Shown here: positions 1-58,638 of the stretch, in pieces
Position numbering within the stretch: the first letter of the stretch is position 1
How the letters are laid out: the number at the start of each line of letters is the position of its first letter
Origin: a virus
IMG/VR virus record: IMGVR_UViG_3300042868_006575
Location: 1 to 58,638 of that record
Length of the DNA: 58,638 nucleotides
Strand: one strand, 5' to 3'
Notes under the pieces: generated by a model
The model's input: only the letters and a program-made list of their open reading frames with translations
Databases searched by the model: none
What the model was told of the DNA's origin: nothing
Position numbers and translations under genes: made by a program

Positions 1-170
1 CGTTTGCTTTGTTTGATCTAGTGAAGTGGCGCGCCGCGTGTGGTTTTCGGGCATTGGGGCATAGGTTACTGGCTGGCTGGTTGTTGCTGCCGGCTGGCTT
101 GATTGGTTGGTAGTATAGTAGTTATTTAATTGTTTGGGGGGGGATTTGTAGCTACAATTTGGTTATTATC
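1..170. other. G-rich, low-complexity non-coding leader
   Basis: This stretch contains repeated GGCTGG/TTGGTT units and an eight-G run at about 136-143. Its composition is unlike the AT-rich rest of the window. No gene on the plus strand fits. A minus-strand frame stays open here and is continuous with the partial gene at the right edge only if the molecule is circular. It could be a replication or packaging region or a contig edge, and the sequence does not decide between these. Confidence 0.4.
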
Positions 171-220
171 GTAACAAATCGTAACTTAGCGTAACAAAAC
201 GTAACAAATCGTAACACATG
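171..220. repeat. Five tandem 10-bp repeats (GTAACAAATC type)
   Basis: Five consecutive 10-bp units begin at 171, 181, 191, 201 and 211. Each starts with GTAAC, and units one and four are identical. The last unit runs into the ATG at 218. The exact helical-turn period suggests a protein-binding array, either an operator for the gene at 218 or replication iterons. No function can be assigned from the sequence alone. Confidence 0.6.
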
Positions 221-496
221 ATAAAGAAAAAAGAAAACTGCGAATATTGCGGTGAAAAAATGGAAAGTATAACTGCTAAAAAAAGGTTTTGCTCTGAAAA
301 ATGTAGAGTATATTCATCTAGGATGAAGAGTGTTTTAAAGAATGAGCCGCAAAAGCAAATAATCGGCTCAAATTTGAAAGATGTACGCAAATTGGTACAA
401 ATACCTGCGCAAAGTGAAAAAAAGCCAATTTTGGAGCCTCCTAGTCACTTAACTGGAATAGATTTAGTGATATGGAAAGCTGAAAATCAAAAATAA
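218..496 (+). CDS. Small zinc-ribbon protein
   Basis: This is a 92-residue protein. Its N-terminus has two cysteine pairs, CEYC near residues 8-11 and CSEKC near residues 25-29. They are separated by a short basic stretch and look like a treble-clef or zinc-ribbon knuckle. The C-terminal half is polar and has no recognisable domain. The ATG sits at the edge of the five tandem 10-bp repeats, so the protein may be controlled by whatever binds them. It heads a run of four small plus-strand genes. The zinc binding is inferred from cysteine spacing; DNA or RNA binding is only a guess. Confidence 0.7.
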   Translation: MIKKKENCEYCGEKMESITAKKRFCSEKCRVYSSRMKSVLKNEPQKQIIGSNLKDVRKLVQIPAQSEKKPILEPPSHLTGIDLVIWKAENQK

Positions 497-511
497 TTCG
501 TAAATTAGCGT

Positions 512-667
512 ATGAAAAACAAACTACAGATGATGAAACGCGCGGATGGATCATATTCTCGTAGAGGATTATGGGATAATATTCGCGCCAACAAGGGAAG
601 TGGAAAGAAGCCAACTCCGGAAATGTTGAAACAAGAGAAAAAAATTAAAGCAGAAGAAAAAAAATAG
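512..667 (+). CDS. Small basic phage protein (51 aa)
   Basis: A 51-residue Lys/Arg-rich protein starts MKNKLQMMKRADGSYSRRG and ends in a Lys/Glu-rich tail. The start is 15 bases after the previous stop and the stop is two bases before the next ATG, as expected for an operon. Proteins of this look recur in Bacteroidota phages, often beside the 94-aa protein that follows, but I know of no assigned role. The basic charge fits nucleic-acid or virion association, which is inference. Confidence 0.6.
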   Translation: MKNKLQMMKRADGSYSRRGLWDNIRANKGSGKKPTPEMLKQEKKIKAEEKK

Positions 668-669
668 TT

Positions 670-954
670 ATGTCAGGAGCTTGGCAAAGAAAAGAAGGTA
701 AAAATCCAGAAGGTGGGTTAAACGCAAAAGGTCGTGCATCTTACAATGCTGAAACTGGTGGTAACTTAAAAGCCCCAGTTAAATCTGGCGTAAATCCCAG
801 AAGGGTTTCTTTTGCTGCTAGATTTAGTGGCATGTTAGGTGCTATGAAAAAGCCTAATGGTGAACCTACTCGCAAGGCATTGGCATTAAAAGCTTGGGGA
901 TTTGGTAGCGTTGAAGCTGCTCGTAAATTTGCAAATGCACATAAGAAGTCATAA
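670..954 (+). CDS. Conserved phage protein, DUF6321-like
   Basis: A 94-residue basic protein opens with MSGAWQRKEGKNPEGGLNAK and has the motif NPRRVSFAARFSGM in its centre. Its C-terminus is WGFGSVEAARKFA. This arrangement, a Gly-rich start, an RRxSFxAR core and a WGF helix, matches small phage proteins that I associate with DUF6321. The function is unknown. Its stop overlaps the next start (TAATG), which indicates translational coupling. Confidence 0.65.
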   Translation: MSGAWQRKEGKNPEGGLNAKGRASYNAETGGNLKAPVKSGVNPRRVSFAARFSGMLGAMKKPNGEPTRKALALKAWGFGSVEAARKFANAHKKS

Positions 955-1037
955 TGGATAAAGATATTTGCGTAATTCATGACATTTTACTAGATGATGG
1001 CGCATGCGTAAAATGTCTTTCTGAAGATAATAAATAA
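954..1037 (+). CDS. 27-residue putative zinc-knuckle microprotein
   Basis: The ATG overlaps the preceding TAA by one base. The 27-residue product contains CVIH followed by CVKC, a CxxH-x10-CxxC pattern that could bind one zinc ion. The gene ends on a terminator hairpin. The coupling and the paired metal-ligand motifs support a real gene, but the length makes proof from sequence alone impossible. Confidence 0.5.
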   Translation: MDKDICVIHDILLDDGACVKCLSEDNK

Positions 1038-1062
1038 GGCGGTTTTTAGGCCGCCTTTGTTA
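1036..1062. terminator. Bidirectional terminator
   Basis: A 7-bp stem (AAGGCGG at 1036-1042 with CCGCCTT at 1051-1057) has an 8-base loop. It is followed by a T-rich stretch on the plus strand and preceded by an A-rich stretch that gives U-richness on the minus strand. It separates the convergent genes ending at 1037 (+) and 1064 (-). Confidence 0.7.
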
Positions 1063-1063
1063 T

Positions 1064-1609
1064 TTATTTTAACTCTATCTTATTTAGCTCAAAATTTTCT
1101 TCATTTCTATAGGTTACAATTATACTATTGTATTTAAAAATTTCTACAGAATAATTTATCCCATCTCTAGTCCATTCTGAAATGTAATTTGATTTATCGT
1201 TTTTAACAGCTTCCATTTCTTTCCCTTTGTGTTTTTTATCATAAGGAGGCTTAAATGATGCATAATAAATATCTGGGTTTCCGTATTTGTCTGAAAATAC
1301 TTTTACATATTTTTTGTATTCATTTAACAATTCTCCCCAAGTTTTAGAATCCCCAATGTAAGCGCTAAGAACAACTGGCTTGTTGGACTTAACTGTATTC
1401 ACTACATAAATTCTGGTTTCCTTACTATCATATTCTCCAGATAATTTTATTGTATTACCCATGCCATAATCAAAATTAAAACCCTTGCTTTCTAGTTTTT
1501 CTATTAAATTTTGGGTATTTTCTTTTAAAGATATGCCATCAAATATCTGTGACATTCCTGTGTTTACTAATAAAATAATGATTAGTGCGGTTGTGATTAG
1601 TTTTTTCAT
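1064..1609 (-). CDS. Secreted or exported hypothetical protein
   Basis: This 181-residue protein starts with a typical signal peptide: MKKL, a hydrophobic core of about 12 residues, then a small-residue cleavage zone near GMSQ. The remainder is a polar alpha/beta domain with many Lys and Tyr and no family I recognise. It is the last gene of the minus-strand early operon. An exported product in an early position could act in the host envelope, for example in superinfection exclusion, but nothing in the sequence shows this directly. Confidence 0.7.
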   Translation of the reverse strand: MKKLITTALIIILLVNTGMSQIFDGISLKENTQNLIEKLESKGFNFDYGMGNTIKLSGEYDSKETRIYVVNTVKSNKPVVLSAYIGDSKTWGELLNEYKKYVKVFSDKYGNPDIYYASFKPPYDKKHKGKEMEAVKNDKSNYISEWTRDGINYSVEIFKYNSIIVTYRNEENFELNKIELK

Positions 1610-1625
1610 TTTTTTTGTTTTTAGG

Positions 1626-1976
1626 TTATTGTTTTGTTTCGTTAATATCTATTATTTTTACTTCTTCTCCATCCAGCATTGCATCTATAGTTGATTCTAT
1701 CATTTCTCTTTGCTCTGGCATTAGTAGTGAAATTTTCTCTGTTATTGCCGGTATAGCAAATACATCACTTTCTAACTCTTTTTTTAAACCGGATCTAATA
1801 TCATCATCTACGTTTGGATTGGTTAAAAAATCTCTATAAATCCATTTTATTTTATCAATGTAAGTTTTGAATAATGCAGATCCTTTTGATCCGGGATATT
1901 GCCTTCTAAAATCTTCATAATACTCTTCAGCCATCCTCAAGTGCTGAATAGCGCTTATGATATTTGCTCCTTTCAT
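1626..1976 (-). CDS. Conserved phage hypothetical protein
   Basis: A 116-residue acidic, mostly helical protein. Its start overlaps the stop of the upstream exonuclease gene by four bases (ATGA), so the two are translationally coupled. The first 55 residues form an amphipathic helix with YYEDFRRQYPGS. The C-terminus contains a Glu/Asp-rich helix and ends in DINETKQ. Its coupling to a recombination exonuclease suggests a DNA metabolism role, which is inference only. Confidence 0.6.
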   Translation of the reverse strand: MKGANIISAIQHLRMAEEYYEDFRRQYPGSKGSALFKTYIDKIKWIYRDFLTNPNVDDDIRSGLKKELESDVFAIPAITEKISLLMPEQREMIESTIDAMLDGEEVKIIDINETKQ

Positions 1977-2731
1977 TTATTAAAGTTTATATGAGTCTTT
2001 TCTAGTTCTGATAAAAATTCCCTTGCTTTTTCTACCTTGTGCTGAATTCTTAATATATCATCTTCGTTTCTATCAACATTAAATATTAATATTCTTTCTG
2101 AAATATCAATATCATCAAATGTCATATTAAATTCAAGCTTCATTGACTCTTTTACATATTCTGGGCTTTCTTCTGAAACAACATTCATCTTATTAAGTAG
2201 GTATCTTTTTTCTTGTTCAATTATACCAAATGGTGTATTTACAAGACAATATGCAATATGTCCACTAGTAGCACCCGTAAGCCACATGTAAGATTGGAGC
2301 TGCCAGTAATATAAGCTATCAAGCTTATCTGGTATATTCCCTAAGAATGTCCATAGATCATAGCTTGATTTAATATCAATAACCTTATTTGGATTGACAG
2401 TAATTATATCCGGATGCCCCGATATGTAATCATTAGTAAATCTATGTTCATTTTTACCATAACCCACAAACCAATAACGATTTAAAAGATCAATTGAATC
2501 ATCTTCCGCTTCAACACCTTTTTTCATTTGTTTCGTTTGTATGTCTTTTACTCTACCATATTTCTCGGCAATATAGACTTCAATCAAATGTTTTTGAGCT
2601 GTTTTAGAAAGCAACCCAGCTTCTTTGTCTGCTTTAGATTGTGGTTCTGTCATCAAATATCCAACTGAGCTGGACCTGATTAGTGTGCTGTTAAAGTTTA
2701 TCATGTTAGAATAGTTTACCTTGTTGTTCAA
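1973..2731 (-). CDS. YqaJ-like PD-(D/E)XK exonuclease
   Basis: A 252-residue protein with the signature of the YqaJ/lambda-exonuclease nuclease fold. It has KGVEAED (residues 71-77), GHPDI with Asp108, and DIKSS with Asp119 and Lys121, which together form the PD-(D/E)XK catalytic set. A Tyr/Gln-rich helix, YYWQLQSYMWLTG, follows, as is usual in this family. Such enzymes resect double-stranded DNA 5' to 3' to prepare ends for single-strand annealing. No annealing protein of the Red-beta, Erf or RecT type is recognisable nearby, although SSB is encoded at 8430. It overlaps both neighbours in the operon. Confidence 0.85.
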   Translation of the reverse strand: MNNKVNYSNMINFNSTLIRSSSVGYLMTEPQSKADKEAGLLSKTAQKHLIEVYIAEKYGRVKDIQTKQMKKGVEAEDDSIDLLNRYWFVGYGKNEHRFTNDYISGHPDIITVNPNKVIDIKSSYDLWTFLGNIPDKLDSLYYWQLQSYMWLTGATSGHIAYCLVNTPFGIIEQEKRYLLNKMNVVSEESPEYVKESMKLEFNMTFDDIDISERILIFNVDRNEDDILRIQHKVEKAREFLSELEKTHINFNK

Positions 2732-3083
2732 AATATTGTGAATTTAATCCGAAGTTTTTTCTCATTGCATTATATGTTTCAAACCATGCTTTTGCTTGAG
2801 ATTTTGCAACCCTTTCAATTCTTTCACAATATTCAATTGCTTCTTTTCGGTCTTTCATTAACCAATATCCTTTGGCATCAGAAAGAATCATGTACCCTTT
2901 CTTTATTCTTAAATCTCTTATTACCTGTCTAATTTTTCTTAGGCTAGATTCTCTTTTTTCTACTTCATATTCAGGATGGCTTCCAAGCCATTTTTCTGAT
3001 TTTGCAATTTCTTCTTGTGTAATTCTGTAATTAGCACTTGAAATTAAATTTAATATAGCTTTTTCATCATTTGTTAGTTGCAT
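2706..3083 (-). CDS. Winged-helix-like early protein
   Basis: A 125-residue basic protein whose first half reads as a helix-turn-helix. It has a helix LTNDEKAILNLI, a second helix ITQEEIAKSEKWL, then RKIRQVIRDLRIKKG and a beta-wing ILSDAKGYWLM. The second half is a long basic helix. Its 3' end overlaps the exonuclease gene by 26 bases. Similar winged-helix proteins sit beside exonuclease genes in Bacteroidota phages. DNA binding is likely, but whether its role is regulatory or in recombination is not visible. Confidence 0.6.
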   Translation of the reverse strand: MQLTNDEKAILNLISSANYRITQEEIAKSEKWLGSHPEYEVEKRESSLRKIRQVIRDLRIKKGYMILSDAKGYWLMKDRKEAIEYCERIERVAKSQAKAWFETYNAMRKNFGLNSQYFEQQGKLF

Positions 3084-3444
3084 TGTTAAAACTTTTTAAT
3101 TTATTATTATAACATTCTAGTAATTCTGTATTATTTTTACTCATTAACTCCCAAGCCTTTAATTCTTCTTTTGTTTTACACATCTCAATAAACTCTTTCG
3201 TTCTTTCTGTTAAAGATTTTGGATTTTGTCTTGGTTCTATAAGTATTGGCTCAATTTCTGCATCAATAACAATAGAGTGCCTATCTAAATTCTTTTTATG
3301 ATACTCTTCAACAAGACCTTTTGCAATATCAAGCGCTTTATCGGCAGACTCTCCATTATGCAAACAAACCTCTACTCCAATTTTTTCAGACGTGTAATTA
3401 CCTAAATTAAATGTTTTTTGATAGTTAACTTTTTCTATGTGCAT
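3067..3444 (-). CDS. Conserved phage hypothetical protein
   Basis: A 125-residue protein beginning MHIEKVNYQKTFNLGNYTSE, an opening I associate with conserved early proteins of Bacteroidota phages. It overlaps the next gene by 17 bases. The N-terminal half looks like an alpha/beta domain. The C-terminal half is a helical, charged stretch containing ELKAWELM. The role is unknown; its place upstream of a winged-helix protein and an exonuclease suggests the recombination module. Confidence 0.6.
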   Translation of the reverse strand: MHIEKVNYQKTFNLGNYTSEKIGVEVCLHNGESADKALDIAKGLVEEYHKKNLDRHSIVIDAEIEPILIEPRQNPKSLTERTKEFIEMCKTKEELKAWELMSKNNTELLECYNNKLKSFNNATNK

Positions 3445-3451
3445 ATAGTTA

Positions 3452-3649
3452 TTATTTAATTCTAGTTACAGTAGTAATATTATTAGCGTATTTAATTTTG
3501 AAAAGCTTTTGTTTATGCTCTTCCTTTTTCTTTAATTGTGAAACCATAACCATTACAGAAGTGTAAGGGTTTTCTAATAGTAAACTTTCTTCTAGTTTTA
3601 AGTCACCCACCTTGCTTGCTACAGATGTTGGACTAATGCTTCTTGCCAT
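3452..3649 (-). CDS. Small early protein, possible regulator
   Basis: A 65-residue basic protein is the first gene of this minus-strand operon, with a promoter-like element 26 bases upstream. It starts MARSISPTSVASKVGDLKL and then has a Lys-rich helix QLKKKEEHKQKL. There is no clear family match. The position directly behind the promoter and the small basic character fit an early regulator or host-takeover protein, but this is inference. Confidence 0.55.
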   Translation of the reverse strand: MARSISPTSVASKVGDLKLEESLLLENPYTSVMVMVSQLKKKEEHKQKLFKIKYANNITTVTRIK

Positions 3650-3675
3650 ATTTTTATGTTTTATTGATTATATGG

Positions 3676-3699
3676 CAAAATTATATTAATTAATTTAAT
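3676..3699 (-). promoter_or_regulatory. Promoter with AT-palindrome element
   Basis: On the minus strand TAATTTTG (3683-3676) matches the Bacteroidota -7 consensus TAnnTTTG. Directly upstream is TTAATTAAATTAATTAA, the AT-rich element seen at several other promoters in this window. It lies 26 bases ahead of the ATG at 3649 and downstream of a terminator for the preceding operon. Confidence 0.6.
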
Positions 3700-3724
3700 T
3701 AAAAAAATAAATTTAATTAAATTT

Positions 3725-3759
3725 TAAAAAAAAATACCCCCTATGGAAATAGGAGGTAT
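3725..3759 (-). terminator. Rho-independent terminator on the minus strand
   Basis: An 11-bp stem with one mismatch (3734-3744 with 3749-3759) encloses a GGAA loop. On the minus strand it is followed by a run of about ten T. It closes the operon that runs from 5528 to 3817. Confidence 0.8.
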
Positions 3760-3816
3760 CTACTAAACTAAAATTAACCTAAAAAAACACACAGAACATT
3801 GTAAAAATACAAATTT

Positions 3817-4362
3817 CTACTGGTTTTTAAATTTTTTCTTTACCAATTCTAGTTTATATCTATATTCAACAACTAAACATTTTAACTCATCTCTTGTTGG
3901 TTTTGAAACCTGCCTAGCTTGATCTTGTAAAAACTCAACTATACCGGGCTTTTCTGTTTCTAAGTTTTTAGAAAATACTTCTAAATTTCCAGATAAAAAA
4001 CAATTATCATGTTCGCTTTGTGGACGACAATTATCTTCTAGCCATCTTGTTCCAAAATTTTTTCTACTGATAAAATGTCCGCACTGAGCTTCTTGCCATT
4101 TCATCTTTTTACCAGAAGTATAACATGAAACATATCCACTTACATCAGCGTGCTTACATCTTATATATTGGCTAAATACAGCATCTAAGTCATCTGTCAA
4201 ATACTTAATACTTTCTAACTCTTCTTCATCTTCATATTTATCAATTCTTCTTTGCGTAGATTCAATAGTAGCACATTGTTTACACATTTTTTTTGAAAAA
4301 TGGTAATCCAGCCTACCACATGAAACACATACTTTTTTCTTTGTTATAATTGTACTTCTCAT
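3817..4362 (-). CDS. ninG: NinG/Rap-type recombination protein
   Basis: A 181-residue protein that matches the lambda NinG (Rap) family. It has an N-terminal zinc ribbon (CVSC at 12-15 and CKQC at 27-30), a charged helix RRIDKYEDEEEL, and the family core YTSGKKMKWQEAQCGHFISR followed by TRWLEDNCRPQ. In lambda this protein is a structure-specific endonuclease that promotes recombination and resolves branched DNA. It is the last gene of the operon starting at 5528 and ends just before a strong terminator. The length is normal for the family. Confidence 0.85.
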   Translation of the reverse strand: MRSTIITKKKVCVSCGRLDYHFSKKMCKQCATIESTQRRIDKYEDEEELESIKYLTDDLDAVFSQYIRCKHADVSGYVSCYTSGKKMKWQEAQCGHFISRKNFGTRWLEDNCRPQSEHDNCFLSGNLEVFSKNLETEKPGIVEFLQDQARQVSKPTRDELKCLVVEYRYKLELVKKKFKNQ

Positions 4363-4364
4363 AA

Positions 4365-4622
4365 TTATGACAGGGCATCTATAATATCAAATTGCTGATC
4401 TAAACTTAATCTTCTTGTAATATCAATACCTTCGCTACCAATAACAAGTTCAACACTGTCTATGTGTATACTAGTTTCATCCTCAGAAAAAGTATGTGTG
4501 CCATGAAACTCTTCTTCTCTTTCTGGATAAAATATTGTCGTTTCAGTATAAGTTACTAATAACTCTCCTTTTAAATCCTCAATCTCGAACATCTTTGTTT
4601 TCGTTTCTTGCTTCTTTTTCAT
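4365..4622 (-). CDS. Hypothetical acidic protein
   Basis: An 85-residue protein with a Lys-rich start (MKKKQETKTK) and an otherwise acidic beta-rich body containing FYPEREEEFHGTHTFSEDE. Its stop is two bases before the ninG start. Its first 44 bases lie inside the end of the upstream small gene in another frame. No family is recognised. The tight spacing argues that it is translated with ninG. Confidence 0.55.
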   Translation of the reverse strand: MKKKQETKTKMFEIEDLKGELLVTYTETTIFYPEREEEFHGTHTFSEDETSIHIDSVELVIGSEGIDITRRLSLDQQFDIIDALS

Positions 4623-4749
4623 TTTCTTTTAATTTATGTAGTTTATTGTTGAAATACCTATATTTTACTGGATCAGAATCACCTCTTTTTACCTCAATAA
4701 TTAAATCCAATCTTTTTGCTAATTCATATATTAGTTCTCTATTTTCCAT
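4579..4749 (-). CDS. Small charged protein coupled to the PP-loop gene
   Basis: A 56-residue frame whose ATG overlaps the TAA of the PP-loop gene by one base (TAATG). It starts MENRELIYELAKRLDLIIEV and is Lys/Glu-rich and helical towards the end. The 3' end overlaps the next gene by 44 bases. It fills what would otherwise be a 126-base gap in an otherwise gap-free operon, and the coupled start is the main evidence. Confidence 0.55.
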   Translation of the reverse strand: MENRELIYELAKRLDLIIEVKRGDSDPVKYRYFNNKLHKLKENEKEARNENKDVRD

Positions 4750-5528
4750 TATCTATGACAGAAAGCACCGCAGCTAGTTTCTTTTTTTAAAGATTTATAT
4801 AATTTTTCAATATCCGGGAACATTAATTTTTCACTTTCACAATCTACCATTAAATCTCTAAGCCTTTTACCATTACCCATAATTGAATAAAATTTTTTCC
4901 TTTTATCTTGAATCTTTTCTTCAAATTCCAATACCTCCATAAATTCTTTGTTATTCAAATGGTACATAGCTTTGTATTCTTTTTCGCTTTTGAAAAAACA
5001 CATCCTACATCCACCTCTCATCATATATACGGGGAAATTAGGGTGCATACCATGTTTTTTTAATATCTCTTCGCAATCATTTCTATCATACCCATCTATA
5101 ATCAACGGGTAAGTATATTTTACATTTGGCATAGCTTCTAAACTTCCAGTTCTACCTTGTTCATCGTAATTAAATCCAATCATTAATTCACATTCTCCTT
5201 GTTCTTTTAAATATTTATCAATTGGAGCGGCTTTAAAATAATTTGTACAAAATCTCATTTGTTGGCTAGGCATAACCTTACAAGCAACTATCAAATCCTC
5301 TAAACTAGAGTATAATTGACCTTTATACAATTTCCCCCCCCCTATTTTAATTAAATTAAATTCTCCATTATGAAAATATTTTAAATAATCTTCAACTTTA
5401 TTAATCCTTTCATACATTTCACCATGCTCTGCGCCAGTATCACACCAAATAGCAGTAGCGCCTTTACCATAAAGTAAACACATTGTAGTTGATTCAACAC
5501 CACCACTAAAACTTATAAATCTTTTCAT
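4749..5528 (-). CDS. PP-loop ATP pyrophosphatase (PAPS-reductase-like)
   Basis: A 259-residue member of the adenine nucleotide alpha-hydrolase superfamily. The PP-loop SGGVEST lies at residues 8-14, followed by IWCDTGAEHGEMYE and later CTNYFKAAPIDKYL. A pair of cysteines in GGCRMCFFK near residue 172 could bind a cluster or zinc. PAPS reductases, DndC-like sulfurtransfer enzymes and many uncharacterised phage proteins share this fold. The true substrate cannot be read here; no other dnd or cysteine-assimilation gene is present. It is the first gene of the early operon and its promoter element ends four bases before the ATG. Confidence 0.8.
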   Translation of the reverse strand: MKRFISFSGGVESTTMCLLYGKGATAIWCDTGAEHGEMYERINKVEDYLKYFHNGEFNLIKIGGGKLYKGQLYSSLEDLIVACKVMPSQQMRFCTNYFKAAPIDKYLKEQGECELMIGFNYDEQGRTGSLEAMPNVKYTYPLIIDGYDRNDCEEILKKHGMHPNFPVYMMRGGCRMCFFKSEKEYKAMYHLNNKEFMEVLEFEEKIQDKRKKFYSIMGNGKRLRDLMVDCESEKLMFPDIEKLYKSLKKETSCGAFCHR

Positions 5529-5532
5529 AATG

Positions 5533-5552
5533 CAAATATAATTAAATTAAAT
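5533..5552 (-). promoter_or_regulatory. Promoter for the PP-loop operon
   Basis: TATATTTG on the minus strand (5540-5533) matches TAnnTTTG and is preceded by TTTAATTTAAT, a version of the AT-rich element. Only four bases separate it from the ATG at 5528, so transcription may begin at or beside the start codon. Confidence 0.6.
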
Positions 5553-5588
5553 AATTCACAAAAATAATTTAAAAAATAATTAAAAATA

Positions 5589-5619
5589 TTTGGGAATTTA
5601 AAAATTAACACTATTTTTG
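5589..5619 (+). promoter_or_regulatory. Promoter for the Cro-like regulator and replication genes
   Basis: A TTTG box (5589-5592) is followed after 19 bases by TATTTTTG (5612-5619). This is the best full match in the window to the Bacteroidota TTTG-N(17-23)-TAnnTTTG promoter. The ATG lies 19 bases downstream. Confidence 0.75.
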
Positions 5620-5638
5620 CTACTTAACAATAAATTTT

Positions 5639-5836
5639 ATGGAAGAAATAAAAACAATGAAGCTTCATGAGAGAATCAAAGAAGCTATGGATGGTCGTAC
5701 TCAGCGTTGGCTTTCATTAAATGCCAAGATACCAGAATCGGAATTATCGCGAAAAATGCAGGGTAAATTACTGTTTACAGATAGTGAGATTACACGCATA
5801 AATGAAGCTTTGAAAACCGATTTAATAAACGATTAA
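5639..5836 (+). CDS. Small Cro/CI-like helix-turn-helix regulator
   Basis: A 65-residue protein with a helix-turn-helix pattern: MKLHERIKEAM, then TQRWLSLNAKIPESELSRKM as the turn and recognition helix, then a closing helix EITRINEALKTD. The layout matches short XRE/Cro-type repressors. It is transcribed divergently from the PP-loop operon with 110 bases between the two genes, which is the classic position for a regulator controlling both directions. A second in-frame ATG at 5657 gives MKLHERIK and could be the true start. It heads the replication operon. Confidence 0.7.
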   Translation: MEEIKTMKLHERIKEAMDGRTQRWLSLNAKIPESELSRKMQGKLLFTDSEITRINEALKTDLIND

Positions 5837-5845
5837 GATTAAGAA

Positions 5846-6547
5846 ATGCCAAAAGACACATTCTACTTCTCACACGACTATAATGCTCGTAATGATGAGA
5901 AGATAAAAAGACTGATTAGAAAACATGGCATGCAAGGGTATGGTGTTTTTTGGTCAATAGTAGAAGATTTATACAATAATGCGAACGCATTGCGAATGGA
6001 TTACGAAGGCATTGCGTACGACTTAAGAACGGATAGCGATTTAGTAGCGAGCGTAGTAAATGATTACGATTTATTTGTTTTTGATGGTGAATATTTTGGA
6101 AGTAATTCTGTTCAAGAAAGATTAGATCAAAGAAATGATAAAAGCGAAAAAGCAAGAAAATCAGCTAGTTACAGATGGGAAAATGCGAACGCATTGCAAC
6201 CGCTATCCGACCGCAATGCTATAAAGGAAAGGAAAGGAAAGGAAATAAAAGGAAAGGAAACTAATATACCACCGATAGAAGAGTTTTTAAGTTTTTGCAA
6301 ACAGGATATGCAAGACAATGGTTTGAGTTATTCCGATTATGAATATTCTTTGAAATCTAAGTATGACTCTTGGGTTCAAAATAAATGGAAAGATGGTCAT
6401 AATAAACAAATAAAGAACTGGAAGAGTAAAATTCGCAATACAATACCGTTTTTAAGCGCAATTAAGCCAAGTTCTAAGCAAAGTAGTAATAATTATCAAA
6501 GCCAAGTTGAAGCGGCTAGAAAAGCCTTTAAACCACTAATAAATTAA
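5846..6547 (+). CDS. Replication initiator, DUF4373 (Lin1244/1753-type)
   Basis: A 233-residue protein. The N-terminal 90 residues (YFSHDYNARNDEKIKRLIRK then HGMQGYGVFWSIVEDLY) match the DUF4373 winged-helix domain found in phage replication initiators. A charged linker follows, then a C-terminal basic region with WVQNKWKDGH and KNWKSKIRN. Such proteins bind origin iterons inside their own gene and load the helicase, as lambda O does. The gene contains four copies of GCATTGC, two within a perfect inverted repeat, next to a purine-rich tract (see 5978-6260). The primase-helicase gene follows two bases after the stop. Confidence 0.8.
   Translation: MPKDTFYFSHDYNARNDEKIKRLIRKHGMQGYGVFWSIVEDLYNNANALRMDYEGIAYDLRTDSDLVASVVNDYDLFVFDGEYFGSNSVQERLDQRNDKSEKARKSASYRWENANALQPLSDRNAIKERKGKEIKGKETNIPPIEEFLSFCKQDMQDNGLSYSDYEYSLKSKYDSWVQNKWKDGHNKQIKNWKSKIRNTIPFLSAIKPSSKQSSNNYQSQVEAARKAFKPLIN
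5978..6260. other. Candidate replication origin inside the initiator gene
   Basis: AATGCGAACGCATTGC occurs exactly twice, at 5978-5993 and 6182-6197, and contains the perfect dyad AATGCG-AA-CGCATT. The core GCATTGC recurs at 6009-6015 and inverted at 6213-6219. A nearly pure purine tract of GGAAA repeats follows at 6223-6260. Iterons with dyads beside a purine-rich unwinding tract within the initiator gene is the arrangement of lambda ori. The origin role is inferred. Confidence 0.55.
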
Positions 6548-6549
6548 TA

Positions 6550-8412
6550 ATGATAACAGCTTTTAAAAACATTTGGGCAAAAGAGCCTAATTATATTTCA
6601 ATTGAATACGCTTTAAAAAGGATTAAAGAGGGTAAATCTAAGGCCCTTGTTGATGAAATTAGAAACACATTAGATAAAGAAAAAGCAGGGGAACTAAAAA
6701 AGAACCTTCCTTGTATTTGTTTTAGTGGAAAGTTTGGTGCAGATAGAAAAGACGATCAAATCATTGAGCATAGCGGTTTTATTGTGCTTGATTTTGATAA
6801 TGTTTACGAGTTAAGGGATAAGCAAACTGAGATTATTTCAAATAAATACGTTTTTGCATGTTGGGTGAGTCCTTCGGGTAATGGGTTAAAAGCCTTAGTA
6901 AAGGTTGCTGATGGATCAAAGCATAGGGAGCATTTTCAAGCTTTGCAGGATGTTTTTCCTGAAATCGACAAAAGTGGTATAAACCCCAGTCGCGTTTGTT
7001 ATGAAAGTTACGATCCTGAAATTTACATAAACGAGGAAGCTGAGGTTTTTAATAAAACAAAAAAGACCGAAAAGATAATAACCTACGAAAGAACGGATGA
7101 TGATCAAAAGATATTTAAGAACATTCTTACATGGTTGTCTAATAAAAATGAAGCTTTTGTAACCGGGGAGAGAAATAATTTTATATTTAAGCTTGCGTCT
7201 GCTTGTTGTCGTTTTGGTATACATGAAATGACCGCAAATGCTATGATAAATAATGAATTTGTATCAAATTCTGAGTTTACAAAAAGTGAAGCAGATAGGG
7301 CTATTAGGTCAGCATATAAAGCAAATGCTTCAAGATTCAGTACAGCATCATTTGATAAAGAGATGTTGGTTGATAAAATTACTAGAAATGAAATTGAAGT
7401 AGAGAAAGCAGTGTTTGACGATGGATTGAAATTGAAGGATGTAATTTATGGTATTGATGTAAAGGAGCAGGCTTTGAGTATTTATGATCAAGGTTATGCA
7501 AAAGTAGATGGTATTGGTGTTCCAGAATTAGACGATAAATTTAAGCCAAAAAGAGGTGAAATTACAGTATTGACAGGTATTGGTAACTATGGTAAGTCGT
7601 CTTTTAAAAAATGGTATCAAGCAATGAGGATAATTTTGTACGGCGAGAAGTTTGCTTCATTTGCTCCAGAGGATAATCCACCAGAAGAATATTATCATGA
7701 TTTTGTTGAAATAATTTTAGGTTGCGATTGTAGTCCTAATAATCCTAATAGGCCCTCAAGACAAACTTATGAATATGTTTATGATTTAGTTTGTAAGCAC
7801 ATGTTTTATGTTTATCCAAAAGACGTTTCTCCTACTCCACAATATGTTATGGAGGTTTTTTTAGAGCTAATAGTTAAGGAGAATGTTGACGGGGTAGATA
7901 TTGATCCGTTTAACCAAATGGCTAACGAGTATAATAAGTTTCAGAGAAGTGATAAGTATTTGGAGTGGGTTTTATCTGTTTTTGCTAGATTTGCACAAAT
8001 CAATAATATTTATTTTTGGATTGTAGCTCATCCGGTTAAGATGCAAAAAGGAGGGGATGGTAATTATCCTTGCCCAGATGTGTTTGACTTAACAGACGGG
8101 GCTATGTGGAACAATAAAATGGATAATATTCTTGTGTATCATAGGCCTTATGCTCAAACAGATCCGCAGAACCCAACATGCGAATTTTACAGTAAAAAGA
8201 TAAGGAGGCAAAAAGTTGTTGGTAAAAAGGGGTTTATTGTATTTGAAATGTTTTTCAAGACTAGAAGATTTTTATTTGAAGGTTCAGACGTATTACAAAG
8301 GGTTTTGAATGAAAATAACATTAACTTTAATGCCGGTAATAAACCCACTCAGCAAGTAATAAGCAATGAATGGATTCCTTATGATAGCGAAAATGATGAA
8401 AATATTTTTTAA
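6550..8412 (+). CDS. Fused primase-helicase (BT4734-like N-terminus, DnaB/RecA-like C-terminus)
   Basis: A 620-residue protein. Residues 50-165 match the BT4734/VirE N-terminal primase-associated domain: ICFSGKFGADRKDD, the acidic pair LDFDN (81-83) and SPSGNGLKALVKV (107-119). Residues 185-265 form a helical PriCT-like segment. From about 320 there is a RecA/DnaB-type ATPase with Walker A GIGNYGKS (343-350), an acidic Walker-B-like GVDIDPFNQ and a WIVAHPVKM segment. One protein therefore probably primes and unwinds at the fork. It is the largest replication gene, and the phage encodes no DNA polymerase here, so the host enzyme must be used. Confidence 0.8.
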   Translation: MITAFKNIWAKEPNYISIEYALKRIKEGKSKALVDEIRNTLDKEKAGELKKNLPCICFSGKFGADRKDDQIIEHSGFIVLDFDNVYELRDKQTEIISNKYVFACWVSPSGNGLKALVKVADGSKHREHFQALQDVFPEIDKSGINPSRVCYESYDPEIYINEEAEVFNKTKKTEKIITYERTDDDQKIFKNILTWLSNKNEAFVTGERNNFIFKLASACCRFGIHEMTANAMINNEFVSNSEFTKSEADRAIRSAYKANASRFSTASFDKEMLVDKITRNEIEVEKAVFDDGLKLKDVIYGIDVKEQALSIYDQGYAKVDGIGVPELDDKFKPKRGEITVLTGIGNYGKSSFKKWYQAMRIILYGEKFASFAPEDNPPEEYYHDFVEIILGCDCSPNNPNRPSRQTYEYVYDLVCKHMFYVYPKDVSPTPQYVMEVFLELIVKENVDGVDIDPFNQMANEYNKFQRSDKYLEWVLSVFARFAQINNIYFWIVAHPVKMQKGGDGNYPCPDVFDLTDGAMWNNKMDNILVYHRPYAQTDPQNPTCEFYSKKIRRQKVVGKKGFIVFEMFFKTRRFLFEGSDVLQRVLNENNINFNAGNKPTQQVISNEWIPYDSENDENIF

Positions 8413-8429
8413 TTATAAAACAAAAACAA

Positions 8430-8816
8430 ATGTTAAAGATTCAGTTAATTGGTAGATTAGGGCAAGACTCTATTGTAAATGATGTTAATGGTAAAAAGGT
8501 TGTGAATTTTTCTGTTGCTCATACAGAGAAGTATAAAAACAATCAAGGTGGAGAAGTAAATAAAACAATATGGGTATCATGTGCATATTGGACAGATAAA
8601 TTAAATATTGCTAACTATTTAAAAAAAGGAACATCAGTTTATGTAGAAGGTAAGCCAGAAGTAAAAACATATACTGATAAAAATACTGGTAATATTTTAC
8701 CTCAATTAAGTATGAGAGTATCAAGTATTCAATTGTTATCAAGTCAAAATTCTAACAATGAAGAAAAGCAAAACAATGTTGATTTGATTGAGCAAACAGA
8801 CGATATGCCATTTTAA
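8430..8816 (+). CDS. ssb: Single-stranded DNA-binding protein
   Basis: A 128-residue OB-fold SSB. The N-terminus MLKIQLIGRLGQDSIVNDVN, the core VVNFSVAHTEKY, the WVSCAYW strand and the GKPEVKTYTD strand are all diagnostic. The acidic tail ends DDMPF, the conserved SSB tip that recruits partner proteins. It protects unwound DNA in replication and may also serve recombination with the exonuclease and NinG. The length is normal for the compact Bacteroidota type. Confidence 0.95.
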   Translation: MLKIQLIGRLGQDSIVNDVNGKKVVNFSVAHTEKYKNNQGGEVNKTIWVSCAYWTDKLNIANYLKKGTSVYVEGKPEVKTYTDKNTGNILPQLSMRVSSIQLLSSQNSNNEEKQNNVDLIEQTDDMPF

Positions 8817-8818
8817 TT

Positions 8819-9043
8819 ATGTATATTCATGAACTTAAAAATATAATAGATGTCGAAACCCCACTTGGAAAAGGAAAGGCAATCGCATGGATTGACTACG
8901 GAAGCGAACTCAACACTGTTTGGAAAGTTGTATTATACCACAATGGTATGGTCAGGAACTTTTACGACAATGACATTCTCGTCCACCCAAATCTTATGGG
9001 AGGAGGATATATTGATTTAGATTATTTCAAAAACAAAAAATAA
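8819..9043 (+). CDS. Hypothetical protein downstream of SSB
   Basis: A 74-residue protein that starts two bases after the ssb stop. It looks beta-rich, with TPLGKGKAIAWIDYGSE, KVVLYHNGM and GGYIDLDYF, perhaps a small barrel. No family is recognised. The codons are richer in C-ending forms than those of its neighbours. Its location suggests a replication or DNA metabolism accessory. Confidence 0.6.
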   Translation: MYIHELKNIIDVETPLGKGKAIAWIDYGSELNTVWKVVLYHNGMVRNFYDNDILVHPNLMGGGYIDLDYFKNKK

Positions 9044-9047
9044 AAAG

Positions 9048-9170
9048 ATGGCAAAAGCAACAGCTAGTTCTGCAAAACTAACTTTTGGTAAAAGAAAAAC
9101 CGGAAGTGCTAAAAAATCTTATAATAAACACTCTCCAAGACCAAAAAAATACAGAGGCCAAGGTAGATAA
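9048..9170 (+). CDS. Small basic protein (40 aa)
   Basis: A 40-residue Lys/Arg-rich protein starts MAKATASSAKLTFGKRKTG and ends KKYRGQGR. This conserved C-terminus is one I associate with short proteins in Bacteroidota phages. The ATG lies three bases after the preceding stop. Nucleic-acid binding is suggested only by charge. Confidence 0.6.
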   Translation: MAKATASSAKLTFGKRKTGSAKKSYNKHSPRPKKYRGQGR

Positions 9171-9180
9171 AACTATAATT

Positions 9181-9324
9181 ATGAATAATAAAGCCGCAAA
9201 AAAATTAAGAAGATTATCTGTAGCTCTTGCTGTTGGATCTGGTAAAACATTGGAAGATGCTGAAAGAATTTATAAAAATTTGAAATCAGTACATAAAGCA
9301 AATAAAAAAGCCCCTAAAAAATAG
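9181..9324 (+). CDS. Small helical basic protein (47 aa)
   Basis: The ATG at 9181 follows the 40-aa gene by ten bases, giving a 47-residue product. The frame is also open upstream, but that part lies in the body of the preceding gene, so the later start is preferred. The protein has two helices around a short Gly-Ser-Gly turn and a Lys-rich tail. It ends on a terminator. The function is unknown. Confidence 0.6.
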   Translation: MNNKAAKKLRRLSVALAVGSGKTLEDAERIYKNLKSVHKANKKAPKK

Positions 9325-9338
9325 GGGCCAATTTATTT
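9310..9338. terminator. Terminator between convergent genes
   Basis: A 7-bp stem (GCCCCTA at 9310-9316, TAGGGGC at 9322-9328) has a five-A loop and a moderately T-rich sequence after it. It overlaps the end of the gene stopping at 9324 and separates it from the convergent gene ending at 9351. Confidence 0.65.
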
Positions 9339-9350
9339 ACTTTTTACAGA

Positions 9351-9614
9351 TTAAGCATTTGCAGCTGCATTAAGTTGAGCTACTGTAGCAGTAGTATAAT
9401 ACAAAACTGATCTTTGGTTTAATCCTGTAGGAAGAACTTCAACAATTGAGTTCATTGATACGCCATTAGCAGTTGTTGCTACTGGTACTGGGTAAGCTAA
9501 AAAGCTTTGAGCAGGGAATCCGTAAACGATACCAGAAGTTGCTGGAGTTCCGTTAGGGTTTACTAGATCATATTGATTTCTGCGATATGCGGTTACTGAT
9601 ACTATTTGTGCCAT
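9351..9614 (-). CDS. Small virion-type protein, paralogue of 9649-9975
   Basis: An 87-residue beta-rich protein that aligns over its length with the neighbouring 108-aa protein. Both share a YRxNQxDLxNxNGTPAT opening, a Phe-Pro motif, a GVxMNSxxxxxPxGLNQ centre and an ending around ATVAxLxAA. It lacks the Thr-rich tail of its paralogue. The pair is transcribed from the opposite strand to the structural genes beside it. It is likely a minor virion or decoration protein, inferred from its similarity in style to the small structural proteins at 15661 and 27547. Confidence 0.6.
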   Translation of the reverse strand: MAQIVSVTAYRRNQYDLVNPNGTPATSGIVYGFPAQSFLAYPVPVATTANGVSMNSIVEVLPTGLNQRSVLYYTTATVAQLNAAANA

Positions 9615-9648
9615 TTTATAATGTTTTTATTTGTTTTAAAATTTTTGA

Positions 9649-9975
9649 TTAAGCTGCTGTTGTAGTTGTGGTTGTTGGAGCTGCTGTAGTAGTAGTGGTA
9701 GTAGTAGTTTGAATACCACTTCCGTTAATTGCAGCAACTAATCCAGCTACTGTAGCATTTGAATAAAACTTTGTAGATGGTTGATTTAATCCATTAGGAT
9801 AGAAATCAATTACAGAGTTCATTTGAACGCCATTTGCTACAACAGCGCTTGCTGTAACTTGAATAGCGTTTGTTGGGAAAGAGAATAACACACCAGCTGT
9901 TGCCGGGGTACCATTTTGATTGAATAAATCATTTTGGTTTTGACGATAAACATAAACGGATACTTGATTTGCCAT
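9649..9975 (-). CDS. Small virion-type protein with Thr-rich tail
   Basis: A 108-residue paralogue of the 87-aa protein downstream. After the shared beta-rich domain (about residues 1-88) it carries a C-terminal low-complexity tail of Thr runs broken by AAP. The same kind of tail is found in proteins encoded at 15661, 22412, 26941, 27547 and 42109, all in the structural region, which supports a virion role. A promoter-like element lies 44 bases upstream. The Thr tail may be a flexible linker or a glycosylation target; this is inference. Confidence 0.6.
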   Translation of the reverse strand: MANQVSVYVYRQNQNDLFNQNGTPATAGVLFSFPTNAIQVTASAVVANGVQMNSVIDFYPNGLNQPSTKFYSNATVAGLVAAINGSGIQTTTTTTTTAAPTTTTTTAA

Positions 9976-10018
9976 TTTTTTTAATTTTTTTTTGTTAAAT
10001 ATTTTTATTTGGGCAATA

Positions 10019-10026
10019 CAAATATA
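10019..10026 (-). promoter_or_regulatory. Promoter for the small virion-type pair
   Basis: TATATTTG on the minus strand matches TAnnTTTG. It lies 43 bases upstream of the ATG at 9975, in the divergent region shared with the promoter at 10055-10062. No -33 box is evident. Confidence 0.45.
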
Positions 10027-10033
10027 ATAAATT

Positions 10034-10062
10034 TTGTTAAATATATGAAATGATTAACTTTG
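10034..10062 (+). promoter_or_regulatory. Promoter for the packaging/structural operon
   Basis: A TTG (10034-10036) is followed by an 18-base spacer and TAACTTTG (10055-10062), a full match to the Bacteroidota promoter. The ATG is 19 bases downstream. The AT-rich element AATTAAATTAATTAA here lies downstream of the -7 box instead of upstream. Confidence 0.65.
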
Positions 10063-10081
10063 AATTAAATTAATTAAACTA

Positions 10082-10750
10082 ATGAAATTAAAAGCACCTA
10101 AAAACAGGGTAATTGTTCAGATAGATTTAGAGAGCAAAAATACCCATACCTTCTCTGATGGTACTAAAATAAGACTTGAAAGACAGTATGACAACTTTAA
10201 TATGAGATATGTCAAACCTGTTAATGCCACTGTAATAGACGGAGCTGGTATACCGGAAGGTTCGGATATTTTAATACACCATAATGCTACGCATGACACA
10301 TACCGTATATTTAATTATAGGCCCCCCACCCTTGAAGCTTCCTCTGAGGTTAGGATATTTTCAATACCTCAAGAGGAATGTTTCTTGTGGAAGGAATGTG
10401 GAACTAATGAGTGGAAAACATTAAACAATTTTATTACTGGATTAAGAGTATTTCAACCGTATAAGGGGTTAATTCAGGGTATTGAGCATAGTGTAATAAA
10501 GAATAAGATATATGTTACAAGCGGTCATTTGGCCGGAAAAGTTTGTGATACTGTGAAATCTGCGGATTATCAAATTATTTTTCAAGGTGCTGATGGTCAA
10601 GAGGAAAGTATAATAAGATTAAGGCATTGGGAAAAAGAAGAAAATAGTAGAGAAGAAATAATAGCTATAGATCATATTTCTACTGATTTAGTAAAAAAGG
10701 GTGATTTATATGTTGGTATTGCAGTATCTGATGCTAGAAAATTAAATTAA
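10082..10750 (+). CDS. Possible GroES-like double-barrel protein
   Basis: A 222-residue protein. The first 100 residues resemble a GroES barrel: APKNRVIVQIDLE, then VNATVIDGAGIPEGSDILIH, and finally EVRIFSIPQEECFLW where GroES has its last strand and ends. The second half (NKIYVTSGHLAGKV onwards) may be another beta barrel. The function could be a chaperone-like or virion assembly role, and the similarity is to the fold, not to catalytic residues. It is the first gene of the operon that leads into the terminase. A typical GroES is encoded separately at 21360. Confidence 0.45.
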   Translation: MKLKAPKNRVIVQIDLESKNTHTFSDGTKIRLERQYDNFNMRYVKPVNATVIDGAGIPEGSDILIHHNATHDTYRIFNYRPPTLEASSEVRIFSIPQEECFLWKECGTNEWKTLNNFITGLRVFQPYKGLIQGIEHSVIKNKIYVTSGHLAGKVCDTVKSADYQIIFQGADGQEESIIRLRHWEKEENSREEIIAIDHISTDLVKKGDLYVGIAVSDARKLN

Positions 10751-10752
10751 TT

Positions 10753-11142
10753 ATGTCAGCAGAATTAGAACAAAAAATAAAGGAACTGGAAAAATCAAAT
10801 GCTTATTTAAGTGGAAAACTGGCTTATTATGAGCAGGATGGTGCAATTAAATTGTATTATAGTTTGCAAAGAAAGGCTAATGAAATGGCTGAATTGCTTA
10901 ATAGGATTAACCTATTAGATATTGAACTAATTGATCCGAAAGACAAATCGTTTGAAAGGCTGCAAAAACTTTGGTCCGAAGCTGGTACCATTACAGAGTC
11001 TATCAGGGCATTAGAAATATCTGCCGGCATAAATCAAGAGGGAAAAGAAGCTAAAAAAGATGCAATCGTAATAAATAAAAGACCTTTTTCACCAGAAAGT
11101 GTTGCTGATGAAATTGGTGAATTAGCAGGCAAACGCTCATAA
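10753..11142 (+). CDS. Coiled-coil protein, possible small terminase subunit
   Basis: A 129-residue helical protein. The first 60 residues form a coiled coil (ELEQKIKELEKSNAYLSGKL and onwards). The C-terminal part is charged and ends SVADEIGELAGKRS. It sits directly upstream of the large terminase gene with one base between them, the usual position of the small terminase subunit that recognises DNA and regulates the motor. No DNA-binding motif is evident, so the assignment rests on position and oligomerisation potential. Confidence 0.45.
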   Translation: MSAELEQKIKELEKSNAYLSGKLAYYEQDGAIKLYYSLQRKANEMAELLNRINLLDIELIDPKDKSFERLQKLWSEAGTITESIRALEISAGINQEGKEAKKDAIVINKRPFSPESVADEIGELAGKRS

Positions 11143-11143
11143 T

Positions 11144-13192
11144 ATGTACGAAAAAATAGAAAATGGTTCCACGATTCACATTCAGGGGTTAGACTGTAAT
11201 CTTCCGCCTGAAGGATATGTATTCAATATATTGACTAAACAGGTTGAGTTTAGAGGTGTTTATAAAAGGTCGGATGTTCAATCAGAGCAATATTGGAAAA
11301 GAATACCTCTACCCTCTTGGTATGCAGATACTATGAAAGAGTGGGATGAGTATGATAAAAAGAAAAAAGATGATGCTCCAGAGTTTTATAATGAAAAACT
11401 AGAGGAGTTTAAGAAGCAAGAATGGGATAGGAGATTGAATGGTTTTTGGTATATGAATAATGGGAAGCCGACCTATTTGACTGGCATGCACTATTTGTAT
11501 TTACAATGGTGGAGTATAGATATTGGTTATCCTAAATTCAGGATGCCAGACCTAGAGAAGTTCTATTTTATGGACTATTGCATACAGGATCCGCTTTGCA
11601 TGGGTATGCTTGAGGTTACGAAAAGACGTTTTGGTAAATCTTTTGTTGCTGGTTTATTTGTTACAGAATATACTACTAGAACCAAAATGACAAATGGTGG
11701 TATTCAATCTAAAACCGGTTCGGATGCTAAGAAGTTCTTTGCTAAGACGGTTGTGAATCCATTTAGGAGGCTTCCTAAGTTTTTTAGACCTGAATATGAT
11801 ATGTCTTTGGGGGTTAATCCAAAATCTGAAATGAGGTTCCAGAAAACTAACGTGAGGGGCAAGAAGGCGGAAGAAAACGTAGATAAAGACGAGCTTGGTT
11901 CTGTTATTGACCACCAGTCTGCTGATACGGTAGCTTATGATGGACAAAAATTACATAGGTATGTGGCGGATGAGTGCGGTAAAACAACTGAGGTAAACGT
12001 ATATGATAGACACGAGGTTGTGCGTTATTGCTTATTAGATGATGAAGGTAAAATAATTGGTAAAGCACTTTACACTACAACCGTAGAGAAACTTACATCT
12101 GAAAAGGATGGTGTTCAAGAAGCTTTTAAACTTCTTTGGGAAGAAAGCAATCAAGAGAAAAGACAGGAAAATGGGGCTACATCAAGCGGTTTGTATAGAT
12201 TTTTCATGTCTGCCAAAAGAACAAGAAACTTTGATGATTTTGGTTATCCGGACGAAGAAAAAACTTTATTACAGATTGAGGCTGACCGAGAAACAGTTAA
12301 AAACAACCCTAGAGCATTATCAGCCCGTATTAGAAAGGAGCCATTAACTATTGATGAAGCTTTTAGTACAGATGCGGATGGTTGCATATTTAACGTAATG
12401 AATATAGGCGCAAGAGAGGCCTATTTAAAAGAAAACCCGGTATTGAAAAGAAAGGTTGTTTTCTATAGAGATATTGATCAAAGTGTTAGATGGAGAGATG
12501 CAACCGACAGAGAGGAGGATTTTCACTGGAAAATAACCCAATTTCCACCAAAAGGAGAAGAAAATAAATATCAATATGATTTAAAGCTAAAAAAGCCGGG
12601 TAGGCATCATGACGGGGCTATAGCAATTGATGGATATAGTAATAGTCAGGGCGGTAAATTTGGTTCAAAAGCATCTGCTTGGATTGGCAGAAGGTATGAT
12701 ATGATGGATCCAAAAAACACGGGAAAGGCTATTGGGCACTTATATGGACGTCCGCAAATAAAAGAAATGCTACATGAGCAGGTTATGTTGGCTGCTGAGT
12801 ATTATGGCTATAAGGCTTGGTACGAGCATAACAGTGATGATTATTTATCTTATTTTAGAGAACGAGGTCGTGTTGGGTATCTTGGCTCCTATCCTATGAT
12901 TTCAATTGATCCATCTAAAAGGGAAAACGCTGAAAGGTACAAGGGGTTCCCTACAACTCCTTTTAGCCTTACAAAACAGGCTGATACGGGTATTATGTAT
13001 TTTGAGCATCATATTGATTCTATAGATTTTGAAAATTTATTAGAAGATGCAAAAAAGTTTGATCCAAATAACAGAACTGATTTTGACCAAACTGTATCAT
13101 TTTTAATGTTATTGGTTTGTTTAATGGAGCCAGTACAAAAGCAAGAAAAAAGAGAACCTTTGGTAAAAACTTATGTTCCTTCATTAAGTTAA
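11144..13192 (+). CDS. terL: Large terminase subunit
   Basis: A 682-residue DNA-packaging motor. The ATPase domain has a Walker A variant TKRRFGKS (159-166) and a Walker B ending VADE (274-277). Downstream are acidic motifs consistent with the RNase-H-like nuclease, including DGAIAIDGY and a late Asp in FDQTVSFL. The enzyme pumps DNA into the prohead and cuts the concatemer. The extended N-terminus before the ATPase, with YLTGMHYLYLQWW, is typical of Bacteroidota podovirus terminases. The gene is followed by a promoter and then the portal gene. Confidence 0.92.
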   Translation: MYEKIENGSTIHIQGLDCNLPPEGYVFNILTKQVEFRGVYKRSDVQSEQYWKRIPLPSWYADTMKEWDEYDKKKKDDAPEFYNEKLEEFKKQEWDRRLNGFWYMNNGKPTYLTGMHYLYLQWWSIDIGYPKFRMPDLEKFYFMDYCIQDPLCMGMLEVTKRRFGKSFVAGLFVTEYTTRTKMTNGGIQSKTGSDAKKFFAKTVVNPFRRLPKFFRPEYDMSLGVNPKSEMRFQKTNVRGKKAEENVDKDELGSVIDHQSADTVAYDGQKLHRYVADECGKTTEVNVYDRHEVVRYCLLDDEGKIIGKALYTTTVEKLTSEKDGVQEAFKLLWEESNQEKRQENGATSSGLYRFFMSAKRTRNFDDFGYPDEEKTLLQIEADRETVKNNPRALSARIRKEPLTIDEAFSTDADGCIFNVMNIGAREAYLKENPVLKRKVVFYRDIDQSVRWRDATDREEDFHWKITQFPPKGEENKYQYDLKLKKPGRHHDGAIAIDGYSNSQGGKFGSKASAWIGRRYDMMDPKNTGKAIGHLYGRPQIKEMLHEQVMLAAEYYGYKAWYEHNSDDYLSYFRERGRVGYLGSYPMISIDPSKRENAERYKGFPTTPFSLTKQADTGIMYFEHHIDSIDFENLLEDAKKFDPNNRTDFDQTVSFLMLLVCLMEPVQKQEKREPLVKTYVPSLS

Positions 13193-13207
13193 TTTTTTTT
13201 TTTACTT

Positions 13208-13234
13208 TTGTTTGTAGGATATTTATTATATTTG
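13208..13234 (+). promoter_or_regulatory. Promoter upstream of the portal gene
   Basis: TTG at 13208-13210 and TATATTTG at 13227-13234 are separated by 16 bases, after a run of T. The portal start codon is 19 bases downstream, the same distance as at the promoters for 5639 and 10082. Confidence 0.6.
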
Positions 13235-13253
13235 ACAATAAAATAGGTTAAAA

Positions 13254-15650
13254 TTGGCCTCAAATCCATTAGACATAAATCCTTATAACGGCAGCGGACA
13301 GTCTTTGAAAGACTTTCAGTTGACTACAAACGTGCCTTCTAAATTAGATTTAGATTACGGTAGAAAAGTTGCCCAAAATATCTATGGTACTATTTATGGT
13401 AACCAGTCTTATTTTTGGATTAGAAATAATCGTTTTAGAAAAAATAGACAAATTGCAAACGGCAAGATAGATATGAGCGTATTTCTTGATCGTTTAGAAA
13501 TGAACGGTAAGAATAACTATGTAAATATTAACTGGAAATCTATTGTTATTGGCAATACAATTGTTTCAAGATTAGTTGGTTCTTGGATGAATCGCAGAGA
13601 AAAAATAAATGTAACTGCTGTAGATCCAACATCTGCTAATATTAAAAAAGAAATTGCTGATGAAGCTGAATTTGTTTATCAAAACAAAGAGATTTTATCT
13701 CAATTGCAACAAGAGTCTGGTATACCTGTAATTCCTCAAGATCAATTTATAGCAGAAGATAAAGAGGATTTAGATCTTTGGGTTTCTGAATTCAATCGTT
13801 TGCCTGAAGAAATTAAGTATAGCCTAGGTATTAATAATATATTTGACGCTAATGGATGGAACGCTGTTTTAAAGCACAGAATTCTTCATGATAGCGCAGA
13901 AGTTGGTTTAGTGTGTACATATACTTGGATGGATGATGAAGGTCAGATTCATGTAGATTGGATTAGACCAGAAAACGCAATTTATTCATATTCTGATTTT
14001 GCTGATTTTAGAGATACTACCTATAGAGGTCATATTTCATCAATGAAGATTAGCGAAGTAAGAGCCAGATATGGAAAAGCAGGCAACGGAAATTTATCAG
14101 AAGAAGAAATATTCAAGATAGCTCAGTTTTCAAAAGAGTATCAATTAACCGATAAGATTAAGTGGATGCAGGATTGGAACGTAGCTTATTTACGTCCTTA
14201 TGATGAGTGGAATATTGATTTGATGAATTTTGAAATTAGAACTTTAGATTCTGATGGTTATACTGTAACCAAAACAAAAAAGAATGGCAGCACTATTATA
14301 AGAAAAGGAAAGCCAGAAAAACTTGATGATAATCAAGAATATGTAGAAGAGAAGAAGTGGAATATATATAAAGGAGTTTATTGCCCTAACACAAAGACAA
14401 TGCTTGAGTGGGGTATTAAGAAAAACATGATTCGTCCGCAAGATCCAAAAGAAATGGGTGATGCGGAATTTTCTTATAGTTTCTACATGTATGATTTATA
14501 TGACATGAGAAACGTGGCTGTTCCAGAAAAAATTGAAGAGCCTATTGAACAAATGATTTTAGCTAGGTTGAAGATTCAGCAAATGGTATCAAAGATGGTG
14601 CCGGCAGGAGCTTCAATTGATGTTGATGCTTTGCAAGAATTAGATTTAGGTTTAGGTGATTCTGTAAAACCTTTAGATGTTCAAAAAATTTGGGAACAAA
14701 CTGGTAAATTATATTATCGTGGTAGAGATGCCGAAGGTAATCGTATCCCGGTTCCTATTAATGAATTGGCTAATACAGGGTTCGCGCCTCAGCTACAAGC
14801 TTTAATTCAATTATATCAATTCCATTATCAAGTTCTGAAAGATGAATTAGGTGAAGATCCTAATTTAATGAATCAGGCTGCACAACCAAGAGTCGCTGCT
14901 TCTAATATTGAAGCATCAAGACAATTGGCAAATAATGCAACAGACTACATGTATGATGCATATTTGTATGTAATGGAAGAAACTGGTAAAAAAGTAGCAT
15001 GTTTATTAAATAAAAGTGTTACTCATGGATCTAAAAAATATAGAGATATATTAAGACAAGAGGAAGTTAAGGATAGAAATTTCTTAGCTAAAGTTCAAAT
15101 GTTGCCAACTGATTTAGAAATAGTTAAATTAGAGGCAATGATGAATAATTCTATTACAGCAAATCCTCAATTAGTTTTATATCTTGATCCGTTTAAAATA
15201 ATGAGAGTTGCTAAGGAAAATGTAGAATTAGCTGAACTTTATTTTAGACAAGCTCAAAAGAAATATATAAAAACAGAGCAAGAAAAAGCTCAAACAAATA
15301 GTGAGCAAAATGCTCAAATACAGCAAGCTAGTATGCAGGCAAAAGCTCAGGGTGATGCCGCATTGCAGTCAGCTCAAACTCAATCAAGACAAAAAGAAAT
15401 TGTTTTACAGGGTTTATTTGATTTAGCAAAAGCTGGAATACCTGTTCCATCAGAATTACAGCAAGTTGTAAGCGGCGTTATTCAAAATTTTGATGTACCA
15501 TTAGAAATGGAAAATCAACAAATGATGCAAAGCATACAGCAGCAACAAATGGAACAAGAGCAACAAATGCAGCAAGAAGGACAAGCTCAACAACAAGAGC
15601 AGCCGCAGGAAGAAATGATTGAAGAACAAGAACAATTACAAACAGTATAA
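13254..15650 (+). CDS. Portal protein
   Basis: A 798-residue protein in the expected place between terminase and scaffold/capsid genes. The body carries the portal-style stretch with DWIRPENAIYSYSDFADF and a long helical region around ARLKIQQMVSKM. A final Gln/Glu-rich tail (residues 690-798) is low complexity. The portal forms the dodecameric ring through which DNA enters and leaves. The start is a TTG codon, since no ATG precedes the conserved MASNPLDINPYNG sequence. The assignment relies on size, order and general similarity to Bacteroidota podovirus portals. Confidence 0.8.
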   Translation: MASNPLDINPYNGSGQSLKDFQLTTNVPSKLDLDYGRKVAQNIYGTIYGNQSYFWIRNNRFRKNRQIANGKIDMSVFLDRLEMNGKNNYVNINWKSIVIGNTIVSRLVGSWMNRREKINVTAVDPTSANIKKEIADEAEFVYQNKEILSQLQQESGIPVIPQDQFIAEDKEDLDLWVSEFNRLPEEIKYSLGINNIFDANGWNAVLKHRILHDSAEVGLVCTYTWMDDEGQIHVDWIRPENAIYSYSDFADFRDTTYRGHISSMKISEVRARYGKAGNGNLSEEEIFKIAQFSKEYQLTDKIKWMQDWNVAYLRPYDEWNIDLMNFEIRTLDSDGYTVTKTKKNGSTIIRKGKPEKLDDNQEYVEEKKWNIYKGVYCPNTKTMLEWGIKKNMIRPQDPKEMGDAEFSYSFYMYDLYDMRNVAVPEKIEEPIEQMILARLKIQQMVSKMVPAGASIDVDALQELDLGLGDSVKPLDVQKIWEQTGKLYYRGRDAEGNRIPVPINELANTGFAPQLQALIQLYQFHYQVLKDELGEDPNLMNQAAQPRVAASNIEASRQLANNATDYMYDAYLYVMEETGKKVACLLNKSVTHGSKKYRDILRQEEVKDRNFLAKVQMLPTDLEIVKLEAMMNNSITANPQLVLYLDPFKIMRVAKENVELAELYFRQAQKKYIKTEQEKAQTNSEQNAQIQQASMQAKAQGDAALQSAQTQSRQKEIVLQGLFDLAKAGIPVPSELQQVVSGVIQNFDVPLEMENQQMMQSIQQQQMEQEQQMQQEGQAQQQEQPQEEMIEEQEQLQTV

Positions 15651-15660
15651 AATATAAAAA

Positions 15661-16047
15661 ATGGCAAATGCAACTAAAATATTAATTAGGCTTACTAAAT
15701 TTAGTTCAAAAATTAGTACAGTAGTAGATTGTACACAGGACTTTAATGCAAATAATAGTTATTATCAAGACATTTCTGGCTGGGATGTTGCGGTAGTTCA
15801 GTTGGTAAATCCGGGAACTACAGTACTGTTTAATACAACAAATGATGATGGTGCTATTACAGGTCAATTATTGCCTGCGCCTCAAGTTCCATTGTATTGG
15901 ACTCCGGTTTTAGGTGTTAATTTATCTACAAAAACCGATGTATCTTCATTGGCTGTAAGTGGTCTAGTTAGTTTTGGTATTGTTGGGAAGTATTTACAAT
16001 TAATTGCTTCTGGTTCAACTACCACAACAACAACTGCTGCACCATAA
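15661..16047 (+). CDS. Small virion protein with Thr-rich tail
   Basis: A 128-residue beta-rich protein of about 117 residues plus a short C-terminal tail of six Thr ending AAP. The body contains DFNANNSYYQDISGWDVAVV and looks like an all-beta domain. It lies between portal and scaffold genes, so it is probably a head-associated or decoration protein. It belongs to the group of small structural proteins in this window that share the Thr-AAP ending. Confidence 0.6.
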   Translation: MANATKILIRLTKFSSKISTVVDCTQDFNANNSYYQDISGWDVAVVQLVNPGTTVLFNTTNDDGAITGQLLPAPQVPLYWTPVLGVNLSTKTDVSSLAVSGLVSFGIVGKYLQLIASGSTTTTTTAAP

Positions 16048-16071
16048 TATAAATCAAAATAATTAAATAAA

Positions 16072-16338
16072 ATGGCAAATTCAGTAGCATACGTTTTATC
16101 GAAAAATACATATTCATCAGCAACAGAGGCTTATAACGTAGGTGTTGCTCAGGGTACACAAATAGTTTACACAACTACATATACCTTATCAAATTCTAAC
16201 ATCCTTTATGCTGATAGCAAATTAACGCTTCCAGTTTATGGAGATGGTTCTAGTTGGTATGGTATTCAACTTTTAACGAACGAAAGCGTTAAATATGCAA
16301 TAACAATTGATGCTGATAGCACAATAGTTATAGACTAA
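16072..16338 (+). CDS. Small structural-type protein
   Basis: An 88-residue protein beginning MANSVAYVLSKNTYSSATEA. It is beta-rich in the second half, with LTLPVYGDGSSWYGIQLL. No family is recognised. Its position between portal and scaffold genes and its short spacing to both neighbours suggest a minor virion component. No Thr-rich tail is present. Confidence 0.55.
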   Translation: MANSVAYVLSKNTYSSATEAYNVGVAQGTQIVYTTTYTLSNSNILYADSKLTLPVYGDGSSWYGIQLLTNESVKYAITIDADSTIVID

Positions 16339-16360
16339 AATAGAAACCAAATAAGCATTT

Positions 16361-17527
16361 ATGCAAGAAACAAATAACATGCAAGCGCCAGTAGAACTTG
16401 CAGAAGGCTTCAATCCGTTTTCGGATGAACAACAAATCAAAAAGACAGAAGAAGCCCCTGTCAGCAATACAGCTGTTGAAAGTCCAGCAGCAAATGAATT
16501 TATTTCTACTGTAGATTTGACGGAAACAAGCACTCAAGCGGAAACGCAGTCATTTGATCCAGATTCTTTTATTAAAGAAAGATTTGGATTTGATACGGTT
16601 GATGAAGCAGAGCAAGAATTCATGAGATTAATTGAAGAAAGAGAGCAAAAGCCTCAATTTGATTTTTCTAATGATATTAGTAGAACTTTATTTGATGCAA
16701 TTAGAGAAGGAAAAACTGATGATGTTTATAATATTTTAAGTGAACAGAAAAGACTTGAAAAGTTAACTACTGCTGAAGTTACTCCTGATTTAGCTTATGA
16801 CATTATTAAAACTAATATTCAAAACAAATATCAAGATTTAACTCCAGAAGAAGTAGATCTTTTATTTTATGAATCTTATAGTTTTCCTCCTAGGCCTGAA
16901 CAAGGTTATGAAGAAACGGATGAAGATTATAAAGAAAAAGTTCAAAACTGGCAATCTCAAGTTGATTTCATCGAAAAAAGGATGATTATTGACGCTAAGG
17001 TAATTAGGCCGGAATTGAACAAATTAAAAAGTGATTTAGAATTACCTGATATCTATGGTTTGAAAGAGTATGAATCTGAGCTTCAATTTGAAAACGAAGT
17101 TTTGGAATATGCTAGATCAAACTATGAAACGGCTTTAGATTCTCAGTTTAATTCATTTGGAGGTTTTAATGTATCGGTAAAAGACGAGGAAGTCGAAATA
17201 CCAATATCATTTAACGTATCTGATGAAGAAAGATTGGTATTAAAACAAGAGTTATCAGATTTTGATGGCGAAGCTTATTTAGAAAACAGATGGTTTAACG
17301 AGGAAGGAAAGCCAAATGTAAAACAAATAATGGCCGACAAATATGTTCTTGAGAATTTACCTAGAATCTTACAAAAGGTAGCGAATGAAGCAGCATCTCA
17401 AAGATTGTTAGCTCATTTGAAAAAAACGGGTAATATTACCCTAAATCAACAAACGCCTCAAGGTGCGGTACAACAGAGTCCTAATGCAGACATGGATAGA
17501 CTTGCTGCATGGGCCTTTAGTTCGTAA
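16361..17527 (+). CDS. Scaffold-like protein
   Basis: A 388-residue, strongly acidic and helical protein directly upstream of the major capsid gene. Glu, Asp, Lys and Gln are abundant, with long helices such as DEAEQEFMRLIEEREQ and VDFIEKRMIIDAK. The N-terminal 60 residues are disordered-looking, and the last 50 include a basic helix and a Gln-rich segment. Composition, length and position match internal scaffolds that guide capsid assembly and are then removed. No protease motif is visible, so removal must be by exit or by another enzyme. Confidence 0.65.
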   Translation: MQETNNMQAPVELAEGFNPFSDEQQIKKTEEAPVSNTAVESPAANEFISTVDLTETSTQAETQSFDPDSFIKERFGFDTVDEAEQEFMRLIEEREQKPQFDFSNDISRTLFDAIREGKTDDVYNILSEQKRLEKLTTAEVTPDLAYDIIKTNIQNKYQDLTPEEVDLLFYESYSFPPRPEQGYEETDEDYKEKVQNWQSQVDFIEKRMIIDAKVIRPELNKLKSDLELPDIYGLKEYESELQFENEVLEYARSNYETALDSQFNSFGGFNVSVKDEEVEIPISFNVSDEERLVLKQELSDFDGEAYLENRWFNEEGKPNVKQIMADKYVLENLPRILQKVANEAASQRLLAHLKKTGNITLNQQTPQGAVQQSPNADMDRLAAWAFSS

Positions 17528-17536
17528 ATTGATTAT

Positions 17537-17551
17537 TGCTTTGGCAAAGCA
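17537..17551. repeat. Inverted repeat upstream of the major capsid gene
   Basis: TGCTTTG-G-CAAAGCA is a perfect 7-bp inverted repeat with a one-base centre, 22 bases ahead of the capsid ATG. There is no T-run after it, so it is not a standard terminator. It could be an operator, an mRNA-stabilising hairpin or an attenuator. Confidence 0.4.
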
Positions 17552-17573
17552 TTAAAAACAAAATTTTAACAAA

Positions 17574-18983
17574 ATGGCTGGAATACCAACCTCAAACATT
17601 TTGCAACCGGGTGCAATCTCGTTGCAAACCCAAAATAGGCAACTTATGGTTGACCTACAATTATTAACTCCTCAGTACTACAAGCAATATACTGAGAAGT
17701 ATGGTAACGAAGATTTCACATGGTGGTTAGCTGCTCATGCTGGTATGGAAGAAGTAAAAAACCAAAACTTTTTCTGGTTTGAAAACAGAGGTAAATTAAT
17801 GCCTGCTGTAACAAACAACGGTACTGTAGCTGCATCTGTTGGTGCAACTGTTACCCTTACATTAGGTTCAGAAGCTTACTACAACAACGGTACTGAAACT
17901 CCTTTAAGAGTTAATGAAACTTTGCGTGTAGCTTCTTCTAACGTAGAAGGTGTTATCTTATCAATTGATAGCACAACTCCATACGCATGGACTTTCACTG
18001 TTCGTCCAAAAATTTCAACTCAGCGTTTTGCTTCTGCTGGTTCTACTAGCTTATTAGCAGGTGAGGTGTTATTATTTGGTGGTGATGTAGATGCTGGTGA
18101 AGCTTCTCAAGCAATCAATCCACTTATCCATTTGGACCAAAAGTATAACAACAATATCACAGAAATTCGTGATGGTTGGAGCAATACTGACTTAGCTCAA
18201 ATGGCTGAAACATACTATGAGTATCCAGTATCTGCTGATATGGCTGCTAATGGTGTGACTGCATTTACCTACAAAGGTATGTACAAAACACTTGTACGTT
18301 TCAAGAACAACGTAGAAGCAAAACTTATGCGTGGTAACATCCAAAACAACACAGGTTTATCTAACTCTGTTGGTGCTCAAGGTATTATCCCTAAAGTTGT
18401 TGCTGATGGTGAAACTGTAGGATACACTGCTGGTTCTTTAGACATCGCTAAACTTCATGAAATCACTCGTATCATGGATGTTAACGGTTGTGCTAAGCAA
18501 TCTGCATGGTTATCAGATATCTTCCAAAGACAAGACTTCTCTGATGGTATCTTCGCAGCTTACCCTGCTGGTGCTTTCGTTTACGGTCAAGGTGAAAAAT
18601 CAAAAGAGGCTTCTGTATCTTATGGATTCCAAGAAATCTTCATTGATGGTTATTTACTTTCTGTTAAGAAGTACTCTCAATTCAATACTGAAGTAACCAC
18701 TGGTTTAACTCCACAGGATGATTACTTCCGTAATTTTGGTTTAATCTATCCAATGGGTGAAACTAAGGATAGCCGTACTGCTCAAGCTTACAAGAATATC
18801 ACTATCATGTATCAAGAGCCGCCTAAAGGTGGAACTGTTGGTAATGGTATCCGCGTATGGCAATATGGTGGTGGTTCTCCAAACCCAACTGATGGAACAA
18901 TGACTAATCAAATCGCTATGTTGACTTACCGTTCAACTCGCGTTTGTGCAGCAAACCAATTCATCATTGTACAAGCTAACTAA
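17574..18983 (+). CDS. Major capsid protein
   Basis: A 469-residue protein after the scaffold gene. It shows the traits of an HK97-fold capsid protein: a long N-terminal arm, a beta-rich middle with AQAYKNITIMYQEPPKG and a conserved end region with ALTYRSTR-like strands (AMLTYRSTRVCAAN). The codons are markedly richer in C-ending forms (AAC, TTC, ATC, TAC) than those of the neighbours, as expected of the most highly expressed gene. It is flanked by an upstream inverted repeat and a strong terminator downstream, so its mRNA may accumulate separately. Confidence 0.85.
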   Translation: MAGIPTSNILQPGAISLQTQNRQLMVDLQLLTPQYYKQYTEKYGNEDFTWWLAAHAGMEEVKNQNFFWFENRGKLMPAVTNNGTVAASVGATVTLTLGSEAYYNNGTETPLRVNETLRVASSNVEGVILSIDSTTPYAWTFTVRPKISTQRFASAGSTSLLAGEVLLFGGDVDAGEASQAINPLIHLDQKYNNNITEIRDGWSNTDLAQMAETYYEYPVSADMAANGVTAFTYKGMYKTLVRFKNNVEAKLMRGNIQNNTGLSNSVGAQGIIPKVVADGETVGYTAGSLDIAKLHEITRIMDVNGCAKQSAWLSDIFQRQDFSDGIFAAYPAGAFVYGQGEKSKEASVSYGFQEIFIDGYLLSVKKYSQFNTEVTTGLTPQDDYFRNFGLIYPMGETKDSRTAQAYKNITIMYQEPPKGGTVGNGIRVWQYGGGSPNPTDGTMTNQIAMLTYRSTRVCAANQFIIVQAN

Positions 18984-19005
18984 TTAGTTTATACTTAAAA
19001 TTCAG

Positions 19006-19042
19006 GGTAGCGGCAACTTTATTGATTGTCGCTACCTATTTT
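19006..19042 (+). terminator. Terminator after the major capsid gene
   Basis: An 11-bp stem with one G-U pair (19006-19016 with 19026-19036) has a 9-base loop and is followed by TATTTT. It should stop a large part of transcription after the capsid gene, helping set capsid levels above those of the next genes. Confidence 0.75.
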
Positions 19043-19062
19043 AAACATTTTAAAACCATTTT

Positions 19063-19947
19063 ATGGCACGTTTAAAGGATGTGAACTATTCGCAATCAGG
19101 CGGAGAAGATTCAATACAACAGGTTAGGAATATAGAAGAAGCTCAAATAGCAATGCATGAAGCTCCTAGTGATACTGGACTTTCATACAAGGTTTTTAAG
19201 CTTACTGATACAGGTAAAAAAGGTAAATACCACATGGAGGGTATTGATGATGTTTGGGATCCAGACAAGAAAAAGATGGTTAGAATCCGTCTTTTGAGAG
19301 GTTTCCCTAGCATTTACATGGAAGATCAAAAAAATCTTGAACCACAATTCATTAGTTCTAATAGAAGAAGCTTAGTATTTGACGCTAGAATCTTAAGGGT
19401 TCCAGATTATGACACTTCGGCTATTGAATTTTTGCAAAAGTGTAATTCAAATGTAGACAATCCAAACAAGAAGGGTACAAGAAAATTGACATTTTTTGAA
19501 TGGAATCCACAAAGACAGGCAGAAGTTGAACGCAAAAAGCGTCTTGACAGGATTGAGGCTATTAAATTTGCAACCATGGCTACAGTGGAAGATATGCGAA
19601 AGCATGCTAACTACTTGGGCATCAATGCTACAGATGACTTAGGTTTCCCTAAATCTGATGATGCAATGAGAAATGATTATGAGTTATATGCCGAATCTCA
19701 GCCTACTAAATTTATGCAAAGTGCAGGAAGTAGAGAAGTAGAAGTAGCGTTTGTTGTTAAGAAAGCTATTTTAGATTCAAAAATAGATCTTACAGCTAAA
19801 GCAGGTTCTGCATATTGGGCTAATGATGGAGGTTTTATCTGTAGGATACCTTCAGGAGTTAAGCCACAGGATTATTTAGTAGAATACGCTATGCTTCCTC
19901 AAGAAGAAAGTAAGCAGTTCTTAAATCAGCTTAAAAAGCTTAAATAG
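19063..19947 (+). CDS. Post-capsid structural protein
   Basis: A 294-residue basic protein directly after the capsid gene. The first 60 residues look flexible, then a beta-rich stretch includes DVWDPDKKKMVRIRLLRGF. A basic helical section with RQAEVERKKRLDRIEAIKF follows, and the C-terminus is QFLNQLKKLK. The same order (capsid, then a protein of this size, then connectors) is common in Bacteroidota podoviruses. I do not recognise a defined family; a head-associated role is likely. Confidence 0.55.
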   Translation: MARLKDVNYSQSGGEDSIQQVRNIEEAQIAMHEAPSDTGLSYKVFKLTDTGKKGKYHMEGIDDVWDPDKKKMVRIRLLRGFPSIYMEDQKNLEPQFISSNRRSLVFDARILRVPDYDTSAIEFLQKCNSNVDNPNKKGTRKLTFFEWNPQRQAEVERKKRLDRIEAIKFATMATVEDMRKHANYLGINATDDLGFPKSDDAMRNDYELYAESQPTKFMQSAGSREVEVAFVVKKAILDSKIDLTAKAGSAYWANDGGFICRIPSGVKPQDYLVEYAMLPQEESKQFLNQLKKLK

Positions 19948-19974
19948 CCCTCATACCGCTCATATATAATAAAA

Positions 19975-20006
19975 AGTCCGTAGCCTAAAAATTACGGGCT
20001 TTTTTA
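19975..20006 (+). terminator. Rho-independent terminator
   Basis: AGTCCGTA (19975-19982) pairs with TACGGGCT (19993-20000) with one G-U pair across a 10-base loop and runs into a T5 tract. It closes the operon ending at 19947. Confidence 0.85.
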
Positions 20007-20019
20007 TTTTTGTTTTTCG

Positions 20020-20027
20020 TATATTTG
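20020..20027 (+). promoter_or_regulatory. Promoter for the connector/tail operon
   Basis: TATATTTG matches TAnnTTTG and lies between the preceding terminator and the ATG at 20052. It also shows that an upstream TTG start at 20010 cannot be used from this promoter. Confidence 0.6.
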
Positions 20028-20051
20028 TTATCATATATAACGCCCGAATAC

Positions 20052-20720
20052 ATGAATGTTAATGATATGTACCGTATTTGCCAATATGCCATTAACAAGG
20101 CGCAAAACGGTTATTTAACGAGTTCTGAGTTTAATCTCTTAGCAGATCAAGCTCAAGTTTCCTACACTGACTTTTTGGTCGGTGAGTTTCAGCAATATCA
20201 ATATGGTAGACCTCAAGCAAGAATATCTTATAGTGAGAATAGTAGTATTAGACAGCGTGTTACGCCTTTATTAAATACAGCGACATTGACAATAAATGGA
20301 TCCGGATTTGCTCCTTATCCTACAGGATATTTGCAAACAGATTCTATGATTAAGATAGCAAATTTTTCAAGAGTTAGATTTGTGGATCAAGATAGGCTTT
20401 ATTCTTACATGAATAGTACAATTGATCCAATTGCTAGTAACCCGATTTACATGTTAGTAAAAGATGGTTTTCAGTTTTATCCTATTAATTCATCTACTGC
20501 AACGCTTAGTTACTTAAAGACTCCTACTCCGATAGTTTGGGGTTACACTTTAGATGGTAATGGGCGTCAGGTTTATAACGCTGGTTTAAGTACGCAACCT
20601 GTGTGGTCAGATTTGGATTTATTAGATATTATTAGTAGAATACTGAAACTTGTTGGCGTTAACTTGCAGAATGGTCAAATTGAACAATACGCAAATCAAG
20701 TAACACAAATAGGACAATAA
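20052..20720 (+). CDS. Head-tail connector/adaptor-like protein
   Basis: A 222-residue protein starting MNVNDMYRICQYAINKAQNG. The frame is open further upstream to a TTG at 20010, but that region holds the promoter. The N-terminal helices are followed by a beta-rich body with FSRVRFVDQDRLYSYMNS and a C-terminal helical segment. It is the first of three connector-sized proteins (222, 209 and 257 residues) before the stabilisation protein, matching the ring/adaptor series of T7- and crAss-like tails. The role is inferred from order and size. Confidence 0.6.
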   Translation: MNVNDMYRICQYAINKAQNGYLTSSEFNLLADQAQVSYTDFLVGEFQQYQYGRPQARISYSENSSIRQRVTPLLNTATLTINGSGFAPYPTGYLQTDSMIKIANFSRVRFVDQDRLYSYMNSTIDPIASNPIYMLVKDGFQFYPINSSTATLSYLKTPTPIVWGYTLDGNGRQVYNAGLSTQPVWSDLDLLDIISRILKLVGVNLQNGQIEQYANQVTQIGQ

Positions 20721-21349
20721 TGACTAGGAATCAAATAATAGAAAGAGTATTAAGGCAGATATACAACGGGCAGCCGTCTGATGATTCTAATATCACATAC
20801 GGATTAGTTAACCAGTGGCTTAATGATGCTATTGGGGTAGCTGCTAAAAAGAATTATACAGACAATATTCAATTAGATGGAGTGGCTTATGTAAATAACT
20901 CATTCTATACTACTTTTAAAGATATTGCCGTAACAGACGAAAATAATTTTACATATAAGATTGCTTTACCTCAATTGCCGGTAGCACTTGGAAGGAATGA
21001 AGGGGTTGCTAGTTTACAATTTAAAGGTTCAAAAGCAACGGATCCTATTTCTCATTCAGCAATACCATTAAGCGTAAGTCAATTGGGTTATCTTGAAAAT
21101 ATAAGACCTATTCAAAATAAGATTGTATTCTGGCATGAAGGCGATGCATTGTATGCAAGAAGTACAGTAAATTTAACTAAATATAAAGGTATTGTAAGAA
21201 TGGTGAGTGGAGGAGATAGTACAAATCTAAATTCTACATTATTAATACCAGATGATTACATGCCTGTAATTATAGAATACATTAAAGGTCAATTGGCATT
21301 TGAGAAATCAAGGCCTATAGATCAAAGTAATGATGGCGTAGATAACTAA
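20720..21349 (+). CDS. Connector-type protein
   Basis: A 209-residue protein whose ATG shares a base with the preceding TAA (TAATG). It begins MTRNQIIERVLRQIYNGQPS with a helical segment (LVNQWLNDAIGVAAK), then beta strands. The C-terminus includes LIPDDYMPVIIEYIKGQLAF, reminiscent of adaptor proteins. It probably forms part of the portal-tail ring stack. The assignment is by position. Confidence 0.6.
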   Translation: MTRNQIIERVLRQIYNGQPSDDSNITYGLVNQWLNDAIGVAAKKNYTDNIQLDGVAYVNNSFYTTFKDIAVTDENNFTYKIALPQLPVALGRNEGVASLQFKGSKATDPISHSAIPLSVSQLGYLENIRPIQNKIVFWHEGDALYARSTVNLTKYKGIVRMVSGGDSTNLNSTLLIPDDYMPVIIEYIKGQLAFEKSRPIDQSNDGVDN

Positions 21350-21359
21350 ACTAAAATAT

Positions 21360-21632
21360 ATGAAACCACTTAGAGATTTTGTTTTAATTAAACCTTGTGC
21401 TCCAGATGAGATTACAGAAGGGGGATTGTTTATTCCAGAAAGCGCAAGAGAAAGAAGTAGTAAAGCTGAAGTTGTAGAAGTTGGCAATGGAACACGCCAT
21501 ATCGAAATGGAAGCAAAGAAGGGTGATAAAATATTTCATATTAAAGGCGCTGGAGATGAGTTTATCATAAACGGAGAGCCTCATTATCTTATACGTCAGG
21601 TAGATATTCTATCTTATGTTTTAAATAATTAA
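21360..21632 (+). CDS. groES: GroES-type co-chaperonin
   Basis: A 90-residue GroES homologue. The opening MKPLRDFVLIKP is the classical first strand. GGLFIPESARERSS matches the mobile-loop region, KAEVVEVGNGTRH the next strands, KKGDKIFHIKGAGDEF the following hairpin, and VDILSYVLNN the last. GroES caps the host GroEL chamber for folding. No GroEL is in this window, so this phage protein probably redirects host GroEL, as T4 Gp31 does for its capsid. It sits within the connector genes, which suggests that a large structural protein is its client. Confidence 0.85.
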   Translation: MKPLRDFVLIKPCAPDEITEGGLFIPESARERSSKAEVVEVGNGTRHIEMEAKKGDKIFHIKGAGDEFIINGEPHYLIRQVDILSYVLNN

Positions 21633-21634
21633 AA

Positions 21635-22408
21635 ATGGCATCACAAATAAGAAATTATATAACATTGGATTCGGTAATCAATGAGTATATTGATGAAAGT
21701 GAGCAAAGTATACACAAGTATGCAAAGCTTTATAATATAGCATATAGAGGTATGGAAAGGCTTGGCTTAGATTTTTTTTATAAAATTAAGTCTGTAAAAA
21801 TAGCCGTTGATACAACCAACTATACCGTTAAGCTACCGAATGATTATGTTAGCTATACTAAAATTGGTGTGCTTAATGCAAAAGGCGAAATCATACCATT
21901 GAAGTTTAATAGTAAAATGACTTTCTTTGGGGATATGATGGCCGATAGACAAGCATTGACAGATGACAATACTCTTGTTGATTGGTATCAGCAGGATATT
22001 CCTATTTTTTATAATTACTGGGACGGATATGGATTTACTAATATTTATGGTATTCCAAGTGGTTCGCCAAATGTTGGTTCCTTTAATATAGATGATGCTA
22101 ATGGTGTAGTTCTTTTAAATCAGAACTTCTATTACGATTATCTTATGATTGAATACTTATCTAGTCCAGATCCTCAGCAGCAGTTCATGATACCTCTTCA
22201 TTTTAGAGAAGCTATGATTGCTTGGTTGGCTTGGAGAGATATAGCTAGTATGCCAAATACGAGAAAAGGCGCTTTGGGTGACAAGAGAGAAAGAGAAAGA
22301 AACTTTTACAATCAAAGAAGATTGGCAAATGCTCAATTTAAGCCTCTATACTTAATGCAGACTTACGAGTGGAATTTAGAAAATCAAAGAATGACAGTTA
22401 AGGGATAA
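21635..22408 (+). CDS. Tail ring/tubular-A-like protein
   Basis: A 257-residue protein with an N-terminal helical part (LDSVINEYIDESEQ, YNIAYRGMERLG), a strand-rich middle (TVKLPNDYVSYTKIG) and the end segment HFREAMIAWLAWRDIAS. This resembles gp11-type tail tubular and crAss ring proteins that connect portal to nozzle. It is followed after three bases by the large stabilisation protein, the usual next partner in these tails. Confidence 0.65.
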   Translation: MASQIRNYITLDSVINEYIDESEQSIHKYAKLYNIAYRGMERLGLDFFYKIKSVKIAVDTTNYTVKLPNDYVSYTKIGVLNAKGEIIPLKFNSKMTFFGDMMADRQALTDDNTLVDWYQQDIPIFYNYWDGYGFTNIYGIPSGSPNVGSFNIDDANGVVLLNQNFYYDYLMIEYLSSPDPQQQFMIPLHFREAMIAWLAWRDIASMPNTRKGALGDKRERERNFYNQRRLANAQFKPLYLMQTYEWNLENQRMTVKG

Positions 22409-22411
22409 GAT

Positions 22412-25400
22412 ATGATAATAAATAACCCGTTTAATGGAAAGCTGAATTTAGATGATGCAGAATATAGAATCAGCAATGGTGACTATTTAGATGCCCTGAA
22501 TATTACTAAAGATGCTCAAGGCAGAGGTCAAGACGAAGTTATTTCTAACATTGTTGGGAATAGCTTGGTTCAATATACATTACCATCGGGTACTAATAAA
22601 GTAATTGGTTTTTATCCAGATAGAATTAGAAACAGAGCGTACTATTTTGTTTGGAATAGCAATAATTATCATAGCATATTGTATTATGATGTTGACAATG
22701 ATATTGTTGTAAAAGTTCTACAAAGCAGAACGGATAGTGACAATATTGATATTTTAAAGTTTAATCCTTCTTATAAGGTTCTTTCAGTAAATATTTTTTA
22801 TAGAGATGATGAGGGTGATATTTTATACTTTAACGATGGATTAAATCCTCCGAAAAGCATAAACGTAACAACCAGTTATGGTACTTCATGGAAAGAGGAG
22901 TATTTGCTTATTGCAAAAGCGCCTCCTATCATGCCTCCAAAAGTTGTTTACGAAAATGATACAAATGTTACTGTAAACAATTTGAGAAATGCATTATTTC
23001 AGTTTTCTTATAGATTTGTTTATGAGAATAATGAAAAATCTGTATGGAGTTCAAAAAGTATTGTTCCATTGCCTCAGCAACCAACTTTACAATTAACTGA
23101 AAGTAATTATTTTAATAATTCAAGAATATCTGTATCCGTTTCAACGGGTGATGCAAATGTTTCAGCTATTGAGATAGCATTTAGAGAAACAAAAAATCAA
23201 ACTACAAGTGATTGGTTTTTAATTAAATCATTTGATAAAACAGAGCTTTCTATTGGCAACAATCAGATTTATACTTATAAGTTTTATAATGACAGTATTT
23301 ATAATGCTATTGATGTATTAGAAACAACACAGCTTCAGGATTATGTTCCTCAAAAGGCTAATGCAGCGGAGTTGGCAAATGGTAATGTTCTTTTGTATGC
23401 AGGTATTACAGAAGGGTATGATAAGACTGATATGAATTTATTGTCTTATTCCGCAAATCCTGTCTTATCCTCTTATTATTATGACCAACCGGGTTTGTTG
23501 TTTTTTGCATCATGCAACGGGAAAGATAGTGGTTCTATTGGAACCCAAATGAAAATATATGTCTTTGGTACCGGAACTAATTCTAGTAATGGAACTATTT
23601 CTGTATTAAATAATCCATCAGGTCAGTATATTATCAATGCTGTAAATGATGCAGGTTCTTATATCGGATCTTCTTATGAGTATAGCTCGTCTACTCCTTT
23701 ATCGGTTTCTGCTTTTTTAGGAAACATATCTACCGCTTTGAGTATTAATGGTTGGTCGCAGGTTTCTTTAGTGGATAATGTACTTACTATGTCTTATCCT
23801 ACTTCTTTCACGTTATACTCAAGTGGTGTAAAATATAAGAGCGCAACAGGAAATCCAGATACCACAGTGTTTGCAAATGCATGGAATTCTGGATATCAAT
23901 ATGCTGTTCAGTATTTTGATGAGGAAGGTAGAACGATTGGTGCGCAAACTAAAATAGATGCTGCATTTAATACTCCAGACAATCCGGGTATTAAATATCC
24001 TCAAACATTTTTACAAATAAAAAACAGGCCCCCATTAGAGGCTGTTTATTATCAAGTTCTTAGATCTAACACGACAACTTACAATAAGAGATTATTCTGG
24101 ATTTGCGAATCGGCTTACAGAAGTCCATTATCTGGTGTAAATGTTGGCGTTTTTAATACTCAAGAATTTGCTTACATAGGAATTGGAAATATAGCTGATT
24201 ATAATAAAGAAATAAGTTCAACAGAAAATGTTGTATCTTATTCTTTTACTCCCGGAGATAGAATTACCTTTTTAAGAAGATATGACGCATCTGGTAATGA
24301 AAAAGGTATTAAAGTTGTTGATTATGAAATATTAGGTGTTGAGAATTCTATTTTAACCACAGCAGGAGATATAGTAGGAACTTTTATTAAGATAAAATAT
24401 CCAAAAGATGATATAAATGCTGATTTTAATTTTAATGGATATTTGGATTTAAACTTTATGCATTATGAAATATTTTTGTATAATTTAACAAGCGCAGCAG
24501 ATGTTAGTCAAAGATTTTTCTATGAATTTGGAAAATGTTTTGGTATAGGAAATGCCGGAACTGCTAACGCATATCATATAGGTCTTGAACAGACTCAATC
24601 TGCTACAAACCCAACAGGTGTACCTGCTATAGTTTCAGCTACTACGGGTGACTTTTTTTACAGAAAAAGACAAGTTCCATTTAGTGACGCAAATATATTT
24701 GATGCAGGTGATCAAGATGTAAATATACCTGCTACAAGTCCGGGGTTTTATAGAACAATAAATATAAAACCTAAATTCCCTATTGATACTCCGGATTATA
24801 GTATTCAAGCGGAAATTGAAAGTAACGCTTCTTATATATATGGATCTTATCCTACTTTTGCTGATCAAGCGTTTTTCTATAACAAGAGTGCAGGCGATAT
24901 TATGATTAAGGTAGCTTTTCAAATAAAAGTTACATCTACAATTGCTTTACAAGATATACCTAATGTGGTAATACTTCAGGTAGACTCTACTACCAAGACT
25001 TATGGCAATATGTTTTTTACCAAAACAGGTGATTTAACTAGTGGAGCTTTTTTGACTTGCGATACTATTATTAAGGTACCTGCTAATACTAAAATTTGGT
25101 TTGCTATTGATGGTGAAGATTGTTATGTAAGTAACTTTAAGCTTACTTTCAATGTATTAAAAAGCAAGGTGATTGACATTATTGAAAGCAGTTTTAGTGA
25201 TAACTATAATCTTGTTACAAATAGCAATGGCAGACCATCAGTGGTAGATGAAAACGCAAAAAGAACATACTTCCCTACATTAATTAGATTTAGTGGAGCT
25301 TATCAAGTTAATACTAATATAAATGCTACCAATAATTTTCAATATGAGAATTTTGACGAATACGATAGAAGTTTTGGTGATGTTATAAGGCTTCATGTTA

Positions 25401-26923
25401 GAGATAGGTATTTAAAAGTTTATCAGAAGTTTAAAGTAGGTAATGTTCCTATTTTAACACAAATAGTAAAAGATAGCGTTAATAACCCATTGCAAGCAAA
25501 TACAGATCAATTAATTAATAAGATTCAGTATTATGCTGGCGATTATGGAATTGGTGATGCCGCTACAAGTCTTGCATGGAATAACTTTGCAGACTACTTT
25601 GTAGACAACTATAGAGGCGTAGTGTGTAGATTGAGTCAAGATGGAATAACTCCTCTTAGTATTATCTATAACATGAACTCATTCTTTGTTTCTACCTTAA
25701 AAAATTATGATCAATCATTAAATAATGGTGTTACTGCGAACGGTGGTATATATACAGGTAACCCTTGTATATATGGCGTTTTTGATGCATACACTAATAG
25801 GTACATTATTACAATGGAGGAAATTAATAGGTACTCTGATTGTAATTTTAATGGAGGTACCGCTGTTGTAATTGGATCTGGGACTACAACTACTACAACA
25901 ACTACAACAACGATAGCTCCAGCTCCTTCTTACACTAAATCATCAGGCGTAACACTTAATGTAACACAATCGGGTTCTGTTACTTATAACGATGAAACTG
26001 GTAGTAAATTTGTAAACGCTTCTGTTGGGTTACTTCAGCTAACAGGATGTATTACATTATCATCTTTTGGTGGTACCGCTGTTTATGGTTTTGATGATTA
26101 TGGGCCTGATTGTTCCGCTGCAACAACTACATCTACAACAACAATACCTCCGGTGTATTATTATTACGCTGTTGATAAGTTCGATTGTGCAAGTGCTTGC
26201 GCTCCATTAGATACTGATTTAATAGCTAGATCACCAATTATTTTATCTGTTACAAATGGGTACTACTATAAGGTTGGTGGATATACTTACCAAATTCAAA
26301 ATCAAATTTTACCACCTCCGGGATTCTATTCTGTAGATTTAACAGGTGCTCCTTCTAATGCTAGTTGTGCAACAGCTTGCGGCTTAACAACTACAACGAC
26401 CACAACTACAACTGCGGCACCTACAACTACAACGACTTCGACTACAAGTACTACTACAACAACTACAGCTGCGCCTACGACTACAACTACTTCAACAACA
26501 AGTACAACAACTACGACTACGGCTGCACCAACTACTACAACAACAAGTACTACAACAAGTACCACAACTACTACGACTAGTACAAGTACTACTACCACTA
26601 CAACGGTAGCGCCTACAACTACTACGACTACAGCTGCGTTACCGACATTGTATGATATTACATCTAATTGTAGAGTTGCAATAGTTGGTGAGAATATTTG
26701 TAATGATGTAACTTGCGGAGAAAGAACGGTTTGGTCAGATTCGCCTGTTGTTGCATTTGGAGCTAAATTATATTCTAATAGTGGTGGAACTCCGTTATCT
26801 GGATATGGTTTTATAGTTAGATGTTCTGGTGGCTCTGCTTCAGGATATACTATTTATGAATTAATTGAAGGCGGTTCTGGAGGAAATACATTTGTAGGAA
26901 ATTCAATAGGATCTTCTTGTTAA
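22412..26923 (+). CDS. Tail stabilisation/muzzle-like protein with Thr-rich C-terminal modules
   Basis: A 1503-residue protein. The start MIINNPFNGKLNLDDAEYR and the beta-rich body to about residue 1150 resemble the stabilisation (muzzle) protein of crAss-like and related phages, the counterpart of the T7 nozzle. The body ends around IYGVFDAYTNRYIITMEE. From about residue 1158 the character changes to small Cys-containing beta domains separated by Thr-rich linkers. The longest linker (about residues 1325-1410) is nearly pure Thr with AAP and Ser. The part that normally follows the body appears to be encoded separately at 27837. It is probably built into the tail tip and displays the modules outwards. 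Confidence 0.7.
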   Translation: MIINNPFNGKLNLDDAEYRISNGDYLDALNITKDAQGRGQDEVISNIVGNSLVQYTLPSGTNKVIGFYPDRIRNRAYYFVWNSNNYHSILYYDVDNDIVVKVLQSRTDSDNIDILKFNPSYKVLSVNIFYRDDEGDILYFNDGLNPPKSINVTTSYGTSWKEEYLLIAKAPPIMPPKVVYENDTNVTVNNLRNALFQFSYRFVYENNEKSVWSSKSIVPLPQQPTLQLTESNYFNNSRISVSVSTGDANVSAIEIAFRETKNQTTSDWFLIKSFDKTELSIGNNQIYTYKFYNDSIYNAIDVLETTQLQDYVPQKANAAELANGNVLLYAGITEGYDKTDMNLLSYSANPVLSSYYYDQPGLLFFASCNGKDSGSIGTQMKIYVFGTGTNSSNGTISVLNNPSGQYIINAVNDAGSYIGSSYEYSSSTPLSVSAFLGNISTALSINGWSQVSLVDNVLTMSYPTSFTLYSSGVKYKSATGNPDTTVFANAWNSGYQYAVQYFDEEGRTIGAQTKIDAAFNTPDNPGIKYPQTFLQIKNRPPLEAVYYQVLRSNTTTYNKRLFWICESAYRSPLSGVNVGVFNTQEFAYIGIGNIADYNKEISSTENVVSYSFTPGDRITFLRRYDASGNEKGIKVVDYEILGVENSILTTAGDIVGTFIKIKYPKDDINADFNFNGYLDLNFMHYEIFLYNLTSAADVSQRFFYEFGKCFGIGNAGTANAYHIGLEQTQSATNPTGVPAIVSATTGDFFYRKRQVPFSDANIFDAGDQDVNIPATSPGFYRTINIKPKFPIDTPDYSIQAEIESNASYIYGSYPTFADQAFFYNKSAGDIMIKVAFQIKVTSTIALQDIPNVVILQVDSTTKTYGNMFFTKTGDLTSGAFLTCDTIIKVPANTKIWFAIDGEDCYVSNFKLTFNVLKSKVIDIIESSFSDNYNLVTNSNGRPSVVDENAKRTYFPTLIRFSGAYQVNTNINATNNFQYENFDEYDRSFGDVIRLHVRDRYLKVYQKFKVGNVPILTQIVKDSVNNPLQANTDQLINKIQYYAGDYGIGDAATSLAWNNFADYFVDNYRGVVCRLSQDGITPLSIIYNMNSFFVSTLKNYDQSLNNGVTANGGIYTGNPCIYGVFDAYTNRYIITMEEINRYSDCNFNGGTAVVIGSGTTTTTTTTTTIAPAPSYTKSSGVTLNVTQSGSVTYNDETGSKFVNASVGLLQLTGCITLSSFGGTAVYGFDDYGPDCSAATTTSTTTIPPVYYYYAVDKFDCASACAPLDTDLIARSPIILSVTNGYYYKVGGYTYQIQNQILPPPGFYSVDLTGAPSNASCATACGLTTTTTTTTTAAPTTTTTSTTSTTTTTTAAPTTTTTSTTSTTTTTTAAPTTTTTSTTTSTTTTTTSTSTTTTTTVAPTTTTTTAALPTLYDITSNCRVAIVGENICNDVTCGERTVWSDSPVVAFGAKLYSNSGGTPLSGYGFIVRCSGGSASGYTIYELIEGGSGGNTFVGNSIGSSC
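26388..26640 (+). repeat. Degenerate ACN-codon tract (Thr-rich linker)
   Basis: About 250 bases of ACN codons with AGT and AAP-encoding interruptions. The codons vary (ACT, ACA, ACC, ACG), so the protein composition is kept while the DNA is not a simple repeat. It lies in frame inside the 1503-aa gene. Confidence 0.8.
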
Positions 26924-26940
26924 AATAAAAAATATACAAA

Positions 26941-27528
26941 GTGAACGTATTAATTAAATTAAATAGCGGACAAGGAGTTAGTTTAGGGCCGATTTTTACA
27001 TTGTCAGCAAATGTAGGATCGGTAGTTCCAAATACGGCTACTTTGGATGAATTGCTTGTTGGAAAGTTAGTTTCAATAGACAATGCAGCAACTCAGGTTA
27101 CTGTATTGTCAAATGGTCTTTGCGAAAACGCATTAGTTATTCCGGTAACTACAACCACAAGCACTACTACAACGACATCAACAAGTACAACTACAACACT
27201 TTCTGTAGATTGTGTGTTAGGTTCTGGAACCGTTCAGGTAAGTCCTTTTTTATATTTTCCCAATAGTTTTGCTTTTGTTCGTACGAATGAAGCAGGTTGG
27301 ACTTGTGAAATAGCAACTATTCCGTGTTATGGACCGCCTAATCCTACGGATCCAGTATTAGGTATTCCATTAAATTTGTATTCTAATATAGATGGGGTTC
27401 CTTTTGCTGATGTTATTCGTGTAGTTGACAGAAGGTTTGGATATGGTACCTTCCCGGCTGCTATATACGCTTATGACGCTTCGACTGGCGCCGTTGGAGC
27501 ATATTTGGGAACTTGTTTAGGTGGATAA
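26941..27528 (+). CDS. Modular decoration-type protein with internal Thr-rich linker
   Basis: A 195-residue protein from a GTG start. An N-terminal beta domain (about residues 1-70) is followed by a Thr/Ser-rich linker (about 71-92) and a second domain containing LYSNIDGVPFADVIRV. The LYSN-x-x-G pattern also occurs in the last module of the preceding 1503-aa protein (KLYSNSGGTPL) and as LYTNLDG in the next protein. This suggests duplicated modules. It lies between the two parts of the stabilisation protein and is probably a tail-tip decoration. Confidence 0.55.
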   Translation: MNVLIKLNSGQGVSLGPIFTLSANVGSVVPNTATLDELLVGKLVSIDNAATQVTVLSNGLCENALVIPVTTTTSTTTTTSTSTTTTLSVDCVLGSGTVQVSPFLYFPNSFAFVRTNEAGWTCEIATIPCYGPPNPTDPVLGIPLNLYSNIDGVPFADVIRVVDRRFGYGTFPAAIYAYDASTGAVGAYLGTCLGG

Positions 27529-27546
27529 AATTATAAAATTAATAAA

Positions 27547-27825
27547 ATGGGTGTAGCTAAAATAACATTATCATCAGCAGGTCCGGAAACTGGGCCGTTT
27601 GACTTGTATACAAATTTGGATGGATTTACAACTCCGTTTGAGGTTGGTGTTTCTAAGGCAGCTTTATTGGCTGGTTTTGTAAGTAATAATTTTCCTTACT
27701 CTCCCGTATATCCGGGACTTGGACAACCTGTGACGGTTAGGATTCAGTCAACTCTATTTTGTATAAATTATAGGGACGTTTCAGTTACATATCCTACAAC
27801 TACGACAACAACGGCTGCACCTTAA
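27547..27825 (+). CDS. Small decoration-type protein with Thr-AAP tail
   Basis: A 92-residue protein with one beta domain related to those of its upstream neighbour (FDLYTNLDGFTTPFEVGV), followed by a C-terminal tail of six Thr ending AAP. It lies in the insert between the stabilisation-protein body and its C-terminal piece. A virion location is inferred from the shared tail and domain. Confidence 0.55.
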   Translation: MGVAKITLSSAGPETGPFDLYTNLDGFTTPFEVGVSKAALLAGFVSNNFPYSPVYPGLGQPVTVRIQSTLFCINYRDVSVTYPTTTTTTAAP

Positions 27826-27836
27826 AATTAAATTAT

Positions 27837-28388
27837 ATGCCAAATTCATTATATTTTCATCAAGATCCATTTACAATTTCTTTTTCAGAGCCTGATAATG
27901 CTTTTGAGTCTTTTTATTCTTATCATCCTGAGTTTATGGGTTGCTTGAATACAGACTTTTTTACCTTTAAATTAGGTCAATTATGGGAGCACAACATGGA
28001 TAGCACATATTGTAATTTTTATGGAGTTCAGTATAATGCATCTATTAAAACCGTATTTAACTTAGGTTCTTTAGATAAAAAGACTTGGATTTCCCTTATG
28101 GAAACTGGGAATACAGTATGGTCTTGCCCTGAAATATATACCCAAATGGATAGTTATGGCACCACAAAGCAGGTTAGCCAGCTTATTGAGTCCGATTTTA
28201 CCGAGCTAGAATCAGAGTTTCATGCTTCATTTTTAAGAGCTAGTAATAGTATCGGAGGCCTTTTAGAAGGCGATAATTTAAAGGGAGGTTACATTGTTAT
28301 AAAATTTGAGAAATCAAGTGCAAATACTTTCGTATATTTGAACAGCGCAACAACCAAATTCATTAATTCACCATTGAATAATAGATAA
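27837..28388 (+). CDS. C-terminal piece of the stabilisation/muzzle protein
   Basis: A 183-residue protein that reads like the C-terminal part of crAss-type stabilisation proteins: ISFSEPDNAFESFYSYHPEF then FFTFKLGQLWEHN, a long helix-strand region, and an end YLNSATTKFINSPLNN. In related phages this sequence directly follows the segment that ends the body of the 1503-aa protein. Here the two are separated by Thr-rich modules and two extra genes. It has its own ATG. It probably assembles with the large protein to restore the complete fold. The relationship is from memory of the families and needs an alignment. Confidence 0.6.
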   Translation: MPNSLYFHQDPFTISFSEPDNAFESFYSYHPEFMGCLNTDFFTFKLGQLWEHNMDSTYCNFYGVQYNASIKTVFNLGSLDKKTWISLMETGNTVWSCPEIYTQMDSYGTTKQVSQLIESDFTELESEFHASFLRASNSIGGLLEGDNLKGGYIVIKFEKSSANTFVYLNSATTKFINSPLNNR

Positions 28389-28390
28389 AT

Positions 28391-29128
28391 ATGGGACCAT
28401 TATTATTAGCTGGAATAGCTTCTGGTGCACAGGCTTTACTTGGAGGTGCTCAGGCTTTAAGTAGCGGAGCAAAACAACGTGAAAAAGAACTAGATCAATA
28501 TGCAAAAAAGAGTCCTTTGTATCAAGGAAGCAAAGGTATTGAGTCCTATTACAAAGAGGCTTTAAATAGATACCAAGAAAGTCCGTATCAATCAGCTGCT
28601 TTCCAGCAAGCTACTAAAGCTGCGCAAAGAGCAAGTGCTGGTGGATTAAGATCACTTCAAGATAGAAGAGGTGCTATTGGTGGTGTCGGCAGGCTTGCAG
28701 GTATTGAGGGTGATACAATGGGTAGGGCTATTGGTGCGGCTGAAGCAAATAGAAATCAAAGATTTGGTCAATTAGGTCAGGCAGCACAAATGCAACAAGG
28801 TGAAGAAAGATTTAAGTTTGATGTAAATCAAATGACTCCTTATAATAGAAATTTACAATTAAGACAATTTAAAGCGCAAGCGGCAAATGATAGAAGGGCA
28901 GCCGGGTTGCAAATGGTTGGCGGTGCATTAAGTAACTTTGCTACAAATGCTATGTATTCTGATGGTATTGGTAACAATGGTTTGCCTAAGATTTCTAATA
29001 CCGCAAATCCGGTAACAGTTAATCCTTCTGGAACTTCAAATTTGTTAGGCATGCCGGGGTATAAAGCACAGCTTCCGAGTTCTTTTAATAAATTTTTTCA
29101 AACGAGTACCCCTAAAAAGATTTTTTAA
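28391..29128 (+). CDS. Internal/ejection protein, T7 gp14-like style
   Basis: A 245-residue Gly/Ala/Gln-rich protein with a hydrophobic N-terminal segment MGPLLLAGIASGAQALLGGA. A basic, helical middle contains repeated Arg-Gly and Ala-Gln patterns, and the end is flexible. Such proteins sit in the head or portal and are ejected first to form a channel through the envelope. It is placed before the large internal proteins, as gp14 is in T7. The stop overlaps the next start (TAATG). Confidence 0.55.
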   Translation: MGPLLLAGIASGAQALLGGAQALSSGAKQREKELDQYAKKSPLYQGSKGIESYYKEALNRYQESPYQSAAFQQATKAAQRASAGGLRSLQDRRGAIGGVGRLAGIEGDTMGRAIGAAEANRNQRFGQLGQAAQMQQGEERFKFDVNQMTPYNRNLQLRQFKAQAANDRRAAGLQMVGGALSNFATNAMYSDGIGNNGLPKISNTANPVTVNPSGTSNLLGMPGYKAQLPSSFNKFFQTSTPKKIF

Positions 29129-30510
29129 TGGCAAGTACAGGATTATTAGGATTTAACCCATACGGAAAAGGATTATCAATAGATATTTCATCTAAACCAA
29201 CAAATTTAGCACTTCAATTGAAGCAAAGAGATATTGCTAAGATTGATGCATTAGATAAGTATTTCATGGATTATGAAAGAAGTATAAATCCTGCTGGGGT
29301 TCGTAATGTAGATGCTGATGTTTTTGTAAAAAAACTAAATGATAATAAAGCATTTTATTTACAGAATAGAGATAAGATACTAAATCCAACAAAGTATGGA
29401 TATGATGCGCAGAGCCAGTATATGGCTAATTTTAAAGATATGGTTAATTTAATTGATCAATCTAAGCAAGCTGCTGCAAATGAAAAGGTAGTTAATGAAA
29501 GAATATTTAATGCTGTTCAGCAAGGGAAATCTTTGCATGATGGTATTTTACCATTGTTAGATAAACAAAGGCTTTCTGTCGTAGATCCTAATTATTCTGT
29601 TTTTGATGCTAATCAATTACAATTTGACAAGCCTTATGATGAAAAGCAGTTTAATACAAATGTTTTAGGAGGTTTAAAATTTCCTGAAAAACAATATTAT
29701 ATTGACGAGGAGGTTGATAAAAAGAAAACAGGATTAAAGATACCGGTAACGGAATCTTATTTAGATGATAGTAATAAAAAAGCAATTCAATCCGCTGCGT
29801 TAAACGAGTATGCTAGTAACCCAAATACAAAAAGACATTTTGATGATTTAATGAAAAGACCTGATATGGTCAAAATGGTTAATGATAAATTTAAAGATGT
29901 ATATAAGCAGGATATAAAAAACCCTGAAGATTTTGTTGTCGGATACGCTTTACTTCAAGCGCCAGTTGGTATAACAAAAACTGAAAAGGCAGGTGAATAT
30001 TTAACATGGAGTGAAAAAAATGCAATTACTAATGCTCAACAAAACGCTAGGTCAAATGCCTTATTATCGGGTATGCAAGGATTTGGATCTGTACAGGCAG
30101 TAATTGAAAATGCTACTGGTAAGCCTTTTGTTGATAATGATGTAATTACTAAATTGAATTTTAGTCCTTCTGTAGCAGATGAATTTGTTGAAGAAAAAGT
30201 TGTTCCAGCAAATACTGTGGAGTATGAAAAGTTTAAGGCTGGGGCTCCTTACAAAACAAAAACAGTAAAAGTGCCTTATGGTATAGGCTTAGATAAAAGT
30301 ACTGGCAATATATTTATAGCTCCTCAGAAATTAAATAAAAATGGAGATCCAATAGATAGGTACGATTGGAGCAAAGCAACATCAGCTACGGAAGATGTTA
30401 CATCAGTTATTATTAGCAAGTTTCAAGGAAGCAAGTATAAGGCAAGTATTTTAGGTAAAAATAAGCCAAAGGGTAGTAAATTTGTAAATGTTCCTTCTGG
30501 AGGGTTTTAA
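29128..30510 (+). CDS. Conserved internal protein
   Basis: A 460-residue, mostly helical, Lys/Asn/Asp-rich protein starting MASTGLLGFNPYGKGLSID. Long helices such as LDKYFMDYERSINPAG and NFKDMVNLIDQSKQAAANEK make up the first 130 residues. The C-terminus is more beta-rich and ends FVNVPSGGF. It stands between the gp14-like protein and a 1062-aa protein, like gp15 in T7. There is no enzyme motif. Confidence 0.5.
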   Translation: MASTGLLGFNPYGKGLSIDISSKPTNLALQLKQRDIAKIDALDKYFMDYERSINPAGVRNVDADVFVKKLNDNKAFYLQNRDKILNPTKYGYDAQSQYMANFKDMVNLIDQSKQAAANEKVVNERIFNAVQQGKSLHDGILPLLDKQRLSVVDPNYSVFDANQLQFDKPYDEKQFNTNVLGGLKFPEKQYYIDEEVDKKKTGLKIPVTESYLDDSNKKAIQSAALNEYASNPNTKRHFDDLMKRPDMVKMVNDKFKDVYKQDIKNPEDFVVGYALLQAPVGITKTEKAGEYLTWSEKNAITNAQQNARSNALLSGMQGFGSVQAVIENATGKPFVDNDVITKLNFSPSVADEFVEEKVVPANTVEYEKFKAGAPYKTKTVKVPYGIGLDKSTGNIFIAPQKLNKNGDPIDRYDWSKATSATEDVTSVIISKFQGSKYKASILGKNKPKGSKFVNVPSGGF

Positions 30511-30521
30511 TATATTAAGAT

Positions 30522-33500
30522 ATGCAAGAGAATCCAATATATAAGTTTTTAAAGGAAAATAATCTTACAACAAAGGACGAAGGTTCTTTTTTGAAAGAAT
30601 ATTCAGATCCTAATAAAGCTAAAGAGCTTCATGGTTTTTTGGTAAACAATAATCTTACTACAAAAGATGAGGCATCATTTTATGATACCTATTTTAAAAA
30701 AAAAAATCTTGGTGGAATCGCATCTTCCCCTACAGAATCTCAGTCAGTATCAAAAAGCTTTATTAGTTCTTTACCTGAGCAAAAGTCTATTTATGCACCC
30801 ACTCAAAAGCTTGCTTCAGAAAGTACAACAGTTGTTGCGCCTAAAGAAGCTAAGTTAATTTCAGAAGCTAATAAAAGAGGTGAACAAATAACAAAAGAGG
30901 CTATATCTAACTCTAATGATTTGTATTTAAAATCACAAAACAAGGGTGGCTATAAGTTTACTAAAGAAGATCCATCTATACTTAATAATAAAAAAGAGCT
31001 AGAGCAGGATTTAAAAGACGGTACATTACAAGTAGTTAAGAGTCCAAAAACTGGTAAATATGTATTAGCATATAAGGCTGATATGTTAAAAAGCTTTTCT
31101 CAAGCATGGGACGGTGTATTAGAAAAACAAGCAAACGATAAGTATGTTGCAGGATTAAGTACCGAAGATAAGATAAAGCATTACGAGGCTCAGGATATAT
31201 TAAATCAAGATAAGTATTTAGAAGCAGCTCCGTCTGGTTTTTCGGGAAGTGTTGGTAGATTGCTAGGAGAAAACGCTGAGCCATTAATAAAATTAGCTGC
31301 AATGGCTAATATTGGTGGTAAGGCCGCTCAAGCCGCAGGGGCTACCGCGCAGACTGTTGCTAATGCGCAAAAGTTTGGTTCTTTTTTAGCTTTTGCAACG
31401 GATGCAGGTTATTCTGGATACGCAAATAATACAGAAAGAGTTTACAAGTCATTAAGAAAGCAAGATCCAAATGGAGATCCAGTTGAGCAAATGAGAAAGG
31501 CTGAAAATGCTGGTCTTATTGGCGAGGCTTCTGGCATTGGTATGGCTGCTGGTATGACCGGTATATTTAAGAATTTAAAAGGCGCAGCTGAAACCATTAA
31601 CACAAAACCATTTGTTAGTGCACTGGAAACGATGGCTAAGCATACTTCTAAAGAAGCCGCAGTTCAAGGTAGTATATCTGCTTTGAATTCTATAGTTTCT
31701 GATTTAGGTGCTAAGAGTCAAGGGTTGGATATAGGTGTTGGGAATATTGTTGAAAATGCGCTTGAGTCTGGTAAGCAAATGGCTCAGTTTGTTGGTGTTA
31801 CAGGTTTAGCAATGGGAACTCTAACAGGTTTGATGAAAGTTCCGGGATATGTTAAGGCTCAAGCAAAAGGATTAGTTTCTGAATTACCAAGAGAAGAAGT
31901 AAAGGCTGTTTATGAAGGCGCAGAAGCTAATGGAATTATACCAGAAGGTACAACTGATAAAGTTATAAATTCACTGAATCAATACGATAAAGCAAAAGAA
32001 AAATTACCAGAAGGTCTTACGGAAGATAAAAAAGCATCATTAACTGGTATCCAAGAGAAGATAGATAAATTAGAAGAATCAAAGAAAAAATTAGCTCCTC
32101 AATATCATGATAGAGTAGACAATACAATAAAATCATTAAAAGATAGAGCAATAAAAATATTAGAATCTAAGGATCCTTTAGGCGAAGAAGTTGATAATAT
32201 ATTAAATACAAAAGGATCCGAAGAAATAGCAGGGCCTCCTGTTACTGAAGCTGATTTAATTGAAGAGGTTTCTCCTACAGAAATTAAAATAACAGAAAAA
32301 GTTAAACCAATTGAAGTAGATTTGACATCTCCTGAAAAGATGAACGCTTCTCAAAATAGATATGGAATTGTAAAAGATGGAAAAGAGGCTGGTTTTATAG
32401 TAACTACAAATCCAGAAAACAATGTTGTTAAAATTAAAGGAGTTACAGTTAATGAAGGATTAAGAGGTAAAGGCTTAGCCGGCGATGCTTACGTTAAGTT
32501 AGGCGAATCTTTATCTAAAGAAGGTATTTCACTAGAGAGTGATAGTTTTGATAAGATGGAGCCATCTGCTACTAGAGTTTGGGAAAAATTATCTGATAAA
32601 GGATTGGCTATAAAAGGTGAAAATAGTTATCGGTTTAACCCACTTGAAGTAAAGCCTATAGAGCAAAAAGTAACAATCGAATTACTATCATCTGAAGAAC
32701 CTCCTCAAAAACAAGGAGAAACTATTGTTACTTTAAGTGGCAAAACTGAAACAGAAAGATTAGAGTCTATAGATAGAAGAAAAAGAGAAACAAAAGTTTC
32801 TGATAAGGTTGTTGCCGAAAATGATTTAATTCAAGATGCAGAATCTTACTTCAAGAAAGATGGTAGATATAAGAATAGCTCTGAGGGTAGAAATGAATTA
32901 AATAATTTAAGAATTAAAGCCAGAGAGTTAGGTTTAGAAATAGATACAGACAGAGATGCTGTAACAAGAAGAAATAAAGCAGGTAGGCCTACGAAGGTTA
33001 GTTATAACAATAAAGCTGATGGTGAAGCTGTGGTTGATCCAAATGGTAGAACAATTACTGAAAGAAGTAGAGAAGTGCAGGATGCCTTTGAAGAGCTTAC
33101 AGACGCTGGTGTGTTTTTAGATGTTGAAACGGAGCTTGGTAAAAGAATGAGCGCATCTCAAATTGATGCTGCCGTAAAAGATATATTAGATGGTATACCT
33201 AGTAAAAGGGCTGAAAAATATTTAAACGCATTAGAAAAAGCTATTGCAGAAGATGCTTTCCCATTATACGATAAGACATTTGGAGATATTGCTCCAAGGC
33301 TAAGTGAGATTAGAGATCAACTAGGTATTGAAAGAGAGGTTATTGGAGAGCCAATGGATGAGGTTGCGTTGAATAAGTTCTTAGATGAAGAATCAAGACT
33401 TACCCCAGAAGAAGAACAAACATTATTAGATAACGTAGAAAATTTACTTAATGAATACGAAACAACTCAAGAAGGACCTCAAGGAGAGGTTCAGCCTATT

Positions 33501-33710
33501 GAAGCCAGAGCAGAAGAAGGAATTCCTGCAAAGACTGAACCGGTTGCAGAGGCTAAAGCAGCAGGAGAAGCCCCAAAACCAGTAAAAGAAGTTTATGATG
33601 AATTTTCTTCAAAAAAGTCCGAATTGGCTAAAAAGAAAATAATAAATGATAACTTTGATACTATAGTTGAAGATTTAATTAAAAATAAAAAAATAGAAAG
33701 AATATGTTAG
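30522..33710 (+). CDS. Large internal/ejection protein with GNAT-like domain
   Basis: A 1062-residue protein. The N-terminus has two copies of a short unit (FLKENNLTTKDEGSF, FLVNNNLTTKDEASF). Residues 240-460 are Ala/Gly-rich with possible membrane-active helices. At about 607-705 there is an acetyltransferase-like domain: a strand IKGVTVN, then LRGKGLAGDAYVKLG, which fits the acetyl-CoA loop R-x-x-G-x-G/A, and a VWEKLSDKGL helix. The rest is charged, helical and low complexity. It is likely carried in the virion and ejected with the DNA. The end overlaps the ferritin gene by seven bases. Confidence 0.55.
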   Translation: MQENPIYKFLKENNLTTKDEGSFLKEYSDPNKAKELHGFLVNNNLTTKDEASFYDTYFKKKNLGGIASSPTESQSVSKSFISSLPEQKSIYAPTQKLASESTTVVAPKEAKLISEANKRGEQITKEAISNSNDLYLKSQNKGGYKFTKEDPSILNNKKELEQDLKDGTLQVVKSPKTGKYVLAYKADMLKSFSQAWDGVLEKQANDKYVAGLSTEDKIKHYEAQDILNQDKYLEAAPSGFSGSVGRLLGENAEPLIKLAAMANIGGKAAQAAGATAQTVANAQKFGSFLAFATDAGYSGYANNTERVYKSLRKQDPNGDPVEQMRKAENAGLIGEASGIGMAAGMTGIFKNLKGAAETINTKPFVSALETMAKHTSKEAAVQGSISALNSIVSDLGAKSQGLDIGVGNIVENALESGKQMAQFVGVTGLAMGTLTGLMKVPGYVKAQAKGLVSELPREEVKAVYEGAEANGIIPEGTTDKVINSLNQYDKAKEKLPEGLTEDKKASLTGIQEKIDKLEESKKKLAPQYHDRVDNTIKSLKDRAIKILESKDPLGEEVDNILNTKGSEEIAGPPVTEADLIEEVSPTEIKITEKVKPIEVDLTSPEKMNASQNRYGIVKDGKEAGFIVTTNPENNVVKIKGVTVNEGLRGKGLAGDAYVKLGESLSKEGISLESDSFDKMEPSATRVWEKLSDKGLAIKGENSYRFNPLEVKPIEQKVTIELLSSEEPPQKQGETIVTLSGKTETERLESIDRRKRETKVSDKVVAENDLIQDAESYFKKDGRYKNSSEGRNELNNLRIKARELGLEIDTDRDAVTRRNKAGRPTKVSYNNKADGEAVVDPNGRTITERSREVQDAFEELTDAGVFLDVETELGKRMSASQIDAAVKDILDGIPSKRAEKYLNALEKAIAEDAFPLYDKTFGDIAPRLSEIRDQLGIEREVIGEPMDEVALNKFLDEESRLTPEEEQTLLDNVENLLNEYETTQEGPQGEVQPIEARAEEGIPAKTEPVAEAKAAGEAPKPVKEVYDEFSSKKSELAKKKIINDNFDTIVEDLIKNKKIERIC

Positions 33711-34198
33711 TCAAATCATTACTTGATTCGGACATGAAGAAAGGCCTTCAGGAATCAATTTATTTGGAACTGTATCAATCAAACTTATGGAAAAGCTTAG
33801 CAAATCAATTGCAAAAAGCTGGTTTGTTTGGTAGTCAAAAGTATTTTTTAGCGGAAAGCGCTGAAGAACTTACTCACTATCAGATGATTGTAGAGTTCAT
33901 GAATGATATGGGTGATTGTGCATCATTGCCAAAAATTGATGCAATTACTGATAAGGCCTCTACGATAGGTGATGCTTTGCAGATTGGCTATGAAACAGAA
34001 TTAAATGTATATAATCATTATAAAGACTTTGCTAAAGAATGTCTAAAATCAGATTTAGCAGTTTATGCTTTCATAGAGCAGTTTGTAAATATACAAAGAG
34101 AAGCAGTAGGTCATTATGGTGATTTATTGGCTAAGTATAAGATAGCAGAAGAAACTAAAGAGATTCTTGAATTTGATGAACATATAAGCGATTTATAA
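33704..34198 (+). CDS. Ferritin-like protein
   Basis: A 164-residue four-helix protein resembling bacterial ferritin: LELYQSNLWKSLANQLQKAG (Glu22), AESAEELTHYQ (Glu55 and His58), GYETELNVYNHY (Glu99), and IEQFVNIQREAVGHY (Gln131). These align with the ferroxidase ligands Glu17, Glu50, His53, Glu94 and Gln127 of E. coli FtnA. The FtnA Glu130 position is Ala134 here, although Glu133 and His137 are adjacent. Helix E, which ferritins use to build the 24-mer, appears short. It could oxidise or carry iron. It lies between two large internal proteins and overlaps both (seven bases and one base), so it is probably co-packaged or used in assembly. Confidence 0.75.
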   Translation: MLVKSLLDSDMKKGLQESIYLELYQSNLWKSLANQLQKAGLFGSQKYFLAESAEELTHYQMIVEFMNDMGDCASLPKIDAITDKASTIGDALQIGYETELNVYNHYKDFAKECLKSDLAVYAFIEQFVNIQREAVGHYGDLLAKYKIAEETKEILEFDEHISDL

Positions 34199-37020
34199 TG
34201 GCAAGTCCTTGCGAATATATTGTAGGTGATAAAAGGTATACTGAAGCTGAATTTAAAGACTTCTTATTAAATGGAGGATTAGATTCTTTGGTAAAACCAA
34301 AAGGTGCTAAAGTGGTTTCTATGGAACCGCCAACAAAGCCACCATCAGAAGTTACATTACCAGAAGGTGCAGATCCAGATTTAATAAAGATGGCAAATGA
34401 GGTTAATGACGCATTTGTTGAAGGTAAATTTGGATTAGATGCATTAGATCAAATAGTAGGTAAACTTCAGGATACTAATTTAGAAAATATAATAGCGCAG
34501 GTAAAGGCTAAGTTAAAAATAAATCCAGATTTAGCTAAGCAGACAAGAGATAGACTTCTTACTACAAAAGAAGGCAATGAATTTGATCAGGCTGTATTGA
34601 TGTATGATTTGGCTGATTTAAAAGGAAGAGAAGCTTTATTGCAAAAAGAAATATTATCATCAAAAGATCCAGATCAGATTCAACAGTATCAGGATCAGAT
34701 TCTTAAGATACAGAATGATATGATGGATAATGCGCTTGCTAATAAAACTATTGGGCGAACTGCAAGTACAATATTTAGATTAAGACAGCTTTGGGTTAAT
34801 AAAGATTTGACTATTGTTGATATGAAGCAGCAGTACATGGCTTCTAAAGGTCTTAAAGAACTAACAAAAGAGCAAGAGGCTGAAATAAATGAGGTGTATA
34901 ATGATATTAAGAAAGCAAAAGATGAATTAGAAAAAGCTAGGGTAGAATTAGAAAAAGCTAGAGAAGAAGCAGCAAAGCTTAGGATAGAAACAGAAAAATT
35001 AGAGGACCTTAAAAATAAATCTAATGAGCAGGCTAAAAAAGATAGGGCTAAAACTGCTAATGAAAAAGTTCAAAAATCTAATGAGAGAATACAAAAATCA
35101 AAAGATAATTTAAAGAACTTAGGCGGTCAATTAAGCGCTGGTTTCAATCCTTTGATTGCAGTTGAGATTGGAAAGATAGCTGCTGAAAAGGTATATCAAG
35201 GTGTTGTTAAGTTTGATGAATTAGTTCAAAATGTATATGATGATGTAAAAGGTTTACTGCCGGGATTCACTAAAGAAGATGTAGCAAATCACCTTTTGAC
35301 AAAAATGAATAAGGACGGTAATTTAGAGCCAACTTTATTATCAGCAGATTATAATAATCTTAAAAAATCATTAGACAAGTCTGAGGCGACTATTAGAAAA
35401 AAGGTAGACGCATACAATGCTGCTCAAAAAGAAGTAGCTAAAAAATACTTTGAATGGCAAAAGGGTAGACGTCAAGATATGATGGCTAATAAGCCTGTTA
35501 AAGAAAGAGTTGTAGATACTATACTTAGGTTCCAAAGATTTGCCGTATTATCATATCCTTCAACTTTTGTAAAGTTATTTGGTGCTGTTGCTAATGGTCT
35601 TTTATTAAAGCCATTGAGATTTGCCACAGGTAAATTAATTAAACTTGTTGCTCCTAAAGTTGCTGAAAAAGCTCCAATATGGGGAGATCCACAATGGAGC
35701 AGTGTATCTAAATATTATTCTGAATTCTTGAAAAGCTTTTCTTTGTCAAATCTTAAAGAAAACTTTTCTGGATTAGATAGCAAAGAGCTTCTTTATGGAA
35801 GGCCAATGATGTATGATGAGTTTGCTTCAGCAAGTGGTTGGATGGAGATGCCGGGCCGTTCGCATGGTTATGTTAAATCTTTTATTAAGAATCCTGAATT
35901 TGCTTATGCTAATCAGCAGCAAATCAATTTTAACATAACCAAGATGGCTGAAATTACAGAGAAGTTAAAAGACAAAGATTTAACTCCTGAAGAAAGGTTA
36001 TCATTGGAAGAGTTGTATAATAACTATGATGTGACAAATGAGAATGTGATAGAGAGAATGAATAAATTATCTTTAGATCATGCCAAGTGGTCAATCTTAA
36101 TGAATGAAAATAAATTTACAGATAAGTTTGCGTCTTTTGTTAGAGATAATGGTGCCGTAGGTGCTGTTCTTAGATCTGAACTACCTATTGTTAGAATTCC
36201 ATTGAACTTCTTAGGTAGATCATTTGCCGTTAAGTACGGATTAATCAGAGCAATTATTGGTAAATCTGGAAAAGAAACTGGTAAATTGGGTGGAACTGAT
36301 TTTCCGGGTATTGCTGAATTGGCTTATAAGGGTACAAAAGATTTAACAGAAAAGCAAGCTGATTTGCTTAGTAAAACAATTCAGTTGGGAACCATAGGTG
36401 CAAGCTTCTTTGCTTTAGGTTATTTGAATAGTAAAAATGTAGAGAAAAACGAAGATGGTTCTTATGAGGTTATGGGTAAGCATGTTCCTAAAAATTTAAT
36501 ACACATACCAGAATACGAAAGTATTATCAGCGGAGCGGAAACGGCTCATAAATTTAAGGAAAGTGGTGAGTTTCTTAAATCTTATTTAGAATCGGACATG
36601 GAGATTGTTAAAAATAATCCATTCATTTCATTCTTGCAGTATGGGGCTATTCCAAGATTAGCTGGTATAGTAGTTAATAAAAAAGAAGATGATAAGGTTG
36701 GTAAATCTTCTGATGTTGTTGCTAAGAAAATTGCAGACATGGTGGTTCCGGGTTTCTCAAAGCAAATAGCCGAATCTTTTGATAAAAAAGAAGGCGAAGG
36801 TTTTCGCCCAATGGGAGAAACCATTAAAAGATACCCTGCTGGCGAATGGTCTGATAGATTTTGGCAACAATTTGAATTGGGCTTACCGGGCTTAAGAAAG
36901 AATGTTCCTACTGAAGCTCAAGGTGCTGACATTAAAGATATAATGAAAGATATGCCGGGCAAGAAGTATGAGAAGCAGAGGGGTGAAATCATAGAAAAAC
37001 TTAAGAAGATAAACTATTAA
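34198..37020 (+). CDS. Large internal protein (940 aa)
   Basis: A 940-residue protein whose start CEYIVGDKRYTEAEFKDFLL is a motif I associate with very large polyvalent Bacteroidota phage proteins. A coiled-coil region (about residues 225-310) is rich in Lys/Glu repeats. It is followed by a basic section with KPLRFATGKLIKLV and, near 720-740, a hydrophobic stretch (LGTIGASFFALGYLNSK). The C-terminus carries FRPMGETIKRYPAGEWSDRF. It is likely ejected or internal, in the role of T7 gp16, though no transglycosylase motif is seen. Confidence 0.55.
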   Translation: MASPCEYIVGDKRYTEAEFKDFLLNGGLDSLVKPKGAKVVSMEPPTKPPSEVTLPEGADPDLIKMANEVNDAFVEGKFGLDALDQIVGKLQDTNLENIIAQVKAKLKINPDLAKQTRDRLLTTKEGNEFDQAVLMYDLADLKGREALLQKEILSSKDPDQIQQYQDQILKIQNDMMDNALANKTIGRTASTIFRLRQLWVNKDLTIVDMKQQYMASKGLKELTKEQEAEINEVYNDIKKAKDELEKARVELEKAREEAAKLRIETEKLEDLKNKSNEQAKKDRAKTANEKVQKSNERIQKSKDNLKNLGGQLSAGFNPLIAVEIGKIAAEKVYQGVVKFDELVQNVYDDVKGLLPGFTKEDVANHLLTKMNKDGNLEPTLLSADYNNLKKSLDKSEATIRKKVDAYNAAQKEVAKKYFEWQKGRRQDMMANKPVKERVVDTILRFQRFAVLSYPSTFVKLFGAVANGLLLKPLRFATGKLIKLVAPKVAEKAPIWGDPQWSSVSKYYSEFLKSFSLSNLKENFSGLDSKELLYGRPMMYDEFASASGWMEMPGRSHGYVKSFIKNPEFAYANQQQINFNITKMAEITEKLKDKDLTPEERLSLEELYNNYDVTNENVIERMNKLSLDHAKWSILMNENKFTDKFASFVRDNGAVGAVLRSELPIVRIPLNFLGRSFAVKYGLIRAIIGKSGKETGKLGGTDFPGIAELAYKGTKDLTEKQADLLSKTIQLGTIGASFFALGYLNSKNVEKNEDGSYEVMGKHVPKNLIHIPEYESIISGAETAHKFKESGEFLKSYLESDMEIVKNNPFISFLQYGAIPRLAGIVVNKKEDDKVGKSSDVVAKKIADMVVPGFSKQIAESFDKKEGEGFRPMGETIKRYPAGEWSDRFWQQFELGLPGLRKNVPTEAQGADIKDIMKDMPGKKYEKQRGEIIEKLKKINY

Positions 37021-37030
37021 ATTTAATACT

Positions 37031-37195
37031 ATGCCATTTAAGTCAAAGGCTCAAGCGGCTTACTTTAATATTCATAAGAAAGAGCTTGAAAAACAAGGGG
37101 TAGATGTCAATGAATGGAACAAAGAGAGCAAAGGTTTGAAGCTCCCAAAAAAAGTAAGCAAACTGGAGGCTATGAAGAAAAGAAAAAAGGGGTAA
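37031..37195 (+). CDS. Small basic conserved phage protein (54 aa)
   Basis: A 54-residue protein begins MPFKSKAQAAYFNIHKKEL and ends with a Lys-rich tail. The MPFKSKAQ start and the GVDVNEWNKESKG centre recur in short structural-region proteins of many phages, with no known role. It begins ten bases after the preceding stop and is followed by a promoter for the next genes. Confidence 0.65.
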   Translation: MPFKSKAQAAYFNIHKKELEKQGVDVNEWNKESKGLKLPKKVSKLEAMKKRKKG

Positions 37196-37212
37196 TATAG
37201 CCATATTTTTCT

Positions 37213-37220
37213 TATATTTG
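37213..37220 (+). promoter_or_regulatory. Promoter for the fibre-region operon
   Basis: TATATTTG matches TAnnTTTG, 18 bases upstream of the ATG at 37239. There is no convincing -33 box. Confidence 0.55.
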
Positions 37221-37238
37221 ATGTAAAATTTATACAAA

Positions 37239-37757
37239 ATGCCGTTAGTACCTAATTTTACAGCGAGCCAATTTAGCGGAACTCCATCAATTATAACTTT
37301 AACAGATACATCAACTGGTTCTGATGTAACTATAGCAAAAAGAAGAGTATATCTTCTTCAATCAAATGGTACTTTTTTGGTGCCAACTGGAACTACTACA
37401 ACCTATATTGAGTGGGATTTGGTAGATACAAGTATTGATTTGAATGTGTTATCACAAGATACTGCACTTAGTATTACTGTACAATGGTTGACATCAGGGA
37501 ATGTGGTGGTAACCTCAAAGACAATTTCATTCGCGTTTACAGCATATAACGAAACATTTTATTACGGATTGACAGAGCAGCAAGTAGCTAGTCCTGCAAT
37601 CGTAAATAGTACGTTTTGGTATCAAAATAAAATGATATTGCGCGTTGAATTGGATTCAGCGGTACAGGCAATTACATTTGCATCTGATATATTTAGTTCT
37701 CAACAAGCACTAAATAGAGCAACTTATCTTGTTACAAATTCAAATTATTACTTCTAA
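37239..37757 (+). CDS. Structural beta protein upstream of the fibre
   Basis: A 172-residue beta-rich protein (SQFSGTPSIITLTDTSTGSD, TTTTYIEWDLVDTS). It resembles small tail or fibre-associated proteins found before fibre genes. It shares one base of its stop with the next start. The domain looks immunoglobulin- or lectin-like. It is likely a fibre-attachment or decoration component. Confidence 0.5.
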   Translation: MPLVPNFTASQFSGTPSIITLTDTSTGSDVTIAKRRVYLLQSNGTFLVPTGTTTTYIEWDLVDTSIDLNVLSQDTALSITVQWLTSGNVVVTSKTISFAFTAYNETFYYGLTEQQVASPAIVNSTFWYQNKMILRVELDSAVQAITFASDIFSSQQALNRATYLVTNSNYYF

Positions 37758-38290
37758 TGTTAGTTACAGAAGATGTTATATCAATAGCGGAAATTTCGCA
37801 ATATTTATGGGCTGATACAATCAGTTCAAATAATCAATTAATGGGCGGAACCATTGATCCATTTAGAGCACAGCAACTTTATATGGAAAGAAAAGCGCTA
37901 CAATATGGTAATGCTCAAAATCTTTCTGGTCTTGCAGGAGCAACTTCCTATGTGTATGCTTTGTGTGGAGCTCAATTGCAGTTAGCAATACAAATTTATG
38001 GTACAGGTCAATCTGGTGGAGGTGTAATTCCGGGCGGCGGCGGAAATTTCAGCGTATACGAATATTCAACTAATGCAGTTGCTGGTTCGTTTACAGTTTA
38101 TTTCCCAGAAGCGATTGGCAAAAGATGTATCAATGCATTTAGACAAGGTAACAATATAGGTACTATATTAACATCAGGAACTCCAACGGGGAATCAAGTG
38201 GTATGGGATAAAACAACTGGCGCACTTACAGTGGCATCAGATGTTCCTTTTTACAGCAATGAATTTGTTCGTGTGATAGTTCAACAATAA
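37757..38290 (+). CDS. Structural protein coupled to the fibre gene
   Basis: A 177-residue protein, coupled to its neighbour through TAATG. The N-terminal half is helical (LWADTISSNNQLMGG). A Gly-rich hinge lies near residue 95, and the C-terminal half is a beta domain with GKRCINAFRQGNNIGTIL. It sits immediately before the tail fibre gene. It may link the fibre to the tail. No named family is assigned. Confidence 0.5.
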   Translation: MLVTEDVISIAEISQYLWADTISSNNQLMGGTIDPFRAQQLYMERKALQYGNAQNLSGLAGATSYVYALCGAQLQLAIQIYGTGQSGGGVIPGGGGNFSVYEYSTNAVAGSFTVYFPEAIGKRCINAFRQGNNIGTILTSGTPTGNQVVWDKTTGALTVASDVPFYSNEFVRVIVQQ

Positions 38291-38301
38291 AAATATTCAA
38301 G

Positions 38302-41300
38302 GTGGCAATACAGAATTTAATCAGCGGTGACTTAAAGCTTAGGGATGAAAATGGTATATTAGTTGCAGTAGATGGTATTGTATTTGCCGATACTTCTGGT
38401 ACTATAGGTACATCTGGAAGCAGTGGAACTAGTGGTAGCAGTGGTAGTTCATCTACTTCTGGTACTAGTGGTACTTCTGCGATAGGTTCTTCTGGTTCTA
38501 GTGGAACTTCTGGTTCTTCTGGTATTAATGGGACTTCAGGCACGAGTGGATCTTCTGGTAGTTCGTCTACCTCTGGCACTTCAGGTAGCTCAGGAACAGC
38601 TGGAACTTCAGGTACGACAGGTACTTCTGGAAGCTCTGGTACTTCGGCTACTTCAGGGACTTCTGGTACATCAGCTACTTCTGGTACTGATGGTACAGGT
38701 GGAACTTCAGGTACAAGTGGTACGTCTGCAACAAGCGGTACTTCTGGTACGACAGGAACTAGTGGCAGCTCTGGAACAAGCGGAAGCAGTGGCACTTCGG
38801 GTACAACAGGTACTTCGGGTACTTCTGCTACTTCAGGTTCTAGTGGCACCTCTGGAACTGATGGTACAGGTGGAACAAGCGGTACTTCAGGTACTGATGG
38901 AACTTCTGGAAGCAGTGGCACAAGTGGTACAACTGGAACTTCTGGAACTTCTGGCACAAGTGGATCTTCGGGATTATCTGGAACGAATGGAACTTCTGGC
39001 ACAAGCGGAACAGCAGGTACTTCAGGTATAAACGGTATGAATGGTGTTGCAGGTGGTCTTGTGTACTATCTGAATCAATCTTTAAATACCAGTTCTGCTT
39101 TTGGTACTCCAACATATAAGCAATGGTCACCTACAGCAGTAGTAGGAGCAGAGCAAACTGTAGTTACAAATGTAGCGCCAAATACAAGAACATTAATTGC
39201 AACTTTTGCAACTGATTCAGGTGTGCCTAATCTAACAAGCATACCTGCTGGTAACTGGGCTTGGGTAACGCACTTTTCTATTGATACAAATAGAAGTGTA
39301 GCAGTAGACATAGAACTTTATAAATACACAACGGGTGGTGTTTCAACACTTCTAGGTACTACAAACCTAGATACAGAGTCTATGTCAACAAATGTTATCA
39401 GAGAGTTTTTTACAGATTTGTTTTTAGGTCAAACCGCATTAAACGAAACAGATAGACTTTATTGTCAAATATATGCTGAATTTACTGGCGGTGGTAGTAA
39501 TCATAATATAACTTTTTATACAGAAGGTACGAGTAACTACTCATACGCTCAAACAACATTCAATCCACCAAGTGGTACTTCTGGAACAAGCGGTAGTTCA
39601 GGCGTAAATGGTAGTTCGGGTAGTTCAGGATATTCTGGCACAAGCGGATCTTCTGGTTCAAGTGGCGTAAGTGGAAGTAGTGGTACAAGTGGTTCTTCTG
39701 GAACAAGCGGTACTTCTGCGACTAGTGGAACTTCTGGCACAAGCGGTGTTGACGGAAGCGCAGGAACAAGTGGCACTAGCGGTACATCTGCTACTAGTGG
39801 ATCTTCAGGAACTACCGGTACTTCAGGTTCAAGTGGTACGAGTGGTTCAAGTGCAACGAGTGGAACTACCGGTACGTCTGGTACTTCTGCAACATCTGGA
39901 ACAAGTGGTACAACAGGAACCTCTGGTACTAGTGGCAGCTCAGGTGTAAATGGTACGTCCGGAACCTCTGCTACAGCTGGTACATCTGGAACTAGTGGAT
40001 TTACGCCTACCAATCAAGTAACGGGTACAGGTACTACTAACTACCTACCTAAGTTTACAGGTACAAGTACAATAGGGAATAGTCAAATATTTGATAATGG
40101 TACAGTTATAGGTATTGCAACAACGTCTTTAGTAGCAGATGCTTTATTACCAATTCAAATTAATGCAGGTGCTTCAGGACAGGCTTATTTTGCTTCTAAC
40201 AACAATGGTGGTTATGGCTTATTAATGGGTTATGACAATGCCAATGGATATGCAAGAATAAGAAACGTATCTAATACTGCTTTAACATTTGAAACAAACA
40301 ATACCGAAAGATTAAGGCTAACCGCTTCAGGCAATTTAGGATTAGGAGTTACACCGAGTGCGTGGAGAACAACCGAAAGGGCTTTACAAATTGGTGCTAC
40401 AACTTCGGTTACGGACATATCAAATTTTGCAGTATTTAGAAATAATAACTTTGTCAATACAAGCGGACAAGAAATTTATTTAACTACCAATGGGGCAAGT
40501 GCTTTAGTATTAGCACCAAATTCCGAATATAGATTTTTACAAGCAGCAGCAGGAACGGCAGGTAACGCTATATCCTTTACCCAAGCAATGACGTTAGATG
40601 CGAATGGTAGATTGGGAATAGGAGCAACTTCAATGACTTATGCTTTACAAGTCAATGATACGGCAGGTGGCAATATGTTTAGGTTTGCATCTGGTTCAAC
40701 TGTATTAGATTATTATGTTAGCGGTGGCAACCCTTCTTTTGGTACTGCATCAAATAACGATTTAAGATTTAGAACAAATGACACTACCCGTCTTACAATA
40801 GCCTCTACAGGAGCAGCTACTTTTTTTGGAAAAACAAATATATCAAAAGCTATTTCTGATTATGCTTTCACAATTACAAATACCGACTCCGATGGTTATG
40901 GAATGTATATACAAGCAGGTAGCACTAACAATGCTATTGATGTATATAATGCAGCAGGTACTACTCAATTATTTAAACTAACAGGAGCAGGAGCAGCTAC
41001 ATTCTCAAGTAGTGTAACGGCAACAGAGTTATATTTATCTACTTCAAATGGTTTAGTTGGGAATATTAATTCAAGCAATGCAAATGGTGGATATTTAACT
41101 TGGCAAACAAGTGGAACTACTATTGCGGATATTGGTACTGCACAACAAATATTTGGTAGTGGCGGAAATGCTACTTTCGGTATTAATGGTAGAGGCACAA
41201 GAGCAATAGCTTTCGGTACGAACAATACCGAGAGAATGAGAATAACCTCAGCAGGTAACATAGGGATTGGTACAACAAGTCCACAAGCTGACTTACATAT

Positions 41301-42105
41301 ATATAGAACAGGTTCAACTGGAACTATTACAACAGGCTTAAAAGTCAATCACGAGTGTAATGCTGATGATTTTGTAGTTTTTTTTACAGGCAATGAGTCA
41401 GTAGCAACAAATAGATTTGTAATGCTACAAGGCGGTAATATAGGTATAGGTACAAGTTCGCCAAGTCAGTTGTTACATTTAAAAACTGAGTTAGCAACAA
41501 GTAGCGGTGTAGGTACTGCAATACAAATAGAAAGTAGCGGTGCGGGTGGCGACCAAGCGTGGATTGGGGTTAATAAAGGTACAGGTAATGGATTAGAGAT
41601 TTCAGTTGAAAATAGAGATATAATATTTAACACAGGTGCAACAAGTCCGTTTGGTGGAAGCGAACGTATGCGCATAACAAGTGGGGGTGATGTATTAGTA
41701 AACGCAACATCAACAACTCAAGGAGCTAAGTTCTATGTAAATGGAATAGGTGCTTTTGGAAGTGTATATGTTGGAGCATTAGGCACAGGAACCGTTTACT
41801 CAAATGCAGGTTTCCTAACCAATACCAACCCTTCAGACAGAAGATTAAAAACCAATGTCATACCACTTACCTATGGTTTAGCTGACATATTAAAACTAAA
41901 TCCAGTTTCATATAATTGGAAAGACGGAACCAATGGTAAACAATTTGGATTCATAGCACAAGAAGTACAAGAAGTAATGCCTGATGCAGTAAAGCAAGGA
42001 GAGTACCTTGGGCTTGAAAAAGACGCTATCTATTCAGCTTTGGTAAACTCTGTAAAGGAACTTAATAAAGAAATAGAAATATTAAAATCACAATTAAATA
42101 AATAA
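38302..42105 (+). CDS. Collagen-like tail fibre with S74 chaperone domain
   Basis: A 1267-residue fibre translated from GTG. Residues about 30-247 and 423-566 are Gly-X-Y repeats dominated by GTS and GSS triplets, which can form a collagen-like triple helix. Between them lies a globular beta domain. A long trimeric beta region (about 570-1170) contains fibre repeats such as NTERLRLTASGNLGLG, NTERMRITSAGNIGIG and SERMRITSGGDV. The C-terminus has SDRRLKTNVIPL and FGFIAQEVQEVMPDAV, the intramolecular chaperone (peptidase S74/endosialidase) that drives trimerisation and is then cleaved before the conserved Ser. It probably binds the host receptor. Confidence 0.85.
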   Translation: MAIQNLISGDLKLRDENGILVAVDGIVFADTSGTIGTSGSSGTSGSSGSSSTSGTSGTSAIGSSGSSGTSGSSGINGTSGTSGSSGSSSTSGTSGSSGTAGTSGTTGTSGSSGTSATSGTSGTSATSGTDGTGGTSGTSGTSATSGTSGTTGTSGSSGTSGSSGTSGTTGTSGTSATSGSSGTSGTDGTGGTSGTSGTDGTSGSSGTSGTTGTSGTSGTSGSSGLSGTNGTSGTSGTAGTSGINGMNGVAGGLVYYLNQSLNTSSAFGTPTYKQWSPTAVVGAEQTVVTNVAPNTRTLIATFATDSGVPNLTSIPAGNWAWVTHFSIDTNRSVAVDIELYKYTTGGVSTLLGTTNLDTESMSTNVIREFFTDLFLGQTALNETDRLYCQIYAEFTGGGSNHNITFYTEGTSNYSYAQTTFNPPSGTSGTSGSSGVNGSSGSSGYSGTSGSSGSSGVSGSSGTSGSSGTSGTSATSGTSGTSGVDGSAGTSGTSGTSATSGSSGTTGTSGSSGTSGSSATSGTTGTSGTSATSGTSGTTGTSGTSGSSGVNGTSGTSATAGTSGTSGFTPTNQVTGTGTTNYLPKFTGTSTIGNSQIFDNGTVIGIATTSLVADALLPIQINAGASGQAYFASNNNGGYGLLMGYDNANGYARIRNVSNTALTFETNNTERLRLTASGNLGLGVTPSAWRTTERALQIGATTSVTDISNFAVFRNNNFVNTSGQEIYLTTNGASALVLAPNSEYRFLQAAAGTAGNAISFTQAMTLDANGRLGIGATSMTYALQVNDTAGGNMFRFASGSTVLDYYVSGGNPSFGTASNNDLRFRTNDTTRLTIASTGAATFFGKTNISKAISDYAFTITNTDSDGYGMYIQAGSTNNAIDVYNAAGTTQLFKLTGAGAATFSSSVTATELYLSTSNGLVGNINSSNANGGYLTWQTSGTTIADIGTAQQIFGSGGNATFGINGRGTRAIAFGTNNTERMRITSAGNIGIGTTSPQADLHIYRTGSTGTITTGLKVNHECNADDFVVFFTGNESVATNRFVMLQGGNIGIGTSSPSQLLHLKTELATSSGVGTAIQIESSGAGGDQAWIGVNKGTGNGLEISVENRDIIFNTGATSPFGGSERMRITSGGDVLVNATSTTQGAKFYVNGIGAFGSVYVGALGTGTVYSNAGFLTNTNPSDRRLKTNVIPLTYGLADILKLNPVSYNWKDGTNGKQFGFIAQEVQEVMPDAVKQGEYLGLEKDAIYSALVNSVKELNKEIEILKSQLNK
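38393..39042 (+). repeat. First Gly-Thr/Ser-Ser collagen-like block
   Basis: About 215 codons of Gly-X-Y triplets, mostly GTS or GSS, inside the fibre gene. The codons vary from copy to copy (ACT, ACA, TCT, AGT, AGC), so selection is on the protein. The block could expand or shrink by slippage or recombination. Confidence 0.85.
39569..40000 (+). repeat. Second Gly-Thr/Ser-Ser collagen-like block
   Basis: About 144 codons of the same triplet style, separated from the first block by a globular domain of roughly 175 residues. It is shorter and ends before the trimeric beta region. Confidence 0.85.
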
Positions 42106-42108
42106 AAA

Positions 42109-42474
42109 ATGGCAACAACAGTATTTTCATGGACCATCAGCCAGCTCAATTGCGCTGTAGAATCTGAGGGCTTACCTGATGTGATCAATATGATACATTG
42201 GAGATATAACGCAACACAAGAGCATGATGGTAAGATCTATTTCGCTGATACCTATGGTTCATCAAGTGTAGCACAACCAAATCCACAAAACTTCATTCCT
42301 TACGCAGACGTAACAGAAGCCGAAGTTATCGGTTGGTTAGAAGAAATATTGCCTGTTGATGCTATGCAATTAGCTTTAGAGAACAATATTGCTTTACAGA
42401 TTAACCCTGTTGAAGTGACACTTCCATTACCTTGGCTTGCAACTACTACAACTACAACAACTTTAGCTCCATAA
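42109..42474 (+). CDS. Small structural protein with Thr-rich end
   Basis: A 121-residue protein with aromatic start TTVFSWTISQLNCAVES and a helix-rich centre EVIGWLEEILPVDAMQLAL. The end is a short Thr run followed by LAP, the sixth occurrence of a Thr-rich element in structural genes. It follows the fibre by three bases and probably belongs to the tail. No family is named with confidence. Confidence 0.6.
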   Translation: MATTVFSWTISQLNCAVESEGLPDVINMIHWRYNATQEHDGKIYFADTYGSSSVAQPNPQNFIPYADVTEAEVIGWLEEILPVDAMQLALENNIALQINPVEVTLPLPWLATTTTTTTLAP

Positions 42475-42483
42475 ATATTTTTT

Positions 42484-42509
42484 TTAATTAAATTAATTTA
42501 TTAGTTTTG
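42484..42509 (+). promoter_or_regulatory. Promoter with AT-palindrome element
   Basis: TTAATTAAATTAATTTA (42484-42500) directly precedes TAGTTTTG (42502-42509), a match to TAnnTTTG. The ATG at 42524 is 14 bases downstream. Confidence 0.6.
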
Positions 42510-42523
42510 TTAAAAATATATAT

Positions 42524-42865
42524 ATGAAATCAATTGAACTAGTAGTAGCTAAAGAAAACATTGGTGGTAGAGATACCTTTTTAACCACTTATGATTTATT
42601 AAAATCAGCCATTAATAATCCAACACAAGGAGGATTTAATGTTGATGAAATGATCAAAAGACTTCGTTTATTAGGTGAAGTTGAAAAGCACAAAGACTTA
42701 TTTGAAATTAATCCAGAAAATTTTAAGGATGAGTTTCTTGAAAGAAAAGCCACGCTAGAATTAGAAGATGCTGATTTTACCAAGTTAAAAGAGCTCTTCA
42801 AAGAAATGAAGTGGGGAGTGGTATCAAAGACAATTGTTGATTTAAGCAATCAATTAGACAAATAG
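42524..42865 (+). CDS. Small helical protein behind its own promoter
   Basis: A 113-residue charged protein (NPTQGGFNVDEMIKRLRLLG, then long Lys/Glu helices). It is transcribed alone from the promoter at 42484 and ends before a plus-strand terminator. No domain is recognised. Being a single-gene unit at the end of the structural block, it may be a regulator or a tail assembly chaperone, but neither is shown by the sequence. Confidence 0.5.
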   Translation: MKSIELVVAKENIGGRDTFLTTYDLLKSAINNPTQGGFNVDEMIKRLRLLGEVEKHKDLFEINPENFKDEFLERKATLELEDADFTKLKELFKEMKWGVVSKTIVDLSNQLDK

Positions 42866-42893
42866 TTTTTTGGTTTAGTGGTTTAATAATAAA

Positions 42894-44960
42894 TTAAGCA
42901 GGCTGCGAACCTGCTTTTTTTATTTCATCTATTACCATATCAGGAGTAATACTATTCTGACATTCAAATTGTCTATCTGTTCCCTTATGTTTAGGGCAAA
43001 ATGCCCAATCTCCAGCATCAAATCTTATATCTGGCTTATTCCAACAACCATGACAGACATTTGTATTGTAAGGTCTTATACATTCAAATTCATGGTTAAT
43101 ATCAGTAAATCCTGCAATCATGATAACTTTCTTGCCTAATCCAAAAGCAAGCCATGAAATTCCTGATGATAATCCTATGAAAATTTCAGAATAATGTATA
43201 ACAGACATTGTATTTTCTATGCTAGTATCTTCCAATTGGTAGCAGTTGTTAAATGGATTGCGTTCTTTTGATGTATTTATGACATTGTAGCCACTTTCCA
43301 CCAAAAAGTCTATAACCTCCTGCCAATGACTTCTGAGCCAAAATTTAAGCCCTGAAGTGCTATTTGTAGCTATTGTAACATATTTGCCGTATTTATTGTT
43401 ACCTATGTCATATTTTAATCTTGGTCTAACTTCCTCAAAATCCAGTCCCAATATATTACTAGCTGCCTTTTGTAGCGGAATAGTATTGCATAATACAGGC
43501 TCTCTGTTTGAATCATAAAACCATCCAATCTTGTACATAGCATAACAACTTATAGAGCTGCCCGGCTCTACTAATTCTAATTCCGGATAGTCCAGTATTT
43601 TATTCCAAAAAGTAGATACAATGACTTTGCACTGATGCTTTTTTCTAAATTCTTCACAATATCCAATCCAAGCCAATGTGTCCCCTAAACTCTTGCTTTC
43701 AAAAGATATAAAGACTCTTTTGCCATGCAAATCCAATACGTTTTCATAGATTAAATCTCTGTCCTGATATACATACGTTTTCCATTTGGTATAGTATTGT
43801 CTATTAAGTCTTACCCAGCTATTGCTTTTGATTACACTTTGGTATTGGCATACATCATTTTCATCATAAAATCTAACATCAAAGTCACTATCGCTTTCTC
43901 CTTTTATTTCAAGGAAAGGGTGGTTGATGAAGTTTTGTAAGATGCGGACGGATTGTTTTTTAATAGGAAACTTTACGATTTCTTCGTACATCTTAACATG
44001 ATCTAATGCAAAATTTATTGAATTATTGTTATTTGGTATATTGTAATCTCTTGTAATAGTATATAAATCGCTATCTAATGGCTTTATGTATTTGTCTAAG
44101 GTGTCTTTGTAAGCTGGTAGGTTATTGGCTATAATCGGTAATCCAACCTCAATAGCATGTCGTATAGACAATGGGGAACATTCATTAGTAGAAGGGAATA
44201 TGAATATGTCAGCTGCCTGCAAAAGAATATCAATATCGCTTCGCTCTCCAAGTGCCTTAAAATTTGTTGGCAAATCTTTAATCAAATCCTCCCAATAAAA
44301 CTGAAAATTTCCGGCCATGTTACCAGCTACTACAAAATCAATATCCGGAAAATTCCGCGCAATAGCAATTGTTTCTTTTTGATTCTTTTGTGGTGTCCAA
44401 AGTCCAATATGTAATGCAGTTTTTCTATCTAAGGAAAATCCAACTTTCTTCTTTGCTTCCAACTTCATGTCAGAAGTTACCTCTTTTTCTTCTATTGGGT
44501 ACTGAATTGTGAAATATTTAGAGTCCATGTTTGCGTACACATCTTCATGAAAAGGAGTACAAAAAGCGTACAAATCTGGGTGGAATACCTTATCTGCATC
44601 AGGATTGAAAATGTTATCATGTGGGGTTTCTACAATTCTGTAAGTCCTATTATTTGAATATAAAGCTTTCGCAAGCTCTCTTGGTAACCTTTCAGCCACA
44701 TCTTCAATATGGACTATATCTGGATTTATCTGGTTAATAATATCCATTACGCGCATCTTATTCTCACCAGCTTCATAAAACCTATCACCAAGCAAATCTA
44801 CTATCTGATTCCTTTGAACCACATAAGCAGATCCATGAAAATTAAGCTCAATGCAATAAACTTCTATTCCCGAATATGCAAGTAAGCTTTGTATTCTTTT
44901 AAGCGCAAACATAGGTGCGCCACCCGTACTCAAATGGTACTCAATTAGTAATACTTTCAT
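42894..44960 (-). CDS. Two-domain glycosyltransferase: GT4-like plus BAHT-type heptosyltransferase-like domain
   Basis: A 688-residue protein. Residues 1-300 form a GT-B/GT4-type domain with STGGAPMF near 11-18 and ECSPLSIRHAIEVGLP (E260, E271), the E-x-E pattern for nucleotide-sugar binding. Residues about 415-688 resemble GT9/BAHT O-heptosyltransferases: GLKFWLRSHWQEVIDFL, then a Gly-Leu-Ser-Ser-Gly motif, then the finger CHGCW with C636, C639, C655 and C667 (spacing 2, 15, 11). In TibC-type enzymes a similar cysteine finger binds iron, and the enzyme adds heptose to Ser in beta-repeat proteins. Here it could modify the phage fibre or host surface. It overlaps the homing endonuclease gene. 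Confidence 0.75.
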   Translation of the reverse strand: MKVLLIEYHLSTGGAPMFALKRIQSLLAYSGIEVYCIELNFHGSAYVVQRNQIVDLLGDRFYEAGENKMRVMDIINQINPDIVHIEDVAERLPRELAKALYSNNRTYRIVETPHDNIFNPDADKVFHPDLYAFCTPFHEDVYANMDSKYFTIQYPIEEKEVTSDMKLEAKKKVGFSLDRKTALHIGLWTPQKNQKETIAIARNFPDIDFVVAGNMAGNFQFYWEDLIKDLPTNFKALGERSDIDILLQAADIFIFPSTNECSPLSIRHAIEVGLPIIANNLPAYKDTLDKYIKPLDSDLYTITRDYNIPNNNNSINFALDHVKMYEEIVKFPIKKQSVRILQNFINHPFLEIKGESDSDFDVRFYDENDVCQYQSVIKSNSWVRLNRQYYTKWKTYVYQDRDLIYENVLDLHGKRVFISFESKSLGDTLAWIGYCEEFRKKHQCKVIVSTFWNKILDYPELELVEPGSSISCYAMYKIGWFYDSNREPVLCNTIPLQKAASNILGLDFEEVRPRLKYDIGNNKYGKYVTIATNSTSGLKFWLRSHWQEVIDFLVESGYNVINTSKERNPFNNCYQLEDTSIENTMSVIHYSEIFIGLSSGISWLAFGLGKKVIMIAGFTDINHEFECIRPYNTNVCHGCWNKPDIRFDAGDWAFCPKHKGTDRQFECQNSITPDMVIDEIKKAGSQPA
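42896..42921 (+). terminator. Terminator overlapping a convergent gene end
   Basis: AAGCAGG (42896-42902) pairs with CCTGCTT (42910-42916) across a 7-base loop and continues into a T-run. It stops plus-strand transcription, yet its DNA also encodes the last residues of the minus-strand glycosyltransferase. Confidence 0.75.
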
Positions 44961-45765
44961 GTTTTTTTGAATTCAAGTTTTTAATTAATTGTTCTCTCAT
45001 TCTCTCTATAAATTCAGGGCTTCTTTTTTTGCCTTTATTTGCTAAAGAAATTTTATTTTTTGCTTCTTGACTAAGATTTTTCCCAAGCATTGGTGGATTT
45101 ATTTTAACTCTTTCTCTTTGTTTTTCATTCATTTCCTCAGTTCTCTTTTTGCCTTTATTCCCTAATGATATTTTTTTCTTTGTTTCTTCTGAATGGTTTT
45201 TCCCCCAATTTGGACTTAACTCTTTCTTTTTTCCCCACATTGCATTTTTTTCTTTTTCAAATAATCCAGTTACTCCTTTGTTCCAAGATGGTTTACCAAA
45301 ACAAGGATGATTTTCTCCTTTTTTTGCAGATATTTTCATTTTTTGTTTAGTTTCTTCTGAATGTTTTTTGCCCCAATTTGGACTTAATTCTTTGGATTTA
45401 CCAAACATAGCATTTTTAACACCCTTGCTTCTTTCGGAAAACTTCTTTTTTGTTTCTTCAGTATGTATAACTCCAAATGCTCCATCGCCACCATCTGTTA
45501 AATTGCATAAATTACCCAAGTTATTATTTCTTCTTCCGTAAAAAGAAATTAAATATTTTTCAATAGAACATGCCTCTTCCCATAATATATCCCTATGTGT
45601 TATTTCAACTATTATGCCGTATTTATCTTTTATTTTGTTCCAGAATTGGTTTCTTCTACTATTTATTTGGTATGCTCTTTTGTCAGATTTACCAATTCCA
45701 ACATAAAATACGTTTAAAAATGGATCTTCAATATCCTTCCTTCTGTGTATATAAACTATTGCCAT
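44941..45765 (-). CDS. GIY-YIG homing endonuclease with NUMOD3 repeats
   Basis: A 274-residue protein when started at the Met that gives MAIVYIHRRK. The GIY-YIG module comprises VFYVGIGKSDKRA, later NLGNLCNLTDGGDGAFG. Six or more NUMOD3-type DNA-binding units follow, each with a GK/W-N-K-G and HSEETKxK core (for example LSPNWGKKHSEETKQKM). Such enzymes cut at a specific site so that repair copies their gene into a new genome. It has entered the sugar operon between glycosyltransferase and small genes, overlapping the former's start by 20 bases. Confidence 0.85.
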   Translation of the reverse strand: MAIVYIHRRKDIEDPFLNVFYVGIGKSDKRAYQINSRRNQFWNKIKDKYGIIVEITHRDILWEEACSIEKYLISFYGRRNNNLGNLCNLTDGGDGAFGVIHTEETKKKFSERSKGVKNAMFGKSKELSPNWGKKHSEETKQKMKISAKKGENHPCFGKPSWNKGVTGLFEKEKNAMWGKKKELSPNWGKNHSEETKKKISLGNKGKKRTEEMNEKQRERVKINPPMLGKNLSQEAKNKISLANKGKKRSPEFIERMREQLIKNLNSKKHESITN

Positions 45766-45776
45766 AAAACAAAAAA

Positions 45777-45879
45777 TGCCCAAAATAGAAGGCTTATTCC
45801 CTTTATAAGATAATGTATAGGGACATCTAAATTGGGCAAAAAGTTTGTAATATTTTTAATCATATATAAGGGAATAAGC
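45777..45879. repeat. Interleaved inverted repeats upstream of the homing endonuclease
   Basis: TGCCCAA (45777-45783) pairs with TTGGGCA (45832-45838). GCTTATTCCCTT (45792-45803) pairs with AAGGGAATAAGC (45868-45879). The two pairs interleave instead of nesting. They could form an RNA pseudoknot, an operator pair or the scar of the intron/endonuclease insertion. The 118 bases between genes hold no other feature. Confidence 0.45.
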
Positions 45880-45902
45880 ACTATAAAGATAGTAAATTAT
45901 TC

Positions 45903-46112
45903 TCATAATAGTTCTATTTCTTTTTTAACTTCTTGCCAATATGATATTTCATTATGCAATCCACTCCATTGTGATGACCATTCAATTATTTCGTCTACTG
46001 CTATTAAGGCACATTCTTTAGCAATAGTTTTATTTATTCCGTATGGTATGTCAGTAGTTGTTTGTATCAAAAACCTCATACACAAGTTATTAGCTTTTTC
46101 TTTTGGTGTCAT
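45903..46112 (-). CDS. Small conserved phage protein (69 aa)
   Basis: A 69-residue helical protein with MTPKEKANNLCMRFL and an Ile/Ala-rich helix KECALIAVDEIIEW. Short proteins with this opening are widespread in Bacteroidota phages and Bacteroidota genomes, with unknown function. The start is preceded by the recurring AATAACCT sequence. Confidence 0.6.
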   Translation of the reverse strand: MTPKEKANNLCMRFLIQTTTDIPYGINKTIAKECALIAVDEIIEWSSQWSGLHNEISYWQEVKKEIELL

Positions 46113-46115
46113 AGG

Positions 46116-46391
46116 TTATTCGCTTTGGTCATAGGTTATTTTGTAATATTCTTCATTATTTATTTTTAAAGATATTTCTTCATAAGTTTTACCTTCAAAA
46201 GGATATTCGCCATTCCAACCTTCGCCACTAATTACGAATCCATCAAGTCTTGCATCTAATATCTGGTCTTTTTCAATTTTTTTAGCTTGTTCCCATATAC
46301 TTGACTCTTTATTAATTTTTTCTATTGCTGAATCTGTTGATGTATTATTTTTTGATAATTCGTTATATAGCCATTCTATTGCGGTTTTCAT
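46116..46391 (-). CDS. Small acidic protein (91 aa)
   Basis: A 91-residue helical, acidic protein starting MKTAIEWLYNELSKNN and ending YYKITYDQSE. The opening and the ATG context (AATAACCTATGAAAAC) are shared with the upstream 102-aa gene, suggesting ancient duplication or an exchanged start region. No family is recognised. Confidence 0.55.
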   Translation of the reverse strand: MKTAIEWLYNELSKNNTSTDSAIEKINKESSIWEQAKKIEKDQILDARLDGFVISGEGWNGEYPFEGKTYEEISLKINNEEYYKITYDQSE

Positions 46392-46423
46392 AGGTTATTT
46401 GTTTTAAACTGTCGACAAAGTGT

Positions 46424-46732
46424 CTACGGTTGGTTATAGGTTTGGTTGTAATACCTTTCTCCGCTAAACATTGTTTTGTTTATTTCCAATGCCTCATCTA
46501 AATCGCAGGCCTTGTAACCATTTTCAAAATCATTTACTATCTGCTCCTTTTCTTTTTCAAGATATTCAGAATACTCTTTAGTTAATTCTTCAATGATTCT
46601 ATTTTGAATAACGATGGCATCATACATAATACAATCATTCATACCTCCAAGTATCTGTGTTTGCTCATCTTGATACTTTCTTCTTTCCATATATGCTATG
46701 TGAAAGATTAATTCTTGCATTGCTGTTTTCAT
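46424..46732 (-). CDS. Small acidic protein (102 aa)
   Basis: A 102-residue helical acidic protein, starting MKTAMQELIFHIAYMERR and ending YYNQTYNQP. It resembles the 91-aa gene downstream at both ends. Repeated Glu/Lys/Tyr heptad-like spacing in the middle suggests a coiled coil. The position between two sugar-modifying genes gives no clear role. Confidence 0.55.
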   Translation of the reverse strand: MKTAMQELIFHIAYMERRKYQDEQTQILGGMNDCIMYDAIVIQNRIIEELTKEYSEYLEKEKEQIVNDFENGYKACDLDEALEINKTMFSGERYYNQTYNQP

Positions 46733-46735
46733 AGG

Positions 46736-48082
46736 TTATTTGTTTAGTTGGTTTATAAATTCCTTAATCTTTTCAATGTTTTTTTCTCCATGATAGAAAA
46801 GGAGGTGTTCTTTATGTGAAGGTACTTTAATCCATGGCCCTATTAAATTATCATGACCAGTAAATTCTAGGTCTTTGTGTAGTCCATTGATGTAGCAGTA
46901 TGGTAATCCTGAAAACGTCATACGCTTATACAGAAGGGCTTGAAGTATTGTTTCTTCATGGAAGGGTGCGTAATAGTTGTGGTTCTTTAATACTTTAGGG
47001 TGGTTGCACATCCAGTACCACTCATCTAAAAACTCAATGGTATTTTGCCCAGCAACATAATATCCTGTTTGCCTGTATCTGTTACGGACATACTGGTTTA
47101 TGTTAAATAGTTCACAGGCTGGTGCTTCTAATGTAGTGCTTAAATCCGCCCTACTTTCAGCGCCACCTCTACCATTGACCATAAGATATTCATAGATACC
47201 TTCTGTAAAATAGGGGTGACTAGATTCTTCATTATAGAAAGTAAAGATGTTGTCAACAAATGGACTAGCCACAGAGTCAGAATCCACATACGCAATCGTT
47301 TCAGCATAGTTTTCCAGTGCATGTTTGGTTATTAAAGGTCTTTGTATAAGTAATTTGTAGATGCTTTTATTGGATCTATCAATGTAGTCGGCCCTTTGTT
47401 TCAGATGCTTTACATCACAATCCCATCTTATTGTTTCAGTATTTTCAATCTTTTTATCAGAGTTAAGCATGTAAACTAGGATTGGTATCTCGCTGAACTT
47501 ACGGATTGATTCAACGCACAATTGAACCAAATCGGCATACGACTCATCTGCATATAGCAAATAAGCTTTCTTATGCTTGTAAGTTCTGTTTACATAGTAA
47601 CCATAGTACTGGTTGGCATATAGTAGTTGTAATTCTGGGTATCTGGTTTCCATAACCTCCGGAGTTAAATCAGGCTGCAAATGAGTTTCATGGGCATTGC
47701 CTTCATGCTCTCCCTGTTCCATAAGATATGGCACTGCCACCAAGCACTGCTTACCACTGGTTACTATCTTTCTGATTATACTTTGTGCATCTTCCACGGA
47801 CAAATGCTCCAGCACATCACCCATGATGATAAACTCGTAATAATCAAAGTGAAAGCCAACTACGCTCTGTATAAATACGTTGTTGTATTTCTTATCTAAT
47901 TGGTAATTAACTACATAGGGTTCGTATATCTCTACGCAATCCATGTAGTAGCCATAGTTTTTTAGCATATCAGAATAGGTGCCAATACCAGCGCCTACAT
48001 CTAATATCTTTTTGTTTACGGCTACGTTATCTACAATGTAATCCCTGACTTCTTGTTTGAAAAATTGAAAGCTAGTTGGCAT
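46736..48082 (-). CDS. SAM methyltransferase fused to a glycosyltransferase domain
   Basis: A 448-residue protein. The N-terminal 150 residues are a class I SAM methyltransferase: ILDVGAGIGTY (26-36) and IIMGDVLEHL (85-94). From about 172 to 448 lies a GT-A-type domain with YADESYADLV, the divalent-metal DSD motif (267-269), HEETILQALLYKR and a late Gly-rich segment. The fused enzyme would transfer a sugar and methylate it or its acceptor. It starts the operon transcribed from the promoter at 48101. Similar DxD enzymes appear across the window at 53106. Confidence 0.7.
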   Translation of the reverse strand: MPTSFQFFKQEVRDYIVDNVAVNKKILDVGAGIGTYSDMLKNYGYYMDCVEIYEPYVVNYQLDKKYNNVFIQSVVGFHFDYYEFIIMGDVLEHLSVEDAQSIIRKIVTSGKQCLVAVPYLMEQGEHEGNAHETHLQPDLTPEVMETRYPELQLLYANQYYGYYVNRTYKHKKAYLLYADESYADLVQLCVESIRKFSEIPILVYMLNSDKKIENTETIRWDCDVKHLKQRADYIDRSNKSIYKLLIQRPLITKHALENYAETIAYVDSDSVASPFVDNIFTFYNEESSHPYFTEGIYEYLMVNGRGGAESRADLSTTLEAPACELFNINQYVRNRYRQTGYYVAGQNTIEFLDEWYWMCNHPKVLKNHNYYAPFHEETILQALLYKRMTFSGLPYCYINGLHKDLEFTGHDNLIGPWIKVPSHKEHLLFYHGEKNIEKIKEFINQLNK

Positions 48083-48100
48083 AAAATTAATTTAATTAAG

Positions 48101-48120
48101 CAAAAGTAATTAATTTAATT
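48101..48120 (-). promoter_or_regulatory. Promoter for the minus-strand sugar operon
   Basis: TACTTTTG on the minus strand (48108-48101) matches TAnnTTTG and is preceded by the AT-rich TTAATTAAATTAATT element. The ATG at 48082 is 18 bases away. It is divergent from the promoter at 48130. Confidence 0.6.
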
Positions 48121-48129
48121 AAATAAATA

Positions 48130-48137
48130 TATCTTTG
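48130..48137 (+). promoter_or_regulatory. Promoter for the DUF6165/lysis side
   Basis: TATCTTTG matches TAnnTTTG; AATTAATTTAATTAA lies just upstream and is shared with the divergent promoter. A possible TTG start at 48135 falls within this element, so the ATG at 48153, 15 bases downstream, is chosen. Confidence 0.6.
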
Positions 48138-48152
48138 CCTAAAATAATTATT

Positions 48153-48530
48153 ATGAAAATAGAAGTAAGCATTGGCGAAATAGCCGATAAGTACACCATC
48201 TTAACCATCAAATCATTTGAAATTTTAGACGAGCAAAAGCAAATTAACATTAAAAAAGAATGGAAGTACATCAATAGTGTAATAAAAGAAAGCTTTCCTG
48301 AATTAGCCGCAGATCCATTGACACATAGGCTTTTGGATATAAACAGGCAGTTGTGGGTGGTAGAAGATTCCCTCCGAGATTGCGAAAACGACAGGGAGTT
48401 TGATAAGTTGTTTGTCTTTTTGGCAAGGCAGGTTTACAGGCTAAATGACCAAAGAGCAGACATCAAGAAGCAAATCAACATAAAGTATAAGTCCGACATT
48501 GTGGAGGAGAAGTCGTATAACGCTTATTAA
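48153..48530 (+). CDS. DUF6165 family protein
   Basis: A 125-residue protein starting MKIEVSIGEIADKYTILTIK, the recognisable opening of DUF6165, followed by a mostly helical charged body. Members are often encoded next to glycosyltransferases in bacterial surface-sugar clusters, but their biochemical role is not known to me. Here it is divergent from the methyltransferase-glycosyltransferase gene. The association with sugar genes is therefore kept in this phage. Confidence 0.65.
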   Translation: MKIEVSIGEIADKYTILTIKSFEILDEQKQINIKKEWKYINSVIKESFPELAADPLTHRLLDINRQLWVVEDSLRDCENDREFDKLFVFLARQVYRLNDQRADIKKQINIKYKSDIVEEKSYNAY

Positions 48531-48566
48531 TTTATATTTTTTGCGCACAATTTGACAGAAAAAAGT

Positions 48567-48574
48567 TATTTTTG
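48567..48574 (+). promoter_or_regulatory. Promoter for the lysis cassette
   Basis: TATTTTTG matches TAnnTTTG with a TTTGACA box 12 bases upstream, shorter than the usual spacing. Only four bases separate it from the ATG at 48579, the same close spacing as at the PP-loop operon, so the transcript may lack a leader. Confidence 0.5.
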
Positions 48575-48578
48575 ATAG

Positions 48579-49016
48579 ATGAATAGACTCGCTATCATAA
48601 TGATTTTTTTCTGCTCCTGTGCTTCGGTTAAAAAAACCGAGAGGAGAATGGATAGTACAGTTGTAAGATCCATTGATAGTGTGAGAGTTACGTTCTATGA
48701 TAGCGTTACAAAAGTAATAGAAAAAGAACAATATTTTACCAAAACCATTACATACTACGATACCTTATGGGTAACCAAAGATAGTATGATAACCATACCA
48801 AAGTACACAGAAGTATGGACAACTGGTACACGCGAAAGGCAATCTGAAGCCAAGCTAACCAAAACCGACTCTGCCAATATTTCAAAAGCAGAAGAAATCA
48901 CGAAAACATTAGTAGAAAAAGATAAGAAGAAAATGGCCAATAACTTTTACAAGTTCTTGTTCTTTGTTCTTATTGCCCTTGTCGTTATTTACATTTATAC
49001 CAAGCTCAAAAAATGA
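48579..49016 (+). CDS. u-spanin-like lysis protein
   Basis: A 145-residue protein that starts with a lipoprotein signal (MNRLAIIMIFFCSCASVKK; the Cys is at 12 or 14). A periplasmic beta-rich and helical stretch follows, and the C-terminus has a transmembrane helix (about 124-143) with a Lys-rich tip. An N-terminal outer-membrane lipid anchor and a C-terminal inner-membrane anchor define unimolecular spanins, which fuse the two membranes in the last step of lysis. The stop overlaps the next start (ATGA). A separate Rz/Rz1 pair is not obvious. Confidence 0.7.
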   Translation: MNRLAIIMIFFCSCASVKKTERRMDSTVVRSIDSVRVTFYDSVTKVIEKEQYFTKTITYYDTLWVTKDSMITIPKYTEVWTTGTRERQSEAKLTKTDSANISKAEEITKTLVEKDKKKMANNFYKFLFFVLIALVVIYIYTKLKK

Positions 49017-49099
49017 AACGTATAAATCATAATATCAAAGGGTATGTATTCGCTTTAGTTTACGTTATTATTGTACTCTTAATATTATTATTTATATGA
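49013..49099 (+). CDS. 28-residue membrane peptide
   Basis: A 28-residue frame that overlaps both neighbours through ATGA junctions. The product has a short basic start (MKRINHNIKG) and a single transmembrane helix (VFALVYVIIVLLILLFI). Two coupled overlaps argue that the gene is real. It may be a holin-like or antiholin peptide in the lysis cassette. Confidence 0.6.
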   Translation: MKRINHNIKGYVFALVYVIIVLLILLFI

Positions 49100-49356
49100 A
49101 AAAATTATTCAACTGGGTGGCTGGATTTTTCTCAGCAGATAGCCCAAATTCAAGCAAAAGACTTGTAGGTATTGTAGGTGCTGGTTTCTTATACTGGACA
49201 CTTTATTCAAATTCACATAGCGAAAACCATATAGCTCCAGCCGAATCATTGGTATGGGGTACTGTAACTTTGGTATGCACTTCTTTAGGATTAGCTTCTG
49301 TAAAGGAGATAGGAGATTTAATTGGTAACTTTAAAGGCAATAAAACATCTGAATAG
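49096..49356 (+). CDS. Holin-like protein
   Basis: An 86-residue protein with two hydrophobic segments: RLVGIVGAGFLYWTLYSN (about 22-39) and SLVWGTVTLVCTSLGLASV (about 51-69), plus a charged C-terminus. The start lies in the ATGA overlap. Two-helix proteins directly upstream of endolysin genes are usually holins, which form inner-membrane holes. The sequence alone cannot separate it from other small membrane proteins. Confidence 0.6.
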   Translation: MKKLFNWVAGFFSADSPNSSKRLVGIVGAGFLYWTLYSNSHSENHIAPAESLVWGTVTLVCTSLGLASVKEIGDLIGNFKGNKTSE

Positions 49357-49358
49357 AA

Positions 49359-49619
49359 ATGGAAGCAGCAATCCAAAAACAAGTTGAACAAACTTGGCAC
49401 TCAAAGGCGTCATTAGTTATTTTACTTCTAACTATATTAGGTGGATATTATGGGCTTACTGGTAAGTTTGAAGAAGATGGTAAAAAGTATGAAAACCATG
49501 AGGTTCGTATCGGTCAGTTAGAGGCGGATAAAAAAGAGATGAGAGATGATATTAAAGACATCAAAAAAACTAACGAGCAGATATTGATTTTATTACAAAA
49601 TAAAGAAGATCGTAAATAA
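49359..49619 (+). CDS. Membrane-anchored coiled-coil protein
   Basis: An 86-residue protein with one transmembrane helix (about residues 18-33, SLVILLLTILGGYYG) and a C-terminal coiled coil rich in Lys/Asp/Glu. The stop shares a base with the next start. The layout resembles an inner-membrane spanin (Rz-type), and it could cooperate with the lipoprotein encoded at 49945. Confidence 0.55.
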   Translation: MEAAIQKQVEQTWHSKASLVILLLTILGGYYGLTGKFEEDGKKYENHEVRIGQLEADKKEMRDDIKDIKKTNEQILILLQNKEDRK

Positions 49620-49945
49620 TGGCAAAGGCAGTAAGAAAAAAAGCAGAAGAATCAGAAGGTTTAAAGATAGGGGCTAACCCTCTACCTATAAGCTTTGCTC
49701 AATTCTCAAAGAATCCAGTCGTTGGTACTATGTTCTTGGTTATCATAGGTATTTCAGCTTTGTATGTAGACATTAGAAGCACTTTTAACAAGCAGATTGA
49801 TGGTCAAGGTAGCAAGATTGAGAAGCTAGAAGTAAAGGTTGATGTGTTGCAAGATGCGGTTCGTAGATGTGATAGTTCTTTATCATCAGCAACAACCAAG
49901 TTAAGTACTTTAAATCAATTAGGTAAGATACAAAATATCAAGTAA
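49619..49945 (+). CDS. Membrane-anchored coiled-coil protein
   Basis: A 108-residue protein with one helix (about residues 34-51, VVGTMFLVIIGISALYVD) and a coiled-coil C-terminal part (about 60-100). Its start shares a base with the preceding stop. It has the same architecture as its upstream neighbour but differs in sequence. Both are candidates for inner-membrane lysis or host-membrane proteins. Confidence 0.55.
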   Translation: MAKAVRKKAEESEGLKIGANPLPISFAQFSKNPVVGTMFLVIIGISALYVDIRSTFNKQIDGQGSKIEKLEVKVDVLQDAVRRCDSSLSSATTKLSTLNQLGKIQNIK

Positions 49946-50268
49946 TGAAATATTTATTCATTTTATTCGTTCTGTATGGGTGTCAATCTGCAAGCACGCA
50001 AGCGGTAAGTGATGAAAATATGAAGGAGCTAGAGTTCCAGAAGCTTATGCAGGGGGTTCAAAAAACCAACGAGTTAAGCGCAATAACACAACAAAAGGCA
50101 GCAGAAAAAGAGGTTCAGATAGTAGGAAAGGCTGTATCAACTATAGTAAGTTTAAAATCAGAAGTTAACCAATTAAAATCTGAACTAAATGAAATTAAAA
50201 GCAAGCTTGACTCTGCTAATACTGTTGACACTAGCAGCGAGAAATTCCAGCTTCGCCCAATACGTTAA
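49945..50268 (+). CDS. Lipoprotein with coiled coil, possible outer-membrane spanin
   Basis: A 107-residue protein with a lipoprotein signal ending LYGC (Cys13) and a long coiled coil ending around residue 90. The last 80 bases are also read in another frame as the start of the 149-aa gene. Lipid-anchored coiled-coil proteins are outer-membrane spanin candidates. Confidence 0.6.
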   Translation: MKYLFILFVLYGCQSASTQAVSDENMKELEFQKLMQGVQKTNELSAITQQKAAEKEVQIVGKAVSTIVSLKSEVNQLKSELNEIKSKLDSANTVDTSSEKFQLRPIR

Positions 50269-50638
50269 GAAGATAGGCGGAGAGGAAAAGATAATCATAA
50301 GTAGAGCAGAAGGGCAAAAGATTAATGCTGCCTTTGATAGCCTTAACAATGTGGTTAGCTATCAAAATAATAAGATAGATAGTTTATTGAAGCGACACGA
50401 GTCTGTAAAAGATAGTTTGAAGTTAGAGATTTATAGTTTGTTTAGAATTAAAGATACATTGAACTATCAGAATAAAGTTAGTATAGATACTCTTAATGAT
50501 TACAAATCAAGATACTATAAAAATATAGCTATATACAATCAGTTTGAAAAAGATGTGAAGTTTGAACAAAAGCTACATAAATTCAATAGTGTCTTGTTTA
50601 CATTATTAGTAATATTTCTTTACTCTCAAATAAAATAA
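50189..50638 (+). CDS. Exported protein with C-terminal membrane helix
   Basis: A 149-residue protein with an N-terminal signal segment (LTLLILLTLAARNSSFAQ), an alpha-helical central coiled coil and a final transmembrane helix (FNSVLFTLLVIFLYSQIK). It starts inside the preceding gene, overlapping it by 80 bases in another frame. A signal plus C-terminal anchor is spanin-like. The function is not proven. The endolysin gene follows. Confidence 0.55.
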   Translation: MKLKASLTLLILLTLAARNSSFAQYVKKIGGEEKIIISRAEGQKINAAFDSLNNVVSYQNNKIDSLLKRHESVKDSLKLEIYSLFRIKDTLNYQNKVSIDTLNDYKSRYYKNIAIYNQFEKDVKFEQKLHKFNSVLFTLLVIFLYSQIK

Positions 50639-50639
50639 A

Positions 50640-51239
50640 ATGAAATTAGAAGCGTTATCAACAAAAATTCCTGCTAACGTAATGGAGGAAATACCTTTGA
50701 TTATTGAAAAATTTGGTATTGATGGTCCGTTGAGGCTATCTCATTTTTTATCTCAATGCGCCCATGAAAGCGGTAACTTTAAGTTCGTAAAAGAAAACTT
50801 AAACTATTCTGCTGATGGCCTTCGTAAGATATTCCCTAAATATTTTCCAACTATAGAATTAGCAAACAAGTATGCAAGACAACCAGAAAAGATTGCCAAC
50901 AAAGTTTATGGTGGACGCATGGGTAATGGTGATGAAGCTTCAGGAGATGGTTTTAAGTTCAGAGGTCGTGGTTATATTCAGCTTACTGGTAAGGATAATT
51001 ACGCAGCGTTTGATAAGTTTGTAGATGATGATATTATGGCTAATCCGGATTTAGTGGCTACCAAATACCCACTTACTTCTGCTGCCTTCTTCTTCCATAA
51101 GAATAAGTTATGGGACGTATGCGACAAAGGTCATGGCGATGATGTAGTGTTGGCAGTTACAAAGCGTGTGAATGGTGGTACTCATGGCTTGACTGATAGA
51201 CAAGAGAAATTTGATTTATTCCATAGCACACTAGCATAA
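50640..51239 (+). CDS. GH19-type endolysin
   Basis: A 199-residue protein of the chitinase/lysozyme family GH19. The catalytic loop has FLSQCAHESGNFKFVKENLN, where Glu43 and Glu52 are the candidate acid and base. Later FKFRGRGYIQLTGKDNY and ITKRVNGG-like VTKRVNGGTHGLTDR fit the family. Phage members cleave peptidoglycan. It lies after the membrane genes and before the phosphoesterase, as a lysis enzyme should. No signal peptide is present, so the holin or another export route must release it. Confidence 0.85.
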   Translation: MKLEALSTKIPANVMEEIPLIIEKFGIDGPLRLSHFLSQCAHESGNFKFVKENLNYSADGLRKIFPKYFPTIELANKYARQPEKIANKVYGGRMGNGDEASGDGFKFRGRGYIQLTGKDNYAAFDKFVDDDIMANPDLVATKYPLTSAAFFFHKNKLWDVCDKGHGDDVVLAVTKRVNGGTHGLTDRQEKFDLFHSTLA

Positions 51240-52237
51240 TGGCAAATCAGCATACAGGTCCAACACAGAAAAATAGATTATTAAGAGAGCTCTTATTGGA
51301 GTTCCCTAATAGTTCTAAATCTAATTTAGGGAAAATAGCATTTGAAAGGTATCCTCATTTGTTTGATAATCCTGAAGCGGCTAGAATGATGATTAGGCAG
51401 ATAACTGGAGCTAATGGCGAAATACATAGAAAACATACAAAAAACATAATGGAACACAAACCACAATTACCTCCTTCAAATTGCAAGGAAAGAGAATTTC
51501 AAATTCTACCAAAAGAGTGTAGTAATATACTTTGGTTATCTGATGTACATATCCCTAACCAAGACAATGAAGCCATTGAATTAGCCGTTAAATATGGCAA
51601 AGAGCATAATATAAACTGCATTGTATTAGGAGGTGACATATTGGATAACACTCCGTTTACAAGCCATGATGCGCCACCGCCGGGCCTAGATGATGTTAGA
51701 ACATGGTTTCAATATGCCAAACAATTTATAGAATATCTAAAATATCAATTCCCTAAAGCCAAGTTCTATTGGATTGAAGGTAATCATGACGCGTGGATTA
51801 AGCGCTATCTAATGAAGAAGGCTCCAATATTATTCAGTGATGAGTATTACCACCTTCCACAAAGAATGAAGCTTGATGAGTTGGGTGTAAAGTTCTTTGC
51901 GGAGCATGTAGTTTTAATGGCTGGTAAGTTGCAGATGCATCATGGTCACACAATGATTCGTGGAGTATTTGCTCCCGTAAATGCAGCCAGAGGATTATTC
52001 CTTCGTGTTAAATCAAATGCTATCATTGGTCATGTGCATACCACTAGCCATCACGTTGAGAAAACATTGAAAGGAGAAACCATTGGTACATGGTCGGTTG
52101 GTTGTCTTTGTACGCTGGCTCCGGATTATGATCCACATGGAACAAAACACAATTTAGGATTTGCTCATATTTTAGTAGAAAAGAACGGAGATTTTAAGGT
52201 AAATAATATAGCTATTCATGAAGGACGTATCATCTAA
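51239..52237 (+). CDS. Calcineurin-like metallophosphoesterase
   Basis: A 332-residue protein with an N-terminal helical region of about 85 residues (possibly DNA-binding) and then the full set of metallophosphatase motifs: WLSDVHIPN, GGDILDN, EGNHDAW, HHGHT and GHVHTT. The two-metal centre would hydrolyse phosphoesters, perhaps nucleotides or nucleic-acid ends; the substrate cannot be read from the motifs. Its start shares one base with the endolysin stop, and it overlaps DUF3310 by 20 bases. Confidence 0.85.
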   Translation: MANQHTGPTQKNRLLRELLLEFPNSSKSNLGKIAFERYPHLFDNPEAARMMIRQITGANGEIHRKHTKNIMEHKPQLPPSNCKEREFQILPKECSNILWLSDVHIPNQDNEAIELAVKYGKEHNINCIVLGGDILDNTPFTSHDAPPPGLDDVRTWFQYAKQFIEYLKYQFPKAKFYWIEGNHDAWIKRYLMKKAPILFSDEYYHLPQRMKLDELGVKFFAEHVVLMAGKLQMHHGHTMIRGVFAPVNAARGLFLRVKSNAIIGHVHTTSHHVEKTLKGETIGTWSVGCLCTLAPDYDPHGTKHNLGFAHILVEKNGDFKVNNIAIHEGRII

Positions 52238-52445
52238 AGTAGATCACCCAGCGCACTATAACGCTGGAAAAATAGAATGTATAGATGCCGTTGAGGAGGC
52301 AATAAAAGGATTAGACGGAGATGAAGCATTTGCCATTGGTAATGCCATCAAGTATTTGTGGAGGTGGAAGCGCAAAGGCGGTAAAGAAGATTTAAAAAAA
52401 GCAGTTTGGTATATTGAAAGATTAATCAACAATCCAAATAAATGA
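52218..52445 (+). CDS. DUF3310 protein
   Basis: A 75-residue protein matching DUF3310 (SaV-like): DHPAHYNAGKIECIDAVEEA at the start and AIKYLWRWKRKGGKEDLKKA with YIERL at the end. Many phages have it near nucleotide metabolism or replication genes. It overlaps its upstream neighbour by 20 bases and its downstream neighbour by four. The role is unknown. Confidence 0.85.
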   Translation: MKDVSSKVDHPAHYNAGKIECIDAVEEAIKGLDGDEAFAIGNAIKYLWRWKRKGGKEDLKKAVWYIERLINNPNK

Positions 52446-53062
52446 AATTCCCTATAGATAATAAGTTCAAGCCCTTTGTAAACTCTCTCAAAAGGCAATG
52501 CAGAGAGTATAAGATAGAGCTGGTCTTATCGCCTAGCAAAAAGGTTGTTGTTACCGGTGATTTTGAAACTGAATGTGGGGGTTACTTTGACGGAGATGAT
52601 AAACTTCTAGTGGTTGCGTGTGGTAAGCCATTTGCCATGTGGTCCGAAATATTAGTACACGAATCCTCTCACATGGATCAATGGAAATCAGATGAAAGAT
52701 GGGATAAATGGGGTATATCATGCAGCAATATGTGGGCATGGCTATCGGGAGATAAGATAATGAACAAGAGCCAAGTGTCAAAAATGCTTGATGATATGAT
52801 AGAGCTGGAGAAGGATTGTGAGATGAGAGCGGTGGAAAAAATAAAGAAGTGGGGGCTACCAATAAATATTCCATTGTATACCCAGAAAGCCAACATCTAC
52901 CTTTATAGCTATGGCTTAATGGATAAGCTAAAAAAGTTCCCTACCGATATTTACAGAGATACAAAGCTGATAGAAATGGCTCCAACTACCTTTCAAAAGA
53001 ACTACAAAAGAGTGCCAGAAAAGATAGCCAAGCACATGATTGAATTTTATTCCAAAAAATAA
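52442..53062 (+). CDS. Putative HExxH zinc metallopeptidase-like protein
   Basis: A 206-residue protein with the HExxH motif HESSH at residues 73-77 in LVHESSHMDQW, and a candidate third ligand in LEKDCEMRA near residue 119. A helical C-terminus follows. The arrangement of a motif helix and a downstream Glu suggests a small zinc peptidase, but no specific family is recognised. It is coupled to DUF3310 by a four-base overlap. Host or virion protein processing would be possible uses. Confidence 0.55.
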   Translation: MKFPIDNKFKPFVNSLKRQCREYKIELVLSPSKKVVVTGDFETECGGYFDGDDKLLVVACGKPFAMWSEILVHESSHMDQWKSDERWDKWGISCSNMWAWLSGDKIMNKSQVSKMLDDMIELEKDCEMRAVEKIKKWGLPINIPLYTQKANIYLYSYGLMDKLKKFPTDIYRDTKLIEMAPTTFQKNYKRVPEKIAKHMIEFYSKK

Positions 53063-53093
53063 TTTTTTAATTTAATTAACTCGGTTAACTTTG
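53063..53093 (+). promoter_or_regulatory. Promoter for the second sugar operon
   Basis: TTAATTTAATTAA lies just upstream of TAACTTTG (53086-53093). The ATG at 53106 is 12 bases downstream. An earlier TTG start at 53091 overlaps the element and is rejected. Confidence 0.6.
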
Positions 53094-53105
53094 GAAAAAA
53101 AACAC

Positions 53106-54035
53106 ATGAAACTAAGATTTATTTGCGCTCAACCAACTTCCCTTTATTATGCATGGCAAGTAGAAGTTATGATAAATAACTTTATTGAAATGGGTATAAA
53201 TCCTAATATGATAGACATTGTTTGTTGGAAAATAAATGATGTTATTCCGGAGGAGTGGACTAAGCTGGCTGCCAATTATCCTGCAAGGTTCTTTTTTTAT
53301 TCTGATACCAGAGAAACCTCGCATTACATATCTTCAATACGTCCTAATATCTTAAAGCAGCACTTTGCAGCGCATCAATACATAGAGCAAGAGGCAGTCC
53401 TTTATCATGATTGCGATATAGCTTTTACCAAAAAGATAAACTGGGAGCAGTTTCTTGAAGATGACAAGTGGTATGGATCTGATTGTCGCTGGTACATAGC
53501 CCATAGCTACATATTAGGCAAAGGCCAAGACGTAATGGATAAGATGTGTGAAATAGTAGATATACCAGAAACATTGGTAAAAGACAATGAACTTAACTCA
53601 ATCGGAGCGCAATATTTAATGAAAGGCGTCAATGCGCGGTTTTGGGCGGACGTTGAAAAAGACTGCGAAAGACTATTCCATGAGGTAACGCAACTTAATA
53701 ATGAAAAGAAGCAAGCGGATCCAAGTCATCATGAATTACAGATATGGTGTGCAGATATGTGGGCGGTGCTATGGAACGGCTGGAAGCGTGGAGCGGAAAC
53801 AGTTTGCCATCCAGAATTAGAGTTTTCATGGGGTACAAGTACAGAAGCAGATTGGGATAGGTTAAATATATTCCACAATGCCGGTGTTACTACATCTGCC
53901 GGTGGGTTGTTTTACAAAGCAGAATACATGAATCAGTTGCCTTATGGTGCAACATTGAATATAAACGAGGGAACGGCCAGCAAGAAATACTGGGATATTA
54001 TACAAGAAACCGCTAAAAAATCAGTTTTATTATGA
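53106..54035 (+). CDS. GT-A-type glycosyltransferase-like protein
   Basis: A 309-residue protein with MKLRFICAQPTSLYYAWQV at the start, an LYHDCDIAF segment with DCD at residues 102-104 as the metal-binding motif, and a HELQIWCADMWAVLW helix with acidic residues that could contact the acceptor. It is the first gene after the promoter at 53063 and is followed by a FkbM methyltransferase with a four-base overlap. A role in sugar transfer to a phage or host surface molecule fits, but the acceptor is unknown. Confidence 0.6.
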   Translation: MKLRFICAQPTSLYYAWQVEVMINNFIEMGINPNMIDIVCWKINDVIPEEWTKLAANYPARFFFYSDTRETSHYISSIRPNILKQHFAAHQYIEQEAVLYHDCDIAFTKKINWEQFLEDDKWYGSDCRWYIAHSYILGKGQDVMDKMCEIVDIPETLVKDNELNSIGAQYLMKGVNARFWADVEKDCERLFHEVTQLNNEKKQADPSHHELQIWCADMWAVLWNGWKRGAETVCHPELEFSWGTSTEADWDRLNIFHNAGVTTSAGGLFYKAEYMNQLPYGATLNINEGTASKKYWDIIQETAKKSVLL

Positions 54036-54544
54036 CAACAAAAGTAGTAGAGTCGGAGAATCCACTTGAACATTGGAACGACATCCAGAATGTAGAAGGC
54101 AAAGTGGTGTTGGATTTAGGGTGCGGTTGGTTGTTCCAGCCATTTGAATCAACTCCGCAATATTTCATAAATAGAGGGGCTAAAAAAATAATTGGTGTAG
54201 ACGCATCATGCGGAGAGATTGAGAAACTAAATTCAACCTTCCCTGAACATACTTTTATTTGTAAAACCATTTCTAATTTTGATGATTTGCTTGGCTTGAT
54301 TACGGATCATAAGCCACAATTAATTAAAATGGATATAGAAGGCCATGAGCAACACATGAAGCATATTACTGCTGAACAATTTGAATCAGTGGAGGAGATA
54401 GCGGTTGAATACCACAATCCTACATGCAAAGAAATACTAGAAAAAAAATTAACTGAATTAGGTTTTGAGATATTTGCAACTAATCAATTTGGTTGGTTCT
54501 GCACAGATATTGAGCAAATGGGCATAATGCACGCAAAAAGATAA
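54032..54544 (+). CDS. FkbM-type methyltransferase
   Basis: A 170-residue SAM-dependent methyltransferase: VVLDLGCGWLF near residue 25, GVDASCGEIEKL, LIKMDIEGHEQH (the FkbM core) and a downstream SVEEIAVEYH strand. FkbM enzymes methylate sugars or small molecules. It sits between two glycosyltransferase-like genes, which implies methylation of a transferred sugar. Confidence 0.8.
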   Translation: MTTKVVESENPLEHWNDIQNVEGKVVLDLGCGWLFQPFESTPQYFINRGAKKIIGVDASCGEIEKLNSTFPEHTFICKTISNFDDLLGLITDHKPQLIKMDIEGHEQHMKHITAEQFESVEEIAVEYHNPTCKEILEKKLTELGFEIFATNQFGWFCTDIEQMGIMHAKR

Positions 54545-54545
54545 T

Positions 54546-55406
54546 ATGATCATAAATAAAGCAACATACGGAGGTCAAGATTGTACTCAATTAATTAAGG
54601 ATAAAGTAGTATCAGATAAGCTTGTAGTAAGAGCTAATAATGATATTATAGGCGATCCGGCCGTTGGGGAGGTAAAGTATTTAGAGCTGGATATAGACGG
54701 CAATTTATTTAGTGTAAGGGAAGGTGGGGTATTTGTATATCCCAAGTCTAAAAGTAAAAAATTAGGCATATTCTATTCCAATAACAACAATAAAAAGATA
54801 TGGCCTTCAATATACAAGTCATTAAATACAATTAAGCAAGCCAGTAATGGAGTTGCGGACATTGTTACTTGTATGTGGGAGCCTATGCCGGAAAACCCTT
54901 TCTATCAAGTTAGAAGCTGGTACCAATCCCAATCTCATCTTAATCAGTTGCTCCAAATTATGCAGTGCCTTTACGCTGCACAAGAAACCGGTGAATATGA
55001 TTACGTTTCTTTTTTAGAGCATGACGTAATGTATCCAGAAGGATACTTTGATTTCCCTGAATTTGAGAGGGGCAGCGTTCTTACCAATATGAACTATGGC
55101 GGTCTTTGTATTAATGGTTGGCAAGAAAGAGGCCAAGATGATGAGCCATTTCACCAAATGACTATGAGATTTGAAGATGCCATTGAGCATTGCTTGTCAA
55201 TTTTGCCTAATGCCCTAAAAACGAACAGCGGTATGATTGAAAATCAAACAATAAGGCGGATCCAATGGAACTGCCAAAATCAAGCTATTCATATCAATCA
55301 TGGCGTACATTTTACCAGCCATAACTCAATATATCGCAAAGATAATTTATCTTTAACTCATAATTACTGGGGCGAATTGTCTAGTTATACCAATTTATTT
55401 GTATGA
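54546..55406 (+). CDS. Glycosyltransferase-like protein with DUF3395-like N-terminus
   Basis: A 286-residue protein. Residues 1-70 resemble DUF3395 (KATYGGQDCTQLIKDKVV, then NNDIIGDPAVG), a domain often attached to phage or DnaJ-C11-type proteins. Residues 75-286 look like a GT-A domain with FLEHDVMYPEGYF where the His/Asp pair could bind metal, and a long region with INHGVHFTSHNS. It is likely to be the second sugar transferase of this operon. Confidence 0.6.
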   Translation: MIINKATYGGQDCTQLIKDKVVSDKLVVRANNDIIGDPAVGEVKYLELDIDGNLFSVREGGVFVYPKSKSKKLGIFYSNNNNKKIWPSIYKSLNTIKQASNGVADIVTCMWEPMPENPFYQVRSWYQSQSHLNQLLQIMQCLYAAQETGEYDYVSFLEHDVMYPEGYFDFPEFERGSVLTNMNYGGLCINGWQERGQDDEPFHQMTMRFEDAIEHCLSILPNALKTNSGMIENQTIRRIQWNCQNQAIHINHGVHFTSHNSIYRKDNLSLTHNYWGELSSYTNLFV

Positions 55407-55627
55407 ACAAGTTAAAAGAAATATTCCTATCGTACGCAGCTTCTATGAATCCAACAGAAGAACAAAGCCAGCTTGCGCAAGAAAGACTCTTAACTTGTTT
55501 TGATTGTGAGCATTGGGTTCAGGGTGCAGTACGGGACTATTGTGAAGTATGTGGCTGCACAACAAGTAAAAAAGTTTTCTCACCAAAAGGGGCAGACGCT
55601 TGTCCAAAAGGCAAATGGCAAAACTGA
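55403..55627 (+). CDS. Zinc-ribbon protein (74 aa)
   Basis: A 74-residue protein with helical N-terminal part and cysteines in CFDC, YCEVCGC and a later DACPKG. The pattern fits a zinc ribbon that also occurs in Bacteroidota phage sugar clusters. It overlaps the upstream gene by four bases. It may mediate protein or nucleic-acid binding. Confidence 0.65.
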   Translation: MNKLKEIFLSYAASMNPTEEQSQLAQERLLTCFDCEHWVQGAVRDYCEVCGCTTSKKVFSPKGADACPKGKWQN

Positions 55628-55785
55628 TGAAAACGTACCGCATATTCTTCGACAAGGACGGCACTAAAATGACTAAGTTAGTTTATGCCGTTTCAATGTC
55701 TGATGTGCTACAAAAATACAAAGACTTAAAGATACTATCTGTTGTCCAAATAGATCTTCCTCCTCCCGAAGATGAAGAGGATTAA
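55627..55785 (+). CDS. Small acidic-tailed protein (52 aa)
   Basis: The ATG at 55627 overlaps the TGA of the zinc-ribbon gene. The 52-residue product starts MKTYRIFFDKDGTKMTKLV and ends PPPEDEED. The frame is open upstream to an ATG at 55600, but the later start is the coupled one. The 3' end overlaps a convergent minus-strand frame by 51 bases. The function is unknown. Confidence 0.55.
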   Translation: MKTYRIFFDKDGTKMTKLVYAVSMSDVLQKYKDLKILSVVQIDLPPPEDEED

Positions 55786-55893
55786 TTCCTTTATTGCAAA
55801 TGTTATTATGATTGTGCCATAAAGTAGCAGAAATACTGGTACTCCAATCAAAAAGAAAAATAATACTTTGAAAATCATGATAAGGTGGTTCAT
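55735..55893 (-). CDS. Small two-segment membrane protein
   Basis: A 52-residue minus-strand frame with two hydrophobic stretches (IFKVLFFFLIGVPVFLLLYG and IIITFAIKELILFIF) and a basic end. It carries the recurring AATAACCT sequence upstream of its ATG. The end overlaps the plus-strand gene stopping at 55785. The opposite frame there is less plausible. Confidence 0.45.
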   Translation of the reverse strand: MNHLIMIFKVLFFFLIGVPVFLLLYGTIIITFAIKELILFIFGRRKIYLDNR

Positions 55894-55908
55894 GGTTTTT
55901 GTTTTAGG

Positions 55909-56052
55909 TTATTTGGTTTGTATTGAATTTATTTTAGACTGCATTTCAGCCATTTTAATTTCCATGTTATTCTTTTGCTCTATCATGGCAGCTATAACCA
56001 CTACTAATGCGCCTATAATCCATAACAAGACAATAATAATTAGTGTTCTCAT
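55909..56052 (-). CDS. Membrane-anchored coiled-coil peptide (47 aa)
   Basis: A 47-residue frame with an N-terminal transmembrane helix (TLIIIVLLWIIGALVVVI) and an amphipathic Met/Glu/Lys/Gln tail (KNNMEIKMAEMQSKINS). It follows the operon direction of its minus-strand neighbours. The opposite strand has an open frame of similar size that reads as a shadow. Confidence 0.55.
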   Translation of the reverse strand: MRTLIIIVLLWIIGALVVVIAAMIEQKNNMEIKMAEMQSKINSIQTK

Positions 56053-56094
56053 ATAATAAATTTGTTATATCGTAAAGCTATTACTTTACTAAAA

Positions 56095-56112
56095 GTAGTA
56101 GTATTACTACCT
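56095..56112 (-). terminator. Weak terminator downstream of 56113-56736
   Basis: GTAGTA-GTAT-TACTAC (56095-56110) gives a 6-bp hairpin followed by TTTT on the minus strand, two bases after the stop of the 207-aa gene. The stem is short, so termination may be partial. Confidence 0.35.
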
Positions 56113-56736
56113 TTATTTGTTTGTTTCTATTATATCGTAATAAAATGAATTGGTATCTTCTGCAACCCATCTATCCGATTGGTTCTCTACGGAAGGAAGT
56201 TCAGTATCTACCTTATACTGCTTCAAATCATCTGGGAGTGGCTTGGTTACAAAGTTGGAGTCTTTCCAGAATATCCTATTGTTTGGCATACATAACAAAT
56301 ATCCATCATCAGACTCTAATACATGACCGCATTTATAGTCGGAAGGTTCATCACTATACGGGTTATTATACCAGTCAATAGTAAATATATATGTAGCCCA
56401 TACCTTAGTACTATCTCTTAATACTACCTGAGCCCTATGAAATGCTAGGAAATCATATTCAACTACCGATACATTCTCACTAAAACAATCCCATAGCTGC
56501 TTGTAGTTAAATGGTATATCGTTGGTTGGTATCTTAGCATATATCTCTGACAATGGCACTCTGCTCCTTAACATACCGGAATCGGTTAAGACATGGAACG
56601 TAAGTATCTTACCAGATACCGATTGTATACCGAATACATAGACATTGTAATATTCATTAGTATCGTTTTGATCCTTTGTGAAATAGGACTTCTTTACTAA
56701 TGCTTTGAAGCTGGGTATGTTTGAGTTCAATTTCAT
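56113..56736 (-). CDS. Conserved phage hypothetical protein (207 aa)
   Basis: A 207-residue mixed alpha/beta protein starting MKLNSNIPSFKALVKKSYF, with YYNVYVFGIQSVSGKILTF and KVWATYIFTIDWYNNPYSDE as the most distinctive regions. The style is that of conserved early phage proteins of unknown function. The start shares four bases with the preceding stop. It ends at a weak terminator. Confidence 0.55.
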   Translation of the reverse strand: MKLNSNIPSFKALVKKSYFTKDQNDTNEYYNVYVFGIQSVSGKILTFHVLTDSGMLRSRVPLSEIYAKIPTNDIPFNYKQLWDCFSENVSVVEYDFLAFHRAQVVLRDSTKVWATYIFTIDWYNNPYSDEPSDYKCGHVLESDDGYLLCMPNNRIFWKDSNFVTKPLPDDLKQYKVDTELPSVENQSDRWVAEDTNSFYYDIIETNK

Positions 56737-56945
56737 ATTGTTTCTGGTTTGTAGTTATCAATATCAAAGTAGCCGGAAGGGGTTTTATACTCATGCCTTC
56801 TACCTCTTTTCTTTAATGGCTCATATCCCATTGATTTGTAATATGTCAATATCTGCAAATAAGTTAGGTTGATATTGGGTATCATCATGGATATTGGCTC
56901 ATGCTGGTAGTTTTCATCTATGTATTGTTTTTGTAAATCGGTCAT
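56733..56945 (-). CDS. Small basic protein, possible helix-turn-helix
   Basis: A 70-residue protein with a helical pattern around ISMMIPNINLTYLQILTYY and KKRGRRHEYKTPSG. It resembles small phage DNA-binding proteins; DNA binding is an inference from the basic segment. It overlaps the 207-aa gene by four bases. It belongs to the minus-strand early operon at the right end. Confidence 0.5.
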   Translation of the reverse strand: MTDLQKQYIDENYQHEPISMMIPNINLTYLQILTYYKSMGYEPLKKRGRRHEYKTPSGYFDIDNYKPETI

Positions 56946-56950
56946 GGTTT

Positions 56951-57178
56951 TTAGTTTATATCCGTTAATGACATTGGCTTGATTACCACTTCTACCTTAC
57001 GAGGCTCAGATGGTTTGCCTAACATTCGGATCCAGTTATTAATAATTTCAGTTCTTTGAGCTTTGCTTTTAAATTGAGAGCTTTTATGAAAAACATCATT
57101 TACCCATAATTCAATAATTCCGCTAAATTTTAGTTCCTGTTTTTTGTTTTCCAAAATGTCCTTTTTCTTTTTCATCAA
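56951..57178 (-). CDS. Small hypothetical protein (75 aa)
   Basis: A 75-residue basic protein with a Lys-rich start and a helical core GIIELWVNDVFHKSSQFKSK, then EIINNWIRMLGKPSEPRK. It overlaps the upstream gene by 56 bases in another frame. No family is recognised. Overlap of this size with a second credible frame is somewhat unusual. Confidence 0.5.
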   Translation of the reverse strand: MMKKKKDILENKKQELKFSGIIELWVNDVFHKSSQFKSKAQRTEIINNWIRMLGKPSEPRKVEVVIKPMSLTDIN

Positions 57179-57314
57179 AATCGCCCCCCGTATAAGCTAA
57201 TAGCTTTTCTTTTAAGTAATTTACTTCATTTTTTAATAATTCAATTCTTTCTTTCAAATAATCGTTTTCCATTTCTGTTATGGCAGATTTTGAAATTTGG
57301 TATTTGTTTTTCAT
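57123..57314 (-). CDS. Small coiled-coil protein (63 aa)
   Basis: A 63-residue protein with a Lys/Glu/Leu helix (ENDYLKERIELLKNEVNYLK) that could form a coiled coil and a Gly/Lys-rich tail. The start shares a base with the preceding stop. The tail overlaps the next gene. The role is unknown. Confidence 0.5.
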   Translation of the reverse strand: MKNKYQISKSAITEMENDYLKERIELLKNEVNYLKEKLLAYTGGDFDEKEKGHFGKQKTGTKI

Positions 57315-57511
57315 TAGATCAGTAGCATGGCCTCCTTATCCAGATAAGCAGTTAGTAACTGGCTTTCTTCGGCGTATATGTCTGCTTCTGTCATGCCGTC
57401 TTTGGCTAATCTAAATTTGTAAAGGCCAATGATTACTTCACATGTTTTTAATTGTTCTAGGTTGGTGCATGAGTTAATGCAGTTAATTACCCATTCTAAA
57501 TTTGTTTTCAT
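57314..57511 (-). CDS. Small hypothetical protein (65 aa)
   Basis: A 65-residue helical protein starting MKTNLEWVINCINSCTN. The opening MKTN and the AT-rich leader resemble other short genes of the operon. The C-terminus is Leu/Ala-rich (SQLLTAYLDKEAMLLI). No family or function is recognised. It overlaps its downstream neighbour by one base. Confidence 0.5.
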   Translation of the reverse strand: MKTNLEWVINCINSCTNLEQLKTCEVIIGLYKFRLAKDGMTEADIYAEESQLLTAYLDKEAMLLI

Positions 57512-57530
57512 TATTAATTGTTTTTATTGG

Positions 57531-58163
57531 TTAAAAATTTAATCTTTCATTAATTATATTAAAATATTTTTCATCTATTTCGTATCCAATATAATTATAT
57601 CCTAATTCTTTTGCAACTTTTAATGTAGTTCCGCTTCCGGCAAAGGGATCTATTATTACATCTTCTTTTTTTGCAGTGGTTAATATAATTCTTTTCATTA
57701 CTTCTTCAGGTATTTGGCACGGATGTTCTGTTTTTTCTTTGGATACGTTTTTAACTTGTTGTATTTCCCACCAGTCATAAAGTTTTGCTCCCGTTTTACC
57801 TTTGGCTATTAATGATTTAACCCTTTTGTCATTTGGGTTTTTATAGGGTTGAGTAACTTTAGAAAAATCTGGTTTGCAACCCCACCAGCTTATTAATCTG
57901 CTTTGTTTTCCGGTGTTAGAATTATATACCCATGTAACCACTTGCTCGCATTTACCAAAAATAAGCGGCAATATATTAATAGTTTCTTCCGGATAGTGTA
58001 TAATAACGCATGGCTTTTTTATGTGGCCTAATAGCTTAATATAGTTATCCAATGATATCCTATCATTATATTCATTGTAATGATAATTTTGATTATATGG
58101 TGGATCTGTAATTGTAATACCTTTAGGGTATTCTTCATTTGTAAAATCTTTATTAAAAATCAT
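57531..58163 (-). CDS. DNA N6-adenine/N4-cytosine methyltransferase
   Basis: A 210-residue methylase of the beta/gamma type. DPPYNQNYHY (residues about 20-29) is the DPPY catalytic motif and DPFAGSGTTLKVAKELG is the SAM-binding motif near the C-terminus. The order (DPPY first) fits small phage solitary methyltransferases. No restriction partner is seen. It could protect the phage genome or alter host gene control. It is in the minus-strand early operon between a small basic protein and the next small gene. Confidence 0.9.
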   Translation of the reverse strand: MIFNKDFTNEEYPKGITITDPPYNQNYHYNEYNDRISLDNYIKLLGHIKKPCVIIHYPEETINILPLIFGKCEQVVTWVYNSNTGKQSRLISWWGCKPDFSKVTQPYKNPNDKRVKSLIAKGKTGAKLYDWWEIQQVKNVSKEKTEHPCQIPEEVMKRIILTTAKKEDVIIDPFAGSGTTLKVAKELGYNYIGYEIDEKYFNIINERLNF

Positions 58164-58164
58164 A

Positions 58165-58365
58165 TTAAAATTTAATGTCTACACTTAAAATATGTATTCT
58201 TCCTACCTTCTTATATTTTATTACTTCTGGTAAAGGTAAGCCATTATTTATTCGGTATTTAACGGCCGAGTGTGTTATTGGGCGGTCTGGATACTTCCTA
58301 TTGGCTCTAAATAATTGAGGGTTAATCTTTTCGGTGTACTCTTGTATGCTTATTTGCTTAATCAT
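58165..58365 (-). CDS. Small DNA-binding-like protein (66 aa)
   Basis: A 66-residue protein with a helix-turn-helix-like region: ITHSAVKYRINNGLPLPEVI, then a beta hairpin KKVGRIHILSVDI. The pattern resembles excisionase-like or MerR-type small DNA-binding proteins. It starts eight bases into the end of the preceding gene. A regulator or accessory DNA-binding role is inferred. Confidence 0.55.
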   Translation of the reverse strand: MIKQISIQEYTEKINPQLFRANRKYPDRPITHSAVKYRINNGLPLPEVIKYKKVGRIHILSVDIKF

Positions 58366-58567
58366 TGTCTTGATCCTCCTTTTTTTCAGTAGTTTGTAGC
58401 ACTTCTATCTTCTTTAATTCGCCTTTGTTTACAATATGGTTATACTTATCCAGCGCTCTTTGGTGGTCGCTATGTCCACTATCGGCTACATATTCCCCGT
58501 CTTTTCGGGTATAATACCAGTCGAGAGATCCAAAATGTTCTTCTTTAATAAATTCGTACTTTGTCAT
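58358..58567 (-). CDS. Small hypothetical protein (69 aa)
   Basis: A 69-residue charged protein with SLDWYYTRKDGEYVADSGHS, then a helix LDKYNHIVNKGELKKIEVL and an acidic tail. The start is 11 bases after the stop of the partial gene at the window edge. The end overlaps the DNA-binding-like gene. No family is recognised. Confidence 0.5.
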   Translation of the reverse strand: MTKYEFIKEEHFGSLDWYYTRKDGEYVADSGHSDHQRALDKYNHIVNKGELKKIEVLQTTEKKEDQDND

Positions 58568-58578
58568 GTTGTTAGGGG

Positions 58579-58638
58579 TTAAATTTTAGTTAATTCATAA
58601 GGTATTGCGTCTAATCCATAACCGCAAGTATATCCATG
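58579..58638 (-). CDS. Partial gene at the right edge (last 19 residues)
   Basis: The final 19 codons of a minus-strand frame, ending IPYELTKI, run off the window. If the molecule is circular, the same frame continues through bases 54-1 to an in-frame ATG at 54-52, giving a 37-residue product. If the window is a fragment, the gene continues beyond it. Confidence 0.5.
   Translation of the reverse strand, partial: HGYTCGYGLDAIPYELTKI

Follow-up and report, generated by a model that had tools for sequence, protein, structure and literature searches.

Which molecule is modified by a large glycosyltransferase that a phage encodes next to its own tail fibre? The question is raised by a 58.6-kb viral record (58,638 nucleotides, analyzed at full length and hereafter called the window) that encodes a terminase and a portal alongside a two-domain glycosyltransferase gene (42894-44960, minus strand). 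The gene has an ATG start and an uninterrupted frame of 688 amino acids, and a first-pass annotation of the window described its product as a GT4-type domain joined to a GT9-like domain, an architecture that profile searches bear out. In the N-terminal GT4 domain (residues 1-330; 43971-44960, minus strand), Pfam Glycos_transf_1 matches residues 168-290 (E = 2e-14). Its EX7E motif reads E260...H268, that is, the second Glu is absent; at this position 29 of 33 relatives have Glu and four, the window enzyme among them, have His. Residues 525-637 match Glyco_transf_9 (E = 4e-6) within a C-terminal domain (residues 334-682; 42915-43961, minus strand) that comprises an N-terminal beta-barrel and a GT-B catalytic core. 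The NCBIfam profile TIGR04414 (hepto_Aah_TibC) covers residues 358-682 with E = 1e-72 and 245 bits, above its curated cut-off of 200 bits, which confirms the suspected TibC relationship, and the RfaQ and RfaC profiles match weakly (E = 6e-4 for RfaQ). Directly upstream of the gene, and overlapping its start by 20 bases, lies a NUMOD3-bearing, homing-endonuclease-like ORF (44941-45783, minus strand).

Protein O-heptosyltransferase activity has been demonstrated for TibC (PMC4358343). A phmmer search of the PDB with the window enzyme identified TibC (4rap, E = 1.5e-46), with both the finger and the active site aligned. An AlphaFold2 model of the enzyme (mean pLDDT 90) used as a Foldseek query returned TibC as the first 21 matches, the best being 4rap_E (E = 8.3e-28, TM-score 0.81 by target length, rmsd 2.4), so that the expected superposition on BAHT folds is indeed observed. 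TibC binds iron through C339, C342, C358 and C370 in a finger that serves dimerisation and substrate recognition (PMC4358343). The finger noticed earlier in the window enzyme, C636-x2-C639-x15-C655-x11-C667 (42960-43055, minus strand), aligns with it and has exactly the same x2-x15-x11 spacing, a pattern that arises in 1 of 20,000 shuffles of the sequence; in an alignment of 42 relatives the four cysteines are invariant, and the spacing between them is altered in some. The active site is likewise retained: the catalytic base D110 of TibC aligns with D427, and T226, K230 and W305, which contact the sugar phosphate, align with T535, K539 and W603. Across the 42 relatives, D427 and K539 are invariant, T535 is found in 35 (the rest have Ser) and W603 in 41.

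Other parts of the TibC machinery are missing. Arg286 of TibC, which contacts the adenine of ADP-heptose and whose replacement by Ala is among the changes that abolish or largely diminish activity, corresponds to Thr584; the adjacent E582-N583 offer no Arg either, and only six of the 42 relatives have Arg at this position. The beta-hairpin thumb, with its hydrophobic tip F265/V266 in TibC, is required there for assembly of the active dodecamer; in the window enzyme it is shortened by a deletion and the model contains no hairpin. The position of P300, which sets the epimer choice in TibC, is occupied by Ser, as in AAH. Neither an ADP-heptose donor nor a dodecameric assembly is therefore established for the window enzyme: its donor specificity may differ, given the missing Arg286 equivalent, and its oligomeric assembly probably does. 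For these reasons, the enzyme is TibC-type by sequence and modelled fold and we do not class it as a bona fide BAHT. No autotransporter partner was detected among the window genes searched by profile, and the neighbour of the enzyme is a collagen-like fibre.

This fibre (38302-42105, plus strand; 1267 amino acids) ends in a Peptidase_S74 chaperone and is the putative substrate. It contains 99 Gly-[Ser/Thr]-[Ser/Thr] triplets, or 297 residues, against a shuffled mean of 22.6, so that an earlier estimate of about 360 triplet residues was roughly right. The triplets are concentrated in two regions, residues 33-250 (38398-39051, plus strand) and 425-556 (39574-39969, plus strand), and the triplet blocks contain no proline at all. 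A proline-free Gly-Thr-Ser repeat alone is not expected to make a stable collagen helix.

Genes of the two types also occur together in many other phages. A scan of IMG/VR yielded 62 loci, 59 of which include the TibC-type half, in forms that range from about 400 amino acids (stand-alone) to 1600; the other three (L061-L063) match the GT4 half only. A Gly-Ser/Thr-Ser/Thr repeat ORF lies within about 8 kb of the enzyme gene in 44 of the 46 TibC-type loci whose 3' flank could be read. The raw count is 44 of 59; among the 15 repeat-less loci, all but two (L017 and L019) end within ~3.3 kb on the 3' side, hence the denominator of 46. Under a stricter definition of the repeat, 38 of 59 loci are positive. 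The repeat ORF is usually located 3' of the enzyme gene on the opposite strand; L048 and L050 have it 3' on the strand of the enzyme gene itself, and L058 and L059 have it 5'. None of the three GT4-only loci has a Gly-Ser/Thr repeat. An isolate, the Microcystis cyanophage Mel-JY01 (PP395634.1, enzyme of 1226 amino acids), and the jumbo phage LR756501 both encode a TibC-type protein and, no more than a few kb away, a Gly-Ser/Thr ORF; no such ORF was detected in the 31-kb stretch of another jumbo phage, LR756504. At 50% identity the TibC domains of nearly all loci cluster together, which yields no count of independent origins. A scan of bacterial genomes gave five loci, all matching the TibC half; two (L143 and L146) contain GSS-type repeats, the repeat ORF of L146 overlapping another gene. 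A TibC-type gene is also found in a metagenome-assembled contig labelled Pacearchaeota (L144), possibly a misbinned viral contig. In locus L010, a 348-aa frame rich in Thr/Ser runs (10069-11115, minus strand) lies on the strand opposite the TibC-type gene and overlaps its end; it may encode a mucin-like protein or be an antisense artefact.

The association was also examined from the side of the fibre, using contigs of 40 kb or more that were selected solely by a Gly-Thr-Ser-type repeat. Contigs with Gly-Pro-x collagen served as the control, because a sample drawn with a random 16-mer pattern was too small (15 stretches, two of them at least 40 kb). TIGR04414 was found in 24 of the 38 repeat-chosen contigs and in 1 of the 24 Gly-Pro-x contigs, and in this lone positive (G072) the stretch holds Gly-Ser/Thr repeats as well. 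For contigs with Gly-Pro-x collagen alone, the comparison is 24 of 38 versus 0 of 23 (Fisher p = 2.4e-7, uncorrected for phylogeny and with controls not matched by host).

At closer range, we searched the whole records of phages with a terminase 82-100% identical to that of the window. TIGR04414 is present in 17 of the 18 records of this lineage that are at least 50 kb long, which makes the enzyme a core gene, and all 17 enzyme-bearing records also contain the fibre repeats. The sole exception (G007; L080 and L081) has neither TIGR04414 nor the repeats and may simply not cover the enzyme/fibre region. This 59.9-kb viral record contains the terminase gene twice, once in each orientation, which has the look of a duplication made in assembly. 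Among the matches listed, distant terminase relatives in a collection of named phages (~23-29% identity) come from phages of Flavobacterium, Cellulophaga, Tenacibaculum and Maribacter and from one uncultured phage; six phages with such terminases (five flavobacterial, one uncultured) have neither the enzyme nor the repeats. Because the distant terminase relatives are mostly flavobacterial, the host of the window phage is probably a member of Bacteroidota.

Taken together, we consider it likely, with a probability of roughly three in four, that the gene encodes a protein O-glycosyltransferase acting on the fibre of the same phage, the choice of substrate following from the gene linkage. The best surviving competitor, which we nevertheless regard as unlikely, is that the enzyme acts on glycans of the host surface, either LPS/O-antigen or capsule, to block superinfection and that its proximity to the fibre reflects a host-recognition cassette. 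This is the usual interpretation of phage glycosyltransferases near tail fibres, for example in pelagimyophages (PMC7029224), and one of two offered for Nanopelagicales phages (PMC10202952); moreover, LPS heptosyltransferases belong to glycosyltransferase family 9, and weak RfaQ/RfaC matches do exist. However, the protein-modifying TibC family is by far the best match (1e-72 versus 6e-4 for RfaQ) and the similarity includes the finger, the association is with one sequence type of fibre, Gly-Ser/Thr-Ser/Thr, rather than with collagen-like fibres generally, and the gene belongs to the core of its lineage as opposed to a variable accessory complement.

Another set of potential acceptors within the window are poly-Thr runs in six other ORFs (9649-9975, minus strand; 15661-16047; 22412-26923; 26941-27528; 27547-27825; 42109-42474), four of which are C-terminal tags ending near AAP (TTTTTTAAP). 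The first-pass annotation regarded these as six structural genes with Thr-rich elements; the six poly-Thr ORFs are there, but a profile supports a virion-structural role only for 22412 (phrog_14478). The last of the six (42109-42474, plus strand), a DUF7936 protein with a terminal tag, adjoins the fibre gene and is a possible second substrate. The motif T6-AAP-stop is found in 94 IMG/VR stretches, and poly-Thr tags are frequent in the terminase lineage. As 16 of 26 contigs picked by the tag carry TIGR04414, the tags may be additional substrates. It could even be supposed that these small or structural proteins are the main targets and the fibre is a secondary target or none at all, in line with the glycans at the C-termini of mycobacteriophage capsid and tail-tube proteins noted in PMC12619734. 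Two records (G006 and G023) that contain the enzyme and the Gly-Ser/Thr fibre without any six-Thr run eliminate the tags as a necessary partner or sole target, and many distant TibC-type loci have the fibre without a tag in their flanks; we accordingly consider this possibility improbable.

The gene linkage itself could in principle be fortuitous, with the enzyme and the repeat fibre functionally unrelated and both merely common in large aquatic phages. Consistent with this, no phylogenetic correction enters the comparison of contigs, and 14 of the 38 repeat-bearing contigs lack a TIGR04414 match, although two of these (G005 and G025) are fragments of the lineage in which the enzyme is core. 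Such a coincidence appears very improbable given that the genes lie within a few kb of each other in 44 of 46 loci and in several arrangements, that the association extends to phages that differ in size and in host, among them a cyanophage and a jumbo phage, and that related phages missing one gene also miss the other. Glycosylation of phage DNA (hypermodified bases) against restriction, a known role of many phage glycosyltransferases (PMC12619734), can be practically dismissed, considering that the TibC family modifies proteins and that no base-hypermodification gene was seen in a non-exhaustive search of the window ORFs. Glycosylation of the fibre thus remains our preferred interpretation. 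The original proposal of a phage-borne O-glycosylation system for virion parts holds with respect to the TibC relationship and the fibre link, which survives the controls, and requires revision in that Arg286 and the thumb are missing and the tags are dispensable.

Several other window genes are predicted to be involved. The product of 46736-48082 (minus strand), separated from the enzyme gene by the NUMOD3 ORF and two small ORFs, is modelled as a SAM methyltransferase with an attached GT-A-like domain and shows 52% identity over 439 aligned positions to the N-terminal part of a 1136-aa relative (L023), in which a methyltransferase and a glycosyltransferase domain are fused ahead of GT4-TibC. 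In another fused relative (L044, 1603 amino acids), GT4, GT25-like, TibC-type, FkbM methyltransferase and DUF6165 domains form one chain. The window encodes a separate DUF6165 protein (48135-48530, plus strand), 46% identical to the C-terminal domain of L044, and an FkbM-like methyltransferase with weak matches (54032-54544, plus strand). Because relatives fuse the same domains to the TibC-type enzyme, the separate methyltransferase/glycosyltransferase and DUF6165 genes of the window are suggested to act in one pathway with it. Of the three additional glycosyltransferase-like genes that had been listed (46736, 53106 and 54546), the first is confirmed, whereas the second, delimited here as 53091-54035 (plus strand), matches only phrog_4417, a family to which no function is assigned, and is only a possible further glycosyltransferase; the third (54546-55406, plus strand) gave no glycosyltransferase match in profile searches. 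The N-terminal stretch of the latter resembles the L-rhamnose-binding lectin 5h4s (E = 3e-9), and the protein is possibly a lectin joined to another domain.

With regard to the donor sugar, rfaE domain I, rfaE domain II and gmhA all went unmatched in profile searches of the window, so that any heptose donor would be host-derived. Some relatives appear to be better equipped. In one clade (L035, L038, L039 and L047), rfaE-domain-II-like and rfaE-domain-I-like genes (HldE-like halves) are directly downstream of the enzyme gene; one contig (G101) has an HldD-like gene together with both HldE-like halves, and the jumbo phage LR756504 encodes a clear GmhA. The rfaE domain I kinase is found in 10 of 52 TibC-positive records; with G072 counted, the comparison is 11 of 53 versus 1 of 42 TibC-negative records (p = 0.01). 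With the exception of GmhA, the phage heptose-activation proteins score below curated cut-offs. A complete phage-encoded heptose pathway was considered as a general feature and rejected, gmhA being present in just 1 of 40 records. Coordinates of heptose-activation genes (HldE halves, HldD-like, GmhA) in TibC-type phages are 756-1875 and 1-756 (both minus strand) in L501, 10173-11296 in L035 and 1402-1968 in L504. The donor is probably a nucleotide-activated heptose or a related sugar, supplied by the host in the present case and partly phage-made in some relatives; with R286 lost, ADP-heptose is not to be assumed for the window enzyme.

We propose a tentative scheme in which the TibC-type domain would attach the initial sugar to Ser/Thr hydroxyls in the repeats of the neighbouring fibre (38302-42105). 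Extension of the glycan would then fall to the fused GT4 domain and to the GT-A domain of the 46736 protein, and methyltransferases, including that of the 46736 protein, would cap it. With the proline-free repeat alone not expected to form a stable helix, the sugar may hydrate, shield or stiffen the shaft, a role already proposed for glycosylated BclA, or may help it to fold. A bolder generalization, which we put forward only as a conjecture on which we would not wager, is that these phages represent a large, unreported aquatic class, probably from several host phyla, in which a modular TibC-type assembly coats proline-free Gly-Ser/Thr-Ser/Thr shafts with heptose-based methylated glycans, the activated heptose being partly self-made in some of the phages, and the sugar allows the shafts to fold or survive.

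The first-pass annotation considered self-glycosylation of phage virions to be undescribed. This is not the case: it has been reported for the mycobacteriophages Che8, Corndog and Myrna (PMC12363180 and PMC12619734, both citing Freeman 2023), and what appears to be new is confined to the enzyme, of TibC type, and to the fibre as its target. A search of open-access journal papers found no report joining TibC or O-heptosyltransferases with phage virions or fibres; glycosyltransferases near aquatic phage fibres are usually interpreted as LPS- or DNA-modifying (PMC10202952, PMC7029224). The pairing of one enzyme type with one fibre repeat across many phages suggests a substrate, open to testing, for a set of common enzymes that lack an assignment, and may explain why proline-free Gly-Thr-Ser shafts exist. 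If correct, the proposal would add a second enzyme class for phage virion glycosylation and bear on the resistance of fibres to proteases, antibodies or host enzymes. It would also show that phages carry ADP-heptose-type genes; elsewhere, this sugar nucleotide is associated chiefly with LPS and with adhesins of bacteria.

Four known systems come closest to this locus. With the BAHT family (TibC/AAH; TIGR04414; PDB 4rap/4rb4), the window enzyme shares the above-cut-off profile score, the N-terminal barrel and GT-B fold, the finger spacing, the equivalents of D110, T226, K230 and W305 and, with AAH, the Ser at the P300 position. It differs in the fusion to GT4, the shortened thumb and the missing Arg286 equivalent, and in being encoded by a phage without an autotransporter, the likely acceptor being a Gly-Ser/Thr-Ser/Thr phage fibre. 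Pelagimyophage host-recognition clusters similarly contain glycosyltransferase and rfaE-type genes, often beside tail-fibre genes, but have been interpreted as LPS-modifying, with neither a TibC relation nor a fibre acceptor proposed (PMC7029224). Should our proposal be right, phage enzymes would put sugars on the structural proteins of the phage itself, as in Che8, Corndog and Myrna; the mycobacteriophage targets are the capsid and tail tube, whereas in the window the partner of the TibC-type enzyme is a collagen-like fibre. Finally, sugars are known to sit on collagen-like Gly-x-y proteins, namely the Bacillus spore protein BclA, where they are thought to improve the hydration network, and a giant-virus protein, the mimivirus collagen, which is also hydroxylated (PMC8968730); in contrast to both, the window fibre is a Gly-Thr-Ser protein without proline and its candidate glycosyltransferase is TibC-like.
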